Source: Radicibacter daui (GTDB lineage: Bacteria > Pseudomonadota > Alphaproteobacteria > Radicibacterales > Radicibacteraceae). Taken from it: a stretch of 64,000 bases of DNA. The stretch's first letter is position 1; every line of letters begins with the position of its first letter. The notes below the pieces were generated by a model. That model made no database searches. It was not told where the DNA came from and worked only from the letters and a program-made list of their open reading frames with translations. Where the stretch lies: the NCBI GenBank assembly GCA_030657355.1, contig CP131056.1:2624501-2688500 (forward strand), in the 5' to 3' direction. The position numbers were made by a program, and so were the translations under genes. Shown piece by piece: positions 1-64,000 of this stretch.

Positions 1-204
1 CCGGCCGTTGAAGGCGGTTATCGCGTCGTCTTTCTGGCGAGCGATCAGGAAGAGGCGATTGCGCCCGTAGCCGATCTCGCCAGACAGCTCGGTTTCGCAC
101 CGGTCAATCTCGGCAGGCTCGGCGAAGGCGGCTGGCTGGTCCATGCACGGGACCGCGTCTGGGGGCCGCTGATCTTCCAGGACCTGTTCAGGAAGGACCA
201 GTAA
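1..204 (+). CDS. NADPH-dependent F420 reductase-like protein, C-terminal end (partial)
   Basis: The window opens inside this gene; only the last 67 codons are present, ending in TAA at 202-204. The visible peptide has the pattern typical of the end of the NADP-binding F420-reductase-like family: a beta strand with VVFLASDQEEA, then VADLARQLGF-PVNLGRLGEGG, and a GPL-F-DLF tail. These proteins bind NADP in an N-terminal Rossmann fold that lies outside the window. Many alphaproteobacterial members do not act on F420, so the substrate is unknown. The family call rests on this tail alone and could be wrong. About 150 bases without a gene separate it from the oppositely oriented amidohydrolase. Confidence 0.55.
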   Translation, partial: PAVEGGYRVVFLASDQEEAIAPVADLARQLGFAPVNLGRLGEGGWLVHARDRVWGPLIFQDLFRKDQ

Positions 205-353
205 GCAGCCCCCGGTTTCTGGCGGCGGCCGCGGTTAACCCGGACCTCCGCCCGAACGCCCTCGTCGCCCACGGCAACGGTCAGAACCAGTCCCGGATTA
301 TACGATGGAGGCCCCGCGCCGTGCTGACGATGCGGGGTCTGCCACTTCCGTCC

Positions 354-2009
354 TCAGCCCTCGTGGATGATCCGCCCGCCGCAGATCGTCAGGGCCACGC
401 CCAGAGCGGGAATTTCGCCCGGCTCCGTGGCCTCGATATCCCCGCCCAGCATCACGAGGTCAGCGGCAAGGCCGGGGCGCAGGGTGCCTGTCACATGGTC
501 CCGGTGCGCCGCCCAGGCGCCGCCTGCGGTGTAGGCGCGCAGCACCTCCATCAGCGCCAGGCGCTCGTCGCTGGCCCCCTCATAGGGTGTGCGCGTTAGC
601 GCCGCCGATATGCCGCGCAGCACCGAGACATCCGCCACCGGCCAGTCGCTGGCAAAAGCAACCGGGGCGCCCGCCTCGGTCAGGCTGCGACAGCGATAGG
701 CATCCGCCCACCGCGCCTTGCCGATGCGCGAGAGCGTCGGCTGCGGCGGGAAATCCATCGCCCCCGGCACATGGGGCGGCTGCAGGCTGGCGGTGATGCC
801 GAGTGCGCCCAGCCGGGGCACATCGGCGGGGTCAATCAGCTCGATATGTTCGATACGGTGGCGGCTGTCGCGCCGGCCATTGGCGGTGCGGGCCGCCTCG
901 TACCCGTCAATCACCGTGCGCACCGCACCGTCGCCGATGGCATGAACCGCGATCTGCAGGCCGCGCCGGTCAATCTCCGTGGCAATCTGGTTGAAGCGCT
1001 GCGGCGGGAACAGCGGCTCGGAGCGGTGGCCGGGCTGGTCGGCATAATCCCGCAGCATATAGGCCGTGCGGCTGTCGATCACCCCGTCCATGAACATCTT
1101 GACGAAGCCGGAGCTGATCCAGTCGCCGTCAAACTCCGCCGCCATGGCAGAAGCACGCTCCAGCGCCTCCATCCCCATATGCGGCTTGAAATGGAACGGC
1201 ACCTTTACCCGCAGCGGCAAGCTGCCCTCGGCCTGCATTTGTGCCAGCAGCACCAGCGTGTAGCGGTTGCCATCCATGTTGACGAGGCTGGTGACGCCGT
1301 GGGCGGCGCAATGCTGCATGCCCTTCAAAAGCAGCGCCTTGTCGGCGGCGCGCTCGGCGTCCGTCGGCCAGGGGTCAGGCTCCTCCCCCGTGGCGATGCC
1401 CAGATTGATGCGCCCTTCCCCGGCAAAAGCGATCAGCGGACCAAAGGCCTCGAACTCGCGCAGCTCGCCGGTGGCAAGCCCGTCCGCCCCCATCACCACC
1501 TCATGGCCGGGCGGCGTCTTCGCGCCCCGCAGCAACCCCGCTGCTTCCAGCGCGGCCGTGTTGGCCCAGACCGTGTGCAGATCGGGCGACATCATCGCGA
1601 TGGGGCGGTCCGCAATCATCGCATCAAGGTCATGGCGCGTGGCGGCTTTATCGAGGATGCCGTAATGCGCTTCCTGCGCCATCAACAGCTTCATATCAGG
1701 GTTGGCGGCGCCGAAGTCGCGGAAGGCTTTGGCAACAGCTTCGGCCCCATGCAGATGGCCGATATGCAGGTGGGTCAGGTCCGCCCCGCCCAGCCCCACA
1801 TGCACATGGCCTTCAAAAAAGCCGGGCAGCACCGTGCGCCCGGCCGCATCGATAATCCGGGTTTCCGACCCGGCCAGCGCCCCGATCTCGCCGGTGCTGC
1901 CCACCGCAAGGATGCACTCGCCGGCAAGGGCCACGGCCTCAGCGCGCGGGCTTTCCGGGTCCATGGTCAGGACACGGGCATTGATCACGATCAGGTCGGG
2001 GACTGTCAT
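354..2009 (-). CDS. Amidohydrolase family 3 (YtcJ-like) metal-dependent hydrolase
   Basis: The 551-residue protein has the metal-dependent amidohydrolase layout: a small beta domain at the start, a GHVHV metal motif near residue 70, then a TIM barrel with AVHAIGDGA, RIEHIEL and ASDWPV signatures that carry the later metal-binding His and Asp residues. It lacks a clear signal peptide and is probably cytoplasmic. The family hydrolyses amide or related C-N bonds; the substrate cannot be read from the sequence. I chose ATG at 2009 because an AGG motif lies 12 bases upstream; GTG at 2027 and ATG at 2021 are alternatives that add a few residues. The cupin gene lies upstream on the same strand with a 48-base gap, so the two may be co-transcribed. 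Confidence 0.9.
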   Translation of the reverse strand: MTVPDLIVINARVLTMDPESPRAEAVALAGECILAVGSTGEIGALAGSETRIIDAAGRTVLPGFFEGHVHVGLGGADLTHLHIGHLHGAEAVAKAFRDFGAANPDMKLLMAQEAHYGILDKAATRHDLDAMIADRPIAMMSPDLHTVWANTAALEAAGLLRGAKTPPGHEVVMGADGLATGELREFEAFGPLIAFAGEGRINLGIATGEEPDPWPTDAERAADKALLLKGMQHCAAHGVTSLVNMDGNRYTLVLLAQMQAEGSLPLRVKVPFHFKPHMGMEALERASAMAAEFDGDWISSGFVKMFMDGVIDSRTAYMLRDYADQPGHRSEPLFPPQRFNQIATEIDRRGLQIAVHAIGDGAVRTVIDGYEAARTANGRRDSRHRIEHIELIDPADVPRLGALGITASLQPPHVPGAMDFPPQPTLSRIGKARWADAYRCRSLTEAGAPVAFASDWPVADVSVLRGISAALTRTPYEGASDERLALMEVLRAYTAGGAWAAHRDHVTGTLRPGLAADLVMLGGDIEATEPGEIPALGVALTICGGRIIHEG

Positions 2010-2057
2010 GGGGTGCCGCATCCTCACGAAGCGCCGGCGTTAAAGGGCCGGACCGGA

Positions 2058-2411
2058 TTACTTCAGCTTGATGGCGAAGTGCTTGCGCACCGGCTCCTCG
2101 ATTGTCCAGGTGCCCTTGAAGGTCGGCTCAACGACAAAAGCATCGCCGGGCGTCAACGTCACCGGCGCGCCGCCATCGGGGGTAATGGTGATGCGGCCTT
2201 CGATGAGGTGGACGAATTCATAGAACTGGTAGGTGGCGTGCCACGTGCCCGGCGTCGCTTCCCAGGTGCCGGAGATCATGCTGCCGTCGAGCGAGGCATG
2301 CTGCACCCAGTAGCGCATCGTCGGGTTGCCGTCGGTCTTCACCCAGCCGTCGAGATCGGTGGTGATGGCCCCCTCGCCCGGTGCGGGAAAACGAAATACC
2401 GTATCGCTCAT
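2058..2411 (-). CDS. Small cupin-domain protein (DUF861/cupin_3 type)
   Basis: The protein has 117 residues and one cupin barrel. The segment YEFVHLIEGRITI-PDG-TLTPGDAFVV, then FKGTWTIEEPVRKHFAI, matches the DUF861 (cupin_3) pattern of Trp-rich small cupins related to EutQ and ureidoglycine aminohydrolase domains. The catalytic role is unknown. ATG at 2411 is preferred over ATG at 2423 because AGGA at 2417-2420 sits at Shine-Dalgarno distance from it. It lies just upstream of the amidohydrolase on the same strand, which suggests a shared transcript and perhaps a shared pathway, although that link is inference only. Confidence 0.85.
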   Translation of the reverse strand: MSDTVFRFPAPGEGAITTDLDGWVKTDGNPTMRYWVQHASLDGSMISGTWEATPGTWHATYQFYEFVHLIEGRITITPDGGAPVTLTPGDAFVVEPTFKGTWTIEEPVRKHFAIKLK

Positions 2412-2622
2412 CTTTGTCCTCATGCGGCGCCGTGGTGGTCAGAATATCTGGTAAGCGGCTCCCGCGCGCCGCGCAAGATGGACCACAGACGCCGGCGCCC
2501 GGCTGTCGAAACTGTTGGCACAAGCTGTCGCTTTAGGGGCTGGTGCCGGGCAGCGAAATCAGTCAATCACGGAGGGCGCGCGGGCGTGAGACCGGGGCGC
2601 AGGGCAAGGACGGGGAACGGGC

Positions 2623-3204
2623 ATGGAAATTCGCGCGGCCAGGGCATCGGATGCCCCGCATCTGGTGCGTTTCATCAACATGGCGGCGGATAATTTGCCG
2701 CTGCATTTCTGGCGCAAGACGGTTGGCCCGCAGGGTGATCCCTGGGCGCTGGGAGAAGAACGCGCGGCACGCGAGACCGGCAATTTCTCCTACCGCAACG
2801 CCTGGCTTGCCGAAGTGGACGGTAGCGTCGCTGCCTGCCTTCTTGGCTACGCCGCCGAAAAAGAGCCCGCCCCCATCGAGCCGGACACCCCGCCGCTGTT
2901 CGTGCCGCTGCTGGAGCTGGAAGCGATGGCCCCCGGCTCCTGGTACCTCAACGTTCTGGCCACCTACGAGGCGTTCCGCGGCAAGGGCCTTGGCAGCGCG
3001 CTGCTCGCGCATGCTGAAACGATTGCCGCTGCCGCCGGCCATGACACCATCAGCCTGATTGCCGAAGACACGCATCAGGATGCGCTCCGCCTCTATGTCG
3101 CCAAAGGCTTCCGCGAGATCGCCCGCCGCCCGGTTGTGAAGGAGGACTGGGAGGTGGACGCCAGCGAGTGGATCCTGTTCACGAAACCTGTCCAAGTCGG
3201 TTGA
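2623..3204 (+). CDS. GNAT family N-acetyltransferase
   Basis: A 193-residue single-domain GNAT acetyltransferase, predicted cytoplasmic, that would transfer an acetyl group from acetyl-CoA to an unknown amine. The acetyl-CoA pyrophosphate loop (motif A) is visible as AFRGKGLGSALL at about residue 125, preceded by the beta-4 strand WYLNVLATYE; the C-terminal beta strand ends EWILFTKPV. GGGGAACGGGC precedes ATG 2623. It is the last ordinary GC-rich chromosomal gene before the foreign segment and transcribes away from the cupin gene. About 200 bases follow it with no recognizable gene, promoter or terminator. Confidence 0.85.
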   Translation: MEIRAARASDAPHLVRFINMAADNLPLHFWRKTVGPQGDPWALGEERAARETGNFSYRNAWLAEVDGSVAACLLGYAAEKEPAPIEPDTPPLFVPLLELEAMAPGSWYLNVLATYEAFRGKGLGSALLAHAETIAAAAGHDTISLIAEDTHQDALRLYVAKGFREIARRPVVKEDWEVDASEWILFTKPVQVG

Positions 3205-3404
3205 TTCGCGCCTACGCGGCGCTATCCGACACAAACCAAGGTGACTCCCCCACTTGCGGCGTAATACGTTAGCAGAAAGTCTTGCCGCGAAGACACACCG
3301 CGAACGTTTGTGCGAATTTTGCGCGCCGCTGGCAGTCGGAGCAGAATGGACAGTAAACTTTGCTTGGCGTTGCCTGACCGGCCAAAACGGCTGCGGGAGA
3401 ATTT

Positions 3405-5441
3405 ATGGCCAACACCGAGCACGTGTCTGTCGCAGTGCAGGACGACTTCATAGCGCGCCAGACGCGCGCGAAAGCCGTACCTGCTCTCGCCGAAATCATC
3501 TGGAATGGCCTGGACGCCGATGCGACGGAAGTAACCGTCGAGTTCGCACACGACGACCTCGCAGGAGGCATGTCGAAGGTTGTTGTCTATGATAATGGCA
3601 CGGGCTTCTCTCGCGAGGACGCCAATGCACTGTTCGGCAATCTCGGCGGTTCATGGAAGCGCAGCACGCGGCAGACTAAACGCGAAGGGCGGATGGTGCA
3701 CGGTCAGGAAGGGCGCGGCCGCTACAAGGCCTTCGCACTTGGCCGATCCGTGCGATGGAAGGTTTGCTATGAAACGCCGACTGGAAACCGAGCTTTCCAG
3801 ATCGATCTTCTTGAGGCCGATCTCAAGGACGTGACTATTAGCGCCGACGTAGCCGCCCCTAATCGAAAAACTGGAGTAATCGTCGAGATCACAGACCTGC
3901 GGCGCGACTTCAAGGTTTTTGAGAGCCCCGAAGGACTGCAAGAACTAACCGAGACATTCGCTCTCTACTTGATCAATTACGAAGCTGTCAGCATCGCTAT
4001 GGCAGGCGAGCGACTGGACCCTGAGAAGGCTATTGCTAGTCAGCACAAAGTTCCACTTTCACCGATCACGACCGCTGACGGGCAATCCCATCCCGTTAAG
4101 CTCCACGTGATTGAGTGGCATGCTGATACCAAGCGGACCCTCTATCTTTGTTCTCAAAATGGTTTTCCGCTCGATCAGGTGGAAGCCCGCTTCCACGTTC
4201 AAGGCTTCGCGTTTTCCGCTTATCTAAAGTCGGCCTACGTTGAAGCGCTCCACAACGAAGGTCGCGCGGGCCTCGCGGAGCTCGATCCAGATCTCGCCGT
4301 CGCTGTCGAGGAAGCTCGCAACGAGATCAAGGCTTACTTCAGAGAGCGTGCATCCGAGCGGGCTCGCTCAGTCGTGGAGGAATGGAAGGATGCCGACATC
4401 TATCCTTACAGCGGCGAACCGGCGAATACGACTGAGCGCGCCGAGCGGCAGGTGTTTGATATCGTGGCTGCCCAAGTCCAGCAGTATACACCTGATATTG
4501 AAGCCACATCAAAAAGGACTCGCGCACTCCAGCTCTGGATGCTGAAGAACGCGATCGAGCGAGGACCAGAAGAGCTTCAATCAATATTAAAGGAAGTGCT
4601 GGACCTTCCGGTATCACAGCAGAAAGATTTTGCAGCCTTACTTCAGGAAACAAACCTCTCCTCGATTATCACTGCCGCCAAAACAGTTGCTGACCGTTTA
4701 AAATTCCTCTCTGCGTTAGAGAGTATTGTTTTCGATCCTGAGAAAAAAAAGCGGCTAAAGGAACGCACTCAGCTGCATAAGATTCTTGCGGAGAACACGT
4801 GGATTTTCGGGGAGGAATACAACCTTTGGGTAAGCGATCAAGGGCTACGTAAAGTACTTGAGAAGCATAAAACATTTCTCGATCCAAACATCGCAATCGA
4901 GGAACCGGTAAAGGTAGTAGGGCAAAAGGTTGGCATCGTCGATCTGATGTTCTCTCGCCTAATGCGGCGGCACAAGGCGGGCGACGTTGATCACCTCGTT
5001 GTCGAGCTAAAGGCCCCTAAGGTTATCATCGGATCCGATGAGATCGCACAAGTTAAGAAATACGCGCAGGCCGTTGCCAACGACGAGAGGTTCAACACCG
5101 TGAAGGGGCTGCGGTGGCACTTCTGGGTCGTTTCAAATGCTTACGACGACTATGCGGCAGAAGACATTGACTCTGTCGACCGTGAACGTCGGCTAGTGCG
5201 AAATAGCAACGGCGTAACGGTAGGAATAAAGACTTGGGCAGAACTCATTGATGAGAACCGCGCTCGATTACAATTTTTTCAAGAGAAACTCGATCACCGC
5301 GCCGACGAGAGTGAGGCGATCCGCTACCTTCAGGAGCGTCACAGTAAGTTCTTGGAAGGCGTGATTGTCGAGGGCGATAATGAGAATGCGACAGCGAGTG
5401 CTAACACCGGCGAACCTGAGGAAGCCGAAGTCACCAAGTGA
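3405..5441 (+). CDS. GHKL ATPase fused to Shedu-type (DUF4263-like) nuclease; putative defence protein
   Basis: The 678-residue protein joins two domains. Residues about 20-200 form a GHKL (HSP90/MutL/MORC-like) ATPase: an N-box with E30, N34 and D37 (AEIIWNGLDADA), a G1 box DNGTGF at 63-68, GNLGGSWK at 78-85 and a lid motif GQEGRGRYKAF at 100-110. Residues about 455-625 resemble the Shedu nuclease: LAENTWIFGEEYN, then a PD-(D/E)XK core with D513 (VDLMF), E534 and K536 (VVELKAP), and Q549-KKYA. The middle (200-455) is helical with no known domain. GHKL-ATPase genes of the MORC/MutL type occur in restriction-like systems, and Shedu (SduA) is an antiphage nuclease; the combined role here is inferred. 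Base composition is lower in GC than the flanking chromosome. GGGAGAATTT precedes ATG 3405. Confidence 0.85.
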   Translation: MANTEHVSVAVQDDFIARQTRAKAVPALAEIIWNGLDADATEVTVEFAHDDLAGGMSKVVVYDNGTGFSREDANALFGNLGGSWKRSTRQTKREGRMVHGQEGRGRYKAFALGRSVRWKVCYETPTGNRAFQIDLLEADLKDVTISADVAAPNRKTGVIVEITDLRRDFKVFESPEGLQELTETFALYLINYEAVSIAMAGERLDPEKAIASQHKVPLSPITTADGQSHPVKLHVIEWHADTKRTLYLCSQNGFPLDQVEARFHVQGFAFSAYLKSAYVEALHNEGRAGLAELDPDLAVAVEEARNEIKAYFRERASERARSVVEEWKDADIYPYSGEPANTTERAERQVFDIVAAQVQQYTPDIEATSKRTRALQLWMLKNAIERGPEELQSILKEVLDLPVSQQKDFAALLQETNLSSIITAAKTVADRLKFLSALESIVFDPEKKKRLKERTQLHKILAENTWIFGEEYNLWVSDQGLRKVLEKHKTFLDPNIAIEEPVKVVGQKVGIVDLMFSRLMRRHKAGDVDHLVVELKAPKVIIGSDEIAQVKKYAQAVANDERFNTVKGLRWHFWVVSNAYDDYAAEDIDSVDRERRLVRNSNGVTVGIKTWAELIDENRARLQFFQEKLDHRADESEAIRYLQERHSKFLEGVIVEGDNENATASANTGEPEEAEVTK

Positions 5442-5514
5442 CATTCAGCACCGGTTTACGGCGCGGCGACCGACGTTCTGCGCAACGTATCACGTGAGCA
5501 TCGTCTAGGTCACC

Positions 5515-5526
5515 GCATCGCGATGC
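5515..5526. repeat. 12-bp perfect palindrome in the gap between the two defence-module genes
   Basis: GCATCGCGATGC reads the same on both strands and lies in the 288-base stretch (5442-5729) between the GHKL-Shedu and DUF3800 genes. It is immediately followed by a second short palindrome, GCGATCGC. It could be an operator for the downstream gene, but short GC palindromes are common in such genomes. I see no convincing gene, promoter or terminator elsewhere in this gap. Confidence 0.3.
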
Positions 5527-5729
5527 GATCGCGGCATCGGAAGGGCGCTCGTGGTGGCTTCCTCGCAGGCGCAGTTGGTGATTTGTTGCGCATTGAACTC
5601 GGCCGGCATGGTGCCTTCGTCTAGTGGCCTTCATTCTGGATCGTTTCTAGGCTCTCAAGCCGGTTGCCTGCAAACCGACATAGCTCGGTCATTAGCCACG
5701 CGGATGGATCGCCGTACGCCGGGGGATGC

Positions 5730-6569
5730 ATGAAGTTCATCTATGTGGACGAGAGCGGAGCGCGGGACCAAGGCGACGTGTTCGTGATGTCCGGGCTGAT
5801 GGTTGACGCCTACAAGCTACGAAAGAAGACGGCTGACTTTGACGCGAAGCTAGAAGCCATCTTTGCTCGACACCCCGGCACACGCGGCGACCTCAAGACA
5901 AAGCGCTTCATCAACGGCGCTGGCGCCTGGAACCAAGTGCCCGCGCAACAGCGCAAGGATTTTCTGCGAGAAATATGCGAGTTGGCCGTCGCCAACGGTG
6001 GCAAGGTCTACGGGATTGCCCTCTCCTACGATCGGTTCGACGCAGCGCTCGCCGCCGGCTACGGTCACCCATTTGCGAGGAGCTATTGGATCGCAGGCGC
6101 TATGTTTGTCTCCTCGCTGGTGCAGAAGAAGATGCAAGGGGTGGCGAATGCCAAAGGCCTGACCGTCGTTATCATGGACGACAACAAGCAGGAGATGGCG
6201 AACTTCTCCGATGCCCTCTACAGGCGCAGCGAATGGTATGATGGCCTGTATCAGTGCCGGGGCACGACGCGCGGCAGGAGTGTTTGGTTGGCCCGGCGGC
6301 AAGAGGACCGTTTCGACCAAATCATCAACACCGCCTTCGCGATTAAGTCAGATCATTCTTCGCTGGTGCAGGTTGCCGATGCTCTGAGTTGGGTTTACCG
6401 CCGCCATCTCGAGTTGAGATCGCAGATCGAGGCCTATGCTGGGGAGAGTGCCTATTACCAAGACTTGGTCGATATCCTAGAACCGCAGCGCGAGAAGCTC
6501 GGACGCTGTCCGAATGAGCCTTGCGTCGCATTTTATCAAGATGCGCGTCATGAAGAGTGGGCAATCTGA
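5730..6569 (+). CDS. DUF3800 domain protein (RNase H-like fold), defence-associated
   Basis: A 279-residue protein of the DUF3800 family. The N-terminus KFIYVDESG gives the hallmark acidic DES motif (D7, E8), VVIMDDNKQEM follows in the middle, and LVQVADALSWVYRR near residue 215 supplies the late conserved Q-x-AD motif. The fold is predicted to be RNase H-like, so a metal-dependent nuclease activity is possible but untested. ATG 5730 is chosen because GGGGGA lies just upstream; starts further upstream would lengthen it into unlikely sequence. It follows the GHKL-Shedu gene on the same strand after 288 bases, so a shared island is clear but a shared operon is not. DUF3800 genes are often found in mobile and defence islands. 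Confidence 0.85.
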   Translation: MKFIYVDESGARDQGDVFVMSGLMVDAYKLRKKTADFDAKLEAIFARHPGTRGDLKTKRFINGAGAWNQVPAQQRKDFLREICELAVANGGKVYGIALSYDRFDAALAAGYGHPFARSYWIAGAMFVSSLVQKKMQGVANAKGLTVVIMDDNKQEMANFSDALYRRSEWYDGLYQCRGTTRGRSVWLARRQEDRFDQIINTAFAIKSDHSSLVQVADALSWVYRRHLELRSQIEAYAGESAYYQDLVDILEPQREKLGRCPNEPCVAFYQDARHEEWAI

Positions 6570-6837
6570 CGGGCTGGGGTCGCAAGTTCGTGATCGATGG
6601 TGCAACCATCCGCACCGACTGAGGGTATATCCCGGCGACCGTCCTCCCAAAGGGAGGATGGGTGCCAACATACGGAAGATGGTAGCGGTTTCACATCGTC
6701 CGTAGAGTGCGCGCCTATCGGGCCAGCGGGACAAATAAAGCGGTTTAGCTCAACAGGAGTCAGCGACGCAGGAGAATGACATTCAAGCGAAGGCAGAAAC
6801 CACCGCAGATGCTAAGCTGTTGTCACCGTTTGTATCC
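6570..6837. other. Non-coding stretch left of the element junction
   Basis: No gene is supported here. The one structure visible is a hairpin with the 7-bp arms TCCTCCC (6642-6648) and GGGAGGA (6652-6658) around an AAA loop; there is no U-run after it, so it is not a standard intrinsic terminator. This stretch separates the DUF3800 gene from the left att core. Confidence 0.5.
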
Positions 6838-6857
6838 GATCACTCCCACTCAATTGT
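6838..6857. other. attL: left attachment core of the guaA-targeting element
   Basis: GATCACTCCCACTCAATTGT matches GATCATTCCCACTCAATCGT at 22209-22228 in 18 of 20 positions, in the same orientation. Read on the minus strand both copies encode the last codons of guaA, T-I-E-W-E-stop, and both differences are synonymous. The sequence right of this site is AT-rich and unlike the left side, as expected for a junction. I infer that this is one end of an element inserted by the tyrosine integrase at 20694-21902. Exact crossover bases cannot be set by eye. Confidence 0.75.
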
Positions 6858-6913
6858 AAAATTACAATAAATATTCAATATTTTCATTATCTTATGTTTA
6901 ACTCACCCAGGCG

Positions 6914-6933
6914 ATACCATGGGAAATACCATG
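6914..6933 (+). repeat. Paired ATACCATG repeats near the left end of the element
   Basis: ATACCATG occurs at 6914-6921 and again at 6926-6933, 12 bp apart, about 60 bp inside the left att core. The same octamer recurs at 21928-21935, 21997-22004 and, inverted, at 22024-22031 near the right end. This distribution suits arm-type binding sites of the integrase or sites for the AlpA-like factor, though no binding is shown. The rest of 6858-7019 is AT-rich with no supported gene. Confidence 0.5.
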
Positions 6934-7019
6934 TTCCGAATTTTACTCTGAGAGCACAAACATGCTTTCATCCTGACTAACATAGCTTGTGCTCTCTAAT
7001 CTATGGCGGGGTAACTTAC

Positions 7020-8786
7020 TTAATCAAACCTGAAACCAAAAAGGCCGCCATCGTCTTCAGAGTCAGAAAGCCGTGTCGGCAACACAAACGCCTGTCTATC
7101 AATAGTACTCGGTAATGGCAGACGGTCGAAGATATCGGAATTCATAGTGACCAGATATTGTCCGCCAATACGGTCAGCAGTGGATTTCCCAAGCTGTAGT
7201 GCAATCGACACTTGACGCTCATCAACACCATCAAAAAGATGGCTGTCATGAATTAAAAAGCCGGGACCACGACGCGAATCGGCGGTCAGAGAAAGCAAGG
7301 CAAGATCTAAGCAGAATATTTCGATCTGTGAGATACCGCCACCTCTATCGCCCTGAATTGTGATCTCGAATTCTGGCCCATTATCCTTTGCGGCAACAAC
7401 AAACTCTCCCGTCCGATCTCCATATAAATTCGAAATAGCCGCGCCGATAAAGAGAATAGCCTTGTCAAGTTGTGCTTGCCGCGCCTGATGATCCTCCTGT
7501 AAACGCCGTTTTAAGTTTATCCGGTCGCTTTCCAGCTCAGTCTTCTCGCCTTCGAGTATTTCAGCAGCCTTGTAGCGCTCACGCAGCGCAGCCGCCTCTA
7601 CAGCTAGCGTAGCCAAACGCTCCTGCAATGCGGTGAAATCCTCTAGTGCTCCGCTACCATCTAAAAACCTAAGAATCTCGCTGCGTTCAGCATCAAGCGA
7701 CATTGAACGGGTCTCTGCCTCGCTAAGCTCGTGCCTGATCGATTGGATCTGCTCTTTAAGCCTCTTTCTTCGGTTTGCCACCACTGACTCATGAAACGCT
7801 TTCACCTCTTCGAAACGTCTCACGGCGAGGGATGGCAGCTCAACACCCACAGCTTTATAAAGACGTTCCACATCCGTCGACGTGGGCGGTTGTTCGTTCC
7901 GGTACGTGGTTTCGAGATGGTCGATGGTCTGCTTCAGGATGACCGCATTTCGCTCGATCGCGAGCATTTCACCACGGATCGCTGATGCACGGTCTGACAT
8001 TTCACGATAACTCTCTACAACGCGGAATGCAGCCAAATCGGCTCGTAACTTCTCAACATTCGCCTCAGCGCGGACAACCCGTGGGCGTAGCTCAGCCACC
8101 GTGCCAATAATATCCCCAACCGCGCCGCCCTTAGCCGCTTTCTTGATTTCCTCAAGCTGGCGTTCGCGCTGCCGGACTTTCTCAAGCTCAAATGGAATCG
8201 TCCAGTCAAGGCCCAACAGATATGAAAGATTGACTTGGCTATCCCACGAAGACTGCTTCTCAGACTGCTTTTCAGCCCTAATGAAGCCACCACGCCGTCG
8301 AATGAAGTACGCAATCATCGAACGAAACGTTGGCGTGTAAGATTGCTCAAACAGCGTGCCTTTCGTTGGAAACGGCAACCCAAATAGCCGATTGCCGAGA
8401 AACTCCTTCCATACCTCGTTTGAGACAAAATGGAGGCCGGATTTCTTGTCCAGCTTGGGGGTCAGCCCAAGAGCAATAGCCTGCCCCTCATCGAGAATGA
8501 TCTTCGATGGTGTATTCCCCGATCGCCCAATGCGGAGCTGCACACCCTGAAATTCGAATGTTCCGTAAAAAGTGTAGGCCTTCAGAGCTTCGTGGCAAGG
8601 GAGCGCTCCAGAAGACTTTCCACCTAACAAGAAGTGGATAAGCTCTACGAGGCTCGTTTTGCCAGCACTATTGCGCGTTTGCCTATCTCCAGAATTAGGT
8701 GACTTGTCGGCAAGCAGTACATTAAGCCCCGGCCCCAATCGGACCGGCTTGAAACTCTGCAAGTCGCTCTCGATCGCTATAATCAT
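7020..8786 (-). CDS. ABC-three-component (ABC-3C) system ATPase, DUF2326/YydD-like
   Basis: The 588-residue protein is an SMC/RecN-like ABC ATPase of the kind found in ABC-3C conflict systems. A Walker A-like loop TRNSAGKTS lies at about residues 37-45, a long coiled coil spans about 200-430, and the C-terminal half-site has GISQIEIFCLDLALL followed by the Walker B-like GFLIHDSHLFDG. The split nucleotide-binding domain around a coiled coil is as expected for the family. ATG 8786 overlaps the stop of the small middle-component gene (8783) by ATGA, which fixes the start and indicates translational coupling. It is the last gene of a three-gene operon read leftward. The role is inferred to be sensing or nucleoprotein remodelling that licenses the effector. 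Confidence 0.85.
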   Translation of the reverse strand: MIIAIESDLQSFKPVRLGPGLNVLLADKSPNSGDRQTRNSAGKTSLVELIHFLLGGKSSGALPCHEALKAYTFYGTFEFQGVQLRIGRSGNTPSKIILDEGQAIALGLTPKLDKKSGLHFVSNEVWKEFLGNRLFGLPFPTKGTLFEQSYTPTFRSMIAYFIRRRGGFIRAEKQSEKQSSWDSQVNLSYLLGLDWTIPFELEKVRQRERQLEEIKKAAKGGAVGDIIGTVAELRPRVVRAEANVEKLRADLAAFRVVESYREMSDRASAIRGEMLAIERNAVILKQTIDHLETTYRNEQPPTSTDVERLYKAVGVELPSLAVRRFEEVKAFHESVVANRRKRLKEQIQSIRHELSEAETRSMSLDAERSEILRFLDGSGALEDFTALQERLATLAVEAAALRERYKAAEILEGEKTELESDRINLKRRLQEDHQARQAQLDKAILFIGAAISNLYGDRTGEFVVAAKDNGPEFEITIQGDRGGGISQIEIFCLDLALLSLTADSRRGPGFLIHDSHLFDGVDERQVSIALQLGKSTADRIGGQYLVTMNSDIFDRLPLPSTIDRQAFVLPTRLSDSEDDGGLFGFRFD

Positions 8787-9034
8787 GTGTGGTTTTCCGA
8801 TCGCTGCACAAGTCCCTGCGAAAGTTCGACCGCAGAGATTGCGTATAAAAATGTGAGCGCCAAGATGAACCAGTCGTAGGGCAGCGCTGCTCCTCGCGAA
8901 GTTTCTCCTCGGCTTGCCAAGACTCGCTCCCAAATTTCGGAAACCGCTCGTGGCTCTTCAAGTTGCACGAGTATTTCACCGCCAATGCCTGCTAACGAGC
9001 GACTCTCGGAGATATGTTTCGATGGTAAAATCAT
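8783..9034 (-). CDS. ABC-3C system middle component (MC6-like)
   Basis: An 83-residue protein. The N-terminal MILPSKHISESRSLAGIGGEIL, the TVS-like segment AVSEIWERV and YDWFILALTFLYAISAVELSQGLV match the pattern I know for ABC-3C middle component 6, which resembles a small winged-helix domain linking ATPase and effector. It overlaps the effector stop upstream by four bases (9031-9034) and the ATPase start downstream by four bases, so the three genes form one tightly coupled operon. The length is normal for the family. No catalytic residues are expected. Confidence 0.85.
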   Translation of the reverse strand: MILPSKHISESRSLAGIGGEILVQLEEPRAVSEIWERVLASRGETSRGAALPYDWFILALTFLYAISAVELSQGLVQRSENHT

Positions 9035-9963
9035 GCTCCCACCTTGGCGGGATGATCTTCAAATATGTCACAGGCATCGAATAAATAAGCCAAAAGCGCC
9101 TGCGCCGCGACCTGCCTAACGGCAGTCACGGATCCGATGCCCGTGACCTGTTCATACAATGCATCCATAATCTCGCCCGGCGAAAGCGCCTCTTGCTTCA
9201 GCGCTTGATAACGGCTGGAAAACTCCCGCGCTACCAGTGCACCCATCTCAACGTTGGGATGATGCTCGAAGTATCGCTGTACATGGGGGCCGTTGCTCGA
9301 AGCGGCGGTCAACAGCTGGATCCAATGCCCCGGGAGTTGATTGAAAGTTAATTTGTCGGCAGGCACAGGTTTGATCTCGCCGCTGATTGCACCTCCGGCC
9401 GCTATCGTGGTCATCAGCGAATCCGTCAGCGCCCTAACTTCTTCAAGCTTCAGATTCTGATTATCTTCCGCCGTTGCAGCTGGCCCCAAAAGGCTGAACA
9501 AAGTGTTTTCGGGGAGTTCCTCCACAATCGCCCATATGCTTGCTGGGCCGAACGTACCAACTACGTGCAAACCCAACGCCTTGAGTTCTTCTATCTTCTG
9601 TACTGCCTCGACAGGTAATCCATTCACCAAGTTATGGGCGAAATGCCACTCTTTCATAATCGAGCCGAGATGGCCGCCTGCAAGTTGGTAGTCCTCGCCC
9701 ATCTTCTTCACGATCGTCGCTACGTTGGGTGCCGCATCTTCCAACTTGCCGTAACATTGGAAAACTTGTCCGCCCGTGCTCCGGTACCCATCACATCCTT
9801 TATCACCAAGAGAGCCAAAAGGCCGCACTCGGATGAAGTCACTTAAGTAACGCGCCTCCATTACCGTTGAAAAAAAATCCTGAAAAGCGACGCCATAAGC
9901 ACTCCGGATCTTTAGATCGAACGTAACCCGATATTGCCAACGCTGAATCGGCTGCATTGTCAT
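9031..9963 (-). CDS. ABC-3C system effector with nuclease-like N-terminal region
   Basis: The 310-residue protein is the first large gene of the operon and fits the effector or C-terminal-domain component of ABC-3C systems. Residues about 20-75 contain GDKGCDGY (53-60) and VFQCYG (67-72), reminiscent of the G-x-G-x-D-G...Q-x-K core of Mrr-like restriction endonucleases, but with Y in place of the usual K. The remaining 200 residues are helical and likely bind the middle component. A DNA-targeting effector activated by the ATPase is the inferred role; the altered catalytic motif leaves enzymatic activity uncertain. No good Shine-Dalgarno is visible before ATG 9963; ATG 9957 is an alternative. 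Confidence 0.8.
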   Translation of the reverse strand: MTMQPIQRWQYRVTFDLKIRSAYGVAFQDFFSTVMEARYLSDFIRVRPFGSLGDKGCDGYRSTGGQVFQCYGKLEDAAPNVATIVKKMGEDYQLAGGHLGSIMKEWHFAHNLVNGLPVEAVQKIEELKALGLHVVGTFGPASIWAIVEELPENTLFSLLGPAATAEDNQNLKLEEVRALTDSLMTTIAAGGAISGEIKPVPADKLTFNQLPGHWIQLLTAASSNGPHVQRYFEHHPNVEMGALVAREFSSRYQALKQEALSPGEIMDALYEQVTGIGSVTAVRQVAAQALLAYLFDACDIFEDHPAKVGA

Positions 9964-9965
9964 GA

Positions 9966-10100
9966 TTAAAGGAACGCCTCTCTGTTACGTTTCCAGCTAA
10001 TGTAGTATGCGCGTGCATGCGGGGTCTTGCCAACCTTTGAAAGAAAGACTTGCGCCGCGTGATAGTGATTATTTTCAACCATTACCGTTTCTCTCTTCAT
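9966..10100 (-). CDS. Possible small protein upstream of the ABC-3C effector
   Basis: An open frame of 44 codons (MKRETVMVE...REAFL) ends two bases before the effector start, a spacing usual for operon partners. It has many charged and aromatic residues, no membrane segment and no family I recognise. A start at the internal ATG for MVENNHYH is equally possible. It may be no more than leader sequence; the tight spacing is the only argument for it. Confidence 0.25.
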   Translation of the reverse strand: MKRETVMVENNHYHAAQVFLSKVGKTPHARAYYISWKRNREAFL

Positions 10101-10184
10101 GGTCAAAAATGGCAGAAGCATAAGCGAACTCAAGATCGGCATAACCATCGCCACGTCCGTAGCGAATTTTAATGGTCACTCCCA

Positions 10185-10472
10185 TTATTCGTTAGTTGAA
10201 GGCCATTGCTGTGCTGCGTGCAACACACGCAGAATGCGCACAATCAAAGGGTCTTCCGTATACACAACAATGTAGTTTGCTCGGACGACCATTTCTCGCG
10301 TACCTTCAATCCGTCCACAACGGTATAGCCTCGGATGTTCCGGCAGCCTCGCTGCCTTGGCTTCTATATCGTCTTTCAGCCATTGAGCAGCGTCTGGATT
10401 GTCGTCTGAGATGTAATCAACAATTGCCAGTAAATCCGCTCGTGCCAGTTGGGACCATTCAAGCTCGGGCAC
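10185..10472 (-). CDS. RelE/ParE-family toxin
   Basis: A 95-residue toxin of the RelE/ParE superfamily. The pattern W-QLARADLLAIVDYISDDNPDAA, then RLPEHPRLYRCGRIEGTREMVV-ANYIVVY and a C-terminal VRILRVLHAAQQWP, is that of chromosomal and plasmid ParE/RelE toxins, in which the late Arg and His residues matter for activity. RelE members cut mRNA on the ribosome and ParE members poison gyrase; the sequence alone does not settle which applies. The start overlaps the antitoxin end by 14 bases, so translation is coupled. The pair probably stabilises the element. Confidence 0.9.
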   Translation of the reverse strand: MPELEWSQLARADLLAIVDYISDDNPDAAQWLKDDIEAKAARLPEHPRLYRCGRIEGTREMVVRANYIVVYTEDPLIVRILRVLHAAQQWPSTNE

Positions 10473-10758
10473 GGCGCTTCCTGTCGATAAGATCTTGCGC
10501 CTCGTCCATTACCTGTTGATGTGGTACATCCGGCTGGCTGTCCGACAAAGCCTCATGCACCTTGGCGCGGAACCACTTGTCATGGGCTTCCGGGTCAGTT
10601 GTCAGTCCCACAGGCAAACCGCCTTCTTTGGTGACGCGAGTCAGGAAAATTCGCACGGCATCCGAGACTGATAGACCAACGTTAGCGAGCTTTTCGGTCG
10701 CATCAGCCTTCAGCTTGTCGTCTACACGGATGTGCAGCATGGATGTTTGAGCAGCCAT
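10459..10758 (-). CDS. RelB/DinJ-family antitoxin
   Basis: A 99-residue antitoxin. The N-terminal HIRVDDKLKADATEKLANVGLSVSDAVRIFLTRV is the ribbon-helix-helix DNA-binding domain of the RelB/DinJ family, and the C-terminal half, rich in charged residues, is the usual toxin-binding tail. It precedes the toxin gene in the canonical order. AGGAG at 10766-10770 is at proper distance from ATG 10758. A palindrome upstream lies inside the predicted promoter and should be its own operator, giving autorepression. IncQ-2 plasmids such as pTF-FC2 also carry a related toxin-antitoxin set, which agrees with the replicon type found here. Confidence 0.9.
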   Translation of the reverse strand: MAAQTSMLHIRVDDKLKADATEKLANVGLSVSDAVRIFLTRVTKEGGLPVGLTTDPEAHDKWFRAKVHEALSDSQPDVPHQQVMDEAQDLIDRKRRARA

Positions 10759-10787
10759 CGTATTTCTCCTAGTGTCAGATCCCCTTG

Positions 10788-10816
10788 ATTGTGTATCTCA
10801 TTCGAGATACAGTCAA
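10788..10816 (-). promoter_or_regulatory. relBE promoter with operator palindrome in its spacer
   Basis: Reading leftward, a -35 TTGACT (10811-10816) and a -10 CACAAT (10788-10793) are separated by 17 bases. The spacer holds a palindrome, TGTATCTC-4 nt-GAGATACA on the plus strand (10792-10811), flanked by further arms CCCTTGA (10782-10788) and TCAAGGG (10813-10819). This is a good site for the ribbon-helix-helix antitoxin to block polymerase. The -10 match is 4 of 6. Confidence 0.6.
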
Positions 10817-10907
10817 GGGCCAACTACTGCTGGCTTGGGCGCTGGGCTACCTGCGGCAGGGCGACGTAATTGAGCGGATCCTGAACAAGAAGGAAATCGC
10901 CAAATGA
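10791..10907 (+). pseudogene. Possible remnant of a small transfer or replication gene
   Basis: A 38-codon frame starts with GTG inside the relBE operator and ends TGA at 10905-10907, encoding V-Y-L-I-R-D-T-V-K-G then an amphipathic stretch LLLAWALGYLRQGDVIERIL. The lack of its own upstream sequence suggests the 3' end of a gene whose front was replaced when relBE arrived. The family is not recognised. Its stop overlaps the next start (ATGA), as intact operon genes do, which argues that this tail was once coupled to the following gene. Confidence 0.3.
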
Positions 10908-11110
10908 ATGACGAGACAAATCCCGTTAATATCCGGAAAGATCGCCCTCACGACGAGATGATGGCCGAACTGTTTCGCTCGGATCCAGCCCATGCGATAG
11001 CAATATTGGCCGAGGTGCGCCGTTGTGGCGATGCCGACGAGTTGCACATCCTTATCCGACAGCTTAGAACTGCATTTGGACCGGACTGGCCCGGCTTCAT
11101 TAATGATTAA
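10904..11110 (+). CDS. Small plasmid-type protein resembling an addiction-module antidote fragment
   Basis: A 68-residue acidic protein. The segment DEMMAELFRSDPAHAIAILAEVRRCGDADELHILIRQLRTAFG resembles the N-terminal half of the HigA-like 'probable addiction module antidote' family (D-P-x-x-A-x-x-x-L-x-x-A-L-E-x-G-D), but the helix-turn-helix that normally follows is missing. It may therefore be truncated or a distinct small protein. The start overlaps the preceding frame by ATGA. No toxin partner is visible beside it. About 155 bases without a supported gene follow before the end of traI. Confidence 0.45.
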   Translation: MNDETNPVNIRKDRPHDEMMAELFRSDPAHAIAILAEVRRCGDADELHILIRQLRTAFGPDWPGFIND

Positions 11111-11266
11111 ACCTAATCTTTTTAGCGTTGTTGCAGACTCCGGATTGCCACATGTCCGCATAGCGGATACTCAACTATCCTCCTAATGTGTATCACCTGT
11201 GCCGAACGGAGCTTTTGCATTTCTGTCTTTCTTTTCCTCGGCGCTTTGGATTGTGCAATCCAAATC

Positions 11267-13219
11267 TTATGTCAGTTCGTTAGACCTGCCTTCTGGTCGC
11301 TTCTTGCCACGCTGAGGCGTTGCCGCCGCCGACTTGCTTCCCTCATGCACTTGGGTGCCCGTCTGGCCGTGCACCTCGGCCTGAAAGGCCTTCTCCATTT
11401 CCTTATGCTCGGCCGTCTCACGGCGCATCTGCTCCATCGCCGGATCGGTGAACGTGACCTTGAGGCCGTGCATACCAGCAAGCTGCGCGACCTCAAGTCG
11501 GAACTCGTCTGTGCCTTCCACGATGAGGGCTTGGCCCTCGAACCGCTTGGACGCCAGTTCGAGCGCAACCAGTGCCGCGCCGGTCGTGGCTTTCTGAGCC
11601 TGAACGTGCGTCTTCCGGTCGATCACCATGCCGCCGTCGATGGTGCTGTACGCCATCGTCCCGTCTTTCCGAGCCTTGGGCTTGAGCTTGTCGAGAACGA
11701 CAGCCTTGGCCTTGTCGGCCCGGTCGGCGGTCAGTAGCTCCCCGTTCCAGCGCCGTGTCCGTTCCTCGCGGTCGCGCAGCACGGCCAGCGCCTCGGCGTT
11801 GCCGCGCTCGGCCTGCTGCGTCAGCCAGTCGGCCCAAGTGGGCATCGTCGTTTGTTTGAACAGCGCCTGACGGCGAGCGTCTGCGCTCTGGCGGTTCTTT
11901 TGGCGCGAGGCGTCGGCCTGCTGCTTGATAGTGCCGTACATCAGGCGTTTGGTCGGCCCCTTGCCCGCGACCTTCAAAAGCATTCGCTCTGTCTGGCTCC
12001 ACTGCCGCACCTGCGCATTGAAAGCCGCACTCTCGCGCTTGATCTGGTCGAGGCCCTGACGGCGGGCCAGAATGGCCGCCTGTCGCTCGCGCTGGTACTG
12101 GTTGAACAGGCTCGCTGTCGTCGGGTTATCCGGCCGCCGGGGTCGTGGCTCGTACCGCTTGCGGTTCGCCTTCGCTTCGACCTGCCGTTCGGAAGGCTGG
12201 AACGGGCCAAGACGGTCGGTTAAGGCCTTCATGGAAAGGTCGCGACCTACGTTGCTGGCCTTCGCCCAAATGCCTAAATCTGGCTCGCCGATGACAAGGC
12301 CAGCGCCGCGCTGGCGAACCTCTAGGCCGTGCTCGGCCGCTGCGTCGTGCAGCTCCTGCCAGCTCGTCGCCTGCCGCATCGCCGGGGCCAGCTCGCGGGC
12401 CGCGTACCCGGTCAGCGTCTCAATGCCGGACTGCGCCTCCACGCTGGCCACTTTCGCGCCGATGCGGACTGGCTCCGCTTTATCCGCTGACTGCTTCTGT
12501 AGACGGGTATCGGACAGCTTGCGCAACCCGTTCAGGGTTTTGGCTTCGGGAGGCTCCGATATGCTGAGGTCGTAAGCGTTTCTAAGATGTTTACGGAATA
12601 GGCTATCGCGCTGCTCTGGGGCTTTCGCTGGCAACAGCTCAATGCCGCGGTTCTGATGCCGCTGCTTTGCCTCCAGACCATGAAACGTTCTTTGCAAGCC
12701 ATGCTCTACCTCAAGACGCTCACAGGCCTCCATCAGGCGGAACTGATCGTAATAGGGTTCGATGTTCTGTAACCCGGTCGGGTGAACCTTGTTGATGGCT
12801 ACATGCACATGCAGGTTATCGGTGTCGATATGAACCGCTGATACACGCTGGTGCTCATCGAGGCCGATGGCAGCGCATAGTTCGTCTTCGATGGCGTGCA
12901 GCGTCTCAAGGTCTGGCTGCTCGCCGGGCGGGAAGGAATAGACAAAGTGGTACGTCTTTTCCGCCTTCGACCTGGTGTTAGCCGCTTGCGTGGCTTGGAT
13001 TAAGATAGCGGCATCTGCCGGATCATCCGTGCCGCAGTTGGTAACACGGTAGCTGGCGACCTTCTCGCCCTCGGTCGTGCCATTGGCGGAATCCAGAATG
13101 TAATCGGCTGTGCGCTCCCAGCTCGTCGGGTCAATGCCACCCTTGGCCGCCACCATATACTTGATTAAACGGGCTGGGCTTGAGGCCTTGCGTTCACGGT
13201 TGATGCGATGCGCGATCAT
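11267..13219 (-). CDS. traI: MOBP-family relaxase TraI (IncP-like) with C-terminal LPD7-like domain
   Basis: The 650-residue protein is the relaxase that would nick oriT and pilot the strand into the recipient. The nucleophile is probably Y21 (RLIKYMV), and the three-histidine metal motif HIDTDNLHVHVAIN lies at residues 130-143. Residues about 480-620 (WNGELLTADRADKAKAVVLDKLK...GALVALELASKRF-GQALIVEGT-EFRLEVAQLAGMHGLKVTF) look like the LPD7 domain found in many plasmid relaxases. There is no primase domain. Its ATG overlaps the traJ stop by ATGA. With traJ and traK it forms an IncP-type relaxosome, the arrangement also seen in IncQ-2 plasmids. Confidence 0.9.
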   Translation of the reverse strand: MIAHRINRERKASSPARLIKYMVAAKGGIDPTSWERTADYILDSANGTTEGEKVASYRVTNCGTDDPADAAILIQATQAANTRSKAEKTYHFVYSFPPGEQPDLETLHAIEDELCAAIGLDEHQRVSAVHIDTDNLHVHVAINKVHPTGLQNIEPYYDQFRLMEACERLEVEHGLQRTFHGLEAKQRHQNRGIELLPAKAPEQRDSLFRKHLRNAYDLSISEPPEAKTLNGLRKLSDTRLQKQSADKAEPVRIGAKVASVEAQSGIETLTGYAARELAPAMRQATSWQELHDAAAEHGLEVRQRGAGLVIGEPDLGIWAKASNVGRDLSMKALTDRLGPFQPSERQVEAKANRKRYEPRPRRPDNPTTASLFNQYQRERQAAILARRQGLDQIKRESAAFNAQVRQWSQTERMLLKVAGKGPTKRLMYGTIKQQADASRQKNRQSADARRQALFKQTTMPTWADWLTQQAERGNAEALAVLRDREERTRRWNGELLTADRADKAKAVVLDKLKPKARKDGTMAYSTIDGGMVIDRKTHVQAQKATTGAALVALELASKRFEGQALIVEGTDEFRLEVAQLAGMHGLKVTFTDPAMEQMRRETAEHKEMEKAFQAEVHGQTGTQVHEGSKSAAATPQRGKKRPEGRSNELT

Positions 13220-13596
13220 TTGGAAACTCTCCCCATGAGCGCCCGCATGTCCTCTTGGATTGCGCGGAAATCCATCATCATCGTTTCCACGTCAATCGGC
13301 CGAGCGCCCTGACCGCGTTTCTCAGCGAGCCACAATTTCAGCAGTCCGGCCACTCGGCCTAGGTCGCCATTCACTTTTGCCAACTGGCGGACGGCTTCCA
13401 AATCGGCACGTGACCCTATAGGCAGATTCAGCCCAACGGCGCGAAGGAAAGCGGCATTCGACAATCCCGCCTGATCGGCCCTTTCGGCTAGCTCTCTTTT
13501 TTCATCACTGCTGACCCAAACCTCAATTCGCTCACGCCGTGGACGTGTCCCACGCGAATGCGGCTTAATAGCCGCAATCGCATTTTCACCGGCCAT
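13216..13596 (-). CDS. traJ: TraJ/MobC-like relaxosome accessory protein (ribbon-helix-helix)
   Basis: A 126-residue protein. GTRPRRERIEVWVSSDEKRELAERADQAGLSNAAFLRAVGLNLP is the ribbon-helix-helix signature of IncP TraJ and MobC proteins, which bind beside the nick site and recruit the relaxase; the C-terminal part, NGDLGRVAGLLKLWL, is also typical. ATG 13596 is chosen because AGAGGAAAGG directly precedes it; longer upstream starts add an atypical Cys- and Pro-rich leader. It is the first gene of the leftward traJ-traI operon, facing traK across the oriT region. Confidence 0.85.
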   Translation of the reverse strand: MAGENAIAAIKPHSRGTRPRRERIEVWVSSDEKRELAERADQAGLSNAAFLRAVGLNLPIGSRADLEAVRQLAKVNGDLGRVAGLLKLWLAEKRGQGARPIDVETMMMDFRAIQEDMRALMGRVSK

Positions 13597-13940
13597 AAAC
13601 CTTTCCTCTTTGGTGTAAATGTCGCGGAGCGACTGACAGCCTCGCAGAGCAAGATGCCGTCGAACCGCAGGTGAGTAAGGGGCGGTGTTGGACGGGTGCG
13701 GGCTTGCTCGTACCGGTACAACACACATCTTGCCGTACTGCTCAGTGCAATTTTAGGCAATTTAACGCTAATGGCCAGCTTCGCTAACATCAGTTGCGTT
13801 CATTTTCCTATAATTGCGCTAGTTTTCCTTAAATCGCGCAGCGTCGCGTTATTACGAGCGCAGAATTGCGTAAAATTGCGCTAATTTTCTTTGCTTGGAT
13901 ATACTGGTTTGGACCGAACGTTGAGAACGGAGAAAGGCAC
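13597..13940. other. Probable oriT region between traJ and traK
   Basis: In IncP systems oriT lies between the divergent traJ and traK genes, and this 344-base gap occupies that position. It is AT-rich with short repeats: GCAATTT at 13747 and 13757 (10-bp period), AATTGCGCTAGTTTTC at 13812-13827 and AATTGCGCTAATTTTC at 13874-13889 (15 of 16 identical), and AATTGCGTAA at 13864. Such phased A/T tracts suit a bent TraK-binding region. I could not find a copy of the IncP nick consensus YATCCTG|Y, so the nick position is unknown. Confidence 0.6.
13876..13905 (+). promoter_or_regulatory. Candidate traK promoter
   Basis: TTGCGC (13876-13881) and TATACT (13900-13905) are spaced by 18 bases and lie 35 bases upstream of the traK start. 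The -10 matches consensus at 5 of 6 positions and the -35 is weak. The promoter overlaps one of the oriT repeats, so relaxosome proteins could repress it, as in IncP plasmids. Confidence 0.45.
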
Positions 13941-14183
13941 ATGACCGACCATCAAAATGCAAATACTGAACGTCGCCCTCAACGCCGTGGCCGCGCATCG
14001 TTCGTGGCGGTACTGGATGAGGTGCGGAAGGAGCACGAACGCGGGGTACCGCTGGTATGGATTTATGAGGCATTCGCGGACCGGCTCGAAATGGGATACA
14101 CCCAGTTCACCAAATACGTCACACGATACATCAAACAAGGTCAGCCAATCCTCGCTCCCTACAAGCACGACGGGAAGCGATGA
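13941..14183 (+). CDS. traK: TraK-like oriT-binding protein
   Basis: An 80-residue basic protein. The core FVAVLDEVRKEHERGVPLVWIYEAFADRLEMGYTQFTKYVTRYIK parallels the conserved part of IncP TraK, which wraps the intrinsically bent part of oriT. ATG 13941 follows AGAAAGGCAC. The gene reads away from traJ across the oriT gap, exactly as in IncP plasmids. RP4 TraK is longer, so this is a short version. No membrane segment is present. Together with traI and traJ it completes the relaxosome set. Confidence 0.8.
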   Translation: MTDHQNANTERRPQRRGRASFVAVLDEVRKEHERGVPLVWIYEAFADRLEMGYTQFTKYVTRYIKQGQPILAPYKHDGKR

Positions 14184-14265
14184 TCCTGTTATGGCCAAAC
14201 ATGCCGACGGTCGTTAGAATGCAATTACATTCAACGGCGTAAAGCCAAAATGGCACCAAAGAGGA

Positions 14266-14484
14266 GTGGATAAATTGGCCAGAAAGACACTTTCAGAGCG
14301 GCGAGCTGATGCGCTTTCGGAGCTTGAAACGGCAAAAGCAAGGCTGGCAAAACTTGACAATGAGGCAGCAGAAAGAATCGGAAGAATTGCAATAAAGTCA
14401 GGATTGGTTAATCTTGAGCTTACGGACGATCAAGTCCGAGAGGAATTCGACAAAATCGTGGAAAGGATCAGCAAGGGGAATTGA
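14266..14484 (+). CDS. TraC-like small conjugation protein
   Basis: A 72-residue protein with a predicted N-terminal coiled coil (LSERRADALSELETAKARLAKLDNEAAERIGRIAIKSGL) and the short tail NLELTDDQVREEFDKIVERI. This matches the general layout of the small TraC family of alphaproteobacterial (Ti-type) mobilization regions, including the R-I-A-x-K-x-G-L motif. The start is uncertain: GTG 14266 overlaps the AGAGGAG that should be its ribosome-binding site, so TTG 14275 (M-A-R-K-T) is attractive. It precedes the next small gene by two bases. Confidence 0.65.
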   Translation: MDKLARKTLSERRADALSELETAKARLAKLDNEAAERIGRIAIKSGLVNLELTDDQVREEFDKIVERISKGN

Positions 14485-14486
14485 TC

Positions 14487-14711
14487 ATGAAGACAGCTCA
14501 CCGCATTAGCGCATTGGCCAATCAACTCAACGAACTGCAAGCCTGCCTCGGTCGAACCAGTGGGCGGCCTAGCAAGAGCGTTATGGAAGCCCAGCGCATT
14601 GCGGCCGAGCTGGCTTCTTCACTCGAAGAGTGGCACCTTGAAACGTTGCACATCCCTGAAACAGAGCGTGACCTCTATCGCGTACAGAATCCCTATTACG
14701 CGGCCCACTGA
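14487..14711 (+). CDS. Hypothetical small element protein
   Basis: A 74-residue soluble protein of no family I recognise. It has a helical N-terminal half (RISALANQLNELQACL), a basic patch SGRPSKSV and a C-terminal half rich in Glu, His and Tyr. AAGGGGAA precedes ATG 14487 at proper spacing, and it follows the TraC-like gene directly, so it is a likely real gene in that operon. The good terminator that begins 20 bases downstream ends the traK-side transcript. A mobilization accessory role is a guess from position. Confidence 0.6.
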   Translation: MKTAHRISALANQLNELQACLGRTSGRPSKSVMEAQRIAAELASSLEEWHLETLHIPETERDLYRVQNPYYAAH

Positions 14712-14730
14712 CGCCACGCACCGGCTTATC

Positions 14731-14758
14731 AAAAGCTCACTTCGGTGGGCTTTTTTTT
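14731..14758 (+). terminator. Intrinsic terminator of the traK-side operon
   Basis: The stem AGCTCAC / GTGGGCT with a TTCG tetraloop (14734-14751) is followed by a run of eight T. It ends the transcript of traK, the traC-like gene and the small hypothetical gene. A closely similar hairpin, in inverted orientation, terminates the integrase gene at 20636-20662. Confidence 0.85.
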
Positions 14759-14875
14759 GTCCGCAAAACGTATCAAAACGGACAGCCAAGCCCGTTCCGC
14801 TCGTCATGAAAAACGCGATCAAAATCATAGTGTTGAGAAACAATCTCGTGAAGATTGACGGACAGTTTACGGACA
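14758..14875. repeat. TGTCCG...CGGACA repeats, left cluster
   Basis: TGTCCG (14758-14763) and CGGACA (14779-14784) form an inverted repeat with a 15-base loop right after the terminator. Two further ACGGACA copies, at 14858-14864 and 14869-14875, are 11 bp apart, one helical turn, and 110 bp upstream of trbJ. Matching inverted repeats occur at 20516-20543 and 20608-20635 upstream of the alpA-like gene. The spacing suggests binding sites of one element-encoded regulator controlling both operons. Confidence 0.5.
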
Positions 14876-14980
14876 TAAATCATTGAATTCTATGCGGATA
14901 CAAGATTATCCGCATATTTAAAACCGCTCCATATCGGTCAATAATCAAACCTCGGACGATGAGAAAATGAGGTATTCGGT

Positions 14981-15775
14981 ATGGAAATGGAATCGCAAAA
15001 AACGTCGGCTTATGCCGCCCGAAAATTCGGTCGAGGCGCGACACTAGCTCTGGCAATGGCAAGCACAGGCCTTGGTGTAAGTCTCTACATGGCACCTGCC
15101 CCGGCTTACGCCATCTACTGCTCGAACTGCTCGACGTTCTATCAGCAGATGTTCGAGTACGCCGAAGCGGTCAACACGCAGCTGAACACGGCCCAGCAAC
15201 TGGCAACGCAGATTCAGCAGTATCAAAACATGGTCACGCAGGGTCTGAGTTTGCCCAACTCCATGTTCGGCAGTATCGCGGCCGACCTGCAAAGCGTGGC
15301 GAATATCTACACGAAGTCGCAGGCCTTGGGCCGCCAAATCCAGAACATGGATTCGCAGTTCAACACGCAGTTTCCCGGCTTCGAGTCCTACCTGAATCAA
15401 GCCGCGAACTCGGCGGAAGCCCCGGCGCGGGATCGTTATCAGAAGTGGTCAGAGCAGGGGCGCGACAACGTGAAGGCGGCGATGGAAGCGGCGAACCTCA
15501 ATACCGGCACTTTCGAGTCTGAGGACGCGCAGCTTGCCCGCATGGTTTCCCGTTCGCAGTCGGCCGCTGGCCGGATGCAGGCGATTCAGGCGGGCAACGA
15601 AATAGCCTCGCAGAACGTGCAGCAACTGCAAAAGCTGCGCGATCTGGTAGCCACGCAAATCAACATGCAGGGCAACTACATGGCGCAGCAAGGCGACCGG
15701 AGGGCCGCTAGCGAAGCCGCCGAACAACAATTCGAAGCTCGGAAGAATAACTGGGGACCTTCGGAGGACTTCTAA
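14981..15775 (+). CDS. trbJ: P-type conjugative transfer protein TrbJ (VirB5-like)
   Basis: A 264-residue protein. An N-terminal signal peptide (GATLALAMASTGLGVSLYMA-PAPAYA) is followed by CSNCSTFYQQMFEYAEAVNTQLNTAQQLATQIQQYQNM, the hallmark start of TrbJ, then long helices and QLQKLRDLVATQINMQGNYMAQQGDRRAA. TrbJ/VirB5 sits at the pilus tip and takes part in host recognition and pilus assembly. The last residues, FEARKNNWGPSEDF, recur exactly at the end of the next gene's product. It leads a tight operon (2-base gaps) with the trbK-like gene, trbL and a small membrane gene. No other mating-pair genes are present. Confidence 0.9.
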   Translation: MEMESQKTSAYAARKFGRGATLALAMASTGLGVSLYMAPAPAYAIYCSNCSTFYQQMFEYAEAVNTQLNTAQQLATQIQQYQNMVTQGLSLPNSMFGSIAADLQSVANIYTKSQALGRQIQNMDSQFNTQFPGFESYLNQAANSAEAPARDRYQKWSEQGRDNVKAAMEAANLNTGTFESEDAQLARMVSRSQSAAGRMQAIQAGNEIASQNVQQLQKLRDLVATQINMQGNYMAQQGDRRAASEAAEQQFEARKNNWGPSEDF

Positions 15776-15777
15776 TC

Positions 15778-15963
15778 ATGTTGATATCTAAGACTTTTAT
15801 CGCTGTGCTGTGCATCGCTTCTGCTCTTGGGGGTGCTGTTGTGTCCGGTGTCTTTGTTTCCGTCAGCACCAATTGCGCGACTGCTGAACGGCCTATGCCG
15901 ACAGATGCCGATAAAAACTTCGAAGCCCGGAAAAACAACTGGGGTCCATCTGAGGATTTCTAA
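15778..15963 (+). CDS. Small exported TrbK-position protein sharing the TrbJ C-terminal motif
   Basis: A 61-residue protein with a hydrophobic N-terminus (LISKTFIAVLCIASALGGAVVSGVFV) that is a membrane anchor or signal peptide; the cysteines at 11 and 33 could support lipidation but no clean lipobox is seen. In IncP plasmids the trbJ-trbL interval holds trbK, the entry-exclusion lipoprotein. The last 14 residues are identical to the TrbJ end although the DNA differs at many synonymous positions, so the motif is kept by selection or by conversion long ago. It lies two bases after trbJ and two before trbL. An exclusion role is inferred from position. Confidence 0.7.
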   Translation: MLISKTFIAVLCIASALGGAVVSGVFVSVSTNCATAERPMPTDADKNFEARKNNWGPSEDF

Positions 15964-15965
15964 CT

Positions 15966-17573
15966 ATGCAACGTTCAGCACTACTCGCACTCATCGGTGC
16001 GGTGCTCTTGCTTTCGGCCGGCACTGCTGCGGCAGCAGGAGATATAACTCAAGGCAATGAAATGAATGGGCTTTTGCGGATGCTCTATGACGCCGCAAGT
16101 GAATGGTCACCACGACTACAGGGCTATGCACTCACATTGCTGGCTTCCCTTGCACTAATCCAATTGGTGTGGACGTTCATGCCTTTAGTCATGAAACAAG
16201 CTGACTTCGGCGAAATCGTCGGCGAGTTGATCCGCTTCTTCATGGCTATCGGCTTTTTCTACGCGATCATTGAGCATTCCGTTCCTTGGGCGACAGCTGT
16301 AGTAGACAGTTTTCGCGAAGCAGCGGGCACGGCTAGCGGTTTGGGCCGTGCGCTTCAGCCGGGCGATATGTTCGCGGTCGCCGTCGATTTCTCGCGCACC
16401 ATCGTAGAGGGAATCTCAGTTTTCTCTCCGGGTAAAGCGGTCCTCATCGCGCTTGTTGGCTGTTTGGTTTTACTGTGCTTCGCCTTCATCGCGGCATTCA
16501 TGTTTGTGACGCTTGTAGAGTCATACGTCATCATCAACGCCTCCGTGCTGTTCTTCGGCTTTGGTGGTTCGCAATGGACACGCGACTTTGCAATTGCTCC
16601 GCTCCGCTTCGTTATCGCAGTAGGTGCCAAGCTGTTCGTCCTAACGTTGATCGTAGGAATTATCGTCACTTCGGCGAAGTCTTGGTTAGCAGCGTATACC
16701 AACGACGAAGCGTCTCTGATGACATTGGCGGGCTTGGCTCTGGTATGCGCATACCTGACTAAGACTATTCCCGAATTGATCGGCGGGATGATTAGCGGCA
16801 CGTCGATGGGCGGCGGATCAGCCATTGGTGGCATGGCGGCTGCCGGTGCGGCCGGTGCGGCGGCGGCGATCGCAACCATCGCCACGGCCGGTGCGGCGGC
16901 TCCGGCTGCTGCCGGTGCTCTTGGCGCGGCCGGGAGTGGTAGTGCAGCGGGGGCAGGTGCGGCGGGTGCCGGTGGGCTTGGCGGCGGCGGTCTGGCGGCC
17001 GCGATCAATTCCAGCTTTGCCGGTAGTAGTGCGCCCGCCGCAGCCGCATCAGGTGGCGGGGCGGCCTCTGGCCTCGGCGCGAGCACTGGCGGTCAAGCGG
17101 CGGCCAAGGGCGCGTCGTCGGCAGGTGCCAGAGTGGGCGGCAGCGGCGCACCACAAACGCCGGGCGCAACGCCGCAGCAGCCTAACAGCGGCGTACAGCA
17201 GGCCGGGAAGTCCGCGCAGGTCAATGACGACAAAGACCAGCAAGCGACCCCAAATGGGGGAGTTGTGAGCTCCGGCAACGCACTTTCCCAAGCGGCCAAT
17301 GGTGGCGCAAAGATGCTCGGCGTGATGGCCTCGATGGCAGTGCCGGGCATGGAGAACGCGCACGGCTTGTCTCTTGGCGCAGGATCTGCGCCACCTGTTC
17401 CCGACGATACCAGTTCGGCCGCTCCAGCCAATGGAGCGGAATCTGCCGCGGAACCTAGACAAGCGGAATCTAACGTCATCCGTCCGGCCTCGGACAACAG
17501 CTCTACTCCCGGCCGCCTCGCCTCGCTCAATGTGCCGGGCATGCCCTCGAATAACGACCAACCGGAGAAATAA
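15966..17573 (+). CDS. trbL: P-type conjugative transfer protein TrbL (VirB6-like)
   Basis: A 535-residue polytopic inner-membrane protein. A signal-like N-terminus (LLALIGAVLLLSAGTAAAA) is followed by five to six membrane segments up to about residue 285, with the TrbL-typical VESYVIINASVLFFGFGGSQWTRDFA. The C-terminal half is a low-complexity Ala/Gly/Ser tail and then a Pro-rich hydrophilic segment, also usual for TrbL. The family forms part of the inner-membrane channel of type IV secretion. Here it appears without TrbB-I, so it would have to join a helper's machinery. The stop is three bases before the next gene. Confidence 0.9.
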   Translation: MQRSALLALIGAVLLLSAGTAAAAGDITQGNEMNGLLRMLYDAASEWSPRLQGYALTLLASLALIQLVWTFMPLVMKQADFGEIVGELIRFFMAIGFFYAIIEHSVPWATAVVDSFREAAGTASGLGRALQPGDMFAVAVDFSRTIVEGISVFSPGKAVLIALVGCLVLLCFAFIAAFMFVTLVESYVIINASVLFFGFGGSQWTRDFAIAPLRFVIAVGAKLFVLTLIVGIIVTSAKSWLAAYTNDEASLMTLAGLALVCAYLTKTIPELIGGMISGTSMGGGSAIGGMAAAGAAGAAAAIATIATAGAAAPAAAGALGAAGSGSAAGAGAAGAGGLGGGGLAAAINSSFAGSSAPAAAASGGGAASGLGASTGGQAAAKGASSAGARVGGSGAPQTPGATPQQPNSGVQQAGKSAQVNDDKDQQATPNGGVVSSGNALSQAANGGAKMLGVMASMAVPGMENAHGLSLGAGSAPPVPDDTSSAAPANGAESAAEPRQAESNVIRPASDNSSTPGRLASLNVPGMPSNNDQPEK

Positions 17574-17575
17574 CC

Positions 17576-17896
17576 ATGATGGACATTCTGATGTTCGCTG
17601 GATTCGTAGTACTCGCCTCGACTTTCGCCATCGGCATGTGGGCACTCGGCCGGTGGCTGCGTAGCAAGGGCTACGGACCACAGCTCGATAGGCTGGATCG
17701 CCAATACACGGCCTTGCAGCTTCGAGTAAGCCCGCTCGCCTTGACGGCTTCCTACCGCATGTTTTCCGGGGCGCAGGCTCTGAATCGCCTACCTTTGCTA
17801 GGCAGCAAGAATAACGCCGCCTTGAACCAGCAAGTTTTGATGGCCATCCAAGCCGCGCAGGAAGCCCAGAGGCAAGAGAAGCGCGACAATCGCTGA
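17576..17896 (+). CDS. Small membrane protein after trbL
   Basis: A 106-residue protein with one N-terminal membrane segment (ILMFAGFVVLASTFAIGMWALGRWL) and a cytoplasmic or periplasmic part with KNNAALNQQVLMAIQAAQEAQRQEKRD, likely helical. The family is not recognised. It is the last gene of the trbJKL operon, separated by two bases from trbL and followed by a strong terminator, so it probably works with TrbL or TrbJ. It does not resemble TrbM or TrbN by eye. Confidence 0.75.
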   Translation: MMDILMFAGFVVLASTFAIGMWALGRWLRSKGYGPQLDRLDRQYTALQLRVSPLALTASYRMFSGAQALNRLPLLGSKNNAALNQQVLMAIQAAQEAQRQEKRDNR

Positions 17897-17917
17897 TCGC
17901 TGGCCAGCCTCACAGAC

Positions 17918-17944
17918 AACCCCGCCTGAGTGCGGGGTTTTGTT
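17918..17944 (+). terminator. Intrinsic terminator of the trbJKL operon
   Basis: CCCCGC (17918-17923), a six-base loop CTGAGT and GCGGGG (17930-17935) are followed by the T-rich run TTTTGTTTT. It lies 22 bases after the stop of the small membrane gene. Confidence 0.85.
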
Positions 17945-18420
17945 TTCCTGCCGCTGCTTCTCCGTCTATTACACACCGCAAAAACGACCTGTATCGCGGT
18001 GTGAGAAGTTTTAACACATGACAGCCACAACCACATTCCGACACTGAAAAAAACGCCGCCACAGCCCATACAGGAGGGATTTTGACGCTTTCGCAGGCCG
18101 TTAGAGGCCTTATGTCGATTTTGGCCCTGCCCTTCCCTTTTTGGTGCCTGATCGTCTTTTTGCCGGTTTCAACGGCTCGACCAGGTGCTGTGACCGGTGG
18201 GTAATCCACGGAACTAGCCGCGTCGGCGACGGCAGGCCCGCCCTACCTTTTTTGGTGCCCAACGGCCGTAGGCCGACCAAGAGCAGCAAGCGAGGAGCTG
18301 CGCCATCAAGGCGCGGCACTTAGCGCGCATGCTGGAGATTCTTAGAGAATCTTGGATGGAATTTGCGAACGGCCCGCAAAGGCCCGCCGTTGCTGGGTTT
18401 TCAGAAACCGGCCGGGTGCC
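17945..18420. other. Non-coding oriV-proximal region with a 20-bp direct repeat
   Basis: No gene is supported here. GCCCTTCCCTTTTTGGTGCC (18129-18148) recurs as GCCCTACCTTTTTTGGTGCC (18240-18259), 18 of 20 identical and 111 bp apart. In IncQ plasmids the oriV segment beside the iterons contains an AT-rich part and two single-strand initiation sites, ssiA and ssiB, but those are inverted, while these repeats are direct. I therefore note them as candidate replication signals only. Confidence 0.5.
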
Positions 18421-18477
18421 GTTAAACAGGGGGTTGGGTACTGTTAAACAGGGGGTGGGGTGCCGTTAAACAGGGGG
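18421..18477. repeat. oriV iterons: three 22-bp repeats
   Basis: GTTAAACAGGGGG begins at 18421, 18443 and 18465, an exact 22-bp period, with the flank GGGTGCC or GGGTACT before each copy. Iterons of 20-22 bp bound by RepC define IncQ origins. The first copy contains the repC stop codon on the minus strand (TTA at 18422-18424), so the array is coding as well as regulatory. Confidence 0.8.
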
Positions 18478-19321
18478 GAGCAGCGTTACAGTCGGATGCC
18501 TTGGGTCGCCCGATTTCCCATTTGCCCTTAGCATACTCGTCCAGCTTCCAACCCACGGCAGCAAGCTCGGCCAGCGCCTTGCGTGCCGTCTGGCGGCGTT
18601 TTTTGATGGTATTCGGGTTCGTCGGTTCATCCGGCCAAACATAGCCGCATAGCGTGTCCAGCTCTACCCGCCCCGACTTACCGAGGTCAATCCAGCCGCA
18701 TAGTCGTTGATGAATCAGGCGGGCGGGGTCGGTCTGTAGCTTCCTAACTTCGGCCATGTCTATGCGGATGTGCTGCCCACCCATGATTGCGCGAGCAATA
18801 AGAGGGTTCAATGCCACATACAGCTTGCCGTCCTGCTCATCACTTGCGTACTCGGACAGCAAACGGAAGCCCTGCCGCCTCCTTCCATTTTGCGCAATGA
18901 TAGAGACTTTCCAGAGCCTCTCAATGCAATCGCGTACTGGCCTAGTATTGTCGATATCTGCATAGCCAACCTCACGGGCCAGCGACCGATAGCTACCCTT
19001 GACCACCATCGCATCCTGCTGGACGGCTTCCCACTTGGGTTCGAGAAATAGCCGCAGCTGCCGACCGGCTTCTGTCTGAGGATCGGGAGAAAGCACAAGG
19101 CCAGAAGGTCCAGCCATTGCTACCAGTCCTTGCAGAATGCGGAGATCGTCGGCCCCCAGCGGTTCCGGCCCACTGAACTCGATACGCTTGCCGTTGCCGT
19201 AGTCATATACAACGTCCAGCTTGCTACGCTTGCGTTCGCCACGTTTGAGGCTACGGAACAGACCGGGTGCCAGACAATGCACCGGGTCGTGCCGGGCGTG
19301 AGTCAAGTCATACTTGCTCAC
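18422..19321 (-). CDS. repC: IncQ-type replication initiator RepC
   Basis: A 299-residue protein close to RSF1010 RepC (about 283 residues) along most of its length: YDLTHARHDPVHCLAPGLFRSLKRGERKRSKLDVVYDYG, FSGPEPLGADDLRILQGLVAMAGPSGLVL, RQLRLFLEPKWEAV, MVVKGSYRSLA and LIHQRLCGWIDLG. RepC binds the oriV iterons and opens the origin. GTG 19321 is the likely start, after GGAAAGGGG, and overlaps the repA end by 14 bases. The last residues are encoded by the iterons themselves, so the C-terminus is a tail of PPCLTAPHPLFNSTQPPV type not needed in other RepC proteins. Confidence 0.92.
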   Translation of the reverse strand: MSKYDLTHARHDPVHCLAPGLFRSLKRGERKRSKLDVVYDYGNGKRIEFSGPEPLGADDLRILQGLVAMAGPSGLVLSPDPQTEAGRQLRLFLEPKWEAVQQDAMVVKGSYRSLAREVGYADIDNTRPVRDCIERLWKVSIIAQNGRRRQGFRLLSEYASDEQDGKLYVALNPLIARAIMGGQHIRIDMAEVRKLQTDPARLIHQRLCGWIDLGKSGRVELDTLCGYVWPDEPTNPNTIKKRRQTARKALAELAAVGWKLDEYAKGKWEIGRPKASDCNAAPPCLTAPHPLFNSTQPPV

Positions 19322-20174
19322 GTTGACGCCCCTTTCCGCTGCCCTGCTTGGCGTCCAACAGCTCCACCGGCAGCAACACACCGCCATCCCGCCGTTCATA
19401 CCATTGGTCATGCGGGGTAGAGTCGTAATTCTGTTTGCTGACACCAAAACGGACAAAGAAGCCGCGCCGGTCGTTGCCGATGGGCTGACGGTCATAGGCG
19501 CGGTCGCTGAGGCTCTTGGCCTCGTCCTCGGTCATCTTTGCGACGAAGCCGCACCAGCGGGCATTGTCGATTAGAGCGGATGCGCCTCGTGCCGCTTGCT
19601 GTTGATCCGTCTGCCCATCGCGGGCACTGCCCTTGCTGACATGGTGCAGATACAGAACTGACGCCCCGGTACTGGCCGCAATATGCTCAAGAGTGGCGAC
19701 AAGCCTTGCCATGTCACCATTGCTGTTCTCGTCCCTATCATGAATGCGGCTCAGGGTATCCAGTACGATCAACCGGGCACCGGCGCAAAATTCAATGACG
19801 CGAGCAAGGTGCCGCTCATCCATCACGTTCAAGCGCCTACCCATGATCGGCTCAAGAGTGAGGTTCTGCGCGATGGCTTCGCGTGACTGCGGGTTCAGGT
19901 GTTGGCCAATGGAATGAATGCGGCGCACAAGTGCGACTTTCGGGTCTTCTCCGGCGCAATAGACCACGCGGCCAGTACCGGCCGGGGAAAGCCTTAAAAG
20001 ATCGCCACCGGCAACGCTGCACGCGATGGCCATTGCCGCTTCCAGCGCCCAGAAGCTCTTGCCCGTGGCTCCGGGAGCCACCAATGCTCCTACTGTCCCA
20101 GCGAGGAAGCCCGGCCAAATAAAGTCTAGTGTGGGCGGTTCGTTCTCGAACGCTGCCCGTAAGTCAATCGCCAC
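19308..20174 (-). CDS. repA: IncQ-type replicative helicase RepA
   Basis: A 288-residue RecA-fold hexameric helicase of the RSF1010 RepA family. Walker A GATGKS lies at about residue 35, Walker B LIVLDTLSRIHD is in the middle, and LYLHHVSKGSARDGQTDQQQAARGASALIDNARW and FFVRFGVSKQNY-P-DQWYERRDGGVL are family signatures. RepA unwinds the origin after RepC binding. GTG 20174 is the start, preceded by a GGGGG stretch, three bases after the alpA-like stop. The order alpA-repA-repC with coupled starts suggests one leftward operon. The RepB primase usual for IncQ is not found in the element. Confidence 0.92.
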   Translation of the reverse strand: MAIDLRAAFENEPPTLDFIWPGFLAGTVGALVAPGATGKSFWALEAAMAIACSVAGGDLLRLSPAGTGRVVYCAGEDPKVALVRRIHSIGQHLNPQSREAIAQNLTLEPIMGRRLNVMDERHLARVIEFCAGARLIVLDTLSRIHDRDENSNGDMARLVATLEHIAASTGASVLYLHHVSKGSARDGQTDQQQAARGASALIDNARWCGFVAKMTEDEAKSLSDRAYDRQPIGNDRRGFFVRFGVSKQNYDSTPHDQWYERRDGGVLLPVELLDAKQGSGKGRQREQV

Positions 20175-20177
20175 AAT

Positions 20178-20408
20178 TCAGGCCCCCATTCCGGGACGAG
20201 GGGCCGAGCCGGAATGTTTGCACGCATCAATCCATGCCTCGACCTCGGCTAAATCCCACACGACCTTGCGACTACTAAGTGCGATGCGCTGAGGGAATTT
20301 TCCCTGCTTTTCAAAGTTGTAGATCGTGCGCTCGCACAGTGGAATCATCTCCAGCAGCTGCTTTTTGCTAATGAGAACTTTACTCACTCTCCTTAATTCT
20401 CTTTCCAC
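20178..20408 (-). CDS. AlpA-family DNA-binding regulator
   Basis: A 76-residue MerR/AlpA-like winged-helix protein. VLISKKQLLEMIPLCERTIYNFEKQGKFPQRIALSSRKVVWDLAEVEAWID is the standard AlpA/excisionase pattern. Such proteins regulate P4-type integrases or act as recombination directionality factors. The start GTG 20408 is followed by an internal AAGGAG-GTG pair, so a start eight codons later is possible but too close to that site. It heads the repA-repC operon and stands beside the integrase gene, so it may couple excision with replication. Confidence 0.8.
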   Translation of the reverse strand: MERELRRVSKVLISKKQLLEMIPLCERTIYNFEKQGKFPQRIALSSRKVVWDLAEVEAWIDACKHSGSAPRPGMGA

Positions 20409-20515
20409 ACCGAATACCTCGTTTTGTCATCGTCAGAGGTTTAATTATTGCTGCACAATTCCTGAAAATTCCAGCACGTATTATCATCTTTTTTTCAATA
20501 AAATCATCCACTTAG

Positions 20516-20635
20516 TGTCCGTAAACTCATCGCTTGACGGACAACATTAATAATGCAAACCACTGTTTTTATTAGATTTAAAATAGGCAATTAAAGCCAA
20601 TTTCTTGTGTCCGGAAACTCATACATTTACGGACA
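20516..20635. repeat. TGTCCG...CGGACA inverted repeats, right cluster
   Basis: Two inverted repeats, TGTCCG (20516-20521) with CGGACA (20538-20543) and TGTCCG (20608-20613) with CGGACA (20630-20635), both have 16-base loops. They lie in the 285-base gap between the alpA-like gene and the integrase terminator. They correspond to the pair at 14758-14784. The last one directly abuts the integrase terminator, as the left one abuts the traK-side terminator. No gene is supported in this gap (20409-20693). Confidence 0.5.
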
Positions 20636-20662
20636 AAAAAAAGCCCACCAAAGTGGGCATTT
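20636..20662 (-). terminator. Intrinsic terminator of the integrase gene
   Basis: Read leftward, GCCCAC (complement of 20653-20658), a TTTG loop and GTGGGC are followed by a run of T (the A-run at 20635-20642). It begins about 32 bases after the integrase stop. The sequence is nearly the mirror of the terminator at 14731-14758. Confidence 0.8.
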
Positions 20663-20693
20663 CGCGACAAAATTCAGGTCTAAAGGCTTCGAA

Positions 20694-21902
20694 TCAGTCC
20701 TTGAGGCGGGGCTTCCTGATTGTCCACTCGTCGATCATGTCCGCCCAATCCTGAAGCATTGCCCGACGCTGATCGCGGTACTCGGCCTTGTTGTAGACGG
20801 CACGAACGCCCTTCTGTTCATGCGCAAGGCACTTCTCGATCCAGTCGGTGTTATAGCCCGCCTCATGCAGTAGCGTGCTGGCAGTACGCCGCAAGTCGTG
20901 CGGTCCGAACTTGCCAAGCGACTGCCCTTCCTTCTGCGCCAGACGATAGGTCAGCGTGAGCACCTGATTGAGCGTGGCGCTGCTCATCGGCAAGTCCGAG
21001 TCATAGCGCGATGGCAGCACGTACTCCGAGCCGCCTGCGAAGGTTTTCAGAGCTATGAAAATGTCGAGCGCCTGCCTAGACAGGAACACCAAATGGGGAT
21101 TGCGGCGCTTCATCCGCTCCTTGGGGATTGTCCAGAGCGCTTCGGTGAAATTGATTTCGCTCCACGTTGCGTTGGTCAGTTCGCTTTTGCGTACCATCGT
21201 CAGCAACAGCAACTTGGCGGCCGCGCGGATCGAAGGTGTGGTGCCAATGCGCTCCATGTACTGGTACATCAAGCTGATTTCATCGGGCGTCAGCGCTCGA
21301 TCTCGCGGCTCAAACTTTGCAATAGTCGACGGGCGCACCAAATCGGCCGGGTTCTCAACCTTCTGGCCGCGTTCTATAGCCCAACGGAAGACCTGCATCA
21401 CAATTTCGCGGCAAAGCACGGCCGTTGCCGGTGCCCCGCGTTCCACGATCGCATCAGTCAGCGCCCGTAAGTCCTCATGGGTGATTTCTGTCAGCTTCTG
21501 GTTACCGAACTTCGGCTTAAGCTCGCGCTCGAAGGTAGCTCGACGCATATCGCGGGTAACGTCAGCCATTTGATAGCCGCGTAGCCACTTTTCGCCCCAA
21601 GCACCAAAGTTTTCAGCGTCCTTAACGCGGGCTTTGTCCCGCGCCTTCTCTTTGGCTGGAGATTTCCCTGCGGCGATCATCTTCTTGGCTTCGCCCAGCC
21701 GTTCGCGGGCTTCCGCTAGCGTGATCCCTCCGACACCGTAGCGGCCGAAGGTGATTGTCTCCTGCCTGCCGTGGATCGAGTAGTTGTAGCGGAATGAAAT
21801 CGAACCCGCTGGCGTGATGGCCACGTAGAGGCCGTCACGGTCATTCACTTTATAGAGCTTGTCCTTTGGCTTGAGGTTGCGCAGCTTGGTATCAGTCAGC
21901 AT
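20694..21902 (-). CDS. int: Tyrosine recombinase/integrase (P4 type)
   Basis: A 402-residue integrase. The N-terminal DUF4102-like arm-binding domain (MLTDTKLRNLKPKDKLYKVNDRDGLYVAITPAGSISF) precedes a core-binding domain, and the catalytic domain has R in MVRKSELTNATW, the H-x-x-R box GPHDLRRTASTLLHEAG, the second H in CLAHEQKG and the Y nucleophile in VRAVYNKAEY. All expected residues are present, so the enzyme should be active. ATG 21902 gives the usual family N-terminus; the nearest AGAGGAAA is rather far upstream. It sits directly beside the guaA att site and ends the element, and it should integrate at the guaA 3' end. Confidence 0.95.
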   Translation of the reverse strand: MLTDTKLRNLKPKDKLYKVNDRDGLYVAITPAGSISFRYNYSIHGRQETITFGRYGVGGITLAEARERLGEAKKMIAAGKSPAKEKARDKARVKDAENFGAWGEKWLRGYQMADVTRDMRRATFERELKPKFGNQKLTEITHEDLRALTDAIVERGAPATAVLCREIVMQVFRWAIERGQKVENPADLVRPSTIAKFEPRDRALTPDEISLMYQYMERIGTTPSIRAAAKLLLLTMVRKSELTNATWSEINFTEALWTIPKERMKRRNPHLVFLSRQALDIFIALKTFAGGSEYVLPSRYDSDLPMSSATLNQVLTLTYRLAQKEGQSLGKFGPHDLRRTASTLLHEAGYNTDWIEKCLAHEQKGVRAVYNKAEYRDQRRAMLQDWADMIDEWTIRKPRLKD

Positions 21903-21927
21903 GGTCTGGTTGGGTTTCCTCTCAAAA

Positions 21928-22077
21928 ATACCATGCTCAAAAAGCCCCACATATCCTCAAAAAATTTCTTTCAGGACAATGGGTTACATAAATTCGATAC
22001 CATGAACACCCCATCAGAGGCGGCATGGTATCGAGTGCCGAACATGGCATCAGGTTCAAATCGTACCATCTACCATG
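21928..22077. repeat. ATACCATG repeats between integrase and guaA
   Basis: ATACCATG occurs at 21928-21935 and 21997-22004, its reverse CATGGTAT at 22024-22031, and TACCATG at 22071-22077. The middle two extend to a 10-bp inverted repeat, CGATACCATG and CATGGTATCG. With the pair at 6914-6933 they mark both ends of the element, as arm-type integrase sites do. No gene is supported in 21903-22210. Confidence 0.5.
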
Positions 22078-22136
22078 CCATAGAAACGGGGTGCTTGGCG
22101 ATGCGAAAATTTGCCAGATAGTGCCACGCCAAGAAC

Positions 22137-22163
22137 GAAAAAAGCCCGCAATTACGCGGGCTT
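22137..22163 (-). terminator. Terminator downstream of guaA, on the element side
   Basis: AAGCCCGC (22142-22149), a six-base loop and GCGGGCTT (22156-22163) are followed, reading leftward, by T residues. It lies about 48 bases beyond the guaA stop and inside the element, so the element brings a terminator for guaA and insulates its own genes from guaA transcription. Confidence 0.75.
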
Positions 22164-22208
22164 AGGGGTGTTTTAATGCTCTTTGGTGCCAGTCTATGCC
22201 TGACGCGG

Positions 22209-22228
22209 GATCATTCCCACTCAATCGT
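22209..22228. other. attR: right attachment core overlapping the guaA 3' end
   Basis: GATCATTCCCACTCAATCGT contains the last five sense codons and stop of guaA on the minus strand (T-I-E-W-E-stop). It matches the left core at 6838-6857 with two mismatches. The guaA frame is intact here, so integration restored or kept the gene. Confidence 0.75.
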
Positions 22229-23755
22229 CCCCGGCGGCTTCGAGGTGATGTCGTAGACGACGCGGTTGATGCCGCGCACCTCGTTGATGATGCGGGTGGC
22301 GATGCGGCCCAGCACATCGTGCGGGATGGGGAAATAATCGGCGGTCATGCCGTCGGTGGAACTGACGGCGCGCACGGCGCAGACATGCTCGTAGGTGCGG
22401 GCATCGCCCATCACGCCCACGGTCTTGACCGGCAGCAGCACAGCAAAAGCCTGCCAGATCTTGTCATAGAGGCCCGCCTTGCGGATCTCGTCGAGATAGA
22501 TGGCGTCGGCCTTGCGCAGGATGTCGGCCTTTTCCTTCGTCACTTCACCGGGCAGGCGAATGGCGAGACCTGGACCCGGGAACGGGTGGCGGGCGATGAA
22601 GGCGTCCGGCAAGCCAAGCTCGCGGCCAAGGGCGCGCACTTCGTCCTTGAAGAGCTCGCGCAGCGGCTCCACCAGCTTCATCTTCATGCGGGCCGGCAGG
22701 CCGCCCACATTGTGGTGGGACTTGATGGTGGAGCTGGGGCCGCCGAGCGACACGCTCTCGATCACGTCCGGATAGAGCGTGCCCTGGGCGAGGAAATCGG
22801 CGCCGCCGAGTTTTGCCGCTTCGGCATCGAACACATCGATGAAGAGGCCGCCGATGATCTTGCGCTTGGTCTCGGGGTCGGATACGCCGGCGAGCTTGCC
22901 GAGGAACAGCTCCTCCGCCTCCACATGTACCAGCGGGATGTTGTAATGGTCGCGGAAGAGGCTCACCACCTGCTCCGCCTCGCCCTGGCGCATCAGGCCG
23001 GTATCGACGAAGACGCAGGTGAGCTGCGAGCCGATGGCCTCATGGATGAGCACGGCGGCAACGGAGCTGTCCACACCGCCGGAAAGCGCGCAGAGCACGC
23101 GCGACGAACCCACCTGCTTGCGGATAGTGGCAATGGCCTGGTCGCGATAGGCGGCCATGGTCCAGTCGCCGGTGCAGCCCACTACGCCATGGGTGAAGTT
23201 GCGCAGGAACTGCGCGCCATGCGGGGTGTGCACCACTTCAGGGTGGAACTGCACGCCGTAGAACTGGCGGGCATCGTCGGCGATGATGGCGAAGGGCGCG
23301 CCCTCGCTGCGGGCCACGACACGGAACCCTTCGGGAATGGCGACCACACGGTCACCATGGCTCATCCACACTTCTTCAGTGCTGCCGACGCTCCAGGTGC
23401 CGTCGAAGAGCTTGCACTCCTGCTCGACATTGACGAGCGCACGGCCATATTCCTGATGGTCGGAGCCTTCCACCTTGCCGCCCAGCTGCATGCACATGGT
23501 CTGCTGGCCGTAACAAATGCCGAGCACCGGCACGCCGAGGGTAAAGACGGCTTCCGGCGCGCGGGGGCTGCCCTCTTCCGTCGTCGAGGCCGGGCTGCCG
23601 GAAAGGATGATGCCCTTGGGGTTATAGGCGCGCAGCGCCTCTTCAGACATCGAGAAGGGATGGATTTCGCAGTAAACGCCGCTCTCGCGCAGGCGCCGGG
23701 CGATCAGCTGGGTAACCTGCGATCCGAAATCGAGAATGAGAATGCGGTCATGCAT
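22211..23755 (-). CDS. guaA: GMP synthase (glutamine-hydrolysing)
   Basis: A 514-residue enzyme that makes GMP from XMP, ATP and glutamine in the cytoplasm. The N-terminal class I glutaminase has the catalytic Cys in [14 protein letters not shown] and His/Glu in [13 protein letters not shown]; the ATP-pyrophosphatase domain has the P-loop [12 protein letters not shown]; the C-terminal dimerization domain ends KPPGTIEWE. The length is normal. ATG 23755 gives the conserved start [20 protein letters not shown]. The last six codons form the att core of the adjacent element. Two GC-rich hairpins lie in its upstream region. Confidence 0.97.
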
Positions 23756-23883
23756 CGGCGCGCACCATCCCTGAGGAACTTTGAGGGGAAGACGGGCAAC
23801 GCCTGGGGCTTTGCTGACCATCAGGGATGGCGCTTTTAACGCCCCCGGCCGAGCCCGCCTTTTAAAAAGTGGCCGCACCATAC

Positions 23884-23919
23884 GCGCGGGGGTGCCCCCG
23901 CGCAAGCCGCGCGGCTTGC
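23884..23919. repeat. Two adjacent GC-rich palindromes upstream of guaA
   Basis: A 9-bp stem GCGCGGGGG / CCCCCGCGC with a 2-base centre (23884-23903) overlaps by two bases a perfect 18-bp palindrome GCAAGCCGCGCGGCTTGC (23902-23919). They lie about 130 bases before the guaA start in a 282-base gap that otherwise shows no gene. No U-run follows on either strand. They may fold in the guaA leader RNA or be remnants of intergenic repeat sequences. Confidence 0.4.
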
Positions 23920-24037
23920 AGGGCCGTCACGCAATTTTCATATCTTCACGGGGAGCTCAATTTCACCGATATTGGCAGGCGGTGCCGATGGTAAGGGGCT
24001 CTGTTAGCGGCCCGATTTGAAGGCCCTGCCCCGGCCC

Positions 24038-24625
24038 TTACGCGTCAACCGCGCTGGCCAGCACCGTCAGATCATCCCAGCAATATGCGACCTCGCTATA
24101 GCTCTGCCCGGCAATCGCCAGCGGTCGCTCGCCGCAGGCCATGCCGCCCAGGCGCTCGTAAAACCAGTGAGCCTGCCGGTTGCCGCCAAGGGCCCACACC
24201 ACAGCATCCTGCACGCCATACCGCAGCAGATGGCGCGCCATCACCGCCATAAGCGCGCGGCCAAGGCCGATATTCTGCACGTCGCTGGCAAGGTAGATGG
24301 CGTAGAACTCGCCGGTCGAGCGTGTGGGGCCGCCCCGGGCCGGGCCACAATCGCCAAAACCCACGATGCGCACCGGCGCTGCCTTGGCTCCCTTGCGGGA
24401 AGAAGCGCCGGTCTGGCGGGCTTCAATAACAAAGGTTTGCCGCACACCTTCCTGGTCCGCCAGCGCGGTGCGGCGGTTGCGGGCGCGTTCGCGCACGGAA
24501 AGGCCGGAGAGATATTCGCCCGGCAGCAGCCCGGCATAGGTGGCACGCCAGGCCTCCACATGCACCCCCGCAATGGCCTGAGCATCCTCAAACCGTGCCG
24601 GACGGATCGCATATTCCACAGCCAT
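24038..24625 (-). CDS. GNAT family N-acetyltransferase
   Basis: A 195-residue GNAT protein. The N-terminus AIRPARFEDAQAIAGVHVEAWRATYAGLLP is typical of the RimI-like or YhhY-like group acting on small molecules or proteins; motif A is seen as LASDVQNIGLGRALMAVMARHLL, where the usual R/Q-G-x-G-x-G/A is Q-N-I-G-L-G. Beta-7 follows as HWFYERLGGM. Substrate unknown. ATG 24625 is preferred over 24646 because GGGGGAGG directly precedes it. It stands alone between rsmB-like and guaA genes on the same strand, with gaps of over 175 bases on each side. Confidence 0.85.
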   Translation of the reverse strand: MAVEYAIRPARFEDAQAIAGVHVEAWRATYAGLLPGEYLSGLSVRERARNRRTALADQEGVRQTFVIEARQTGASSRKGAKAAPVRIVGFGDCGPARGGPTRSTGEFYAIYLASDVQNIGLGRALMAVMARHLLRYGVQDAVVWALGGNRQAHWFYERLGGMACGERPLAIAGQSYSEVAYCWDDLTVLASAVDA

Positions 24626-24823
24626 GGCAGCCTCCCCCTTACCCAAAGCAAGGTGATGCGCCTGTTCCGGCAGCCTTGAAGCGCTGCCGCTTAACAGGTG
24701 CAGGCAATACCATACCCAAATTCAGGGCAGTGGCCAGCCCTCCGAAAGGAGAGTATGAGGCGGATTTTGCCGGATCCTGCCGCTTTTCACACCCGCTTGT
24801 GCCAAAGGGCGGCAAAAGCCGCC

Positions 24824-26158
24824 TCAGGCAGGCGCCGCCGCCTCTTCCGCCGGGGCGCGTTCCAGCACGGCGCAGAAGAAGCCGTCCGTGTCATGGCTGC
24901 CGGGGGAAAGGCGCAGGTAAGGCCCTTCCACCGGGCAGGGTGTGCCCAGCACCTCGGCCCATACTTCGCGCACATCCAGCGCACGGAAATCCGGCTGCGC
25001 GGCAAGAAAGCGCTCGATGCAATCCTCATCCTCTTCCGCCAGCACGGAGCAGGTGGCGTAAAGCAGCCGCCCGCCCGGGCGTACCAGACGGCAGGCGCTG
25101 GCCAGCACATTGTTCTGGATCGTCGTCAGCTCTTCCAGATCGGGGCCGCCCCGGCCCCAGCGGGCATCGGGGTTGCGGCGCCAGGTGCCGCTGCCGCTGC
25201 AGGGGGCATCCACCAGCACGCGGTCGAACTTCAGCTTGTGGCGCTTGACCCACGGGTCACGCTCCGTCTCCAGCAGGCGGCGCTCGATATTATGCAGGTC
25301 CGCACGCACCGCGCGCTCGCCGGCCCGGTCAAGCCGCTGCTGGTTGACGTCGCAGGCCACCACACGGCCCTTGCCCTTCATCTCGGCGGCCATCACCAGC
25401 GCCTTGCCGCCGGCCCCGGCGCAGAAATCGACGATCTGCATGCCGGGCTTGGCGCCAGCAAGCGCCGCCACCAACTGGGAGCCTTCGTCCTGCACTTCCA
25501 AGAGGCCCTGTTTGAAGGGGCTGCTGTCCGCCAGCGCATGGCGGCCAGAAAGGCGCAAGCCCCAGGGCGACAAGCGCGTTTCCTGCGCCTCGACACCAAG
25601 GCCCTTCAAAAGGTCGAGGCCTTCGGCGCGGGTGATCTTCATCGGGTTGATGCGCAGATCAACCGGCGCCGGCTGGTTGATGGCATCCATCTCGCGGGCG
25701 AACCTGTCGCCGAAGACGCGCCGCAGCGGCGCCTCGGCCCAGTCCGGGCATTCAAGGCGGATATGCTCGGGCATTTCCGGATGGTCGGCGGTGCGGCCGG
25801 CCAGCGCCTTCAGCGCCTTGTATTCGGGCTTGGTGAGTTCAGCCGGAGAGAAACGGTCGCCGCCGAACAGGCCTTCCACCTTCTGCGGGTCCATCTGCTC
25901 GGCAATCAGCAGCGTGGCGATGATGCGCGAGCGTGCCTCCGGCTCCAGCCCGACACGGGCGAGCCACCAGTCGATGCGCGAGCGGTGGCGCAGCGCGGTA
26001 TAGACGGTCTCGGAGATCGAGCGGCGATCCTTGGAGCCGATATAACGCCGCGTCTTGAAATACTGGTGCACGACGGCATCCGCCGGCACGAAGTTGCGCC
26101 GCCGGTCGATATTGCCAGTGATGTCGATAGCCGCCTGAAGCCGCGCACCGGGTGTCAT
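24824..26158 (-). CDS. RsmB/NOP-family 16S rRNA m5C methyltransferase
   Basis: A 444-residue SAM-dependent RNA cytosine-C5 methyltransferase. An N-terminal NusB-like helical domain (about 1-150) precedes the Rossmann-fold domain with the SAM motif IVDFCAGAGGKALVMA. The two conserved cysteines are in DAPCSGSGTWRRNP and LLYATCSVL; the second Cys is the nucleophile in this family. It should methylate a 16S rRNA cytosine (position 967 for E. coli RsmB), although other NOP-family targets are possible. It lies between the guaB and GNAT genes on the same strand. Confidence 0.9.
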   Translation of the reverse strand: MTPGARLQAAIDITGNIDRRRNFVPADAVVHQYFKTRRYIGSKDRRSISETVYTALRHRSRIDWWLARVGLEPEARSRIIATLLIAEQMDPQKVEGLFGGDRFSPAELTKPEYKALKALAGRTADHPEMPEHIRLECPDWAEAPLRRVFGDRFAREMDAINQPAPVDLRINPMKITRAEGLDLLKGLGVEAQETRLSPWGLRLSGRHALADSSPFKQGLLEVQDEGSQLVAALAGAKPGMQIVDFCAGAGGKALVMAAEMKGKGRVVACDVNQQRLDRAGERAVRADLHNIERRLLETERDPWVKRHKLKFDRVLVDAPCSGSGTWRRNPDARWGRGGPDLEELTTIQNNVLASACRLVRPGGRLLYATCSVLAEEDEDCIERFLAAQPDFRALDVREVWAEVLGTPCPVEGPYLRLSPGSHDTDGFFCAVLERAPAEEAAAPA

Positions 26159-26294
26159 GTGTTCTCTTTACCTTAAAGCAGACATCAAACAAACGTCTGG
26201 CAAGCGTCTGACAAACGTCGGGCCGCGACCATACTGGCCGCGGCCCGGAATTTCAAAGACTGTCGCCGGCCCGGTGTTTTCCCGGGCAGGCTCC

Positions 26295-27893
<1,599 letters not shown>

Positions 27894-28030
27894 CTAAAGG
27901 GCAAGGCAGTCCATGTTCTGGAGGTTTGGCAGAATGGCGAAGTACAACCTCGCCGAACCCTGCGTCAGACCTTGAAGGCACGGACAGCTCCCCGCAGGAC
28001 GGGGCAGAAAGCCCCGCCCGCCCTCTTTCC

Positions 28031-28768
28031 TTACTCTTCCGCGCTCTGGCTCATATTGTCGTCTTCGTCCTTCGGGCGGGCGCCGCGGAAACCGATCGCC
28101 ACCACATAGACCTCGACGGAATCCGCGCGGCTTGCCGGCGGCTTGATGTGCTTGATGGTCTTGAAGTCGCGCTTGAGAATATCGAGCAGCTCCTTCGTCT
28201 CCCCGCCCTGGAAAAGCTTGGCGAGGAAAGCGCCGTCCTTCACCAGCACGCGCGAGGCAAAGTCATAGGCCATCTCGGCCAGCATCAGCGTGCGCAGATG
28301 GTCGGTCTGGCGGTGACCGGTGGTGGGCGCAGCGAGGTCCGAGATCACCACATCGGCTTGCCCGCCAAGCGCATCGAACAGACGCTGGGGTGCATCATCG
28401 GCCAGAAAGTCGCCATGCAGCAGCGTGGCGCCGGCAATCGGCTGGATTTCAAGGATATCCATGCCCAGCACGTACCCCTTGCCTTCCCTGGACTTGACGC
28501 GCTCGACCGCCACCTGCGTCCAGCCGCCGGGGGCGGCGCCGAGATCGACCACGCGCTGGCCGGGTTTCAGCAAATGCAGCTTGTCGTCCATCTCCAGAAG
28601 CTTGAAGGCGGCGCGGCTGCGAAAACCGCGTTTCTTCGCTTCGGCCACATAAGGGTCGTTGAGCTGGCGCTGCAGCCAGAGCGTGGAGGAGATCTTGCGC
28701 CCCTTGGCGGTGCGCACGCGGGTGGATTTGATGCGGCCCGTGGGGGTGCCGGAAGAAGAGCTGCTCAT
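28031..28768 (-). CDS. rlmE: 23S rRNA (uridine-2'-O)-methyltransferase RlmE (FtsJ/RrmJ)
   Basis: A 245-residue methyltransferase that modifies U2552 of 23S rRNA in the large subunit. The SAM site VVDLGAAPGGWTQVA, the catalytic K-D-K-E tetrad (K in SRAAFKLLEMD, D in VVISDLAAPTTGH, K in FLAKLFQGGE and E in SVEVYVV) and the overall length fit the family, with an N-terminal Ser-rich extension of about 20 residues and a short acidic tail. It lies 52 bases after the ppx-like gene on the same strand, so the two may be co-transcribed. Confidence 0.95.
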   Translation of the reverse strand: MSSSSSGTPTGRIKSTRVRTAKGRKISSTLWLQRQLNDPYVAEAKKRGFRSRAAFKLLEMDDKLHLLKPGQRVVDLGAAPGGWTQVAVERVKSREGKGYVLGMDILEIQPIAGATLLHGDFLADDAPQRLFDALGGQADVVISDLAAPTTGHRQTDHLRTLMLAEMAYDFASRVLVKDGAFLAKLFQGGETKELLDILKRDFKTIKHIKPPASRADSVEVYVVAIGFRGARPKDEDDNMSQSAEE

Positions 28769-28819
28769 GTTTTTGTCTCGGGCCCTTGCTGGCCGTTTTC
28801 TTTCGTCAGAATGGTTCTA

Positions 28820-30199
28820 TCACACCGGCAGGGCGGCAGGCGTCAGGCTCGTGCCGGCGGCCCGGCCATTCGGGCGGGCGCCCTGCGGCCGGTCGGCGCC
28901 GATAAGGTCCAGCAGAATGCCTTCGCGCAGGCCCCTGTCCGCCACCCGCAGGCGGCCCACCGGCCACACGCGGCAGATGGCTTCCAGCACGGCGCAGCCG
29001 GGGATGACGAGATCGGCCCGCTCACGCCCGATGCATAAATGCTGTGCCCGCTCCTCATAGGACAGGTCCAGCAGTTCGCGGGCGACCCGCCGGGCGGCCT
29101 TGAAGCGCAGGAAACTGCCATCAATGGCGGCGCGGTTATAACGCGGCAGGCGCATATTGATGCTGGCAAGCGTGGTAACGGTGCCGGAAGTGCCAACCAT
29201 CTGCACCTCCCCGGCCTTGATGCGCGGGGAAATGCCATGCCGGCGGTCAAACTCGCGCATGGGGCCGAGGAACTCGTCCACCATGTCGCGGAAGGCGCCG
29301 CGCGAGACATCGCGCCCGCCATATTTTTCCGCCAGCGCCACCACACCGAGCGGCACGGAGACGTGATCGATGATCTCCGTCACCCCGCCCTCGCCCACCC
29401 GCGTCCACATGACTTCGGTGGACCCGCCGCCGATATCGAACACAAGGCCCCAGGGCAGCGCACCGGACAGCAGCGGCGAACAGCTGCTGACGGCAAGGCG
29501 CGCTTCTTCAGCGGCGGTGATGATCTCGATATTAAGGCCGAGATCGGCCTCCACCCGGGCGAGGAATTCGGCGCAGTTGTCCGCCTGCCGGCAGGCTTCC
29601 GTTGCCACGGCGCGCACGGAGATGGCGCCGCGCCGGCGGATTTTGCCCGCGCACACCCGCAGCGCCGACAGCGTGCGGTCGATGGCGGCTTCGGAAAGGC
29701 GATGGGTTGCGCCCAGCCCCTCCCCCAGCCGCACGATGCGCGAGAAGGCATCCAGCACGACAAAGCCGTCGGCCGCCGGTTCGGCGATCAGCAGGCGGCA
29801 ATTATTGGTGCCAAGATCGAGCGCGGCATAGGCCGGGCCGTTACCACCGGGCCGCCCGCCGCGCGGGCGCCGGTGCATCGGCATGGAAGGGTGGCCGTGG
29901 CCATTCCCGGCCGGCTCCGTATTGCCCACCTGGGGAACGGAACCCCGGGGAGCAGCGCCGTTATTACCGCCAGACACGCCTTGAGAGGCAGCTTGCTGAG
30001 AGGCAGCCGGCCCCTGCTCCCGGCGCACCGCCGGCGCACCATTTTGCTGTTGCTGCGCCCCGGCATTGCGGGCCACGGCGGGAGTGTTCTCGGTACTACG
30101 GCCGCCGCTGCGCGCCTGAGCGGACTCGCGCGACGACCTGTCGCCGGGCGAGCCGCGGGGGCGGCCTGCCCGGTTGTTGTCCTTACCTCTGTTGCCCAC
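28820..30199 (-). CDS. Ppx/GppA phosphatase with disordered N-terminal extension
   Basis: A 459-residue protein. From about residue 122 on it is the actin-fold exopolyphosphatase/guanosine pentaphosphatase domain: YAALDLGTNNCRLLIAEP, FSRIVRLGEGL, AVATEACR-A-N, FDIGGGSTEV and MVGTSGTVTTLA. The first 120 residues are low-complexity, rich in Gly, Asn, Gln, Arg and Pro, and probably disordered. GTG 30199 is chosen because GGAGG lies nine bases upstream; ATG 30289 would add more atypical sequence. The family hydrolyses polyphosphate and/or pppGpp and links phosphate and stringent control; which substrate applies cannot be told here. Confidence 0.9.
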   Translation of the reverse strand: MGNRGKDNNRAGRPRGSPGDRSSRESAQARSGGRSTENTPAVARNAGAQQQQNGAPAVRREQGPAASQQAASQGVSGGNNGAAPRGSVPQVGNTEPAGNGHGHPSMPMHRRPRGGRPGGNGPAYAALDLGTNNCRLLIAEPAADGFVVLDAFSRIVRLGEGLGATHRLSEAAIDRTLSALRVCAGKIRRRGAISVRAVATEACRQADNCAEFLARVEADLGLNIEIITAAEEARLAVSSCSPLLSGALPWGLVFDIGGGSTEVMWTRVGEGGVTEIIDHVSVPLGVVALAEKYGGRDVSRGAFRDMVDEFLGPMREFDRRHGISPRIKAGEVQMVGTSGTVTTLASINMRLPRYNRAAIDGSFLRFKAARRVARELLDLSYEERAQHLCIGRERADLVIPGCAVLEAICRVWPVGRLRVADRGLREGILLDLIGADRPQGARPNGRAAGTSLTPAALPV

Positions 30200-30424
30200 C
30201 TTGGGGGGCCTCCTGAAATCACTTGGCGGCGCTCCGAGCGCCCATGTTGCCGACATGTTACCGGGGAGGTGGCCATGGCGCAAAGCCAATGCGAGAGGGC
30301 AGGTTCACTTTCCTCCTGCATTTTCTCTTAAACATCCTCTTTACAAGCCCGATCCGGTTGGATAGACACTGCGCCCACGGTTCGGGCAGCGCTTGCAGCG
30401 CCCCCGGATACGGGCCCCGAGTGC

Positions 30425-30498
30425 TGGGGGATCGTCTAGCGGTAGGACTGCGGATTCTGACTCCGCCAACCCTGGTTCGAATCCAGGTCCCCCAGCCA
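30425..30498 (+). tRNA. tRNA-Gln (anticodon CTG)
   Basis: The 74 bases fold into a cloverleaf: acceptor stem TGGGGGA / TCCCCCA, anticodon stem GCGGA / TCCGC with the loop TTCTGAC (anticodon CTG, reading CAG), and T arm CCTGG-TTCGAAT-CCAGG. The discriminator is G and the CCA end is encoded. It lies in an intergenic gap upstream of a small lipoprotein-like gene. Confidence 0.95.
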
Positions 30499-30531
30499 AC
30501 TCTCTGAAAATAAAGATGTAATATGACCGGT

Positions 30532-30567
30532 GCGCGCCTCTGGCGTGGCGCTGTTATTTTTTTATTT
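30532..30567 (+). terminator. Likely terminator downstream of tRNA-Gln
   Basis: An imperfect stem GCGC-GCC / GGC-GTG-GCGC around a TCT loop is followed by the T-rich run TGTTATTTTTTTATTT. It begins 34 bases after the tRNA. The bulge makes it weaker than the others in the window. Confidence 0.45.
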
Positions 30568-30785
30568 GTGCGGTTTGCCGGCCGGTCTGGCGTCGCGGAA
30601 AATTTACGCGACCTTTTCACTTCCTGAACATTCCTGCCCCGCTGCCGCCCCGGAGCGGCTGTTATCAAAGGCAAAGGCGCGCCTGCCATGCAGCCGCAAA
30701 TCCGACAAAAGGCCGTGCGAGCCTGAAACTACCCGCCGTCCATAACCGTTTTTGAGGACAGGGGGAGACAAGGATTAACCCAGCG

Positions 30786-31187
30786 ATGAAGATCGCCGTC
30801 CGCCTCACTGCGCTCGCTCTCGTGCCGCTGCTTGCCGCAGCCTGTGCCTCGCCGCAATGGCAGGCCGCCAACGCCGATTGCGTGGCGCGTTACAATACCG
30901 AAATCCCGGCCGACTATCAGCGCATGCTGGTGGTGCGCCAGCAGCCGACCCCGATGACCGGCGGTTTTCGCTGTTATCCACATGGCTGGGGGCCGGGCGC
31001 CCCGGCACGCTGTTACCCCGATACCTACTGGGCTTACCTGCCCTACTCGACCTGGGAGATGGTGGATGTGAATGCCGAACGGCGCTCGGCCGCCATCCGC
31101 GCCTGCACGACTTCCACCTGCATCAACCGCTTCGGCAACAGCAGCTGTGACGTGCCGCCGCCGGGCGGGCAGTTTTTTGGCGGATAG
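30786..31187 (+). CDS. Cysteine-rich putative lipoprotein, hypothetical
   Basis: A 133-residue exported protein. The N-terminus KIAVRLTALALVPLLAAACAS is a signal peptide; the AAAC ending makes a weak lipobox with C20 as the possible lipidated residue. The mature part has six further cysteines, likely forming disulfides, and an aromatic stretch YPDTYWAYLPYSTWEMV. The family is not recognised. It is a single-gene unit with a bidirectional terminator behind it and about 290 bases before it that contain only the tRNA terminator. An envelope location is the only role I can support. Confidence 0.75.
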   Translation: MKIAVRLTALALVPLLAAACASPQWQAANADCVARYNTEIPADYQRMLVVRQQPTPMTGGFRCYPHGWGPGAPARCYPDTYWAYLPYSTWEMVDVNAERRSAAIRACTTSTCINRFGNSSCDVPPPGGQFFGG

Positions 31188-31217
31188 TTTTCCACCCACT
31201 GATGTCGTGACAAAAGA

Positions 31218-31243
31218 AAACCGGGGCCAAAAGGCCCCGGTTT
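31218..31243. terminator. Bidirectional intrinsic terminator
   Basis: AAACCGGGGCC and GGCCCCGGTTT form an 11-bp perfect stem around AAAA. It lies between the plus-strand lipoprotein-like gene and the minus-strand small membrane gene, and can serve both. Confidence 0.85.
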
Positions 31244-31260
31244 GCATCGGCATTGTCCGC

Positions 31261-31482
31261 TTAGCCGCGGCGGCGCTGCGACAGCAGCAGGGCGCCGCCC
31301 GCAAGGATCAGGCCCGCGCCGACAGCGGCCGGAACCGGGAAGTGATGTTCCTCTTCCGCCTTGGCCTTGATCGGCCCGGCTTCGAACACCGTTTCTTCGG
31401 TGGTAATGGGAATATAGGGGATGATGAGCGCGCCGGCGCCAACGATAAGCAGCAATACAGCGCCAATACGAAGAGCGGTCAT
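31261..31482 (-). CDS. Small two-pass membrane protein
   Basis: A 73-residue protein with two membrane segments, ALRIGAVLLLIVGAGALIIPYI and PAAVGAGLILAGGALLLSQ, around a short hydrophilic loop with TTEETVFEAGPIKAKAEEEHHFPVP. The layout matches a common family of small proteobacterial membrane proteins in which a GPI-x-A-x-x-E motif precedes PLP-P (DUF3185-like); the function is unknown. ATG 31482 is preferred because AAAGG lies eight bases upstream. Upstream starts would place a poor sequence in front. It converges with the lipoprotein-like gene. Confidence 0.7.
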   Translation of the reverse strand: MTALRIGAVLLLIVGAGALIIPYIPITTEETVFEAGPIKAKAEEEHHFPVPAAVGAGLILAGGALLLSQRRRG

Positions 31483-31741
31483 GATGCTGGCCTTTCTTCC
31501 TTTAATTGTTTCCTGATACCTCGCGCTGCTGCGGCGGACCTTCATGTTTCGCCCGACAGCGCGCCAGGTCTCTGCACGATCAAATAACGCAGCTGCATGC
31601 AGGAGCGTTCCCAACTACCGGAACGTCATGTTCGAAGCCTTCGAAATTCGTTCGATTTTATTGATTGAATATATAAAAACTATCCGTTGGATGAATTGAA
31701 CGCACCGAAGCAAGGTCACGTCACCCCATCGGAGGTGTGAC

Positions 31742-32851
31742 ATGAGTATCGCTGCTTCTTCCCCGCCAGCCCGGCACCCGGCCAATCCGGCCCCCTTGCT
31801 GGTGAGCCTGATCCGCCCCCTGCCCGGCATTGGCCTTTGCGCGGCGGTAACGGCGGCGGCCTTGCTGGCCGAAAAAGCCGAACATGCACTGTTCGGCGCA
31901 GCCTGGCTGGAAGCGCTGGTGCTCGCCATCCTCATCGGCACCGCCATACGCACCCTCTGGACACCCGGGCGCTTCTGGCACATCGGCATCGATGTCAGCG
32001 CCAAGCTGCTGCTGGAAGTTGCCGTTGTGCTGCTGGGGGCTTCCGTCAGCGCCGGGCAGCTGCTGAAAAACGGTCCCGGCCTGCTGGTCGGCATCTTCGC
32101 TACTGTCGCCATCGCCCTCACGCTCAGTTATCTGATCGGCCGTTTTCTCGGCCTCGGCCGGCGCCTGGCGCTGCTGGTTGCCTGCGGCAATTCCATCTGC
32201 GGCAATTCCGCCATCGCCGCCGTGGCCCCGGTTATCGGCGCGGATGGTGACGAGGTTGCCTCCTCCATTGCCTTTACCGCCGTGCTGGGCGTTCTTGTCG
32301 TGCTGCTGCTGCCGGTTGCCGGGCATGCGCTGGCGATGAGCGGCATGGCCTATGGCACGCTTGCCGGCCTTACTGTCTATGCCGTGCCGCAGGTGTTTGC
32401 CGCTGCCGCGCCGCTTGGGGCGCAGGCGGTGCAGATGGGCACGCTGGTGAAGCTGACCCGTGTGCTGGCGCTCGGCCCGGTCTGTTTCATCCTGTCGCTG
32501 CTCACCAGCCGGCTGCGCGAAGAAACCGACGAGTTGCCGCCCCATGTCACCGCCGGTGACCGCCCCAAGGCCGGCATGCCGCCGCTGCACCGGCTGGTCC
32601 CCTGGTTCATCGTCGGCTTTCTGTTCCTCAGCGCCCTGCGGTCATTGGCGGTGCTGCCGACAGCAAGCCTGCCGGCCTTGCAGCAGACCTCCAGCCTGCT
32701 CACCATCCTGTCGATGGCGGCGCTCGGCCTTGGCGTCGACATCCGGGTGGTGGCCAAGGCAGGCCTGCGCGTCAGCCTCGCCGCCTCGCTCTCCATCCTG
32801 GCGCTCGCCGGCATCGCCCTGCTTCTGATCCACCTGCTGCCGGGCCTTTGA
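31742..32851 (+). CDS. YeiH-family putative sulfate exporter (UPF0324)
   Basis: A 369-residue inner-membrane protein with about ten membrane segments. The segments LLLEVAVVLLGASVS, LVACGNSICGNSAIAAVAPVI and TVYAVPQVFAAA are signatures of the YeiH/UPF0324 family. GGAGGT precedes ATG 31742. In enterobacteria yeiH is adjacent to the LysR regulator gene yeiE, and the family is linked to sulfur-compound stress; export of sulfate or sulfite is the usual suggestion but not proven. A LysR gene and a cysteine-synthase-like gene follow 2-4 kb downstream here. Confidence 0.9.
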   Translation: MSIAASSPPARHPANPAPLLVSLIRPLPGIGLCAAVTAAALLAEKAEHALFGAAWLEALVLAILIGTAIRTLWTPGRFWHIGIDVSAKLLLEVAVVLLGASVSAGQLLKNGPGLLVGIFATVAIALTLSYLIGRFLGLGRRLALLVACGNSICGNSAIAAVAPVIGADGDEVASSIAFTAVLGVLVVLLLPVAGHALAMSGMAYGTLAGLTVYAVPQVFAAAAPLGAQAVQMGTLVKLTRVLALGPVCFILSLLTSRLREETDELPPHVTAGDRPKAGMPPLHRLVPWFIVGFLFLSALRSLAVLPTASLPALQQTSSLLTILSMAALGLGVDIRVVAKAGLRVSLAASLSILALAGIALLLIHLLPGL

Positions 32852-32984
32852 TCGCGCCCACCTCCCCCGGGGCAAGCTTGACGCAGATCAACGAAATCCA
32901 GACCTCCCGGAGCGATCCTGTTTTCCGGAATACAAACAAGAGCACCGGCCCTGACCGGACCGGCGCACACCGGAGGGATTGCCG

Positions 32985-33437
32985 ATGTTCACGAAGATTT
33001 TGCTACCGACAGACGGGTCTCCCCTTGCCAGCCTGGCGCTCAACAAGGGCCTTACCCTCGCCGCCGAGCAGGAAGCGAAGGTCCACGCGCTGATGGTGAT
33101 CGAGCCCTTCCATACCTTGTCGATGGAAGCCGGCCAGCTTTCCAGCACGCGCGCGAGTTATGAGCTCCATATGAAAGAGGCAGCCGAGGAACATCTGCTC
33201 GCCGTTGCCGACAAGGCCCGCAAAATGGGGCTTGTCTGCGAGACCACCATGGTGATCGACGGGAGCCCCTATCAGGTCATCATTGACACCGCCAGGGCCC
33301 GCGGCTGCGATCTCGTCGTCATGGGGTCGCACGGGCGCGGCGGCCTCGGTGCCATGGTGCTGGGCAGCCAGACGCTGAAGGTGCTGACCCACTCAACCCT
33401 TCCCGTGCTGGTCTACCGTCAGGAAAAGGCCGGATAA
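32985..33437 (+). CDS. Universal stress protein (UspA family)
   Basis: A 150-residue single-domain Usp. The start FTKILLPTDGSPLASLALNKGLTLA and the ATP-binding loop MGSHGRGGLGAMVLGSQT (G-2X-G-9X-G-S/T) show that this is the nucleotide-binding subgroup. Such proteins act as cytoplasmic stress sensors, often as dimers. GGAGGG precedes ATG 32985 at eight bases. It is a single-gene unit with a strong terminator behind it. Confidence 0.92.
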   Translation: MFTKILLPTDGSPLASLALNKGLTLAAEQEAKVHALMVIEPFHTLSMEAGQLSSTRASYELHMKEAAEEHLLAVADKARKMGLVCETTMVIDGSPYQVIIDTARARGCDLVVMGSHGRGGLGAMVLGSQTLKVLTHSTLPVLVYRQEKAG

Positions 33438-33472
33438 CCAGCCGGCATCACGAACAGCCCGATACAGAAAAA

Positions 33473-33504
33473 CACCGGCCCCCATCGGGGCCGGTGCCTT
33501 TTTT
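33473..33504 (+). terminator. Intrinsic terminator of the universal stress protein gene
   Basis: CACCGGCCCC (33473-33482) and GGGGCCGGTG (33487-33496) form a 10-bp stem around a four-base loop, followed by CC and six T. It ends the transcript of the gene at 32985-33437. Confidence 0.9.
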
Positions 33505-33552
33505 ATAGCAGTCAACGCTGGTGCAGATGCCCGGCAGATGCCGGGATATGGC

Positions 33553-33963
33553 TCAATGCACCCGGCGGCCGAGCCGGCGTTCGATCGTTGCCGTATTGAA
33601 CAGGGTCATGTCGCAGGAGGTCTCGCCGCTCAGCGCATCGCGCCCCAGAGGCCCAAGGCACTGGCGCAGGCGCTCCAGTGCCTGCGGCGGGGCCACCAGC
33701 ACGAAGCGCTCCATCGCCCCGACGCGCACAGCCCCTTCAATCCGGTGGGCGAGATTGTCCAGAAAACGCGCTTCGGCGTCAGCATCCCGCGGCTGGTCGA
33801 GGCTATCGCTGGCCTCCAGCAGCGGCTGCGGTAGCACGGCCATCTGATGCAGGTTCAGATGGTTCGCCTCGCCGTCATTGCGAAAGATGCGGGCCTGAGC
33901 CCCGTCGCAGACAACAACCCAGCTTTGCCACGGGATTGCTGCCGGAACGCTGAAATCGTCCAT
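33553..33963 (-). CDS. Host attachment protein family (AtsE-like), release-factor-like fold
   Basis: A 136-residue protein of the family named after Agrobacterium AtsE. WVVVCDGAQARIFRN is the typical first strand, and the C-terminal half LDNLAHRIEGAVRVG-MERFVLVAPPQALERLRQCLGPLG...CDMTLFNTATIERRL resembles the eRF1 domain-2/bacterial release-factor-like group. The family name reflects one early report; a ribosome-linked role is more likely from the fold. ATG 33963 follows AGGGAGAGG. The gene stands alone and converges with the universal stress gene. Confidence 0.85.
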   Translation of the reverse strand: MDDFSVPAAIPWQSWVVVCDGAQARIFRNDGEANHLNLHQMAVLPQPLLEASDSLDQPRDADAEARFLDNLAHRIEGAVRVGAMERFVLVAPPQALERLRQCLGPLGRDALSGETSCDMTLFNTATIERRLGRRVH

Positions 33964-34076
33964 TTGCCTCTCCCTAAAATTGAGGGGGCCGGCGGTAAAA
34001 CCGCAACCTCGCAAGGTCGGCCCGCTTTATGGGTAGATATCAGGGCGCCCCTTTCGGGCGGCGCCTTGTCACCGGA

Positions 34077-34301
34077 TCAGTTCGCCAGCCGGGCCACGAC
34101 GCCTGCCAGCACCATTGATTCGCGCACCAGCCCAAGGTCGCGCAGCATGCGCGCCTCATATTGCAGAATGCGCCGTGCTGCCGGACGGTTGCGCCCGACC
34201 TCGCCCAGTGCCGCCATTATTGTGTGCTCATGAAACTCGATGCAGATGGCTGCGTCATGCAGCCCCCCACCCTGTCCCGGATCGTGACTGCGCATCGCCA
34301 T
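34077..34301 (-). CDS. Hypothetical small protein
   Basis: A 74-residue frame with predicted helices; EVGRNRPAARRILQYEARMLRDLGLVRESMVLAGVVARL recalls the D-R-x-L-x-D-I-G-L motif of DUF1127 proteins, but the match is loose. A run of G precedes ATG 34301, so translation is plausible. Codon choice is consistent with the GC-rich surroundings. I can add no function, and it may be a chance frame. Confidence 0.4.
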   Translation of the reverse strand: MAMRSHDPGQGGGLHDAAICIEFHEHTIMAALGEVGRNRPAARRILQYEARMLRDLGLVRESMVLAGVVARLAN

Positions 34302-34670
34302 AGCCCCCGCGTGGTTGCAGAAGGTGCCGCATCTGGTCCGGCCAACGTCCCCGACGCCGCGTTATGGCAACGGTACGCCCCCGATCAGGGCATTAATTTG
34401 ACAGAAATCAATTTTGCGACACGCCAATTTATGTAAAGCAAACCAAGTCATTGTTTTTTCGTAAAAAGAATCGCTACTGGTTACGACGGTATTTTTTTCG
34501 CGCTCCCGATTTTTTGGTGCGTTGGCGCGGGTGCCAAACCCGGATATGGCCCCTGCCTTCGGGCGGCTTTCTTTCCGCAGCCCCGCCTCCATCCGGTGAC
34601 GGACATCACCGGCAATGCTAGCGTCTTCCCGGACATTCAAGGGCCCGGCAGCCAAGCAACAGGAACCGGC
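34302..34670. other. Intergenic stretch upstream of the LysR gene
   Basis: No gene is supported. The middle part (about 34390-34510) is AT-rich, contains TTGACA at 34398-34403 and several T-runs, and probably holds the promoter and autoregulatory sites of the LysR gene, but no properly spaced -10 was found. The right half is GC-rich again. Confidence 0.5.
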
Positions 34671-35573
34671 ATGACACTGGAACAGCTGAGGATTTTTGTG
34701 GCGGTGGCAGAGCTGGAACATGTCACGCGCGCCGCCGAGATGCTGAACCTCACCCAGTCTGCCGTCAGCGCCGCCATTTCGGCGCTGGAAAACCGGTATG
34801 CCACCCGCCTTTTTGACCGTGTGGGCCGCGGCATTCGCCTCAGCGATGCGGGCCGGGCTTTTCTTGTCGAGGCACGCGGCGTGCTGGCCCGGGCCTCTGC
34901 TGCCGAAACGGTGCTGGCCGATCTGGCCGGCATGCGGCGCGGCAGCCTGGCGCTCGCCGCCAGCCAGACCGTCGCCAACTACTGGCTGCCGGCGCTTATC
35001 TGCCATTTCCAGGCCCGTTATCCGGGCATCGAAACCAGCCTTTTCATCGGCAATACCGAGCAGGTGGCCGCCCGCGTGGCCGAAGGCGCCGCCGATCTGG
35101 GTTTTGTCGAAGGCGAGGTGGAAGCCCCGCAGCTCACCCTCCAGCCGGCGGCGGAAGACGAGCTCGTGCTCGTCGTCGGCCCCCGCCACGAGTGGGCGCG
35201 CGCCGACAGTTTTTCAAAACAGGACCTGACGTCAGCCCGCTGGGTGCTGCGCGAACGGGGCTCCGGCACCCGCGCCATGTTTCTGGAAGCCGTCGCCGTG
35301 CTCGGGCTCGATGCCGGCACACTCGACATCGCGCTGGAGCTGCCCTCCAACGAAGCGGTACGCTCGGCAGTAGAAGCCGGCGCCGGGGCGAGCGTGATGT
35401 CCCGTCTGGTGGTCGACAGCGCCATCCGGGCCGGCAAGCTGGTGGAACTGCCGCTAACCCTGCCCCGTCGGCGTTTTCTGGCGCTCAGCCACAAGGAGCG
35501 TTACCGCACCGCCGCCCAGCGCGAATTCCTCGCCATCGTGACGGCCATTGCCGCCGAAGGGCACGGCATCTGA
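34671..35573 (+). CDS. LysR-family transcriptional regulator
   Basis: A 300-residue LysR regulator. The winged helix-turn-helix is TLEQLRIFVAVAELEHVTRAAEMLNLTQSAVSAAISALENRYATRLFDR, and the effector-binding domain has GSLALAASQTVANYWLPALICHFQARYPGI and GSGTRAMFLEAV. The last motif is common in regulators of the CysL/YeiE-like group connected with sulfur metabolism. AGGA precedes ATG 34671. It converges with the cysteine-synthase-like gene (16-base gap) and lies downstream of the YeiH-family gene. Regulation of one or both is a reasonable guess. Confidence 0.92.
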   Translation: MTLEQLRIFVAVAELEHVTRAAEMLNLTQSAVSAAISALENRYATRLFDRVGRGIRLSDAGRAFLVEARGVLARASAAETVLADLAGMRRGSLALAASQTVANYWLPALICHFQARYPGIETSLFIGNTEQVAARVAEGAADLGFVEGEVEAPQLTLQPAAEDELVLVVGPRHEWARADSFSKQDLTSARWVLRERGSGTRAMFLEAVAVLGLDAGTLDIALELPSNEAVRSAVEAGAGASVMSRLVVDSAIRAGKLVELPLTLPRRRFLALSHKERYRTAAQREFLAIVTAIAAEGHGI

Positions 35574-35589
35574 GCGCCTGAGGATAGCC

Positions 35590-36708
35590 TCAGCGCTCGC
35601 ACCATTCCGGCTGCAGCGTGAAAGCCCCGCCTTCGAGGAAAGTTTCAATAGCCGCCTCGGCAGCGGCAGTTTCAAAGCCCTCCCGCTTCAGCCAGACGTC
35701 ATCGTGGTAGGTGTTGAGGTAACGCTCGCCGGAATCGCAGATGAGCGTGACGATGGAGCCCTGCTCGCCGGCCGAACGCATGCGCTCTGCCACCCAGCAC
35801 AGGCCCAGGAAGTTGGTACCGGTGGAAGCGCCGACACGGCGGCCCAGCCGGCGCGAAAGCACCCGCATTGCCGCCAATGACAGCACGTCCGGCACCTTCA
35901 ACATGGTATCCACCACATCGGGAATGAAGGACGGTTCGGCCCGCGGCCGCCCCACCCCCTCGATACGCGAACCGCAAGGCCAGGTAGCGGCGGGATCGCT
36001 GTCGCGGTAGCTGGCAAAAAAGGCCGATTGCTCGACATCGGCCACCAGCAGGCGGGTGGCGAGGCGCTTGTAGCGGATATAGCGCCCGATGGTGGCCGTG
36101 GTGCCGCCGGTGCCGGGGCTCATCACCACCCAGGAGGGCTCGGGATAGCGCTCGAGCCGCATCTGCTCGAAAACGGATTCCGCGATGTTGTTGTTGCCAC
36201 GCCAGTCCGTCGCCCGCTCGGCATAGGTGAACTGGTCGATATAATGTCCGCCATGACGCTCGGCGAGCGCCGCCGCCTCGGCATAAAGCGTGCGCGGATC
36301 GTCGACGAAATGGCAGTGTCCGCCCTGCCGCTCGATGGCAGCGATCTTCTCCCCGGAGGTGGAGCGCGGCATCACGGCATAGAAGGGAATGCCGATCATG
36401 CGGGCAAAATAGGCTTCCGACACCGCCGTGGAGCCGGAAGAAGCCTCCACCACCGGCGCCCCTTCGCGGATCTTGCCGTTGCAGAGCCCGTAGAGAAACA
36501 GCGAGCGGGCGAGACGATGTTTCAGGCTGCCGGTCGGATGGGTGGATTCATCCTTGAAATAAAGATCGATGCCGGCGAGCGCGGGCACCTCAAGGCGCAG
36601 CAGATGGGTATCGGCAGAGCGGCGCTGGTCAGCCTCGATCAGCGAGACGGCCTTGTCAGCCCAGGCCCTGCATTCCCTGACCGTTGCCTTGCTGCAGCCC
36701 TTCTCCAT
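35590..36708 (-). CDS. PLP-dependent cysteine synthase-like / cysteine desulfhydrase family protein
   Basis: A 372-residue fold-type II PLP enzyme. The PLP lysine is in HPTGSLKHRLARSLF, the substrate loop EASSGSTAVSEAYFA replaces the T-S-G-N-T of ordinary CysK, and the phosphate-binding SPGTGGTTATIGRYIRYK follows. This longer family (about 370 residues) includes proteins that act as cysteine desulfhydrases as well as synthases, so the direction is uncertain. GAGG five bases before ATG 36708 supports that start over ATG 36774. It converges with the LysR gene and is preceded by the oppositely ordered cobalamin genes. Confidence 0.85.
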   Translation of the reverse strand: MEKGCSKATVRECRAWADKAVSLIEADQRRSADTHLLRLEVPALAGIDLYFKDESTHPTGSLKHRLARSLFLYGLCNGKIREGAPVVEASSGSTAVSEAYFARMIGIPFYAVMPRSTSGEKIAAIERQGGHCHFVDDPRTLYAEAAALAERHGGHYIDQFTYAERATDWRGNNNIAESVFEQMRLERYPEPSWVVMSPGTGGTTATIGRYIRYKRLATRLLVADVEQSAFFASYRDSDPAATWPCGSRIEGVGRPRAEPSFIPDVVDTMLKVPDVLSLAAMRVLSRRLGRRVGASTGTNFLGLCWVAERMRSAGEQGSIVTLICDSGERYLNTYHDDVWLKREGFETAAAEAAIETFLEGGAFTLQPEWCER

Positions 36709-36833
36709 CGCGCCCTCGTCTCCGCTTGAAATCAGGGGCAAACGGATGCCGCGCCGGGCCTCAAATGGCAACATGAATTTACAAGTTTATTCTGGATTTA
36801 TTGTATCGACGCAATCGGGCTCGCATGCAGCGC

Positions 36834-37850
36834 TCAGGCGCTTTCCAGCCTCTGCCAGCCGGCCTCATCCGCCGGAAGCCCCAAGCGCAGCCTGCGGGGC
36901 TGGTCGCTGAAACGCCGCACCAGAATGCCGGCCTTGCCAAGACGCTTGAACAAGGCTGGCGCGCCCTCGGCTTCGCCCAGACGGTAAAGCCGCGTGCCGC
37001 CAACGATCTTGAGGCCAAGCCGCTCCATCGCCGCATCAAGCCGGGCGGCTTCGCTTTCAAGGCGCAATGTCATCTGCCTGCGCCAGCCTTCATCGGCAAG
37101 CGCAGCAAGCCCCGCTTCCAGCGCCGGGCCGGCAACTGCCCAGGGCCCCATGGCCGCCCGCAGCGCGTCGACAAGAGCTTCATCGCCCATCGCAAACCCC
37201 AGCCGCACCCCGGCAAGACCATAGGTCTTGCCGAAGGAGCGCAGCACCAGCACGCCCGGCACCGGCAAGAACGGGGCGATGGTCGCCCCTTTCCCTTCCA
37301 GATCGGCAAAGGCCTCATCCACCAGCAGCAGCCCGCCCTTTGCCGCGAGCGTCGCGGCAAAACCGGCAAGCTGCGCCGGGGGTACGAGGCGCCCGTCCGG
37401 ATTGTTGGGATTGACCAGCACGACAACATCCGCCCCGGCTGCCGCTTCAAGCCCGGCGACAAGGCGCACGTCTGCGCCGACACCCTGCCAGCCCGCCGCA
37501 TGTTCGGCATAGGTGGGCCCGAGAATGGCCACCTGCCGGCTCCCCAGCAGGCGCGGCAGCAGGCTGATCAGCACCTGCGTGCCCGGCGCAGCAACAATTG
37601 GTGTTCCGGAAGGCGCGCCATAAGCGGCAAGCGCCACCTGCTCCAGCCGGGTGATATCCCCCGGTTCGGGCAGCCGCGTAAAGGCGGCGGCAGAAAAAGC
37701 CGGCAGCGGGTAAGCATGCGGATTAATGCCGGTGGAAAGGTCTATCCACGGGCGCGGCGCACCGGGAAACAACCGCTCCGCAATGGCAAGGCTGCCGCCA
37801 TGTTCGATGGCGGCGGAGACCGCGCTTGTGTTATGGCTGCCGGCAATCAT
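36834..37850 (-). CDS. cobC: L-threonine-O-3-phosphate decarboxylase (CobC; CobD in enterobacteria)
   Basis: A 338-residue fold-type I PLP enzyme. It makes (R)-1-aminopropan-2-ol phosphate for the nucleotide loop of cobalamin. DLSTGINPHAYPLP is the family start, VVLVNPNNPDGR binds the cofactor ring, LLVDEAFADLEG carries the Asp, and LRSFGKTYGLAGVRLGF has the PLP lysine. Start ATG 37850 overlaps, head to head, the ATG of cbiB at 37849 (shared CATG), so the two genes diverge from one point with no space for separate control regions. Confidence 0.93.
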   Translation of the reverse strand: MIAGSHNTSAVSAAIEHGGSLAIAERLFPGAPRPWIDLSTGINPHAYPLPAFSAAAFTRLPEPGDITRLEQVALAAYGAPSGTPIVAAPGTQVLISLLPRLLGSRQVAILGPTYAEHAAGWQGVGADVRLVAGLEAAAGADVVVLVNPNNPDGRLVPPAQLAGFAATLAAKGGLLLVDEAFADLEGKGATIAPFLPVPGVLVLRSFGKTYGLAGVRLGFAMGDEALVDALRAAMGPWAVAGPALEAGLAALADEGWRRQMTLRLESEAARLDAAMERLGLKIVGGTRLYRLGEAEGAPALFKRLGKAGILVRRFSDQPRRLRLGLPADEAGWQRLESA

Positions 37851-38838
37851 GCTGAGCCCTGACCTTACCCTTCCGCTGCTGCTGGTCGCCCTCATTGTCG
37901 AGGCGATTATCGGCTGGCCGCCGCTGCTCTACCGCTTCGTGCGCCATCCCGTCGTCTGGTTCGGCGCCATGATCGGGTTGATGGACCGCCAGATGAACGA
38001 GGCGACCATGCCCGAGCGCCTGAAACGAGGCAACGGCGTCGTCACGCTCGTGGCGTTGATTGCGGCCGCACTTTTCGGCGCCTTCGTGGTGCAGATCGCC
38101 CTGCTGGTCTTCGCCCCGGCCTGGGTCGCCCTGCTGGCGATTGCGCTTCTGACCAGCGCGTTCCTCGCCCAGCGCAGCCTGCACACGCATGTGCGCGACG
38201 TAGCCATGGCACTGGAGAAGGACGGGCTTTCCGGCGGGCGCCGTGCCGTTTCCCACATTGTCGGCCGCAACCCGGAAACGCTGGATGAAGCGGGCGTTTC
38301 CCGCGCGGCGATTGAAAGCCTTGCCGAGAATTTTTCCGACGGGGTTGTGGCGCCGGCTTTCTGGGCCGCACTCTTCGGCCTGCCGGGCATCGCGACCTAC
38401 AAGGCTATCAATACGGCCGACAGCATGATCGGCCACAAGACACCGCGCCATAAGGCCTTCGGCTGGGCCGCCGCGCGGTTTGACGATCTGGTCAATCTGC
38501 CCGGCTCGCGCCTTGCCGCGCTCTGGATCGTGCTGGCCGCGCTATTCAACGGCAAGGATGTGGTGGGCGCCATCAAGGCCGTTCTGCGTGATGCCCGCCG
38601 CCACCGCTCCCCCAATGCCGGCTGGCCGGAAGCAGCAATGGCCGGCGCCCTTGGCCTAGCCCTTGGTGGGCCGCGCACTTATGGCGATGAAAAGGTGGAA
38701 GATTTCTGGATGGGCCATGGCCGGCAGGAGGCAACCGCCGCCGATATCCGCGCAGCGCTTGGCCTTTATCGCACCGCCTGCCTTGTGCAGATGCTGGTGA
38801 TCGCGGCGCTCGGCGGCTGGCTTTCCGGGCAGCTCTAA
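37849..38838 (+). CDS. cbiB: Adenosylcobinamide-phosphate synthase (CbiB/CobD)
   Basis: A 329-residue inner-membrane protein with about five membrane segments. It joins adenosylcobyric acid and aminopropanol phosphate. The start LTLPLLLVALIVEAIIGWPPLLYRFVRHPVVWFGAMIGLMD and the conserved GRNPETLDEAGVSRAAIESLAENFSDGVVAPAFWA and KAINTADSMIGHK are family hallmarks. ATG 37849 is the start; longer alternatives would run far into cobC. It converges with cobQ after ten bases. Its partner enzyme CobC is encoded divergently beside it. Confidence 0.93.
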   Translation: MLSPDLTLPLLLVALIVEAIIGWPPLLYRFVRHPVVWFGAMIGLMDRQMNEATMPERLKRGNGVVTLVALIAAALFGAFVVQIALLVFAPAWVALLAIALLTSAFLAQRSLHTHVRDVAMALEKDGLSGGRRAVSHIVGRNPETLDEAGVSRAAIESLAENFSDGVVAPAFWAALFGLPGIATYKAINTADSMIGHKTPRHKAFGWAAARFDDLVNLPGSRLAALWIVLAALFNGKDVVGAIKAVLRDARRHRSPNAGWPEAAMAGALGLALGGPRTYGDEKVEDFWMGHGRQEATAADIRAALGLYRTACLVQMLVIAALGGWLSGQL

Positions 38839-38848
38839 CGCAGCCCCT

Positions 38849-40315
38849 TCAGCGCGCCAGCGCCAGCAGAGCGTCAACATCCATGTGCTGCTCCAGATGC
38901 GCGGCGAGCGCATCCAGCGTTTCTTCAAGCTGGCCTTCGTAAGATGCGCCCTGCGCCCTCGCCCCGAAGCCGGCAAGCCAGGCGGCCCGCTGCGCATCGC
39001 CAGCGAAGAGGCCATGCACATAAGTGCCCATTACGCGCCCGTCCGCGCTGATGGCGCCGTCGCGGCGCCCGTCTGACAGTTCCACCAGCGGGCGGGCACA
39101 ATCGGCGCCGGTCGTGCGGCCGATATGCATCTCATATCCTGCGAAAGTCGCACCCCCTGGCCCGGTGCCCGTCACCGCTTCCAGCGTCTTGTCACCGGCC
39201 AGCACGGTTTCGATTTCAAGGATCCCCAGCCCCTCGACCGCGCCCGCCGGCCCCTCCGCGCCGTCCGGATCGGCAAGGCGGCGGCCGAGCATCTGGTAAC
39301 CGCCGCAAAGGCCCAGCACCCGCCCGCCCCGGCGCACATGGGCGGCAATGTCGATATCCCAGCCGGCGGCGCGTAGCGCGGCAAGGTCGGCGATGGTGGC
39401 CTTGGAGCCCGGCAGGATGACAAGGTCACAGACCGGCAGGGCGCCACCGCGCTCCACCATGATCAGCTCGACACCCGGCTCCAGCCGCAGCGGATCGAGA
39501 TCGTCAAAATTGGCGATGCGCGGCAATACCGGCACAGCAATGCGCAGCCTGCCACCGTCGCCCCCGGCAGGTCGCCGCGCGGTTTCCGCCAGATCCATCG
39601 CATCTTCGGCCGGCAGGCGGTGCGCCCCGGCAAAATGCGGCACCAGCCCCAGCGGCGCCCAGCCGGTGCGTGCGGCAATAAACTCCATGCCATCGGCAAA
39701 GAGGCTGAGATCGCCGCGCATGCGGTTGACGATAAACCCGGCCACCAGCGCCCGGTCTTCCGGCGCCAGCACAGCATGGGTACCGACGATCTGGGCAATA
39801 ACACCGCCGCGGTCGATATCGCCGGCGATTACCACCGGTACGTCGGCGGCCCGGGCAAAACCCATATTGGCGATGTCGCCTGCACGCAGATTGACTTCAG
39901 AGGCGCTGCCGGCCCCTTCCACCAGCACGAAGTCCGCTGCCTGTTTAAGCCGCCCGAAACTCTCCAGCACCGACAGCATCAGCTGCGGCTTGATCTGCTG
40001 ATACTCCCGTGCCCGCGCCTGCCCCCACACCTTGCCCTGCACCACGATCTGGGAGCCAATCTCGCTCTGCGGCTTCAGCAGGATGGGGTTCATGTCCACG
40101 GCGGGCGGCACGCCGCAGGCACGGGCCTGCAGGGCCTGCGCCCGGCCGATCTCGCCGCCATCCGGCGTAACGGCGGCATTATTGGACATGTTCTGCGGCT
40201 TGAAGGGGCGCACGATAAGCCCGCGCTTCGTCAGCGCCCGGCAAAGCCCCGCCACCAGCAGCGACTTGCCGACGCTGGAGCCGGTGCCCTGGATCATAAG
40301 CGCGCGGGCGGCCAT
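38849..40315 (-). CDS. cobQ: Cobyric acid synthase
   Basis: A 488-residue ATP- and glutamine-dependent amidotransferase that amidates four side chains of adenosylcobyrinic acid a,c-diamide. The P-loop-like start [32 protein letters not shown], the [16 protein letters not shown] segment and the glutaminase Cys in [14 protein letters not shown] with the His in [10 protein letters not shown] are all present. Its start overlaps the cobO stop (TGATG), so cobP-cobO-cobQ form one leftward operon. Confidence 0.96.
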
Positions 40316-40950
40316 CAGAACTCGATGCCCTGCTGCGCCTTCACCCCGGCGGCGAAGTGATGTTTGACGAGCCCCATCTCGGTCACGAGGTCCGCCGCTT
40401 CGATGAGCGCAGGCTTTGCGTTGCGCCCGGTAACCACGACATGCAGGTCGGCGCGTCGACCGGCAAGCTCCGCCACCACCTCTTCCAGCGGCAGATAATC
40501 GTAACGCAGCGCGATGTTGAGCTCATCGAGCACGATGAGGGAAAGCGCCGGGTCGGCGAGCAGCTCCTTGACCTTGCCCCACGCAGCTTCGGCGGCGGCA
40601 ATATCGCGGGCCTTGTCCTGCGTTTCCCAGGTAAAACCCTCGCCCATACTGTGCCAGTGAAGCGGGGCAATGCCGGTAGCGGCAAGGCGCTCCAGCGCCG
40701 TGCGCTCCCCGGTGGACCAGGCGCCCTTGATAAACTGCACCACCCCCACGCCGCGCCCGTTGCCCAGCATGCGCAGCGCAAGGCCGAAAGCCGCGGTGGA
40801 TTTGCCTTTGCCGGGGCCGGTATGGACCATCAGCAGGCCCTTCTCCACCGTCTTGCCCGCAACCTCGGCATCCTGCACTGCCTTGCGCTTTGCCATCTTC
40901 TCCTTGTGGCGGGCAGCCTCTTCGGCGCTGAGAACGGCGTCCTTGCTCAT
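40315..40950 (-). CDS. cobO: Cob(I)yrinic acid a,c-diamide adenosyltransferase (CobO/BtuR)
   Basis: A 211-residue CobA/CobO/BtuR-type corrinoid adenosyltransferase that attaches the upper 5'-deoxyadenosyl ligand. The P-loop [30 protein letters not shown] and [17 protein letters not shown] are diagnostic. The N-terminus has an extra basic helix ([17 protein letters not shown]) usual in the alphaproteobacterial form. The start overlaps the cobP stop by ATGA. Confidence 0.96.
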
Positions 40951-41498
40951 GGCAACTTTCCTTGAATTTCGTCTTTCATCACCAGCGGCAGCCCTGCGGC
41001 GATGAACACCACACGCCCCGCCAGCCGGGCCATCTGCTGGTTGAGCCGCCCGGCTTCATCCCGGAACCGGCGCGCCAGCGCATTGTCCGGCACGATGCCG
41101 AGCCCGACCTCGTTCGACACCAGCACAACCGGCGCCTTGTAGCCGGCAAGCGCCGCCTCAAACGCAGCGACCGCCGCCGGAATATCATGCTCACCCAGCA
41201 TCAGGTTGGTAAGCCACAGCGTCAGGCAATCGACCAGAACCGGGCGCCCCCCGGCAGCCGCGAGGCCTGCCGCAAGGTCAAGCGGTGCGTCAATGGTCAT
41301 CCACCGAGCCGCGCGCCGGCCCCGATGCTCGGCAATTCGCGCCCGCATCTCCTCGTCCCATGCTTCGGCGGTCGCGATATAGGCAAGCGGCCCCTCCAGC
41401 GCTTCCATAAGGCCTTCGGCATGGCGGCTCTTGCCGGAGCGCGCACCGCCGAGCACCAGCGTCAGATCGGCAAGCATTGATGGCGGGGAAGCCGGCAT
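40947..41498 (-). CDS. cobP: Bifunctional adenosylcobinamide kinase/adenosylcobinamide-phosphate guanylyltransferase
   Basis: A 183-residue P-loop enzyme that phosphorylates adenosylcobinamide and then adds GMP. VLGGARSGKSRHAE is the P-loop, VDCLTLWLTNLML the B motif and LVSNEVGLGIVPDNALARRFRDEAGRLNQ the family signature. ATG 41498 has AGGA at eight bases; ATG 41477 is a possible shorter start. It is the first gene of the leftward cobP-cobO-cobQ operon and diverges from the riboswitch-controlled plus-strand genes, so both promoters lie in 41499-41570. Confidence 0.94.
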   Translation of the reverse strand: MPASPPSMLADLTLVLGGARSGKSRHAEGLMEALEGPLAYIATAEAWDEEMRARIAEHRGRRAARWMTIDAPLDLAAGLAAAGGRPVLVDCLTLWLTNLMLGEHDIPAAVAAFEAALAGYKAPVVLVSNEVGLGIVPDNALARRFRDEAGRLNQQMARLAGRVVFIAAGLPLVMKDEIQGKLP

Positions 41499-41535
41499 GG
41501 ATCGGGTCCTGTCGGGGGGACGGGCGGCCCGTCGA

Positions 41536-41562
41536 TTGACAGGGCTGAGGCGAAGGCATAAG
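41536..41562 (+). promoter_or_regulatory. Candidate promoter of the riboswitch-led cobalamin operon
   Basis: TTGACA (41536-41541) is a perfect -35. The best -10 is CATAAG (41557-41562), 15 bases further, with 4 of 6 matches. Initiation would fall near 41570, just where the riboswitch begins. The spacing is short, so the -10 assignment is tentative. Confidence 0.45.
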
Positions 41563-41570
41563 CAAAACCC

Positions 41571-41780
41571 GACGGTTCTTCCAGCACGGAAGATGAAAAG
41601 GGAATCTGATGCGGCGCGCGCGAAAGCGCAAACCCAGTCCAGAGCTGCCCCCGCAACTGTAGGCGGATAGCCGCCCCGTATTTCCCCGGATGGGGAAGCC
41701 ACTGCGACGCCTCGGGCATTCTCGCGGGAAGGTCACGGGACCGGCGTTTTGATCCGCAAGCCAGGAGACCTGCCGTCAAC
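41571..41780 (+). ncRNA. Cobalamin (AdoCbl) riboswitch
   Basis: The leader has the standard conserved blocks in order: AAAAGGGAATCTGATGCGG near 41597, AGCTGCCCCCGCAACTGTA (41643-41661), GCCACTG (41698-41704), GGGAAGG (41726-41732) and the B12-box GCCAGGAGACCTGCC (41760-41774). It is on the plus strand upstream of the DUF1636, cobW and cobN genes and should reduce their expression when adenosylcobalamin is plentiful. Ends are approximate. Confidence 0.95.
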
Positions 41781-41788
41781 AGGTTTGG

Positions 41789-41808
41789 TAACTGCCCGGT
41801 GGCAGTTA
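41789..41808 (+). promoter_or_regulatory. Hairpin of the riboswitch expression platform
   Basis: TAACTGCC (41789-41796) and GGCAGTTA (41801-41808) form an 8-bp stem with a CGGT loop, starting 14 bases after the B12-box. No U-run follows. The stem lies about 140 bases before the first likely start codon, so it may act as part of a platform that works on translation or Rho access; the mechanism cannot be fixed from sequence. Confidence 0.5.
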
Positions 41809-41950
41809 ACGAGGCATCCGGACGGGGTGATTTCCGGCAGTGTCGATCGGTCTTTCGGCACCGGCGCAGCTCAATTTCCAAAGAGCCGCGCCGATCTTCC
41901 CGTTTTGGATAACAGGGGCCCCGCCCGCAAGGGAGCCGGCCGCTGCCTTG

Positions 41951-42385
41951 ATGTTCAAGAGCGTGGAGACGTCCAAAGTGTCCGAAGCAGGCCAGACGCG
42001 GCTTTATGTCTGCACCAGCTGCAAAAAAACCGGCGAAGGCGATGGCGAGCGCCTTTATGCCGCCGCGCGCGCCTGCCTTGAGGGCGCCGGCTCCGACGCT
42101 GCACCAGAACTTCATGCCGTCACCTGCTTTGGTAATTGCGAGCAGGGTTGCTCCGCCGCCATCGCCGGCCCCGGCAAATGGGGTTACCTGCTGGGCGGGC
42201 TGACGCCAGAGCTTGCCGGCGACCTCATCACCTATGCCGGCGCCTATGCCGCCTCGCCCACCGGCACCGTGCTGCGCCGGGCGCGGCCGGCAAGCCTTGA
42301 GCGTGCGCTGATTTCCCGTTTTCCCGTGCCTGCCGCCAAAGGCGGCGAAGAGGCCTTTCTCAAGCCGACGGTTGCTGCTTCATGA
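41951..42385 (+). CDS. DUF1636 thioredoxin-like metal/Fe-S protein
   Basis: A 144-residue protein of the DUF1636 family. LYVCTSCK gives a first C-x-x-C pair, and TCFGNCEQGCSAAIAGPGKWGYLLGGL gives three more cysteines, as in thioredoxin-like [2Fe-2S] ferredoxins. DUF1636 genes are repeatedly found in B12-regulated or cobalt-related operons; an electron-transfer or metal-handling role is inferred. ATG 41951 is used, with only a weak GGGAG upstream; GTG 41840 is an alternative. The stop overlaps the cobW start (ATGA). Confidence 0.85.
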   Translation: MFKSVETSKVSEAGQTRLYVCTSCKKTGEGDGERLYAAARACLEGAGSDAAPELHAVTCFGNCEQGCSAAIAGPGKWGYLLGGLTPELAGDLITYAGAYAASPTGTVLRRARPASLERALISRFPVPAAKGGEEAFLKPTVAAS

Positions 42386-43443
42386 GCCTTTCTGCTTCCT
42401 CCACCGCCGCCAAAGGCAAGATCCCCGCAACCGTCATCACCGGCTTTCTGGGCGCGGGCAAGACGACGCTGGTGCGCCATGTGATCGAGAATGCCCGTGG
42501 CCGGCGCATAGCCATCATCGTCAACGAGTTCGGCAGCCTTGGCATTGATGGCGACATCCTGCGCAGCTGCGCCGTGCCCGGCTGCACGGAAGAGGACATT
42601 GTCGAGCTCGCCAATGGCTGCCTGTGCTGCACCGTGGCGGATGAGTTCCTGCCCACGATCGAGGCGCTGCTGGCGCGCGAAAACCCGCCCGAGCACATCC
42701 TCATCGAAACCTCCGGCCTTGCCCTGCCCAAGCCGCTGCTGAAGGCCTTTGACTGGCCGGCCGTACGCTCGCGCGTCACGGTAGACGGCGTTATAACCGT
42801 AGTTGACGGCCCTGCCGTTGCCGCCGGGCGTTTTGCCGAAGACCCGGAAGCGGTGGAAGCCCAGCGCGCCGCCGATGCCTCGCTCGATCATGACAATCCG
42901 CTCGCGGAAGTGTTCGAGGATCAGCTTGGCAGCGCCGATCTTGTCATCCTCAACAAGACCGACCTTCTGGATGAGGCCGCCATTGACGCGCTTGGCGCCG
43001 AGATCGCCAGCCGCACCCCGCGCGCCGTCAAGATCGTACCGGCCCGCGAAGGCAAGGTGGACCCGCTGGTGCTGCTGGGCATTGGTGCAGCGGCTGAAGA
43101 TGACCTTGCGGCCCGCCCCTCCCACCATGACGCGGTGGACGGCGAGCATGAGCATGATGATTTCGACAGCTTCGATGTCGAGATCGGCGAAGTCGCCTCC
43201 CCCGAAGCGCTGGTGGAAAAGCTGAAGGCGGTTGCCGAGAGCTTTGATGTGCTGCGCATCAAGGGCTTCGTGCCGGTAAATGGCAAGCCGATGCGCCTTC
43301 TGGTGCAGGGTGTCGGCGGCCGTTTCCGCCATCATTTCGATATCGCCTGGCCGGCTGGCACGCCGCGTACGGGCCGCCTTGTGGTGATCGGTGAAACCGG
43401 CCTCGACCGCGCCGGCATCACCGCCGCCATCCAGGCACTCTGA
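42382..43443 (+). CDS. cobW: CobW GTPase, putative cobalt chaperone
   Basis: A 353-residue COG0523 G3E GTPase. GFLGAGKTTLVRH is the P-loop, LANGCLCCTVADEF carries the C-x-C-C metal motif, ILNKTDLLDE the guanine-binding NKxD, and a His- and Asp-rich stretch HHDAVDGEHEHDDFD at about residue 250 can bind metal. In cobalamin operons this family delivers Co(II) for CobN-dependent insertion. It is coupled to the DUF1636 gene in front and to cobN behind (31 bases), which supports that role. Confidence 0.95.
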   Translation: MSLSASSTAAKGKIPATVITGFLGAGKTTLVRHVIENARGRRIAIIVNEFGSLGIDGDILRSCAVPGCTEEDIVELANGCLCCTVADEFLPTIEALLARENPPEHILIETSGLALPKPLLKAFDWPAVRSRVTVDGVITVVDGPAVAAGRFAEDPEAVEAQRAADASLDHDNPLAEVFEDQLGSADLVILNKTDLLDEAAIDALGAEIASRTPRAVKIVPAREGKVDPLVLLGIGAAAEDDLAARPSHHDAVDGEHEHDDFDSFDVEIGEVASPEALVEKLKAVAESFDVLRIKGFVPVNGKPMRLLVQGVGGRFRHHFDIAWPAGTPRTGRLVVIGETGLDRAGITAAIQAL

Positions 43444-43474
43444 CAAGCTCGGGCGGCAAGGAAAGTCAGCGCAG

Positions 43475-46400
43475 ATGCACCTTCTGGTGAGGGAGACACA
43501 CAGCCTGGATGAAGGGAGCGAGGCCACCGACCTTGGCCTTGCCCCTGCGCCCATGCTGTTTTTCTCCTTCTCCGACAGCGATCTGGGTGCTGCCGCCAGC
43601 GCCTGGCAGCTCGCCCGCAATAGAGGCGAACCGCTGCCGCTGGTGCGTCTCGCCAGCCTGCAGAAGCTGCGCCACCCGATGTCGGTCGACATCCTGACCG
43701 ATGAGCTGGTGCCGCAGGCGAAGATCGTGATCGTGCGCCTCTTGGGCGGTATCGATTACTGGCGTTATGGCGTGGAAGAGCTCTATGCCTGCTGCCGCCA
43801 GCACGGCGTCAAACTGGCGCTGCTGGCGGGCGACGGGCGCAAGGACGAGCGGCTTGTCGACTTCTCCACCCTGCCAGCCGCAGACTGCGCCGCTCTGGAA
43901 GCCGCCTTCAATGCCGGCGGCGCCGGCAATGTCGAACTTGCCCTCAGGCAGGCGGCGTTTCTCGCTGGTCTCGGCCCGGAACCGCTTGCGCAAGCACAGC
44001 CGCTGGCTGCCGCTGGCGAGCATGATTTCGGCGTGCCGGCGAAGAGTGGGCGGCCCCTTGCCGTCATCACCTTCTACCGCTCTTATCTGCTGGCGGCGGA
44101 CCTTGCCCCGCTGGAAGCCCTGGCCCGCGCGCTGGATGCCGAGGGGCTGGATGTGCGGGCGCTTTATGTCTCCAGCCTCAAGGAAGGGTTCTCGGCCCGG
44201 CTGGTTGCAGAAAAGCTGGCGCAGTGGCGTCCGGCCATCCTGCTGAACGCCACCGGTTTTGCCGCCCGCATGGAAGCCGACGCCGGATCACCGCTGGATG
44301 CCGCCGGCTGCCCCGTCTTGCAGCTGGCGCTCGCCGGCAGCCACCGCGATGCCTGGAGTAGATCCAGCCGCGGCCTCGGGCAGAGCGACCTTGCCATGCA
44401 GGTGGTGCTGCCGGAGCTTGATGGCCGGCTTTTTGAAGGCGTCATCTCCTTCAAGGCGCCGGAGCTGCCGGATCTGGAGCTGCAATTCGCCCGGCCCCGC
44501 CATGCGCCCTGGATGCCGGGCATCACGACCGCCGCCCGGCGTGCCGCCCGCTGGGCCCGGCTTGCCACCTTGCCCCGGCATCGGCGGCGCCTTGCTATCG
44601 TGCTTTCCGATTATCCCGGCGCTGCCGGTCAGGCCGCGCATGCGGTGGGGCTGGATGCACCGGCAAGCCTGGCCGCCATGCTCGCTGATCTGGCAGGTGC
44701 CGGGTACGATGCCGGCCGCAACTTGCCGGATAGTGAGGAACTGGTCGCCGCACTGTGCCGCGCCGCGCCCCAGCCCTTCCTGACGCTTGCCGATTACGAC
44801 ACACTCTTTGCCGCCTTGCCGGCCGCCGCCCGCGAAGCCGTAACGGCTGCGTGGGGCCAGCCGGCGGCAGATCCGGCGGTTACCGGCGGCGCCTTTACCC
44901 TGCGCCTTGCCCGCTATGGCCATCTCACCGCCGTCATCCAGCCGGATCGCGGATCGAGCCTTGATCGCAAGGCGAGTTACCATGATGCCGACCTGCCACC
45001 CCGACATGGTTATGTCGCCTTCTATCTCTGGCTCGCCCACAAGGCCGGGATCGATGCCATGGTGCATCTCGGCACCCACGGCACGCTTGAATGGCTGCCC
45101 GGCAAGGCGGTGGCGCAATCAGAAGCCTGTTTCCCGGCCCTGCTGACGGCAGGGCTGCCGGCGATCTACCCCTTCATCGTCAATAATCCCGGTGAGGCTG
45201 CTGCTGCCAAAAGGCGGCTTGGTGCCGTGACGCTCGGCCACCTGACCCCGCCGCTCAAATCGGCGGGCAGCCACGGCCCGGCGCTGGAGCTGGAAAAACT
45301 CATCGACGAATATGCCGCCGCGGACGGGCTCGACACGAGGCGCATGGGCCTCTTGCGGCGGGACATCCTGACCCGCGCGGGTGATCTGGGGCTGCTGGCC
45401 GAAAGCGGCGTGACGCCTGCCATGGCGGAGGATGAGGCGCTGGCCCGGCTCGATGCCTGGCTGTGCGACGTCAAGGACCTGCAAATTCGCGACGGTCTCC
45501 ATATCTTCGCCCGCCAGCCGAAAGCCGACCGGCTGGCGCTGCTGGCCGAAGCGCTGGAACGTTCCTCCCCCGGCATCGATCCGGCTGTGCTCAGGGCGCG
45601 GCTTGAAGCGAGCGCCGGGGCTGAAGGCGAAGCGCTCATCGCTGCGCTCGACGGCCGCTTTGTGGAGCCCGGCCCCGCCGGCGCTCCCACCCGCGGGCGC
45701 GCCGATGTGCTGCCCACGGGCCGTAATCTCTATGCCGTCGATCCGCGCGCCATCCCCACCTGCTCCGCCATGGTGCTGGCCGCCCGCGCGGCCGAGGCGC
45801 TGGTCACCCGCCATTTGCAGGAACAGGGTGACTGGCCGCGCCGCTGGGTGATCGACCTCTGGGGCTCCACCACCATGCGCACGGGCGGCGAAGATCTGGC
45901 GCTCGCCCTCATCCTGATGGGGGTGACGCCGGTGTGGGATGATGGCTCCAACCGGGTGAGCGGCTTTGAGGTCCTGCCCATTGCGCAGCTGGAGCGGCCG
46001 CGCGCCGATGTAACGCTGCGCATCTCCGGCCTCTTCCGCGATGCCTTCGAGCCGCAGATCGCGCTCTTTGATGCCGCCGTGCGCGCTGTTGCTGCCCGCA
46101 GCGAAGAAAGCGCCGAGTGGAACCCGCTGGCCGCCGCCGCTGCCGGGCTTGAGGGTGAGGCGCTGCGCCTTGCCACCAGCCGCATCTATGGCGCTGCCCC
46201 CGGCACCTACGGCGCCGGGCTCAATGCGCTGATCGAGCGCGGCGCCTGGCAGGACAGGAACGAGCTTGCCGCCGCCTGGCTGGCGGCAACGGCAGCGAGT
46301 TATGGCGAGGGGCTGGAAGGCCGGAACGATGCCACCGGCCTTGCCGAGCGGGTGAAGGCGGCAGACGCCTTTATCCATGCGCAGGACCATGCCGAGATCG

Positions 46401-46864
46401 ACCTGCTGGAAGGCGGCGAATATGCGGGCCATGAAGGTGGTTTTGCCGCCGCAGCCGCCCTCTTGGGCGCGGCCCCCGCACTTTATCATGCCGATACCAG
46501 CAACCCGCACGCCCCTGTTGCCCGCACGGTGATAGAGGAAGTGCGCCGCATTGTGCGTGGCCGGGCAGCGAACCCCGCCTGGATCAGCGGCATGATGCGC
46601 CATGGTTATCGCGGCGGCGCTGAAATCGCCCGCTCGCTCGACGCCCTTTATGGCTTCGCCGCCACCCTGCCGGACCGGCTTGACCCGCAATTCGACCAGC
46701 TGTGGGAAGCAACACTCGGCACGCCCGCCGTGCTGCAGTTCCTTGAGCGCCAGAACCCCGAAGCCCTTGCCGCCATGCGTGCGCGCTTTGCCGAACTGAT
46801 GCGGCGCGACCTCTGGCGCCCCCGCCGCAATGCCGTCGCCTCTGCGCTGGAGGAAGCATTATGA
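43475..46864 (+). CDS. cobN: Cobaltochelatase subunit CobN
   Basis: An 1129-residue large subunit of the aerobic, ATP-dependent cobaltochelatase that inserts cobalt into hydrogenobyrinic acid a,c-diamide. It shows the CobN/magnesium chelatase H layout: VRLLGGIDYWRYGVEEL, FYRSYLLAADLAPLEAL, HLGTHGTLEWLPGKAVA and the C-terminal MMRHGYRGGAEIA. AAGGAAAG lies ten bases before ATG 43475. The AAA+ partners CobS and CobT are not in this window and must be encoded elsewhere. The cobG start overlaps its stop by ATGA. Confidence 0.96.
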   Translation: MHLLVRETHSLDEGSEATDLGLAPAPMLFFSFSDSDLGAAASAWQLARNRGEPLPLVRLASLQKLRHPMSVDILTDELVPQAKIVIVRLLGGIDYWRYGVEELYACCRQHGVKLALLAGDGRKDERLVDFSTLPAADCAALEAAFNAGGAGNVELALRQAAFLAGLGPEPLAQAQPLAAAGEHDFGVPAKSGRPLAVITFYRSYLLAADLAPLEALARALDAEGLDVRALYVSSLKEGFSARLVAEKLAQWRPAILLNATGFAARMEADAGSPLDAAGCPVLQLALAGSHRDAWSRSSRGLGQSDLAMQVVLPELDGRLFEGVISFKAPELPDLELQFARPRHAPWMPGITTAARRAARWARLATLPRHRRRLAIVLSDYPGAAGQAAHAVGLDAPASLAAMLADLAGAGYDAGRNLPDSEELVAALCRAAPQPFLTLADYDTLFAALPAAAREAVTAAWGQPAADPAVTGGAFTLRLARYGHLTAVIQPDRGSSLDRKASYHDADLPPRHGYVAFYLWLAHKAGIDAMVHLGTHGTLEWLPGKAVAQSEACFPALLTAGLPAIYPFIVNNPGEAAAAKRRLGAVTLGHLTPPLKSAGSHGPALELEKLIDEYAAADGLDTRRMGLLRRDILTRAGDLGLLAESGVTPAMAEDEALARLDAWLCDVKDLQIRDGLHIFARQPKADRLALLAEALERSSPGIDPAVLRARLEASAGAEGEALIAALDGRFVEPGPAGAPTRGRADVLPTGRNLYAVDPRAIPTCSAMVLAARAAEALVTRHLQEQGDWPRRWVIDLWGSTTMRTGGEDLALALILMGVTPVWDDGSNRVSGFEVLPIAQLERPRADVTLRISGLFRDAFEPQIALFDAAVRAVAARSEESAEWNPLAAAAAGLEGEALRLATSRIYGAAPGTYGAGLNALIERGAWQDRNELAAAWLAATAASYGEGLEGRNDATGLAERVKAADAFIHAQDHAEIDLLEGGEYAGHEGGFAAAAALLGAAPALYHADTSNPHAPVARTVIEEVRRIVRGRAANPAWISGMMRHGYRGGAEIARSLDALYGFAATLPDRLDPQFDQLWEATLGTPAVLQFLERQNPEALAAMRARFAELMRRDLWRPRRNAVASALEEAL

Positions 46865-48123
46865 GCGCGGTGGTAAAAGGCTGGTGCCCCAGCCTCCAGC
46901 GGCCGATGGCTTCCGGCGACGGGCTTATCGCCCGGATCAAACCTTCCGCCGGGCGTTTGCCTGCCGCTGCCGCCCGGCTGCTGGCCGGCCTCGCAAGCCG
47001 CTATGGGCACGGCACCATTGAGTTAACGCAGCGTGGAAACATACAGCTGCGAGGCATTGATAGTGCTGATTATAATTTAATTTCCGAAGAGGTAACATCA
47101 AGCGGACTGGCAGCGCCCGACGAAGCTGCGGAAGCCGTGCGCAATATCCAGTGCTCGCCCTTTGGCCCGGCAGAGGACGCAAGCGCCGCCTTCGATCCGC
47201 TGCCCATTGCCATGACACTTGAAGAAGCACTGCTGGCCGACATGGCGCTGCATGCCCTGCCGGGGAAGTTCGGCTTTGCCGTCGATGGCGGCGGCGGCTT
47301 TGGCCTTGGCATCACACAGGCCGACATAGGATTGAAGCCGGGCCTGGTTCCCGATCAAATCACCCTCGAAGCTGCCGGTCATGCCGTTCATCTGCCGCAT
47401 GAAGAAGCCGTGGCGGGCGCCCTCGCCCTCGCTCATGCCTTCCTCACACTGTCCCGGCGCTCCGGCAGCACGTCCAGGCGCCTCAAGAGCCTTACGCAAG
47501 AGATTGATGTCGCTGAAATATTCGGCGCCGCCGGTTTTCCGGCTCCGAGGCTCCAGCGGCCCCGTGCCCCGCAACAGCCCTGCCTCGGCCTGCAGCGACT
47601 GAAGCAGGGAATGGCTCTTGCCATAGCGCCTGCTTTTGGCCGGCTGCCCGCTTCTGCATTACTGTCACTGGCAGACTTTGCCCGGCAGCAGGGCGACGGC
47701 GTTCTGCGTCTCGGCGCCAACCGCTCCCTGCTGATAACCGGCCTTTCAAACGAAGCCGCGTATGAGGCGCTCACTCTTGCGAGCCGGCTGGAGTTGATCG
47801 TTTCGGCGGACGACCCGCGCCTCAAGATTGATGTCTGCACCGGAGCGCCGGGCTGCCCGCAAGCAGAGGCGCCGACCCTGACGCTGGCTGCAACCCTCGC
47901 GGCGGCCCTTCCCGAGCGCATCAACAGCCTGCATCTTTCCGGCTGCGCCAAGGGCTGCGCCCGCCCCCGCCCGGCAACGCTGACGCTGACGGCACGCGGC
48001 GGTCGCTTCAACGCCATCCGCAACGGCATGGCGGGCGATGAACCCTTCGCCAGCGCGCTTCAAGAAGCCGAGTTAGTTCAATTTATTCAATCCTTTGCAG
48101 CCGAGCGCCAAGACAGGACATGA
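46861..48123 (+). CDS. cobG: Precorrin-3B synthase
   Basis: A 420-residue siroheme/Fe-S nitrite-sulfite-reductase-like oxygenase. It uses oxygen to make precorrin-3B, so the pathway is the aerobic one. KGWCPSLQRPMASGDGLIARI and GTIELTQRGNIQLRG are the N-terminal signature; the cluster ligands are in IDVCTGAPGCPQAEA and LHLSGCAKGCARP. GC content drops in the middle (47035-47080), suggesting a less constrained part. It is coupled to cobN and cobH by ATGA overlaps. Confidence 0.93.
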   Translation: MSAVVKGWCPSLQRPMASGDGLIARIKPSAGRLPAAAARLLAGLASRYGHGTIELTQRGNIQLRGIDSADYNLISEEVTSSGLAAPDEAAEAVRNIQCSPFGPAEDASAAFDPLPIAMTLEEALLADMALHALPGKFGFAVDGGGGFGLGITQADIGLKPGLVPDQITLEAAGHAVHLPHEEAVAGALALAHAFLTLSRRSGSTSRRLKSLTQEIDVAEIFGAAGFPAPRLQRPRAPQQPCLGLQRLKQGMALAIAPAFGRLPASALLSLADFARQQGDGVLRLGANRSLLITGLSNEAAYEALTLASRLELIVSADDPRLKIDVCTGAPGCPQAEAPTLTLAATLAAALPERINSLHLSGCAKGCARPRPATLTLTARGGRFNAIRNGMAGDEPFASALQEAELVQFIQSFAAERQDRT

Positions 48124-48755
48124 CCCAAACCCAGCTGGACTATATCCGCGACGGCGCGGCCATCTATGAGCGCTCCTTTGCCACCATCCGGACCGAAGCG
48201 AACCTTGCCCGTTTCAGCGAGATCGAGGCGCGCGTGGCCGTGCGCATCATCCACGCCTGCGGCATGGTGGAGGTGGCGGACGATCTGTGTTTCTCCCCGG
48301 GCTTTGCCGAAGCTGCACGCAGCGCCCTGCATGCCGGCGCCCCTATCCTGTGCGACAGCCAGATGGTGGCCCACGGCATCACCCGCCCCCGCCTGCCTGC
48401 CGGAAATGAAGTGCTCTGTACCCTGAGCGATGCCCGGACCCCGGCGCTGGCACGTGAAATCGGCAATACCCGCTCCGCCGCCGCTCTTGATCTCTGGGGC
48501 GACAAGCTCGCCGGTGCCGTTGTTGCCATCGGCAACGCGCCGACCGCGCTCTTCCACCTGCTGGAACTGATTGCCGATGGCGCGCCGAAGCCCGCCGCGA
48601 TCATCGGCATGGCCGTCGGGTTTGTCGGCGCGGCTGAAAGCAAGGACGCGCTGGCGGCAACACCGGGCCTTAACTCCTTGATATTGCCTGGCCGGCGCGG
48701 TGGCAGCGCCATGGCGGTAGCCGCCGTCAATGCGCTGGCGAGTGACGCTGAATGA
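48120..48755 (+). CDS. cobH: Precorrin-8X methylmutase
   Basis: A 211-residue enzyme that moves the C11 methyl to C12 to give hydrogenobyrinic acid. The catalytic His is in RIIHACGMVEVADDL, and the segments ILCDSQMVAHGI and IGMAVGFVGAAESKDAL are conserved in the family. It overlaps cobG upstream and cobI downstream by four bases each. The length is normal. Confidence 0.96.
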   Translation: MTQTQLDYIRDGAAIYERSFATIRTEANLARFSEIEARVAVRIIHACGMVEVADDLCFSPGFAEAARSALHAGAPILCDSQMVAHGITRPRLPAGNEVLCTLSDARTPALAREIGNTRSAAALDLWGDKLAGAVVAIGNAPTALFHLLELIADGAPKPAAIIGMAVGFVGAAESKDALAATPGLNSLILPGRRGGSAMAVAAVNALASDAE

Positions 48756-49495
48756 ACGCCGAGACCAAAACCGGCTGCCTGTGGGGCGTGGGTGTCGGGC
48801 CGGGTGATCCCGAGCTGATGACGCTGAAGGCCGCGCGCATTCTGGGTTCCACCCGCCTCATCGCCTTTTTCGCCAAGCAGGGACGGCCCGGCAATGCCCG
48901 CACCATTGCCGCCGGGCTGCTGCGTGATGATGCCGAGGAACTGCGGCTCGAATATCCTTTCACCACGGAAATTTCGCTGAACGATCCGCGCTACCACCTT
49001 GATATGGATGCGTTTTACGACAGCGCCGCCGAACAGCTCGCCGGCCGTCTGGCCGCCGGTGAGGATGTGGCGGTGCTGTGCGAGGGTGACCCGTTCTTTT
49101 ACGGCTCCTACATGTATCTGCATGACCGGCTCGCCGCGCGCTTTCCGGTGCGGGTGATTGCCGGCGTGACGGGCATGAGCGGCTGCTGGACGGCAGCGGG
49201 CGCCCCCATCACCCATGGCGACGACATCCTCTCGGTCCTGCCCGGCACGCTGCCGGAAGAGGCCCTGACCCAGAAACTCGCCGCTGCCGACGCCGCCGTG
49301 GTGATGAAGGTTGGCCGCAACCTGCCCAAGATCCGCCGGGCGCTCGCCGCCGCCGGCCAGCTGGAGCGGGCGCTTTATGTCGAGCGCGGCACCATGGCGG
49401 GAGAGCGCATCGAGCGGCTGGCCGACCGTGACGAGGCAGCAGAGACACCCTACTTCGCCATCATTCTGGTCCCCGGACGGCGGGGGAAAAGATGA
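48752..49495 (+). CDS. cobI: Precorrin-2 C20-methyltransferase
   Basis: A 247-residue SAM-dependent tetrapyrrole methylase that makes precorrin-3A. GVGVGPGDPELMTLKAARIL is the N-terminal SAM loop, VAVLCEGDPFFYGSYMYLHDRL the second motif, and VVMKVGRNLPKIRRAL the C-terminal one. These distinguish CobI/CbiL from the other methylases of the cluster. It is coupled to cobH and cobJ by ATGA overlaps. Confidence 0.96.
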   Translation: MNAETKTGCLWGVGVGPGDPELMTLKAARILGSTRLIAFFAKQGRPGNARTIAAGLLRDDAEELRLEYPFTTEISLNDPRYHLDMDAFYDSAAEQLAGRLAAGEDVAVLCEGDPFFYGSYMYLHDRLAARFPVRVIAGVTGMSGCWTAAGAPITHGDDILSVLPGTLPEEALTQKLAAADAAVVMKVGRNLPKIRRALAAAGQLERALYVERGTMAGERIERLADRDEAAETPYFAIILVPGRRGKR

Positions 49496-50259
49496 GCGGC
49501 AAACTCTGGATCATCGGGCTCGGCCCCGGCGCGGACGATCTGGTGAACCCGCGCGCAGCCGCTGCCCTTGCCGCGGCAACTGATGTGCTTGGTTATGGCC
49601 CCTATGTTGCCCGTGTCCCGGAGCGGCCGGGCCAGCAGCGCCACCTGACCGATAACCGCGAAGAACTTTCCCGCGCGACCCATGCGCTGGAGCTGGCAGC
49701 CGGTGGCGCGACCGTCGCGGTGGTGTCGGCGGGTGATGCCGGTGTGTTCGGCATGGCGGCGGCGGTATTCGAGGCTATCGAGGCCGGCGATGCCGCCCAG
49801 CGCCAGATCGATATCGAGGTGGTGCCGGGCCTTTCCGCCGTGCTGGCGGTGGCCGCCCGCATTGGCGCCCCCTGCGGCAATGATTTCTGCGTGCTGTCGC
49901 TGTCGGATAACCTCAAGCCGTGGGAGGTGATCCTCAAGCGGCTGGAAGCCGCCGCCGGTGCAGGCTTTACCCTCGCGCTCTATAACCCCGTCTCCCGCGC
50001 CCGGCCCTGGCAGCTTGATGCGGCCTTCGACCTGCTGCGCCGGGTGCTGCCGGGCAGCGTACCGGTCATCTTTGCCGCTGCCATCAGCCGTGCGGATGAA
50101 ACCATCCGCATCGTGCCGCTGTCTGAAGCGCGCAGCGGTTTTGCCGACATGCGCACGCTTGTAATGATCGGTACGGCAGAAACCCGGACGATCGAGCGGC
50201 CGGAAGGCACGCCCTGGCTCTATACGCCGCGTTCCGTCGGCCGGCTGGAGGCGAAATGA
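49492..50259 (+). CDS. cobJ: Precorrin-3B C17-methyltransferase
   Basis: A 255-residue SAM-dependent methylase that performs C17 methylation with ring contraction. IGLGPGADDLVNPRAAAALAAATDVLGYGPYV, VVSAGDAGVFGMAAAVFE and FTLALYNPVSRARPWQL are CobJ/CbiH signatures. Its last 40 bases overlap the 3' end of cobK, which reads in the opposite direction. It is the last gene before the first antisense gene of the cluster. Confidence 0.96.
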   Translation: MSGKLWIIGLGPGADDLVNPRAAAALAAATDVLGYGPYVARVPERPGQQRHLTDNREELSRATHALELAAGGATVAVVSAGDAGVFGMAAAVFEAIEAGDAAQRQIDIEVVPGLSAVLAVAARIGAPCGNDFCVLSLSDNLKPWEVILKRLEAAAGAGFTLALYNPVSRARPWQLDAAFDLLRRVLPGSVPVIFAAAISRADETIRIVPLSEARSGFADMRTLVMIGTAETRTIERPEGTPWLYTPRSVGRLEAK

Positions 50260-51005
50260 TCAAGCCAGCCGAGCGCCGCTTCGACCGAGATCACCGTGCT
50301 GCCGACGACCGGCAGCACTGGCCGCTCAACCATGATGACCGGCAGCCCCAGCTGGCGCGCCGCCACCAGTTTGGCCTCGGTGGCACTGCCGCCGGAATTT
50401 TTGGTGACGAGGCAGTCGATGCGCTGACTGGCAAGCAGGTCAAGCTCACCTTCCAGGGCAAAGGGGCCGCGCGCCGTCAGGCAGGTGCAGTCTGGCGGCA
50501 GCAGGGCTTCGGGCGGCGGCTCTACGCTGCGGATCACATAATGATGCTGCGGCTCTGCGCGGAAGGGCGCGAGCTCAAGCTGGCCGATGGTCAGCAGTAC
50601 CCGGCGCGGCTGGGGGCCCAGCGCCCTTGCCGCAGCCTCCATATGCGGCACCGCTTGCCAGCGATCACCCTCCCTGGCACTCCAGCCCGGCCGCCGCAGG
50701 CTGAGCAGCGGCATACCGGCCTTTTCGCTCGCAGCAGCGGCGTTGGCCGAAATTTGCGCGGCAAAGGGATGGGTAGCGTCGACCAGCAGATCAAATTGCC
50801 CGTCCTTCAGAAAAACTGCGAGCCCCGCAGCACCGCCAAAACCGCCACTGCGGCTCTCCAGCCCTTCCGGCAGGACCGGCGCACGCGTCCGGCCGGCCAC
50901 CGAATAGAGGCTACTGAAACGCGCATCATCGGCAAGCCGCCGTGCCAGCGCCAAAGCCTCACCCGTCCCGCCCAGCAGCAAAAGTTTGAGGGGGGATGAT
51001 GTCAC
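50220..51005 (-). CDS. cobK: Precorrin-6A reductase
   Basis: A 261-residue NADPH-dependent reductase that converts precorrin-6A to precorrin-6B (dihydro form). LKLLLLGGTGEALALARRLADD is the Rossmann start, DLLVDATHPFAAQISANAAAA and RIDCLVTKNSGGSATEAKLVAARQLGLPVIMVERP are conserved. GTG 51005 is chosen; ATG 51050 would add 15 residues. It lies antisense between cobJ and cobL: its end overlaps cobJ by 40 bases and its start overlaps the cobL start by seven, so transcription of each must cross the other. Confidence 0.94.
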   Translation of the reverse strand: MTSSPLKLLLLGGTGEALALARRLADDARFSSLYSVAGRTRAPVLPEGLESRSGGFGGAAGLAVFLKDGQFDLLVDATHPFAAQISANAAAASEKAGMPLLSLRRPGWSAREGDRWQAVPHMEAAARALGPQPRRVLLTIGQLELAPFRAEPQHHYVIRSVEPPPEALLPPDCTCLTARGPFALEGELDLLASQRIDCLVTKNSGGSATEAKLVAARQLGLPVIMVERPVLPVVGSTVISVEAALGWLDHFASSRPTERGV

Positions 51006-52279
51006 AGGCGCTCTCTCATAACGGGCTGATGGATCGGGCAGAAACCTCATACGGCACCAGCCGCTGGCTCGCCATCGTAGGAATTGGCGAGGATGGCGTC
51101 GAGGGTCTGACGCCGACCGCCCGAACGCTCGTTGAAACCGCCGGGTTGGTTGTCGGCGGCGAGCGGCATTTACAGCTGGCTGCGTCCCTCATCAAGGGCG
51201 AGGCCCGGCGCTGGTTCTCGCCTATTGCTGATACCTTGCCGGAGATCACTGCGCGACGCGGTCAGCCCGTGTGCGTCCTCGCCTCCGGCGATCCGTTCTG
51301 TTTCGGCATCGGCAGCACACTTGCCGCAGCGATCCCGGCGGAAGAGATGCTGGTGGTCCCCGCCCTCTCGAGCCTCACCCTCGCCGCCGCCCGGATGGGA
51401 TGGGGAGAGCAGGATGTGCCTGTTATCTCCCTTTGCGGACGTCCGCTGGAAAGCCTGCGCCCGGCGCTGCAAGGCGGGGAGCGGCTGTTTGTGCTGAGCA
51501 CCGACGAGACGACGCCGGCCAGCGTTGCCGCCTATCTGGCAGCTCAGGGTTTCGGCGACAGCCGGCTGAGCGTGCTGGAGGCCCTTGGCGGACCGCGCGA
51601 GGTCATCCGCAGCGATATCGCCCGCAGCTTCGCGCTTGAGGACATTGCCCACCTCAACCTGATAGCGCTGGAGCTTGTCGCCGGACCGGAGGCTCGCCCG
51701 CTGCCGCTGGCTCCGGGCTTGCCGGATAACTGGTTTGAGCATGACGGGCAGATCACCAAACGCGAAATCCGCACCCTCACCCTCTCCAGCCTGCAGCCGC
51801 ATCCGGGGGCCTTGCTTTGGGATATCGGTTGCGGCTCCGGCTCCATTTCCATCGAATGGCTGCTGAGCCATCCAAGAACCCAGGCCATTGCCCTGGAGAA
51901 GGACGACACCCGCGCCGCCCGCGCTGCCCGCAACGCGGCCGTCCTTGGGGTACCCCGCCTTGCTGTAAAGCTGGGCCCTGCTTCCACCAGCCTTGCCGAC
52001 CTTCCGGCGCCCGACGCCGTTTTCATCGGCGGCGGCCTTGCCCGCGATGGCGGTCTGATCGAGGCAGCCTGGCAGGCGCTGAAGCCCGGCGGGCGGCTGG
52101 TTGCCAATGCCGTGACCATCGAGGCGCAGCAGCTTCTGACCGAGGCCTGGCAGAAGCTGGGCGGCCAGTTACTGCGGGTGAGCGTGGAACGCGCCGAGCC
52201 GGTGGGCGGCCTCACCGGTTTTCGCCCGGCAATGCCCGTGCTGCATCTGGCCGTGACCAAACCGGGGGCGCCGCGATGA
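50999..52279 (+). CDS. cobL: Precorrin-6B C5,15-methyltransferase (decarboxylating)
   Basis: A 426-residue bifunctional enzyme. The N-terminal CbiE-like methylase has LAIVGIGEDGVEGLTPTARTLV and VLASGDPFCFGIGSTLA; the C-terminal CbiT-like part (from about residue 245) has a class I SAM motif LLWDIGCGSGSISIEWLLSHP. It methylates C5 and C15 and removes the acetate carboxyl. ATG 50999 has GAGGGGG seven bases upstream, while ATG 50996 is too close to it. The stop overlaps the cobE start by ATGA. Confidence 0.95.
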   Translation: MSQALSHNGLMDRAETSYGTSRWLAIVGIGEDGVEGLTPTARTLVETAGLVVGGERHLQLAASLIKGEARRWFSPIADTLPEITARRGQPVCVLASGDPFCFGIGSTLAAAIPAEEMLVVPALSSLTLAAARMGWGEQDVPVISLCGRPLESLRPALQGGERLFVLSTDETTPASVAAYLAAQGFGDSRLSVLEALGGPREVIRSDIARSFALEDIAHLNLIALELVAGPEARPLPLAPGLPDNWFEHDGQITKREIRTLTLSSLQPHPGALLWDIGCGSGSISIEWLLSHPRTQAIALEKDDTRAARAARNAAVLGVPRLAVKLGPASTSLADLPAPDAVFIGGGLARDGGLIEAAWQALKPGGRLVANAVTIEAQQLLTEAWQKLGGQLLRVSVERAEPVGGLTGFRPAMPVLHLAVTKPGAPR

Positions 52280-52674
52280 TCGTCGCCGGGATCGGGTTCA
52301 GGCAGGAGTGCAGCGCCGAGGAAATTGCCGTGCTGATCACCACCGCGCTCGCGCGGGCAAATCTGCCGGAAGCCAACCTTGTCGCCATGCCGGGCTGGAA
52401 AACCGGCCGTGACGACACGGGCAGAAACGCGGCAAACAATCTGGGCCTGCCGCTGCGTGCGGTGGCAGAGGCCGCTCTGGCCGCTGCTGCGCCCCACTGC
52501 CCGACACCGGCAAAGAAGCCCATGCCCGGCAGCGGCATGGCTTCAGCCGCCGAGGCTGCCGCTCTTGCCGCCGCCGGGCCGGGGGCGACCCTGCGCCTTG
52601 CCCGCATCCAGTCGACCAATGCCACCTGCGCCCTTGCCGAAGGGCCGGGCGCGCCGCAGGACAGTTTCTTATGA
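52276..52674 (+). CDS. cobE: Cobalamin biosynthesis protein CobE (CbiG C-terminal-like)
   Basis: A 132-residue protein corresponding to the C-terminal domain of Cbi[25 protein letters not shown] is the conserved start, with the G-x-G-x-R motif, and [10 protein letters not shown] and [18 protein letters not shown] follow. Its precise role in the aerobic pathway is not settled; it is usually encoded beside cobL and cobM, as here. It is coupled on both sides by ATGA overlaps. Confidence 0.9.
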
Positions 52675-53447
52675 CCATCCACTTCATCGGCGCCGGCCCG
52701 GGCGCGGCAGACCTTATTACGCTGCGCGGCCAGCGGCTGATCGCCAGCTCGCCGGTCTGCCTCTATGCCGGCTCCATCGTGCCGCCGGAGATGCTCGGCT
52801 GGTGCCCGCCAGACGCCCGGCTGGTCGATACGGCCAAACTCGATCTCGACGCCATCGAGGCGGAATATAAAAAAGCGCATGAGGCGGGAGAGGATGTCGC
52901 CCGGCTGCATTCCGGCGATCTCTCGATCTGGAGCGCCCTTGCCGAACAGCTGCGCCGCCTGCGCCGCCTTGGCATCCCCTATACCCTCACCCCGGGCGTG
53001 CCCGCTTTTGCTGCCGCTGCCGCAGCGCTGGAACGTGAGCTGACGGTGCCGGAAGTGGCACAGAGTGTGGTGCTGACCCGCCTTTCCGGCCGCGCCAGCA
53101 AGATGCCGCCGGCAGAAAAGCTGGAGAGTTTTGCCGCCACCGGCGCCACCCTTGCCATTCATCTGGCTGTGCACCGGCTGGAAGAGATCATCGGCATCCT
53201 CACGCCCTTTTATGGCGCCGACTGCCCGGTGGCCATCGCCGCCCGCGTCAGCTGGCCGGATGAGAAGATCATCACCGGCACGCTTGCCGATATCGCCGGT
53301 CGCTTTGCCGCCGAGCCGAGCGAGCGCACCGCGACCATTCTGGTGGGCCGGGCGCTGGCGGCCGAGGATTTCCGTGAAAGTGCGCTTTATGATGCCGGGT
53401 ATGACCGGCGCTTCCGTCCTGCCGCCAGACCGGGAGGCGCGGCGTGA
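52671..53447 (+). CDS. cobM: Precorrin-4 C11-methyltransferase
   Basis: A 258-residue SAM-dependent methylase that makes precorrin-5. [36 protein letters not shown] is the typical CobM/CbiF start, followed by [16 protein letters not shown] and [25 protein letters not shown]. The end is two bases from the 3' end of the antisense cbiD gene. Its order after cobE is normal for alphaproteobacteria. Confidence 0.96.
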
Positions 53448-53449
53448 GC

Positions 53450-54574
53450 CTATTCGCCCCTGAACGGTGCCGCGCCCAACAGACGGCCCTGCCGGTCATA
53501 AACCAGCAGCTCGATATCGATGCCGGCCCCCTCCACGACGCCCATGGCAACAGCCTGCGCCTTGCGGGCAACGGCCTCTGCAAGGGCGATATCGGCACGC
53601 TCCGCAATAGCAAAGGCTTCAGCAGCGTTGTTGGCACCGGCGATGGCCGCTGCCAGCGCCCCGTCCCCGCCCGCCTCACGGGCAATGGCGGCAAGGGCTG
53701 GCAGGTCCACAGACCCGCGCCGGGAATGCAGGTCAAGCAGGCCCTGCGCAAGTTTGGTGATCTTGCCGACACCGCCGGCGATGGTGACCCGCGCCACCGG
53801 ATGGCGGCGCAGGTACTTGAGCATGCCGCCGACAAAATCGCCCATATCGATGAGCGCGATGTCGGCAAGCCGGTGATGGGCGGCAACCGCCTCTTCCGAG
53901 GTGCGGCCGGTAGCGCCGGCAATATGGGTCAGGCCCGCCGCGACGGCCACGTCGATGCCGCGATGGATCGAATGGATCCAGGCCGAGCAGGAATAGGGCA
54001 CGACAATGCCGGTGGTGCCAAGAATGGAAAGCCCGCCGAGAATGCCGAGGCGGCCATTCAGCGTATGACGCGCCATCTCCTCGCCGCCCGGAATGGAAAT
54101 CTCCACCTCCACATCGGCGGGAAAGCCGGTTTCGGTGCTGACTTCGCCGAGCGCCGTGGTGATGATCTGGCGCGGCACCGGGTTGATGGCAGGCTCCCCC
54201 GGGGGCAGGGGCAGGCCGGCACGGGTGATGGTGCCGACACCGGGGCCGGCGGCAAACCGGATGCCGCTTCCAGCCGGCAGGGCCCGCAACGTGGCGGTTA
54301 CTTCGGCGCCGTGTGTTACGTCCGGATCGTCCCCGGCATCCTTGATGACGCTGGCGATTGCAGCGCCGCCTTCGACGAGGCGGTGCCGGGCAAGGGCAAA
54401 AGCCGGGCGCTCGCCGCGCGGCAGGCTTATGCTGACGGGATCGGGGAAAGTACCGGTGGCAAGGGCCGTGAAAGCCGCCCTGGCCGCCGCCGCCGCACAG
54501 GCGCCGGTGGTCCAGCCCGGGCGCAGCGGCCCGGCAGGCTTCTCGCCGTCAAACTCGCTTTCGGCCTCGCTCAT
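53450..54574 (-). CDS. cbiD: CbiD: (cobalt-)precorrin-5B C1-methyltransferase
   Basis: A 374-residue CbiD protein. LRPGWTTGACAAAAARAAFTAL is the family hallmark, then GIRFAAGPGVGTITRAGLPLPPGEPAINPVPR, LGILGGLSILGTTGIVVPYSCSAW and DMGDFVGGMLKYLRRHPV. CbiD performs C1 methylation in the anaerobic pathway; here it should replace CobF, which I do not see. ATG 54574 is used; ATG 54610 is possible but its first codons are unlike the rest. It is antisense within the plus-strand run, meeting cobM tail to tail and facing cobA. Confidence 0.93.
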   Translation of the reverse strand: MSEAESEFDGEKPAGPLRPGWTTGACAAAAARAAFTALATGTFPDPVSISLPRGERPAFALARHRLVEGGAAIASVIKDAGDDPDVTHGAEVTATLRALPAGSGIRFAAGPGVGTITRAGLPLPPGEPAINPVPRQIITTALGEVSTETGFPADVEVEISIPGGEEMARHTLNGRLGILGGLSILGTTGIVVPYSCSAWIHSIHRGIDVAVAAGLTHIAGATGRTSEEAVAAHHRLADIALIDMGDFVGGMLKYLRRHPVARVTIAGGVGKITKLAQGLLDLHSRRGSVDLPALAAIAREAGGDGALAAAIAGANNAAEAFAIAERADIALAEAVARKAQAVAMGVVEGAGIDIELLVYDRQGRLLGAAPFRGE

Positions 54575-54630
54575 CTGGCCGGATATACCGCTCGCCCCTT
54601 CTGCTGTCATCTTCTGAAAGGCGCCCAGGC

Positions 54631-55491
54631 ATGACCGGCACCGACAAGCCACCCCTCGGCAACCCGCTGATCGGCAGCAGCCTGCTGACAAGTGGCGCAA
54701 TGCCGGTGCTGGAGCCGGGCCATGTCTGGCTGGTGGGCGCCGGTCCGGGTGATCCTTCCCTGCTAACCCTCTCTGCCCTCGCCCTGCTCGCCCAAGCCGA
54801 CGAGGTGGTGCATGACGCGCTGATCGACCCGCGCGTGCTGGACCTGACGCCGCCGGAGACCAGCCACCGGTTTGCCGGAAAACGCGGCGGCAAACCCTCG
54901 ACGGCGCAGGATGATATTTCCTCCACCCTCATCGAGCTGGCAAAGGCCGGCCGCAAGGTGGTGCGCCTCAAGGGCGGCGATCCCTTCATCTTCGGGCGCG
55001 GGGGTGAGGAGTGCGTGGCGCTTGCCGAAGCCGGCATCCCCTATCACGTGGTGCCGGGCATCAGCTCCGGCCTTGCCGGGCTTGCCGCCGCCCATATCCC
55101 CACCACCATGCGCGGCATCAATCAGGGCTTCGTGCTGGTCACCGGCCATGGCGCCGGCCAGCCCAAGGGGCATTTTGACTGGCGTGGTGCCGGCAGTCTC
55201 AATGTACCCGTCATCGTGTATATGGGCGTCAAGAACATCGCCTTCATCGCCAGTGAACTGGTCGCCGGAGGCATGCCTGCCAACATGCCGGCCGCCATCC
55301 TCAGCAATGTGAGCATGGAAAACCAGGGGGTGATCATCACCACCGCCAGCGAGGTCGCTGGCGCGGCCGAGGCCAAGGGCGTCACCTCCCCCTCCATCTT
55401 CGTCTTCGGCGAGATTGTCAGCATGCGCGCAAGGCTGCTTGGGCTGCTGGCAGAAGCCGGCATCAGCGTCACGGGCCCGGCCGAATGGTAA
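54631..55491 (+). CDS. cobA: Uroporphyrinogen-III C-methyltransferase (SUMT)
   Basis: A 286-residue SAM-dependent methylase that converts uroporphyrinogen III to precorrin-2, the branch point to B12 and siroheme. VWLVGAGPGDPSLLTLSALALLAQADEVVHDALI, RLKGGDPFIFGRGGEECVALAEAGI and PTTMRGINQGFVLVTGH are diagnostic. The first 25 residues are extra compared with minimal SUMT proteins, so a later start is possible. Its end overlaps the cobB start by seven bases. Confidence 0.95.
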   Translation: MTGTDKPPLGNPLIGSSLLTSGAMPVLEPGHVWLVGAGPGDPSLLTLSALALLAQADEVVHDALIDPRVLDLTPPETSHRFAGKRGGKPSTAQDDISSTLIELAKAGRKVVRLKGGDPFIFGRGGEECVALAEAGIPYHVVPGISSGLAGLAAAHIPTTMRGINQGFVLVTGHGAGQPKGHFDWRGAGSLNVPVIVYMGVKNIAFIASELVAGGMPANMPAAILSNVSMENQGVIITTASEVAGAAEAKGVTSPSIFVFGEIVSMRARLLGLLAEAGISVTGPAEW

Positions 55492-56801
55492 AGGCGCTGC
55501 TGATCGCCGCGCCAAAATCCGGCTCCGGCAAAACGACGGTGACACTCGGCCTGCTGCGCGCGCTGAAACGGCGCGGGCTGGCCGTACGTGCGGCCAAATC
55601 CGGCCCGGATTATATCGACCCGGCCTTCCATGCCGCCGCCTGCGGGGCCGAAAGTGTCAATCTCGACAGCTGGTCGATGGCCCCGGACCTGATGGCCGGA
55701 CTGCTGGCCCCGGCTGCGGGCAGCGACATTCTCATCATTGAATCGGCCATGGGCCTTTTTGACGGGGCGGACGGGCCGGAGGGACGTACAGGCGCCTCCG
55801 CCGACATCGCTGCCGCACTCGGCATTCCCGTCGTGCTGGTCATGGACTGCTCCGGCCAGTCGCAGAGTGCCGGTGCCGTGCTGCACGGTTTTGCCAGCCT
55901 GCGGCCAGGCGTGCGCGTGGCTGGCACCATTCTCAACCAGGTGGCAAGCCCCCGGCATGCACGCGGCATCCGCGCGGCTGTCGCCCCGCTTGGCATTCCC
56001 GTGCTCGGCCAGCTTGGCCGTGACGATACGCTGACGCTGCCGGAGCGGCATCTGGGCCTCGTCCAGGCCGGCGAACATGCCGACCTTGAGACCAGGCTGG
56101 AGCAGCTTGCCGACGCCGCAGAAGCTCATCTCGACATCGACGGGCTGCTCGCCGCCGCTGCCGACATAACTTTGCCCGCCGATACCGCCACGGCGTTGAC
56201 GCCGCCCGGGCAGCGTATCGCCCTCGCAAGGGATGCCGCTTTTAGCTTTACCTACGCGCACCTCATCGGCGGCTGGCGTGCTGCCGGGGCAGAAATCACG
56301 TTCTTTTCCCCGCTGGCGGACGAAGCACCGCCTGAAGGCTGCGATGCCTGCTGGCTACCCGGCGGTTATCCGGAATTGCACGCCCCTGCCCTTGCGGCGG
56401 CCACCGGCTTCAAAGCCGGCCTTGCACGGTTCGCCCGCACCCGGCCTGTGCATGGCGAATGCGGCGGTTACATGGTGCTGGGCCGCACGCTGACAGATGC
56501 GGAAGGCACCATTCACCCGATGGCAGACCTTTTAAGCCATGCCACCAGTTATGCCCGCCGCCGTATGACCCTCGGTTACCGCCGCGCCGTAATGGGCGAA
56601 GCCCTGTCCTTCGCCGCCGCCGGCCAGGTACTGCGCGGCCATGAGTTTCATTACGCCACCGTCTGCGATCCCGGCAGCGATGCCCCGGTTGCCCGCCTCA
56701 CCGACGGGTGGGGTGAGGAGTTGGGTCTTGCCGGCGGCAGGCGCGGCCCGGTTTCCGGCACCTTTTTCCACGTTATCGCCGCCGAAGCGGCCCCTGCCTG
56801 A
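55485..56801 (+). CDS. cobB: Hydrogenobyrinic/cobyrinic acid a,c-diamide synthase
   Basis: A 438-residue glutamine-dependent amidotransferase that amidates the a and c side chains. LLIAAPKSGSGKTTVTLGLLRALKRRGLAV is the P-loop start, FKSGPDYIDPAFH-like AAKSGPDYIDPAFH follows, and the glutaminase Cys is in PVHGECGGYMVLGRTL with the His in GTFFHVIA. Its overlap with cobA indicates co-translation. About 20 bases precede the next gene. Confidence 0.95.
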   Translation: MVKALLIAAPKSGSGKTTVTLGLLRALKRRGLAVRAAKSGPDYIDPAFHAAACGAESVNLDSWSMAPDLMAGLLAPAAGSDILIIESAMGLFDGADGPEGRTGASADIAAALGIPVVLVMDCSGQSQSAGAVLHGFASLRPGVRVAGTILNQVASPRHARGIRAAVAPLGIPVLGQLGRDDTLTLPERHLGLVQAGEHADLETRLEQLADAAEAHLDIDGLLAAAADITLPADTATALTPPGQRIALARDAAFSFTYAHLIGGWRAAGAEITFFSPLADEAPPEGCDACWLPGGYPELHAPALAAATGFKAGLARFARTRPVHGECGGYMVLGRTLTDAEGTIHPMADLLSHATSYARRRMTLGYRRAVMGEALSFAAAGQVLRGHEFHYATVCDPGSDAPVARLTDGWGEELGLAGGRRGPVSGTFFHVIAAEAAPA

Positions 56802-56821
56802 TCTCAAAAGGACTGACCACC

Positions 56822-57871
56822 ATGAGTTTCTTCAAGGACCTGAACGCGCTGAACGACGCGCTTACCACCCTGCCCGCCCCGGACAGCCTTGCCGCCAATA
56901 CTGTCAACGAGCATCAGGCCGAACTCACCAAACCCGCCGGCAGCCTTGGCCGGCTGGAAGCGCTGGTGGCCTGGCTTGCCGCCTGGCAAGGCCGCCCGGT
57001 GCCGCATCTGGACAAGGTCGATGTGCTGGTTTTTGCCGGCAATCATGGCGTGACCCGGCGTGGCGTTTCCGCTTTCCCCCCGGAAGTCACGGTGCAGATG
57101 GTTGCCAACTTCCAGCATGGCGGCGCGGCCATCAACCAGCTCTGCAAGGCTGCCGGCGCCACGCTCAAGGTCACCAGCCTGTCGCTGGAGACGCCCACCG
57201 GCGACATTACGGTTGAAGATGCGATGAGCGAGGAAGAGTTCCTTGCCGCCGTCAATGCCGGTGCCGACGCTGTTTCGACGGAAGCCGGCCTCATCTGCCT
57301 TGGCGAGATGGGCATCGGCAACACCACCGTCGCCGCCGCGCTTGCGGCCGGGCTCTTTGGCGGCAGCGGGGATGAATGGGTTGGCCGCGGCACCGGCGTC
57401 GATAATGCCGGCCTTGCCCGCAAGGCAAAGGCCGTCGATGCCGCCATCGCCTGCCACAAGGCGGCAATGAACCATCCGCTGGAAATCGCCCGCCGACTCG
57501 GTGGACGCGAGATGGCGGCAATCATGGGCGCCGCGCTTGCCGCGCGCCTGAAGCGCGTGCCCGTGCTGCTCGATGGTTTTGTCTGCACTGCCGCTGCCGC
57601 ACCGCTGGCCCTTGCCGCGCCGGGCGGGCTGGATCATGCGATCATCGCCCACCTTTCCGAAGAATCCGGCCATGGCCGCCTTGCCCGTGCGCTGGGGCAG
57701 AAGCCGCTGCTCGATCTCGGCATGCGCCTTGGCGAGGCATCGGGTGCCGCCACCGCCATTCCGCTGCTGCGGGCTGCCCTTGCCTGCCACACCGGCATGG
57801 CAACCTTCGCCAGCGCTGCGGTTTCCGGCAAGGAAGCGGCCGAGGCTCAGGCTGAGGAAAGCCGCGCTTGA
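56822..57871 (+). CDS. cobU: Nicotinate-nucleotide-dimethylbenzimidazole phosphoribosyltransferase
   Basis: A 349-residue enzyme (CobT in enterobacteria) that makes alpha-ribazole phosphate for the lower ligand. [58 protein letters not shown] and the C-terminal [19 protein letters not shown]-like segment with the catalytic Glu are present. AAAAGGA precedes ATG 56822. Its stop overlaps the next start (TGATG). I use the Pseudomonas-style name cobU. Confidence 0.95.
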
Positions 57872-58650
57872 TGACTGGCTGGCTCAAGGCACGGGCAGAT
57901 GAGCTGCAGCTCGCCCTGACGCTGCTGACGCGCCTGCCCGCGCACCGGCTGCGCAGCCTGCCGGAGGCGGTGGCGATTGATGCCACCGTCTGGTCCTGGC
58001 CGCTCGCCGGCCTTGTCGCCAGCCTGCCCGCCGCACTGGTGCTGTGGCTTGCCAGCGCCCTTGGCCTGCCGCCGCTGGCAGCAGCGCTGCTCGCTCTTGG
58101 CACAGGTCTGCTCGTCACTGGTGCGCTGCATGAGGACGGGCTTGCCGATACCGCCGACGGGTTTGGCGGCGGGCGCACGAAGGAGCGCAAGCTGGAGATC
58201 ATGCGTGACAGCCGGGTCGGCAGTTACGGGGTGCTGGCAAGCATCCTGTCGCTCGGCCTGCGGGCCGTCAGCCTCGGCGCCATTGTGCTGGAAGCCGGTG
58301 CCGGCACCGCAGCGCTCTGCCTGATTGCGGCAGCCATGACCTCCCGCGCCGCCATGGGCCTGCCGCTCCTGCTGCTGGGCCCGGCACGACCGGACGGGCT
58401 CGCGGCAAGTCTCGGCAACGTTAAGCTGGAGCCGGCTGTTGCCGGTTTTCTCATCGCCGCGCTGCTGGCGCTCTTGCTGCTGACGCCGCCGGCTGCATCG
58501 GCCCTGGTACTCATGATGGTACTGGCGCCCTTGCCGCTGGCGGCGTTGGCTCACAAACAGATCGGCGGCCACACCGGCGACGTTCTGGGGGCAACGCAGC
58601 AGGTGGCGGAGATAACCGGCCTGCTGGCCTTATCGGCTATCCTTGCCTAG
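57871..58650 (+). CDS. cobV: Adenosylcobinamide-GDP ribazoletransferase (CobV/CobS)
   Basis: A 259-residue inner-membrane enzyme that joins adenosylcobinamide-GDP and alpha-ribazole, the last step to adenosylcobalamin. It has about six membrane segments; [49 protein letters not shown] and the catalytic Asp residues therein are conserved. The start overlaps the cobU stop. Its end overlaps the 3' end of the HAD gene on the other strand by 21 bases. It ends the visible cobalamin cluster. Confidence 0.95.
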
Positions 58651-59358
58651 CGCCGCCAGCGCATCGAGTGCCGCCTGCCGCGCCGTTTGCAAAGCACCGG
58701 CGCTGAGGAAACCCAGCAGTTCACTGTCGCGGGAAAGATCGAGCAGGCGCCCCCGGCTAAGGCCGGGCGGCACCCGCTCCAGCATCCAGCGGGCCGCAAG
58801 CTGCCAGTTGCCGAGCCGCGCCCACAGCATGTCGCGCAGCGCCGGACCGACCGGCTCCACGCCCGCCGCCGTATCCTCCAGCCCCAGGGCAAGACAGGCA
58901 GCGGCATAATCGGTAAGGCCGAGCCCTTCCATGAAATCGGTGCGGATGGCGGTGACGTTTGCCGGCAGGCCGGGTTCGTCATGATCGTCAATGAGGATAA
59001 ATGGACCGGCTTCATCCGGATTACGCGCCAGCCAGCGGGCCACGCATCCGGCCTTGTTCTGCCCCTCGGCACAGGTTGAGTGGTCCGGATGCAGCAGCGC
59101 CGGCTCGATCCCCTGCGCCACCAGATGGTCCACCGCGGCAGCCCCCAGCTGGCTGAACCAGCTGGTGTGGAGCACGATGCGCCCCCCGGTCCGCTCGACA
59201 AGGCGCGTGGCAAGCGCAACGGCAACCGCATCGAAACGCAGCGCCATCGCCTCCTGAGGCGCAAAAGAGCTCAGCTGACCCAGGCGTGCCTGATTTTCCG
59301 GCAGCAACCAGGCCCGGCCGTTCATCAGCACGCCGTCAAAATCGAGAAAGAGGATCAT
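58630..59358 (-). CDS. HAD-like domain protein, hypothetical
   Basis: A 242-residue HAD-fold protein. The N-terminus [13 protein letters not shown] is the DxD nucleophile motif, [19 protein letters not shown] supplies the T/S of motif II, and [15 protein letters not shown] the DD of motif IV. This pattern is close to the HAD domain found in RNA-repair-like and related small phosphatases; the substrate is unknown. AAGGGG precedes ATG 59358. It meets cobV tail to tail with a 21-base overlap and follows the hydrolase gene on the same strand by 48 bases. Confidence 0.85.
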
Positions 59359-59406
59359 CGCCCCTTCTCTTCGGCTGAAACGTCCGTGCTGGCAAGGGCG
59401 GGAGGC

Positions 59407-60162
59407 TCAGCGCGCGCCGGCCGCGTCCAGAAACTCATCGATGATCTGGCGATACCGCACCGGGCCGAAACTCGGAAAATGGCCACCATGGATGATGGAG
59501 GGTTGAAGCTCCCTCAGCCGCTTCAGGCTCGCGGCATAGTCCGCCATGTCGGAGTGATAACAATCCGTCACCAGCGGGCCGTCATAGATCACATCCGCCG
59601 CAATCAGGATGCCGGTCTTTTCCTCGAACAGCGATACATGGCCGGGGCTGTGACCGGGCGTGTGCAGCACGGTGAGCCGCCGGTCGCCGAGATCGATCAC
59701 ATCGCCCTCTTCCACCAGACCTGTCGCCGGGGCTGGCGGGATACGATAGGCCGGGGCCGACCAGCCTTCCGGTGGGGCGATGAACATCTCGGCATCCGTC
59801 CCCTCCTCCGCATAATGCGAAAAGAGCGTGGCCTCGTTGCCGGGCGCCTCAAGGATCGGTGCTTCAATGGGATGGGCCAGCCGCTCGTTAAATTCGTGGG
59901 CCGATCCGATATGGTCGAAATGGGTATGGCTCAGCAGTAGCGTCACCGGCCCGTTGCCAAGCACGGGCACGTTCTGCCGCAGGCTGAACGCCCCAAGGCC
60001 GGCATCGATCAGCAGCGAACGTTCGCTGCCCCGTACCAGCCACATGTTGCAGCGAAAGAACGGCGTCATCCACGGCTCATGGATGAGGGTGATGCCATCC
60101 GCAAAAGGAATGGTCTCGTACCAGTCCCGTGCCGGGACCGCCTTCTTCTGCCCCTTTGCCAC
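59407..60162 (-). CDS. Metallo-beta-lactamase-fold hydrolase
   Basis: A 251-residue MBL-fold protein. SHTHFDHIG is the HxHxDH motif, LHTPGHSPGHVSLF the second metal His and ADVIYDGPLVTD the bridging Asp; IIHGGHFPSFG supplies the last His. All metal ligands are in place, so it should be a hydrolase, of unknown substrate (glyoxalase II-like group). GTG 60162 is chosen because GGAGG lies seven bases upstream; it starts two bases after the transporter ATPase stop, so it is the fifth gene of the ABC operon and may act on the imported compound. Confidence 0.88.
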   Translation of the reverse strand: MAKGQKKAVPARDWYETIPFADGITLIHEPWMTPFFRCNMWLVRGSERSLLIDAGLGAFSLRQNVPVLGNGPVTLLLSHTHFDHIGSAHEFNERLAHPIEAPILEAPGNEATLFSHYAEEGTDAEMFIAPPEGWSAPAYRIPPAPATGLVEEGDVIDLGDRRLTVLHTPGHSPGHVSLFEEKTGILIAADVIYDGPLVTDCYHSDMADYAASLKRLRELQPSIIHGGHFPSFGPVRYRQIIDEFLDAAGAR

Positions 60163-60164
60163 CC

Positions 60165-61241
60165 TCAATCCTCCAGCAGGATAAGCCGCGCCGGATCAGC
60201 CCTCAGCGCCACGCGCTCGCCGGCTGCCGGCACCCTCGACGGGTCAATGCGAGCCTTGAGGCCAAGGCCGGCGGCCGTCCGCCCGGCAAGCCGCACGAAG
60301 CTGCCCTGGAAGATACAATCCTCCACGCTCACTTCGCCCAGCGGCACACCGCCACCCGCGCCATCCGCCCCAACATCCGCCAGAGTGACATTTTCCGGCC
60401 GCACCGCCACCGTCACCTTCGCGCCCGCCGCCGCTTTTCCCGGCAGCTCCAGCAGGCCGAGCGGGCTTTCCACCTGCACCCGGGCGCCGGTGCTGGCCGT
60501 CACCCGCCCCTCGATCAGCGTGCTCTCGCCCATGAAGGTGGCGGAAAAGCGCGTGCGCGGGGCAGCATAGACCCGCTCGGGGGCGCCGATGTCTTCAATG
60601 CGGCCCCTGTTCATGATGACGATGACATCGGCAATCGCCATCGCCTCTTCCTGGTCATGCGTCACATGCACAAAGGTGCGTTCCTCCACCCGCTGGATGC
60701 GGCGCAGTTCCTCCTGCATCTGACGGCGCAGATTGAGGTCAAGCGCGCCCAGCGGCTCGTCAAGCAGCAGCACTTCGGGCTCAACCACCATGGCGCGGGC
60801 AAGCGCAATGCGCTGGCGCTGCCCGCCGGAGGTGGCGGCTATTGCCCGGTCGCCAAAGCCAGAGAGGCCGACAAGGTCGAGCGCAGCCAGCACCTTGCTG
60901 CGGATTTCAGCGCGGGCCAGCCGCCGCACGCTGAGCCCGAAGCCGACATTGCCGGCGACCGTCAGATGCGGGAAGAGCGCATAATCCTGAAACACCGTGG
61001 CCGTCGGGCGCCGTGCCGGCGGCAGGTGGGTGACATCCTGCCCGTTGATGCGCACCGTGCCCGCGCTCGGAAAGGCAAATCCGCCGAGCATCGAAAGCAC
61101 CGTCGTCTTGCCGGAACCGGACGGGCCGAGCAGGACGACGTAACTGCCGCGCGGCACGGAAAAACTCACGCCATCAACGGCAACCGTCTCGCCATAGACC
61201 TTGCTGACAGAATCGAGGGATAGATCACCGGTCGCGCTCAT
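60165..61241 (-). CDS. ABC transporter ATP-binding protein (PotA-like)
   Basis: A 358-residue ATPase of the polyamine/iron/sulfate (CUT-type) group. Walker A GPSGSGKTT, Q-loop VFQDYALFPHLTV, signature SGGQRQRIALARAM, Walker B VLLLDEPLGALD and switch VTHDQEEAM are intact. The C-terminal TOBE-like part (VAVRPENVTLA) is present. GGAGG precedes ATG 61241. The start overlaps the second permease stop by ATGA. Substrate is inferred from the binding protein as a polyamine-type solute. Confidence 0.93.
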   Translation of the reverse strand: MSATGDLSLDSVSKVYGETVAVDGVSFSVPRGSYVVLLGPSGSGKTTVLSMLGGFAFPSAGTVRINGQDVTHLPPARRPTATVFQDYALFPHLTVAGNVGFGLSVRRLARAEIRSKVLAALDLVGLSGFGDRAIAATSGGQRQRIALARAMVVEPEVLLLDEPLGALDLNLRRQMQEELRRIQRVEERTFVHVTHDQEEAMAIADVIVIMNRGRIEDIGAPERVYAAPRTRFSATFMGESTLIEGRVTASTGARVQVESPLGLLELPGKAAAGAKVTVAVRPENVTLADVGADGAGGGVPLGEVSVEDCIFQGSFVRLAGRTAAGLGLKARIDPSRVPAAGERVALRADPARLILLED

Positions 61242-62047
61242 CGGCGCCTCCTGCCCAGCAAGAAAAGTTCGACCAGCACGGCAGCGATGATCGAGACAAG
61301 GAAAACGAGCGTGCCGGCGGCATTGGTCTGCGGGTCGAGCCCGGTGCGCAGCATGCCCCAGATGACAACCGGCAGCGTGGGGTCGAAGCCGGAGAGCAGG
61401 AAGGCGACGATGAATTCGTCCCACGAGAAGGTAAAGCTCAGCACAAAGGCCGCCAGAATGGCGATGCGCAGCAAAGGCAGCGTTATCCGGAAGAAGACCT
61501 GCACTTCCCCCGCACCCAGATCCCGCGCCGCCTGCTCCAGCCGGGCCTGCTCCCGGTCGATCTGGGCATAGATGATGACGAAGGCGAGCGGCAGGTTGAG
61601 CACCACATGGCCAATGCCCACCAGCCAGAGCGACTTGCCGAAACCGAGGGTGGAGAACAGCAGCAGCAGCCCGAGGCCGATCACCAGATAGGAGACGGCA
61701 AGCGGCATATAGAGCAGCACCTCGATCACCCGCCGCCCCGGCATGCGGTGGCGCGCAAGGCCCCAGGCCGCCAGCACCGCTAGCGCCGTGGAGACGAAGG
61801 AAGAGCCGAACCCCACCATCAGGGAGTTAAGCGTCGCCCCGCTCACCCGGTCACTCGCCAGCACCTTGAGATACCAGTCGAAGGTCGGCCCTTCGAAAGG
61901 CGGCACCGGCACCCGGCCGGAATGGAAAGAAAACAGGACGAGCGTCGCGACTGGCAGATAGATGAAAACCAGCATGCCGGCGGTGAGCGCCAGCGCGCCG
62001 GTACGGTCGGCAAAACCCAGCAGGCGGCTGCGCAGAAAGGCAGACAT
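61238..62047 (-). CDS. ABC transporter permease (PotC/PotI-like)
   Basis: A 269-residue inner-membrane permease with six segments. The EAA-type loop ...QAARDLGAGEVQVFFRITLPLLRIAILAAFVLSFTFSWDEF is conserved and marks the ATPase-docking site. The sequence WDEFIVAFLLSG and the overall length match PotC/PotI. It overlaps both its neighbours (TGATG and ATGA), so subunits are made in step. It acts as a heterodimer with the permease encoded just upstream. Confidence 0.92.
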   Translation of the reverse strand: MSAFLRSRLLGFADRTGALALTAGMLVFIYLPVATLVLFSFHSGRVPVPPFEGPTFDWYLKVLASDRVSGATLNSLMVGFGSSFVSTALAVLAAWGLARHRMPGRRVIEVLLYMPLAVSYLVIGLGLLLLFSTLGFGKSLWLVGIGHVVLNLPLAFVIIYAQIDREQARLEQAARDLGAGEVQVFFRITLPLLRIAILAAFVLSFTFSWDEFIVAFLLSGFDPTLPVVIWGMLRTGLDPQTNAAGTLVFLVSIIAAVLVELFLLGRRRR

Positions 62048-62934
62048 CAGGCGCGCCCCCGGGTGAGCCAGCGGGCAGCCGCCAGATAGGCCGCCACCAC
62101 CAGCAGCATGAGGATCATGGAGAGCGCGGATGCCATCGGGATATCGGCGCGGCGGATCACCTGCATGAGGATGAGCTGCGGCAGCACCAGTTGGTTGTTC
62201 CCGCCCAGAATCTGCGGCGTCACATAGTCTCCGACCGCCACCACGAAGGTCAGGAAGGCACCCGAAGCGATGCCCGGCATGGTGAGCGGCAGCGTCACCC
62301 GCCAGAAAATGGCGAACGCCCCGGCACCAAGATCGGCAGCGGCAAGGTGCAGCTTCGGATCAAGCCGAGAAAGGCTGGAATAGATGGTGAGCGTGCACAG
62401 CATGGTGAAGAAATGCACGAAACCCAGCACCGTGGCGCCCTGATTAAAGGAGAGTTTGAGTGGCTCTGAGATGAAGCCCAGCGAAAGCAGCGTCTGGTTG
62501 ATCACCCCGTTGGGCGCCAGAACCAGCAGCCAGGCGTAGGAGCGCACCACATAGGAGGTCCAGAACGGCAGTACCGCCAGCATCAGCACCAGCCGCTGAA
62601 AGCGCGGGGCGATGCGGGTGGCGATAACCCATGCCAGCGGATAGGCCAGCAACACCGAGAAAACGGTGACGAGAAGCGTGACCTCCAGCGAATTCCAAAG
62701 GCCCTTCACGAAGGCCGACTGCTCGAAAAACCGCCGGTAATTATCGAGCCCCGGCACCGTCACCAGCTCCCGCCCCTGCTGGCGAAAGAAACTCCACAGC
62801 GCAATCGCCAGCGTGGGCAGGAGGAAGAAGGCAAAGGTCCAGAGCGCGGCAGGCGCGGCAAGCGCAAGGCCACGCACCGCCTGCCGGCGGGCTGCCTTGC
62901 GCTCCGGCGTCACTCCAGTGACGGTATCGGTCAT
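62047..62934 (-). CDS. ABC transporter permease (PotB/PotH-like)
   Basis: A 295-residue permease with a 20-residue hydrophilic N-terminus and six membrane segments. The loop LAAADLGAGAFAIFWRVTLPLTMPGIASGAFLTFVVAVGDYVTPQILGG is the classic PotB/PotH signature. It begins 21 bases after the binding-protein stop and overlaps the second permease start. Together with that permease it forms the membrane channel. Confidence 0.93.
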   Translation of the reverse strand: MTDTVTGVTPERKAARRQAVRGLALAAPAALWTFAFFLLPTLAIALWSFFRQQGRELVTVPGLDNYRRFFEQSAFVKGLWNSLEVTLLVTVFSVLLAYPLAWVIATRIAPRFQRLVLMLAVLPFWTSYVVRSYAWLLVLAPNGVINQTLLSLGFISEPLKLSFNQGATVLGFVHFFTMLCTLTIYSSLSRLDPKLHLAAADLGAGAFAIFWRVTLPLTMPGIASGAFLTFVVAVGDYVTPQILGGNNQLVLPQLILMQVIRRADIPMASALSMILMLLVVAAYLAAARWLTRGRA

Positions 62935-62955
62935 GCGATCCGTTCCCGTCCCAGG

Positions 62956-64000
62956 TCAGTTCTGCAGCACTTCGGCCCAGAGATCCTGCATCTTCTGGTC
63001 AAAGGCTTCGGTCGGCGACGGGTACGGGTAGGATTTGGCAAGGAAGGTCGGCTGCTCGTCCCAGCGCAGGGCCTTTTTCTGCTCCGGCGTCAGCGTGGCC
63101 TTGCTGCTCGCCGGCATGCCCCAGTAGCAGGAAGAGGTCGCAAGGGCGGCCTGCCCGGCGGGCGAAAGCACATACTGGACGAACTTCGTCGCATCCGCCT
63201 TTTTCTTGCTGTCGGCAAAAACGCCGATTGCCTGCTGCCAGCGAATGCCGCCGACATCGGGCAGCACCCAGTCGAGATTGGGTTTGTCGGCAGCAATGCC
63301 GGCCACGGCATATTCACCGCCGCCCGCCAGAATGCCGACCTGCCCGGTGGCGAGCGCCGTTTGCGAGGTCACGATATCGCCAACCAGCGCCGAGTTCTCG
63401 CGCATGGCCAGCAGCTTTTCCTTGATGGCAGGCAGGTCCGCCTCGGTCAGATCCTGCGGCTTCTTGCCGAGCGCAACCGCCACCTGCCCGATGATGGGCA
63501 GGTAATAATCATAGATCGCGACCTGGCCCTTGAAGGCCGGGTTCCAGAGCGTGGTGATATCCCGCGCCTGAGCCTCGGTGACCTTGGACTTGTCAAAGGC
63601 AATGGCGTTGTAACCGAACTTCTCCGGCACCGCGTACATCTTGCCGTCGACAGTGTGGTAGTCCGGCAGGCGCACGGCCTCCGGCACATCGGAGAGCGGG
63701 AAATCATCGGGATTGAGCGGTGCCAGCAGGCCGCGGGCAACCACGCGCTTTACGTCGGTGGTATCGACGACAAACACATCCCAGTCACCGGGCTGCGACT
63801 GGTCGACGAGCGAAAGCGCCGTGCCGGTGCCCTCGTAATCCTTAACATTGACGGTAATGCCGGTGGCATCGGTAAAGGGCTTCAGGAAGGCTTCGTCGGT
63901 GTGATCACACCACACCAGAGCGCTGATTTCTTCCGCTGCCGCCGGGCTTGCGGCCAGCAGCAGGGCCGGAACGAGGCCGGTGGTGACGGCCAGCAGGGCA
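62956..64000 (-). CDS. Spermidine/putrescine-type ABC substrate-binding protein (partial, 5' end missing)
   Basis: At least 347 codons are visible; the gene continues beyond the right edge. The right end encodes the back of a signal peptide (ALLAVTTGLVPALLLAASPAAA, cut before EEIS), then the mature domain LVWCDHTDEAFLKPFTDATGITVNVKDYEGTGTALSLVDQ and WDVFVVDTTDVKRVVARGLLAPL, characteristic of PotD/PotF-like periplasmic proteins. DYYLPIIGQVAVALGKKPQDLTEADL lies in the hinge region. It is the first gene of the operon and would set the substrate, which I cannot identify beyond the polyamine-like family. Confidence 0.9.
   Translation of the reverse strand, partial: ALLAVTTGLVPALLLAASPAAAEEISALVWCDHTDEAFLKPFTDATGITVNVKDYEGTGTALSLVDQSQPGDWDVFVVDTTDVKRVVARGLLAPLNPDDFPLSDVPEAVRLPDYHTVDGKMYAVPEKFGYNAIAFDKSKVTEAQARDITTLWNPAFKGQVAIYDYYLPIIGQVAVALGKKPQDLTEADLPAIKEKLLAMRENSALVGDIVTSQTALATGQVGILAGGGEYAVAGIAADKPNLDWVLPDVGGIRWQQAIGVFADSKKKADATKFVQYVLSPAGQAALATSSCYWGMPASSKATLTPEQKKALRWDEQPTFLAKSYPYPSPTEAFDQKMQDLWAEVLQN

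Follow-up and report, generated by a model that had tools for sequence, protein, structure and literature searches.

The paraMORC3 proteins described by Iyer, Abhiman and Aravind in 2008 combine a GHKL ATPase and an S5 domain with a C-terminal REase-fold domain bearing an E-D-ExK motif (PMC2292703). They are patchily distributed, laterally mobile and often or sometimes encoded as solo genes, and roles outside restriction were considered possible for some of the solo members (PMC2292703). VcSduA of Vibrio cholerae, reported in Nature Microbiology in 2025, guards against T1-like phages and vibriophage X29, and each of the substitutions E27A and K557A abolishes this defence (PMC12137116). It is predicted to form an entwined dimer (PMC12137116) and represents the GHKL-Shedu proteins, the type I-D class of Gu et al. 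2025, as cited in PMC12137116.

A gene for a protein of this layout was found near the left end of the window, by which we mean the whole stretch of 64,000 nucleotides that was analysed. The features discussed below are located as follows.

3405-5441, forward strand: paraMORC3-type protein of 678 aa with an ATG start, comprising a GHKL ATPase with an S5-like transducer, a helical linker and a PD-(D/E)XK nuclease.
3405-4358, forward strand: GHKL ATPase and transducer module (residues 1-318), from Pfam HATPase_c_3 and a structure match over residues 10-318.
Within 3405-4358, forward strand: nucleotide-site residues E30, N34, D63, G65, G103, G105 and R106 of the 678-aa protein.
4359-4709, forward strand: helical linker (residues 319-435), from the secondary structure of the model.
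4710-5342, forward strand: PD-(D/E)XK nuclease domain (residues 436-646), from the alignment, the model, PDB matches and an HSDR_N_2 score of 25.5 bits.
Within 4710-5342, forward strand: invariant nuclease-domain residues D513, E534, K536, Q549, Y553 and W611.
5730-6569, forward strand: DUF3800 protein (PF12686) of 279 aa with an RNase H-like acidic set (D7, E8, D150, D217).
20694-21950: tyrosine recombinase beside guaA.

As judged from alignment and model, a conserved ATP site and transducer are joined by helices to an intact nuclease site. The preliminary description had read the gene as a single intact protein uniting a GHKL ATPase with a PD-(D/E)XK nuclease, and the open reading frame at 3405-5441, the Pfam matches, the alignment and the structure models all agree with it. 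The full-length model (mean pLDDT 79) placed the GHKL domain, the transducer strands, the helices and the nuclease in this order. Pfam HATPase_c_3 matched residues 26-138 with an E value of 5e-13 and was present in 24/24 members of the family alignment. The S5-like strands of the transducer lay within residues 196-275, after the GHKL domain, and helices spanned residues 277-443 in the secondary structure of the model. Thus the "helical middle of about 250 residues" proposed earlier holds for residues 277-443, whereas the part up to about residue 275 is predicted to be a beta-rich S5-like transducer. Structure comparison (VIA) showed that residues 10-318 resemble TRAP1/Hsp90, MORC2 and SMCHD1 with Z values of 17-19; the N-terminal plus middle domains of TRAP1 and MORC2 gave Z values of 18.7 and 18.1, with an rmsd of 5.4. 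As in paraMORC3, the GHKL domain carries conserved ATP-binding motifs (N34, D63, G65 and G103/G105/R106 were invariant) and is followed by an S5-type transducer, indicated by the model strands and the alignment with TRAP1 and MORC2. As in type I-D Shedu proteins, the N-terminal GHKL domain has a motif-I glutamate (E30).

A nuclease fold had also been predicted for the C-terminus, and the structure check returned one. Folded alone, the domain reached a pTM of 0.77, and its PDB matches were R.BspD6I2 (Z 9.4), EndoMS (9.3), E. coli SduA (9.2), FokI (8.8) and B. cereus Shedu (8.3); Foldseek concurred with the PD-(D/E)XK assignment. The protein therefore resembles Shedu in ending with a PD-(D/E)XK nuclease, by model and PDB search, and resembles paraMORC3 in the E-D-ExK motif of its REase fold, with E453 nearly invariant and D513, E534 and K536 invariant. 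A search by sequence for a solved structure of the nuclease half returned none. Profile comparison by hhalign aligned the nuclease region to four Shedu proteins at 78% (score 43) and to HsdR at 14% (score 28), with reversed controls at 0.2% at most. It thus favoured Shedu over HsdR, whereas the PDB Z values tied SduA with R.BspD6I2, EndoMS and FokI. The structural comparison thus settles the PD-(D/E)XK fold and, its values being tied, favours no one family. Among Pfam families the best was HSDR_N_2, as a sub-threshold match over residues 482-558. Pfam SduA_C/DUF4263 (PF14082), the Shedu signature, did not match the 678-aa protein, and it matched only 3/37 relatives, weakly (best E 0.008). The earlier label "Shedu-type" is supported to the extent that Shedu was the closest of the nuclease profiles compared; HSDR_N_2 takes the place of an SduA_C match.

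Relatives were gathered from genomes (31 loci), plasmids (50 records), two Pasteurella phages, viral contigs (25 loci) and members of the same class. In a 24-member alignment, N34, D63, G65, K85, G103, G105 and R106 were invariant in the ATPase half, as were W466, F468, E470, D513, E534, K536, P538, Q549, Y553 and W611 in the nuclease half, and E30 (at least 90%), E453 and R454 were nearly so. The residues that had been named for the nucleotide site and the PD-(D/E)XK core (E30, N34, D63, G65, D513, E534 and K536) are thus genuinely conserved rather than chance matches. Among relatives of at least 550 aa, key residues were missing only in reading frames that were cut or broken by insertions (L010, L029 and L044), and the lone substitution outside such frames was E30Q in L017. 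Relatives from other hosts that were 65-70% identical retained the same catalytic residues. Broken relatives were L010, L011, L012 and L044, the last being split by an IS5-type transposase on the Methylobacterium plasmid pLVM1 (8001-10850 of the locus).

The gene was patchy in the class sample, where it occurred in 3/189 other genomes, and relatives were also carried by plasmids and prophages. The taxa represented were alphaproteobacteria, cyanobacteria, actinobacteria and Bacteroidota, in addition to prophages. The branch is probably under-counted, because it is missed by the Shedu models of PADLOC and Pfam that were applied. In Pasteurella phage Pmp14 (L043, 4989-6947), a relative with 34.5% identity is embedded among the tail genes, flanked by those for the tail assembly chaperone and the tape measure protein, like a prophage-borne defence gene. 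A distinct GHKL protein at L055 (1216-3237, reverse strand) shows weak similarity to the 678-aa protein, and its C-terminus weakly resembles Pfam SduA_C (3e-5). Its existence suggests that the fusion of a GHKL domain with such a nuclease occurs in more than one sequence branch.

A recurrent neighbour of the fusion gene was sought in 66 loci, and no family was present in more than four of them. Two neighbour clusters reached four loci; one consisted of Pasteurella-type prophage genes and the other included three near-duplicate loci. The commonest neighbour Pfam, C5-methyltransferase, accounted for 3/91 proteins. Defence or mobility genes were found among some neighbours, including C5-methyltransferases, HpaII and LlaMI nucleases, HamA, relaxases and integrases, and in annotated plasmids DRT2 and type ISP restriction-modification (RM) genes lay near fusion relatives.

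On comparison with the described systems, the product of 3405-5441 is most probably a stand-alone paraMORC3 defence nuclease that would act in the manner of VcSduA. By analogy with GHKL proteins and VcSduA, it would dimerise, close as a clamp on DNA upon ATP binding and open upon hydrolysis, and this ATP cycle may license cleavage of invading DNA, from phages or plasmids, by the nuclease at the C-terminus. A MutL relative serving mismatch repair or recombination control instead of defence is an improbable alternative. The GHKL and transducer part does resemble MutL and MORC, the mismatch endonuclease EndoMS is among the best nuclease matches, and Iyer et al. raised this possibility for solo paraMORC3s (PMC2292703). 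However, the patchy distribution (3/189), the carriage by plasmids and prophages and the presence of some defence-gene neighbours speak against such a role, as does the demonstrated antiphage activity of VcSduA (PMC12137116).

The gene downstream had been described as encoding a DUF3800 protein with a possible RNase H-like active site. This identification was borne out by a Pfam match (PF12686, E 6e-14) and by the acidic residues D7, E8, D150 and D217, which were invariant even when distant members were included; the domain has been predicted to fold like RNase H, with its active site rearranged (PMC10910872). Homologues all open with MKF or MKI, so translation probably starts at the ATG at 5730 and not at the TTG at 5664. 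Seven of the eight close relatives of this protein, from two plasmids and five viral-contig loci, are encoded in type I RM operons, with hsdS on one side and hsdR on the other, and the eighth follows a Fic gene. On plasmids NZ_CP085149 and NZ_CP061500, the DUF3800 proteins are 65-71% identical to that of the window over its full length and the operon order is hsdS'-hsdM-hsdS-DUF3800-hsdR, with a 4-bp overlap with hsdR, whereas no hsd genes were found near the window copy. The possibility that a former type I RM operon had left it behind was rejected, as tblastn of HsdS, HsdM, HsdR and SprT against positions 1-15000 gave a best E value of 0.2.

Several observations were made around these relatives. 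In the seven loci with DUF3800 between hsdS and hsdR (L040, L041, L057-L060 and L091), an SprT-like metalloprotease gene comes after the operon wherever the locus is long enough. The sole hint of a Shedu link is in L041, where a stand-alone Shedu nuclease directly precedes DUF3800. The relative downstream of the Fic protein (L086, 2195-15001) lies close to a UvrD-like protein and to a large protein with helicase, RNase_H_2 and PD-(D/E)XK parts, in what may be a defence locus. DUF3800-associated Rfam RNA motifs were found neither near the window pair nor in eight DUF3800 loci.

The preliminary description had presented the DUF3800 protein as the partner of the GHKL-nuclease. In the genome-neighbourhood survey that it had itself put forward, the adjacency was not conserved: a relative of the window DUF3800 was found in 0/65 other fusion loci, in a phmmer search as well as with a profile covering relatives of about 26-32% identity, some of these loci being short or truncated so that full-length coverage was not uniform. 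The window DUF3800 is probably an independent orphan and not a partner of the GHKL-nuclease. It would have been gained independently as an accessory of type I RM loci, probably with an RNase H fold, and would be dispensable for the activity of the GHKL-nuclease. Its tie to type I restriction operons provides a lead on the role of the domain. That DUF3800 is a mobile accessory modulating several PD-(D/E)XK systems (type I HsdR, stand-alone Shedu and paraMORC3) is quite improbable; if it were so, the window would hold a rare case in which a GHKL-nuclease had acquired such an accessory.

It is very unlikely that the two genes form a two-component system in which the RNase H-like DUF3800 protein processes or licenses the product of an ATP-gated nuclease. 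They are adjacent on the same strand with a gap of 288 bp and a similarly low GC content, and on one plasmid the gene for a stand-alone Shedu nuclease is immediately followed by that for a close relative of the DUF3800 protein. Nevertheless, the absence of DUF3800 from the other fusion loci and its usual placement between hsdS and hsdR or, in the eighth case, behind a Fic gene argue against this pairing, and the two genes lack translational coupling, unlike the 4-bp overlaps in the type I RM operons. Promoter consensus matches between them were no better than those in shuffled sequences.

The pair had further been placed in a low-GC segment beside a mobile element, which agrees with a GC content of 0.52-0.58 over 3001-7000, compared with 0.65-0.69 to the left, and with an element that starts at 6838, to the right of the pair. 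Two copies of the 19-bp repeat GATCAYTCCCACTCAATYG, of which chance would be expected to give none, lie at 6838-6856 and, at the 3' end of guaA, at 22209-22227. Together with the tyrosine recombinase, these attachment repeats delimit an integrated mobile element of about 15.4 kb (6838-22227) whose cargo includes RepC, an AAA_25 protein, a NikA-like protein, a MobA-type relaxase, TrbL/VirB6 and RelB/ParE. The element also carries, at 7020-9963, an ABC-3C-type pair (a protein with DUF2326 and CTD10, and a CTD10 protein) that corresponds to the PADLOC candidate defence system PDC-M68 A/B, with an E value of 4e-138 for B. The GHKL-nuclease and DUF3800 genes are outside the element, flanked by a GNAT gene and the left repeat, and earlier integrations at that site may have left them behind. 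That the GHKL-nuclease gene is a non-functional relic beside this old integration site is highly improbable: it does lie outside the intact element, in a small leftover segment, and several relatives are broken, but its reading frame runs to full length and retains every catalytic residue, and these are kept in relatives of 65-70% identity.

The stand-alone defence nuclease favoured here can be set against four described groups. GHKL regions of the BbrUII/HgiDII restriction enzymes (NF050001) match residues 27-167 with an E value of 5e-13; membership of that family was rejected, as the score of 48 bits lies far below the cut-off of 550 and the best stretch stops short of the nuclease half. The SduA proteins of E. 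coli (8ps4/8ps5) and B. cereus (8ti8/8ti9) have the PD-(D/E)XK core in common with the 678-aa protein (Z 9.2 and 8.3), with W-I-F-G ahead of the core, followed by D, ExK and, on the next helix, a Q, whereas they lack a GHKL ATPase and have other N-terminal domains. VcSduA, in its published layout, is likewise a single protein with an N-terminal GHKL domain, a clamp-like middle and a C-terminal PD-(D/E)XK nuclease. The key pair of motif-I glutamate and ExK lysine is E27/K557 in VcSduA and E30/K536 here, separated by 530 and 506 residues, respectively; VcSduA has the DUF4263 signature, whereas the 678-aa protein matches HSDR_N_2 instead. Because of this nuclease match, which is to HSDR_N_2 and not to SduA_C/DUF4263, we file the protein as a paraMORC3 and not as a strict Shedu member. 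The preliminary description had foreseen a distinct defence type, but proteins with this layout have been on record since paraMORC3 was defined in 2008 (PMC2292703), and VcSduA, which shares it, was put to the test in 2025 (PMC12137116), so that the fusion belongs to an established kind. The present analysis adds a large set of relatives to a defence architecture whose published antiphage test is VcSduA. With paraMORC3, the 678-aa protein shares the whole arrangement of GHKL, S5 and E-D-ExK, and the features examined show no difference between the two.
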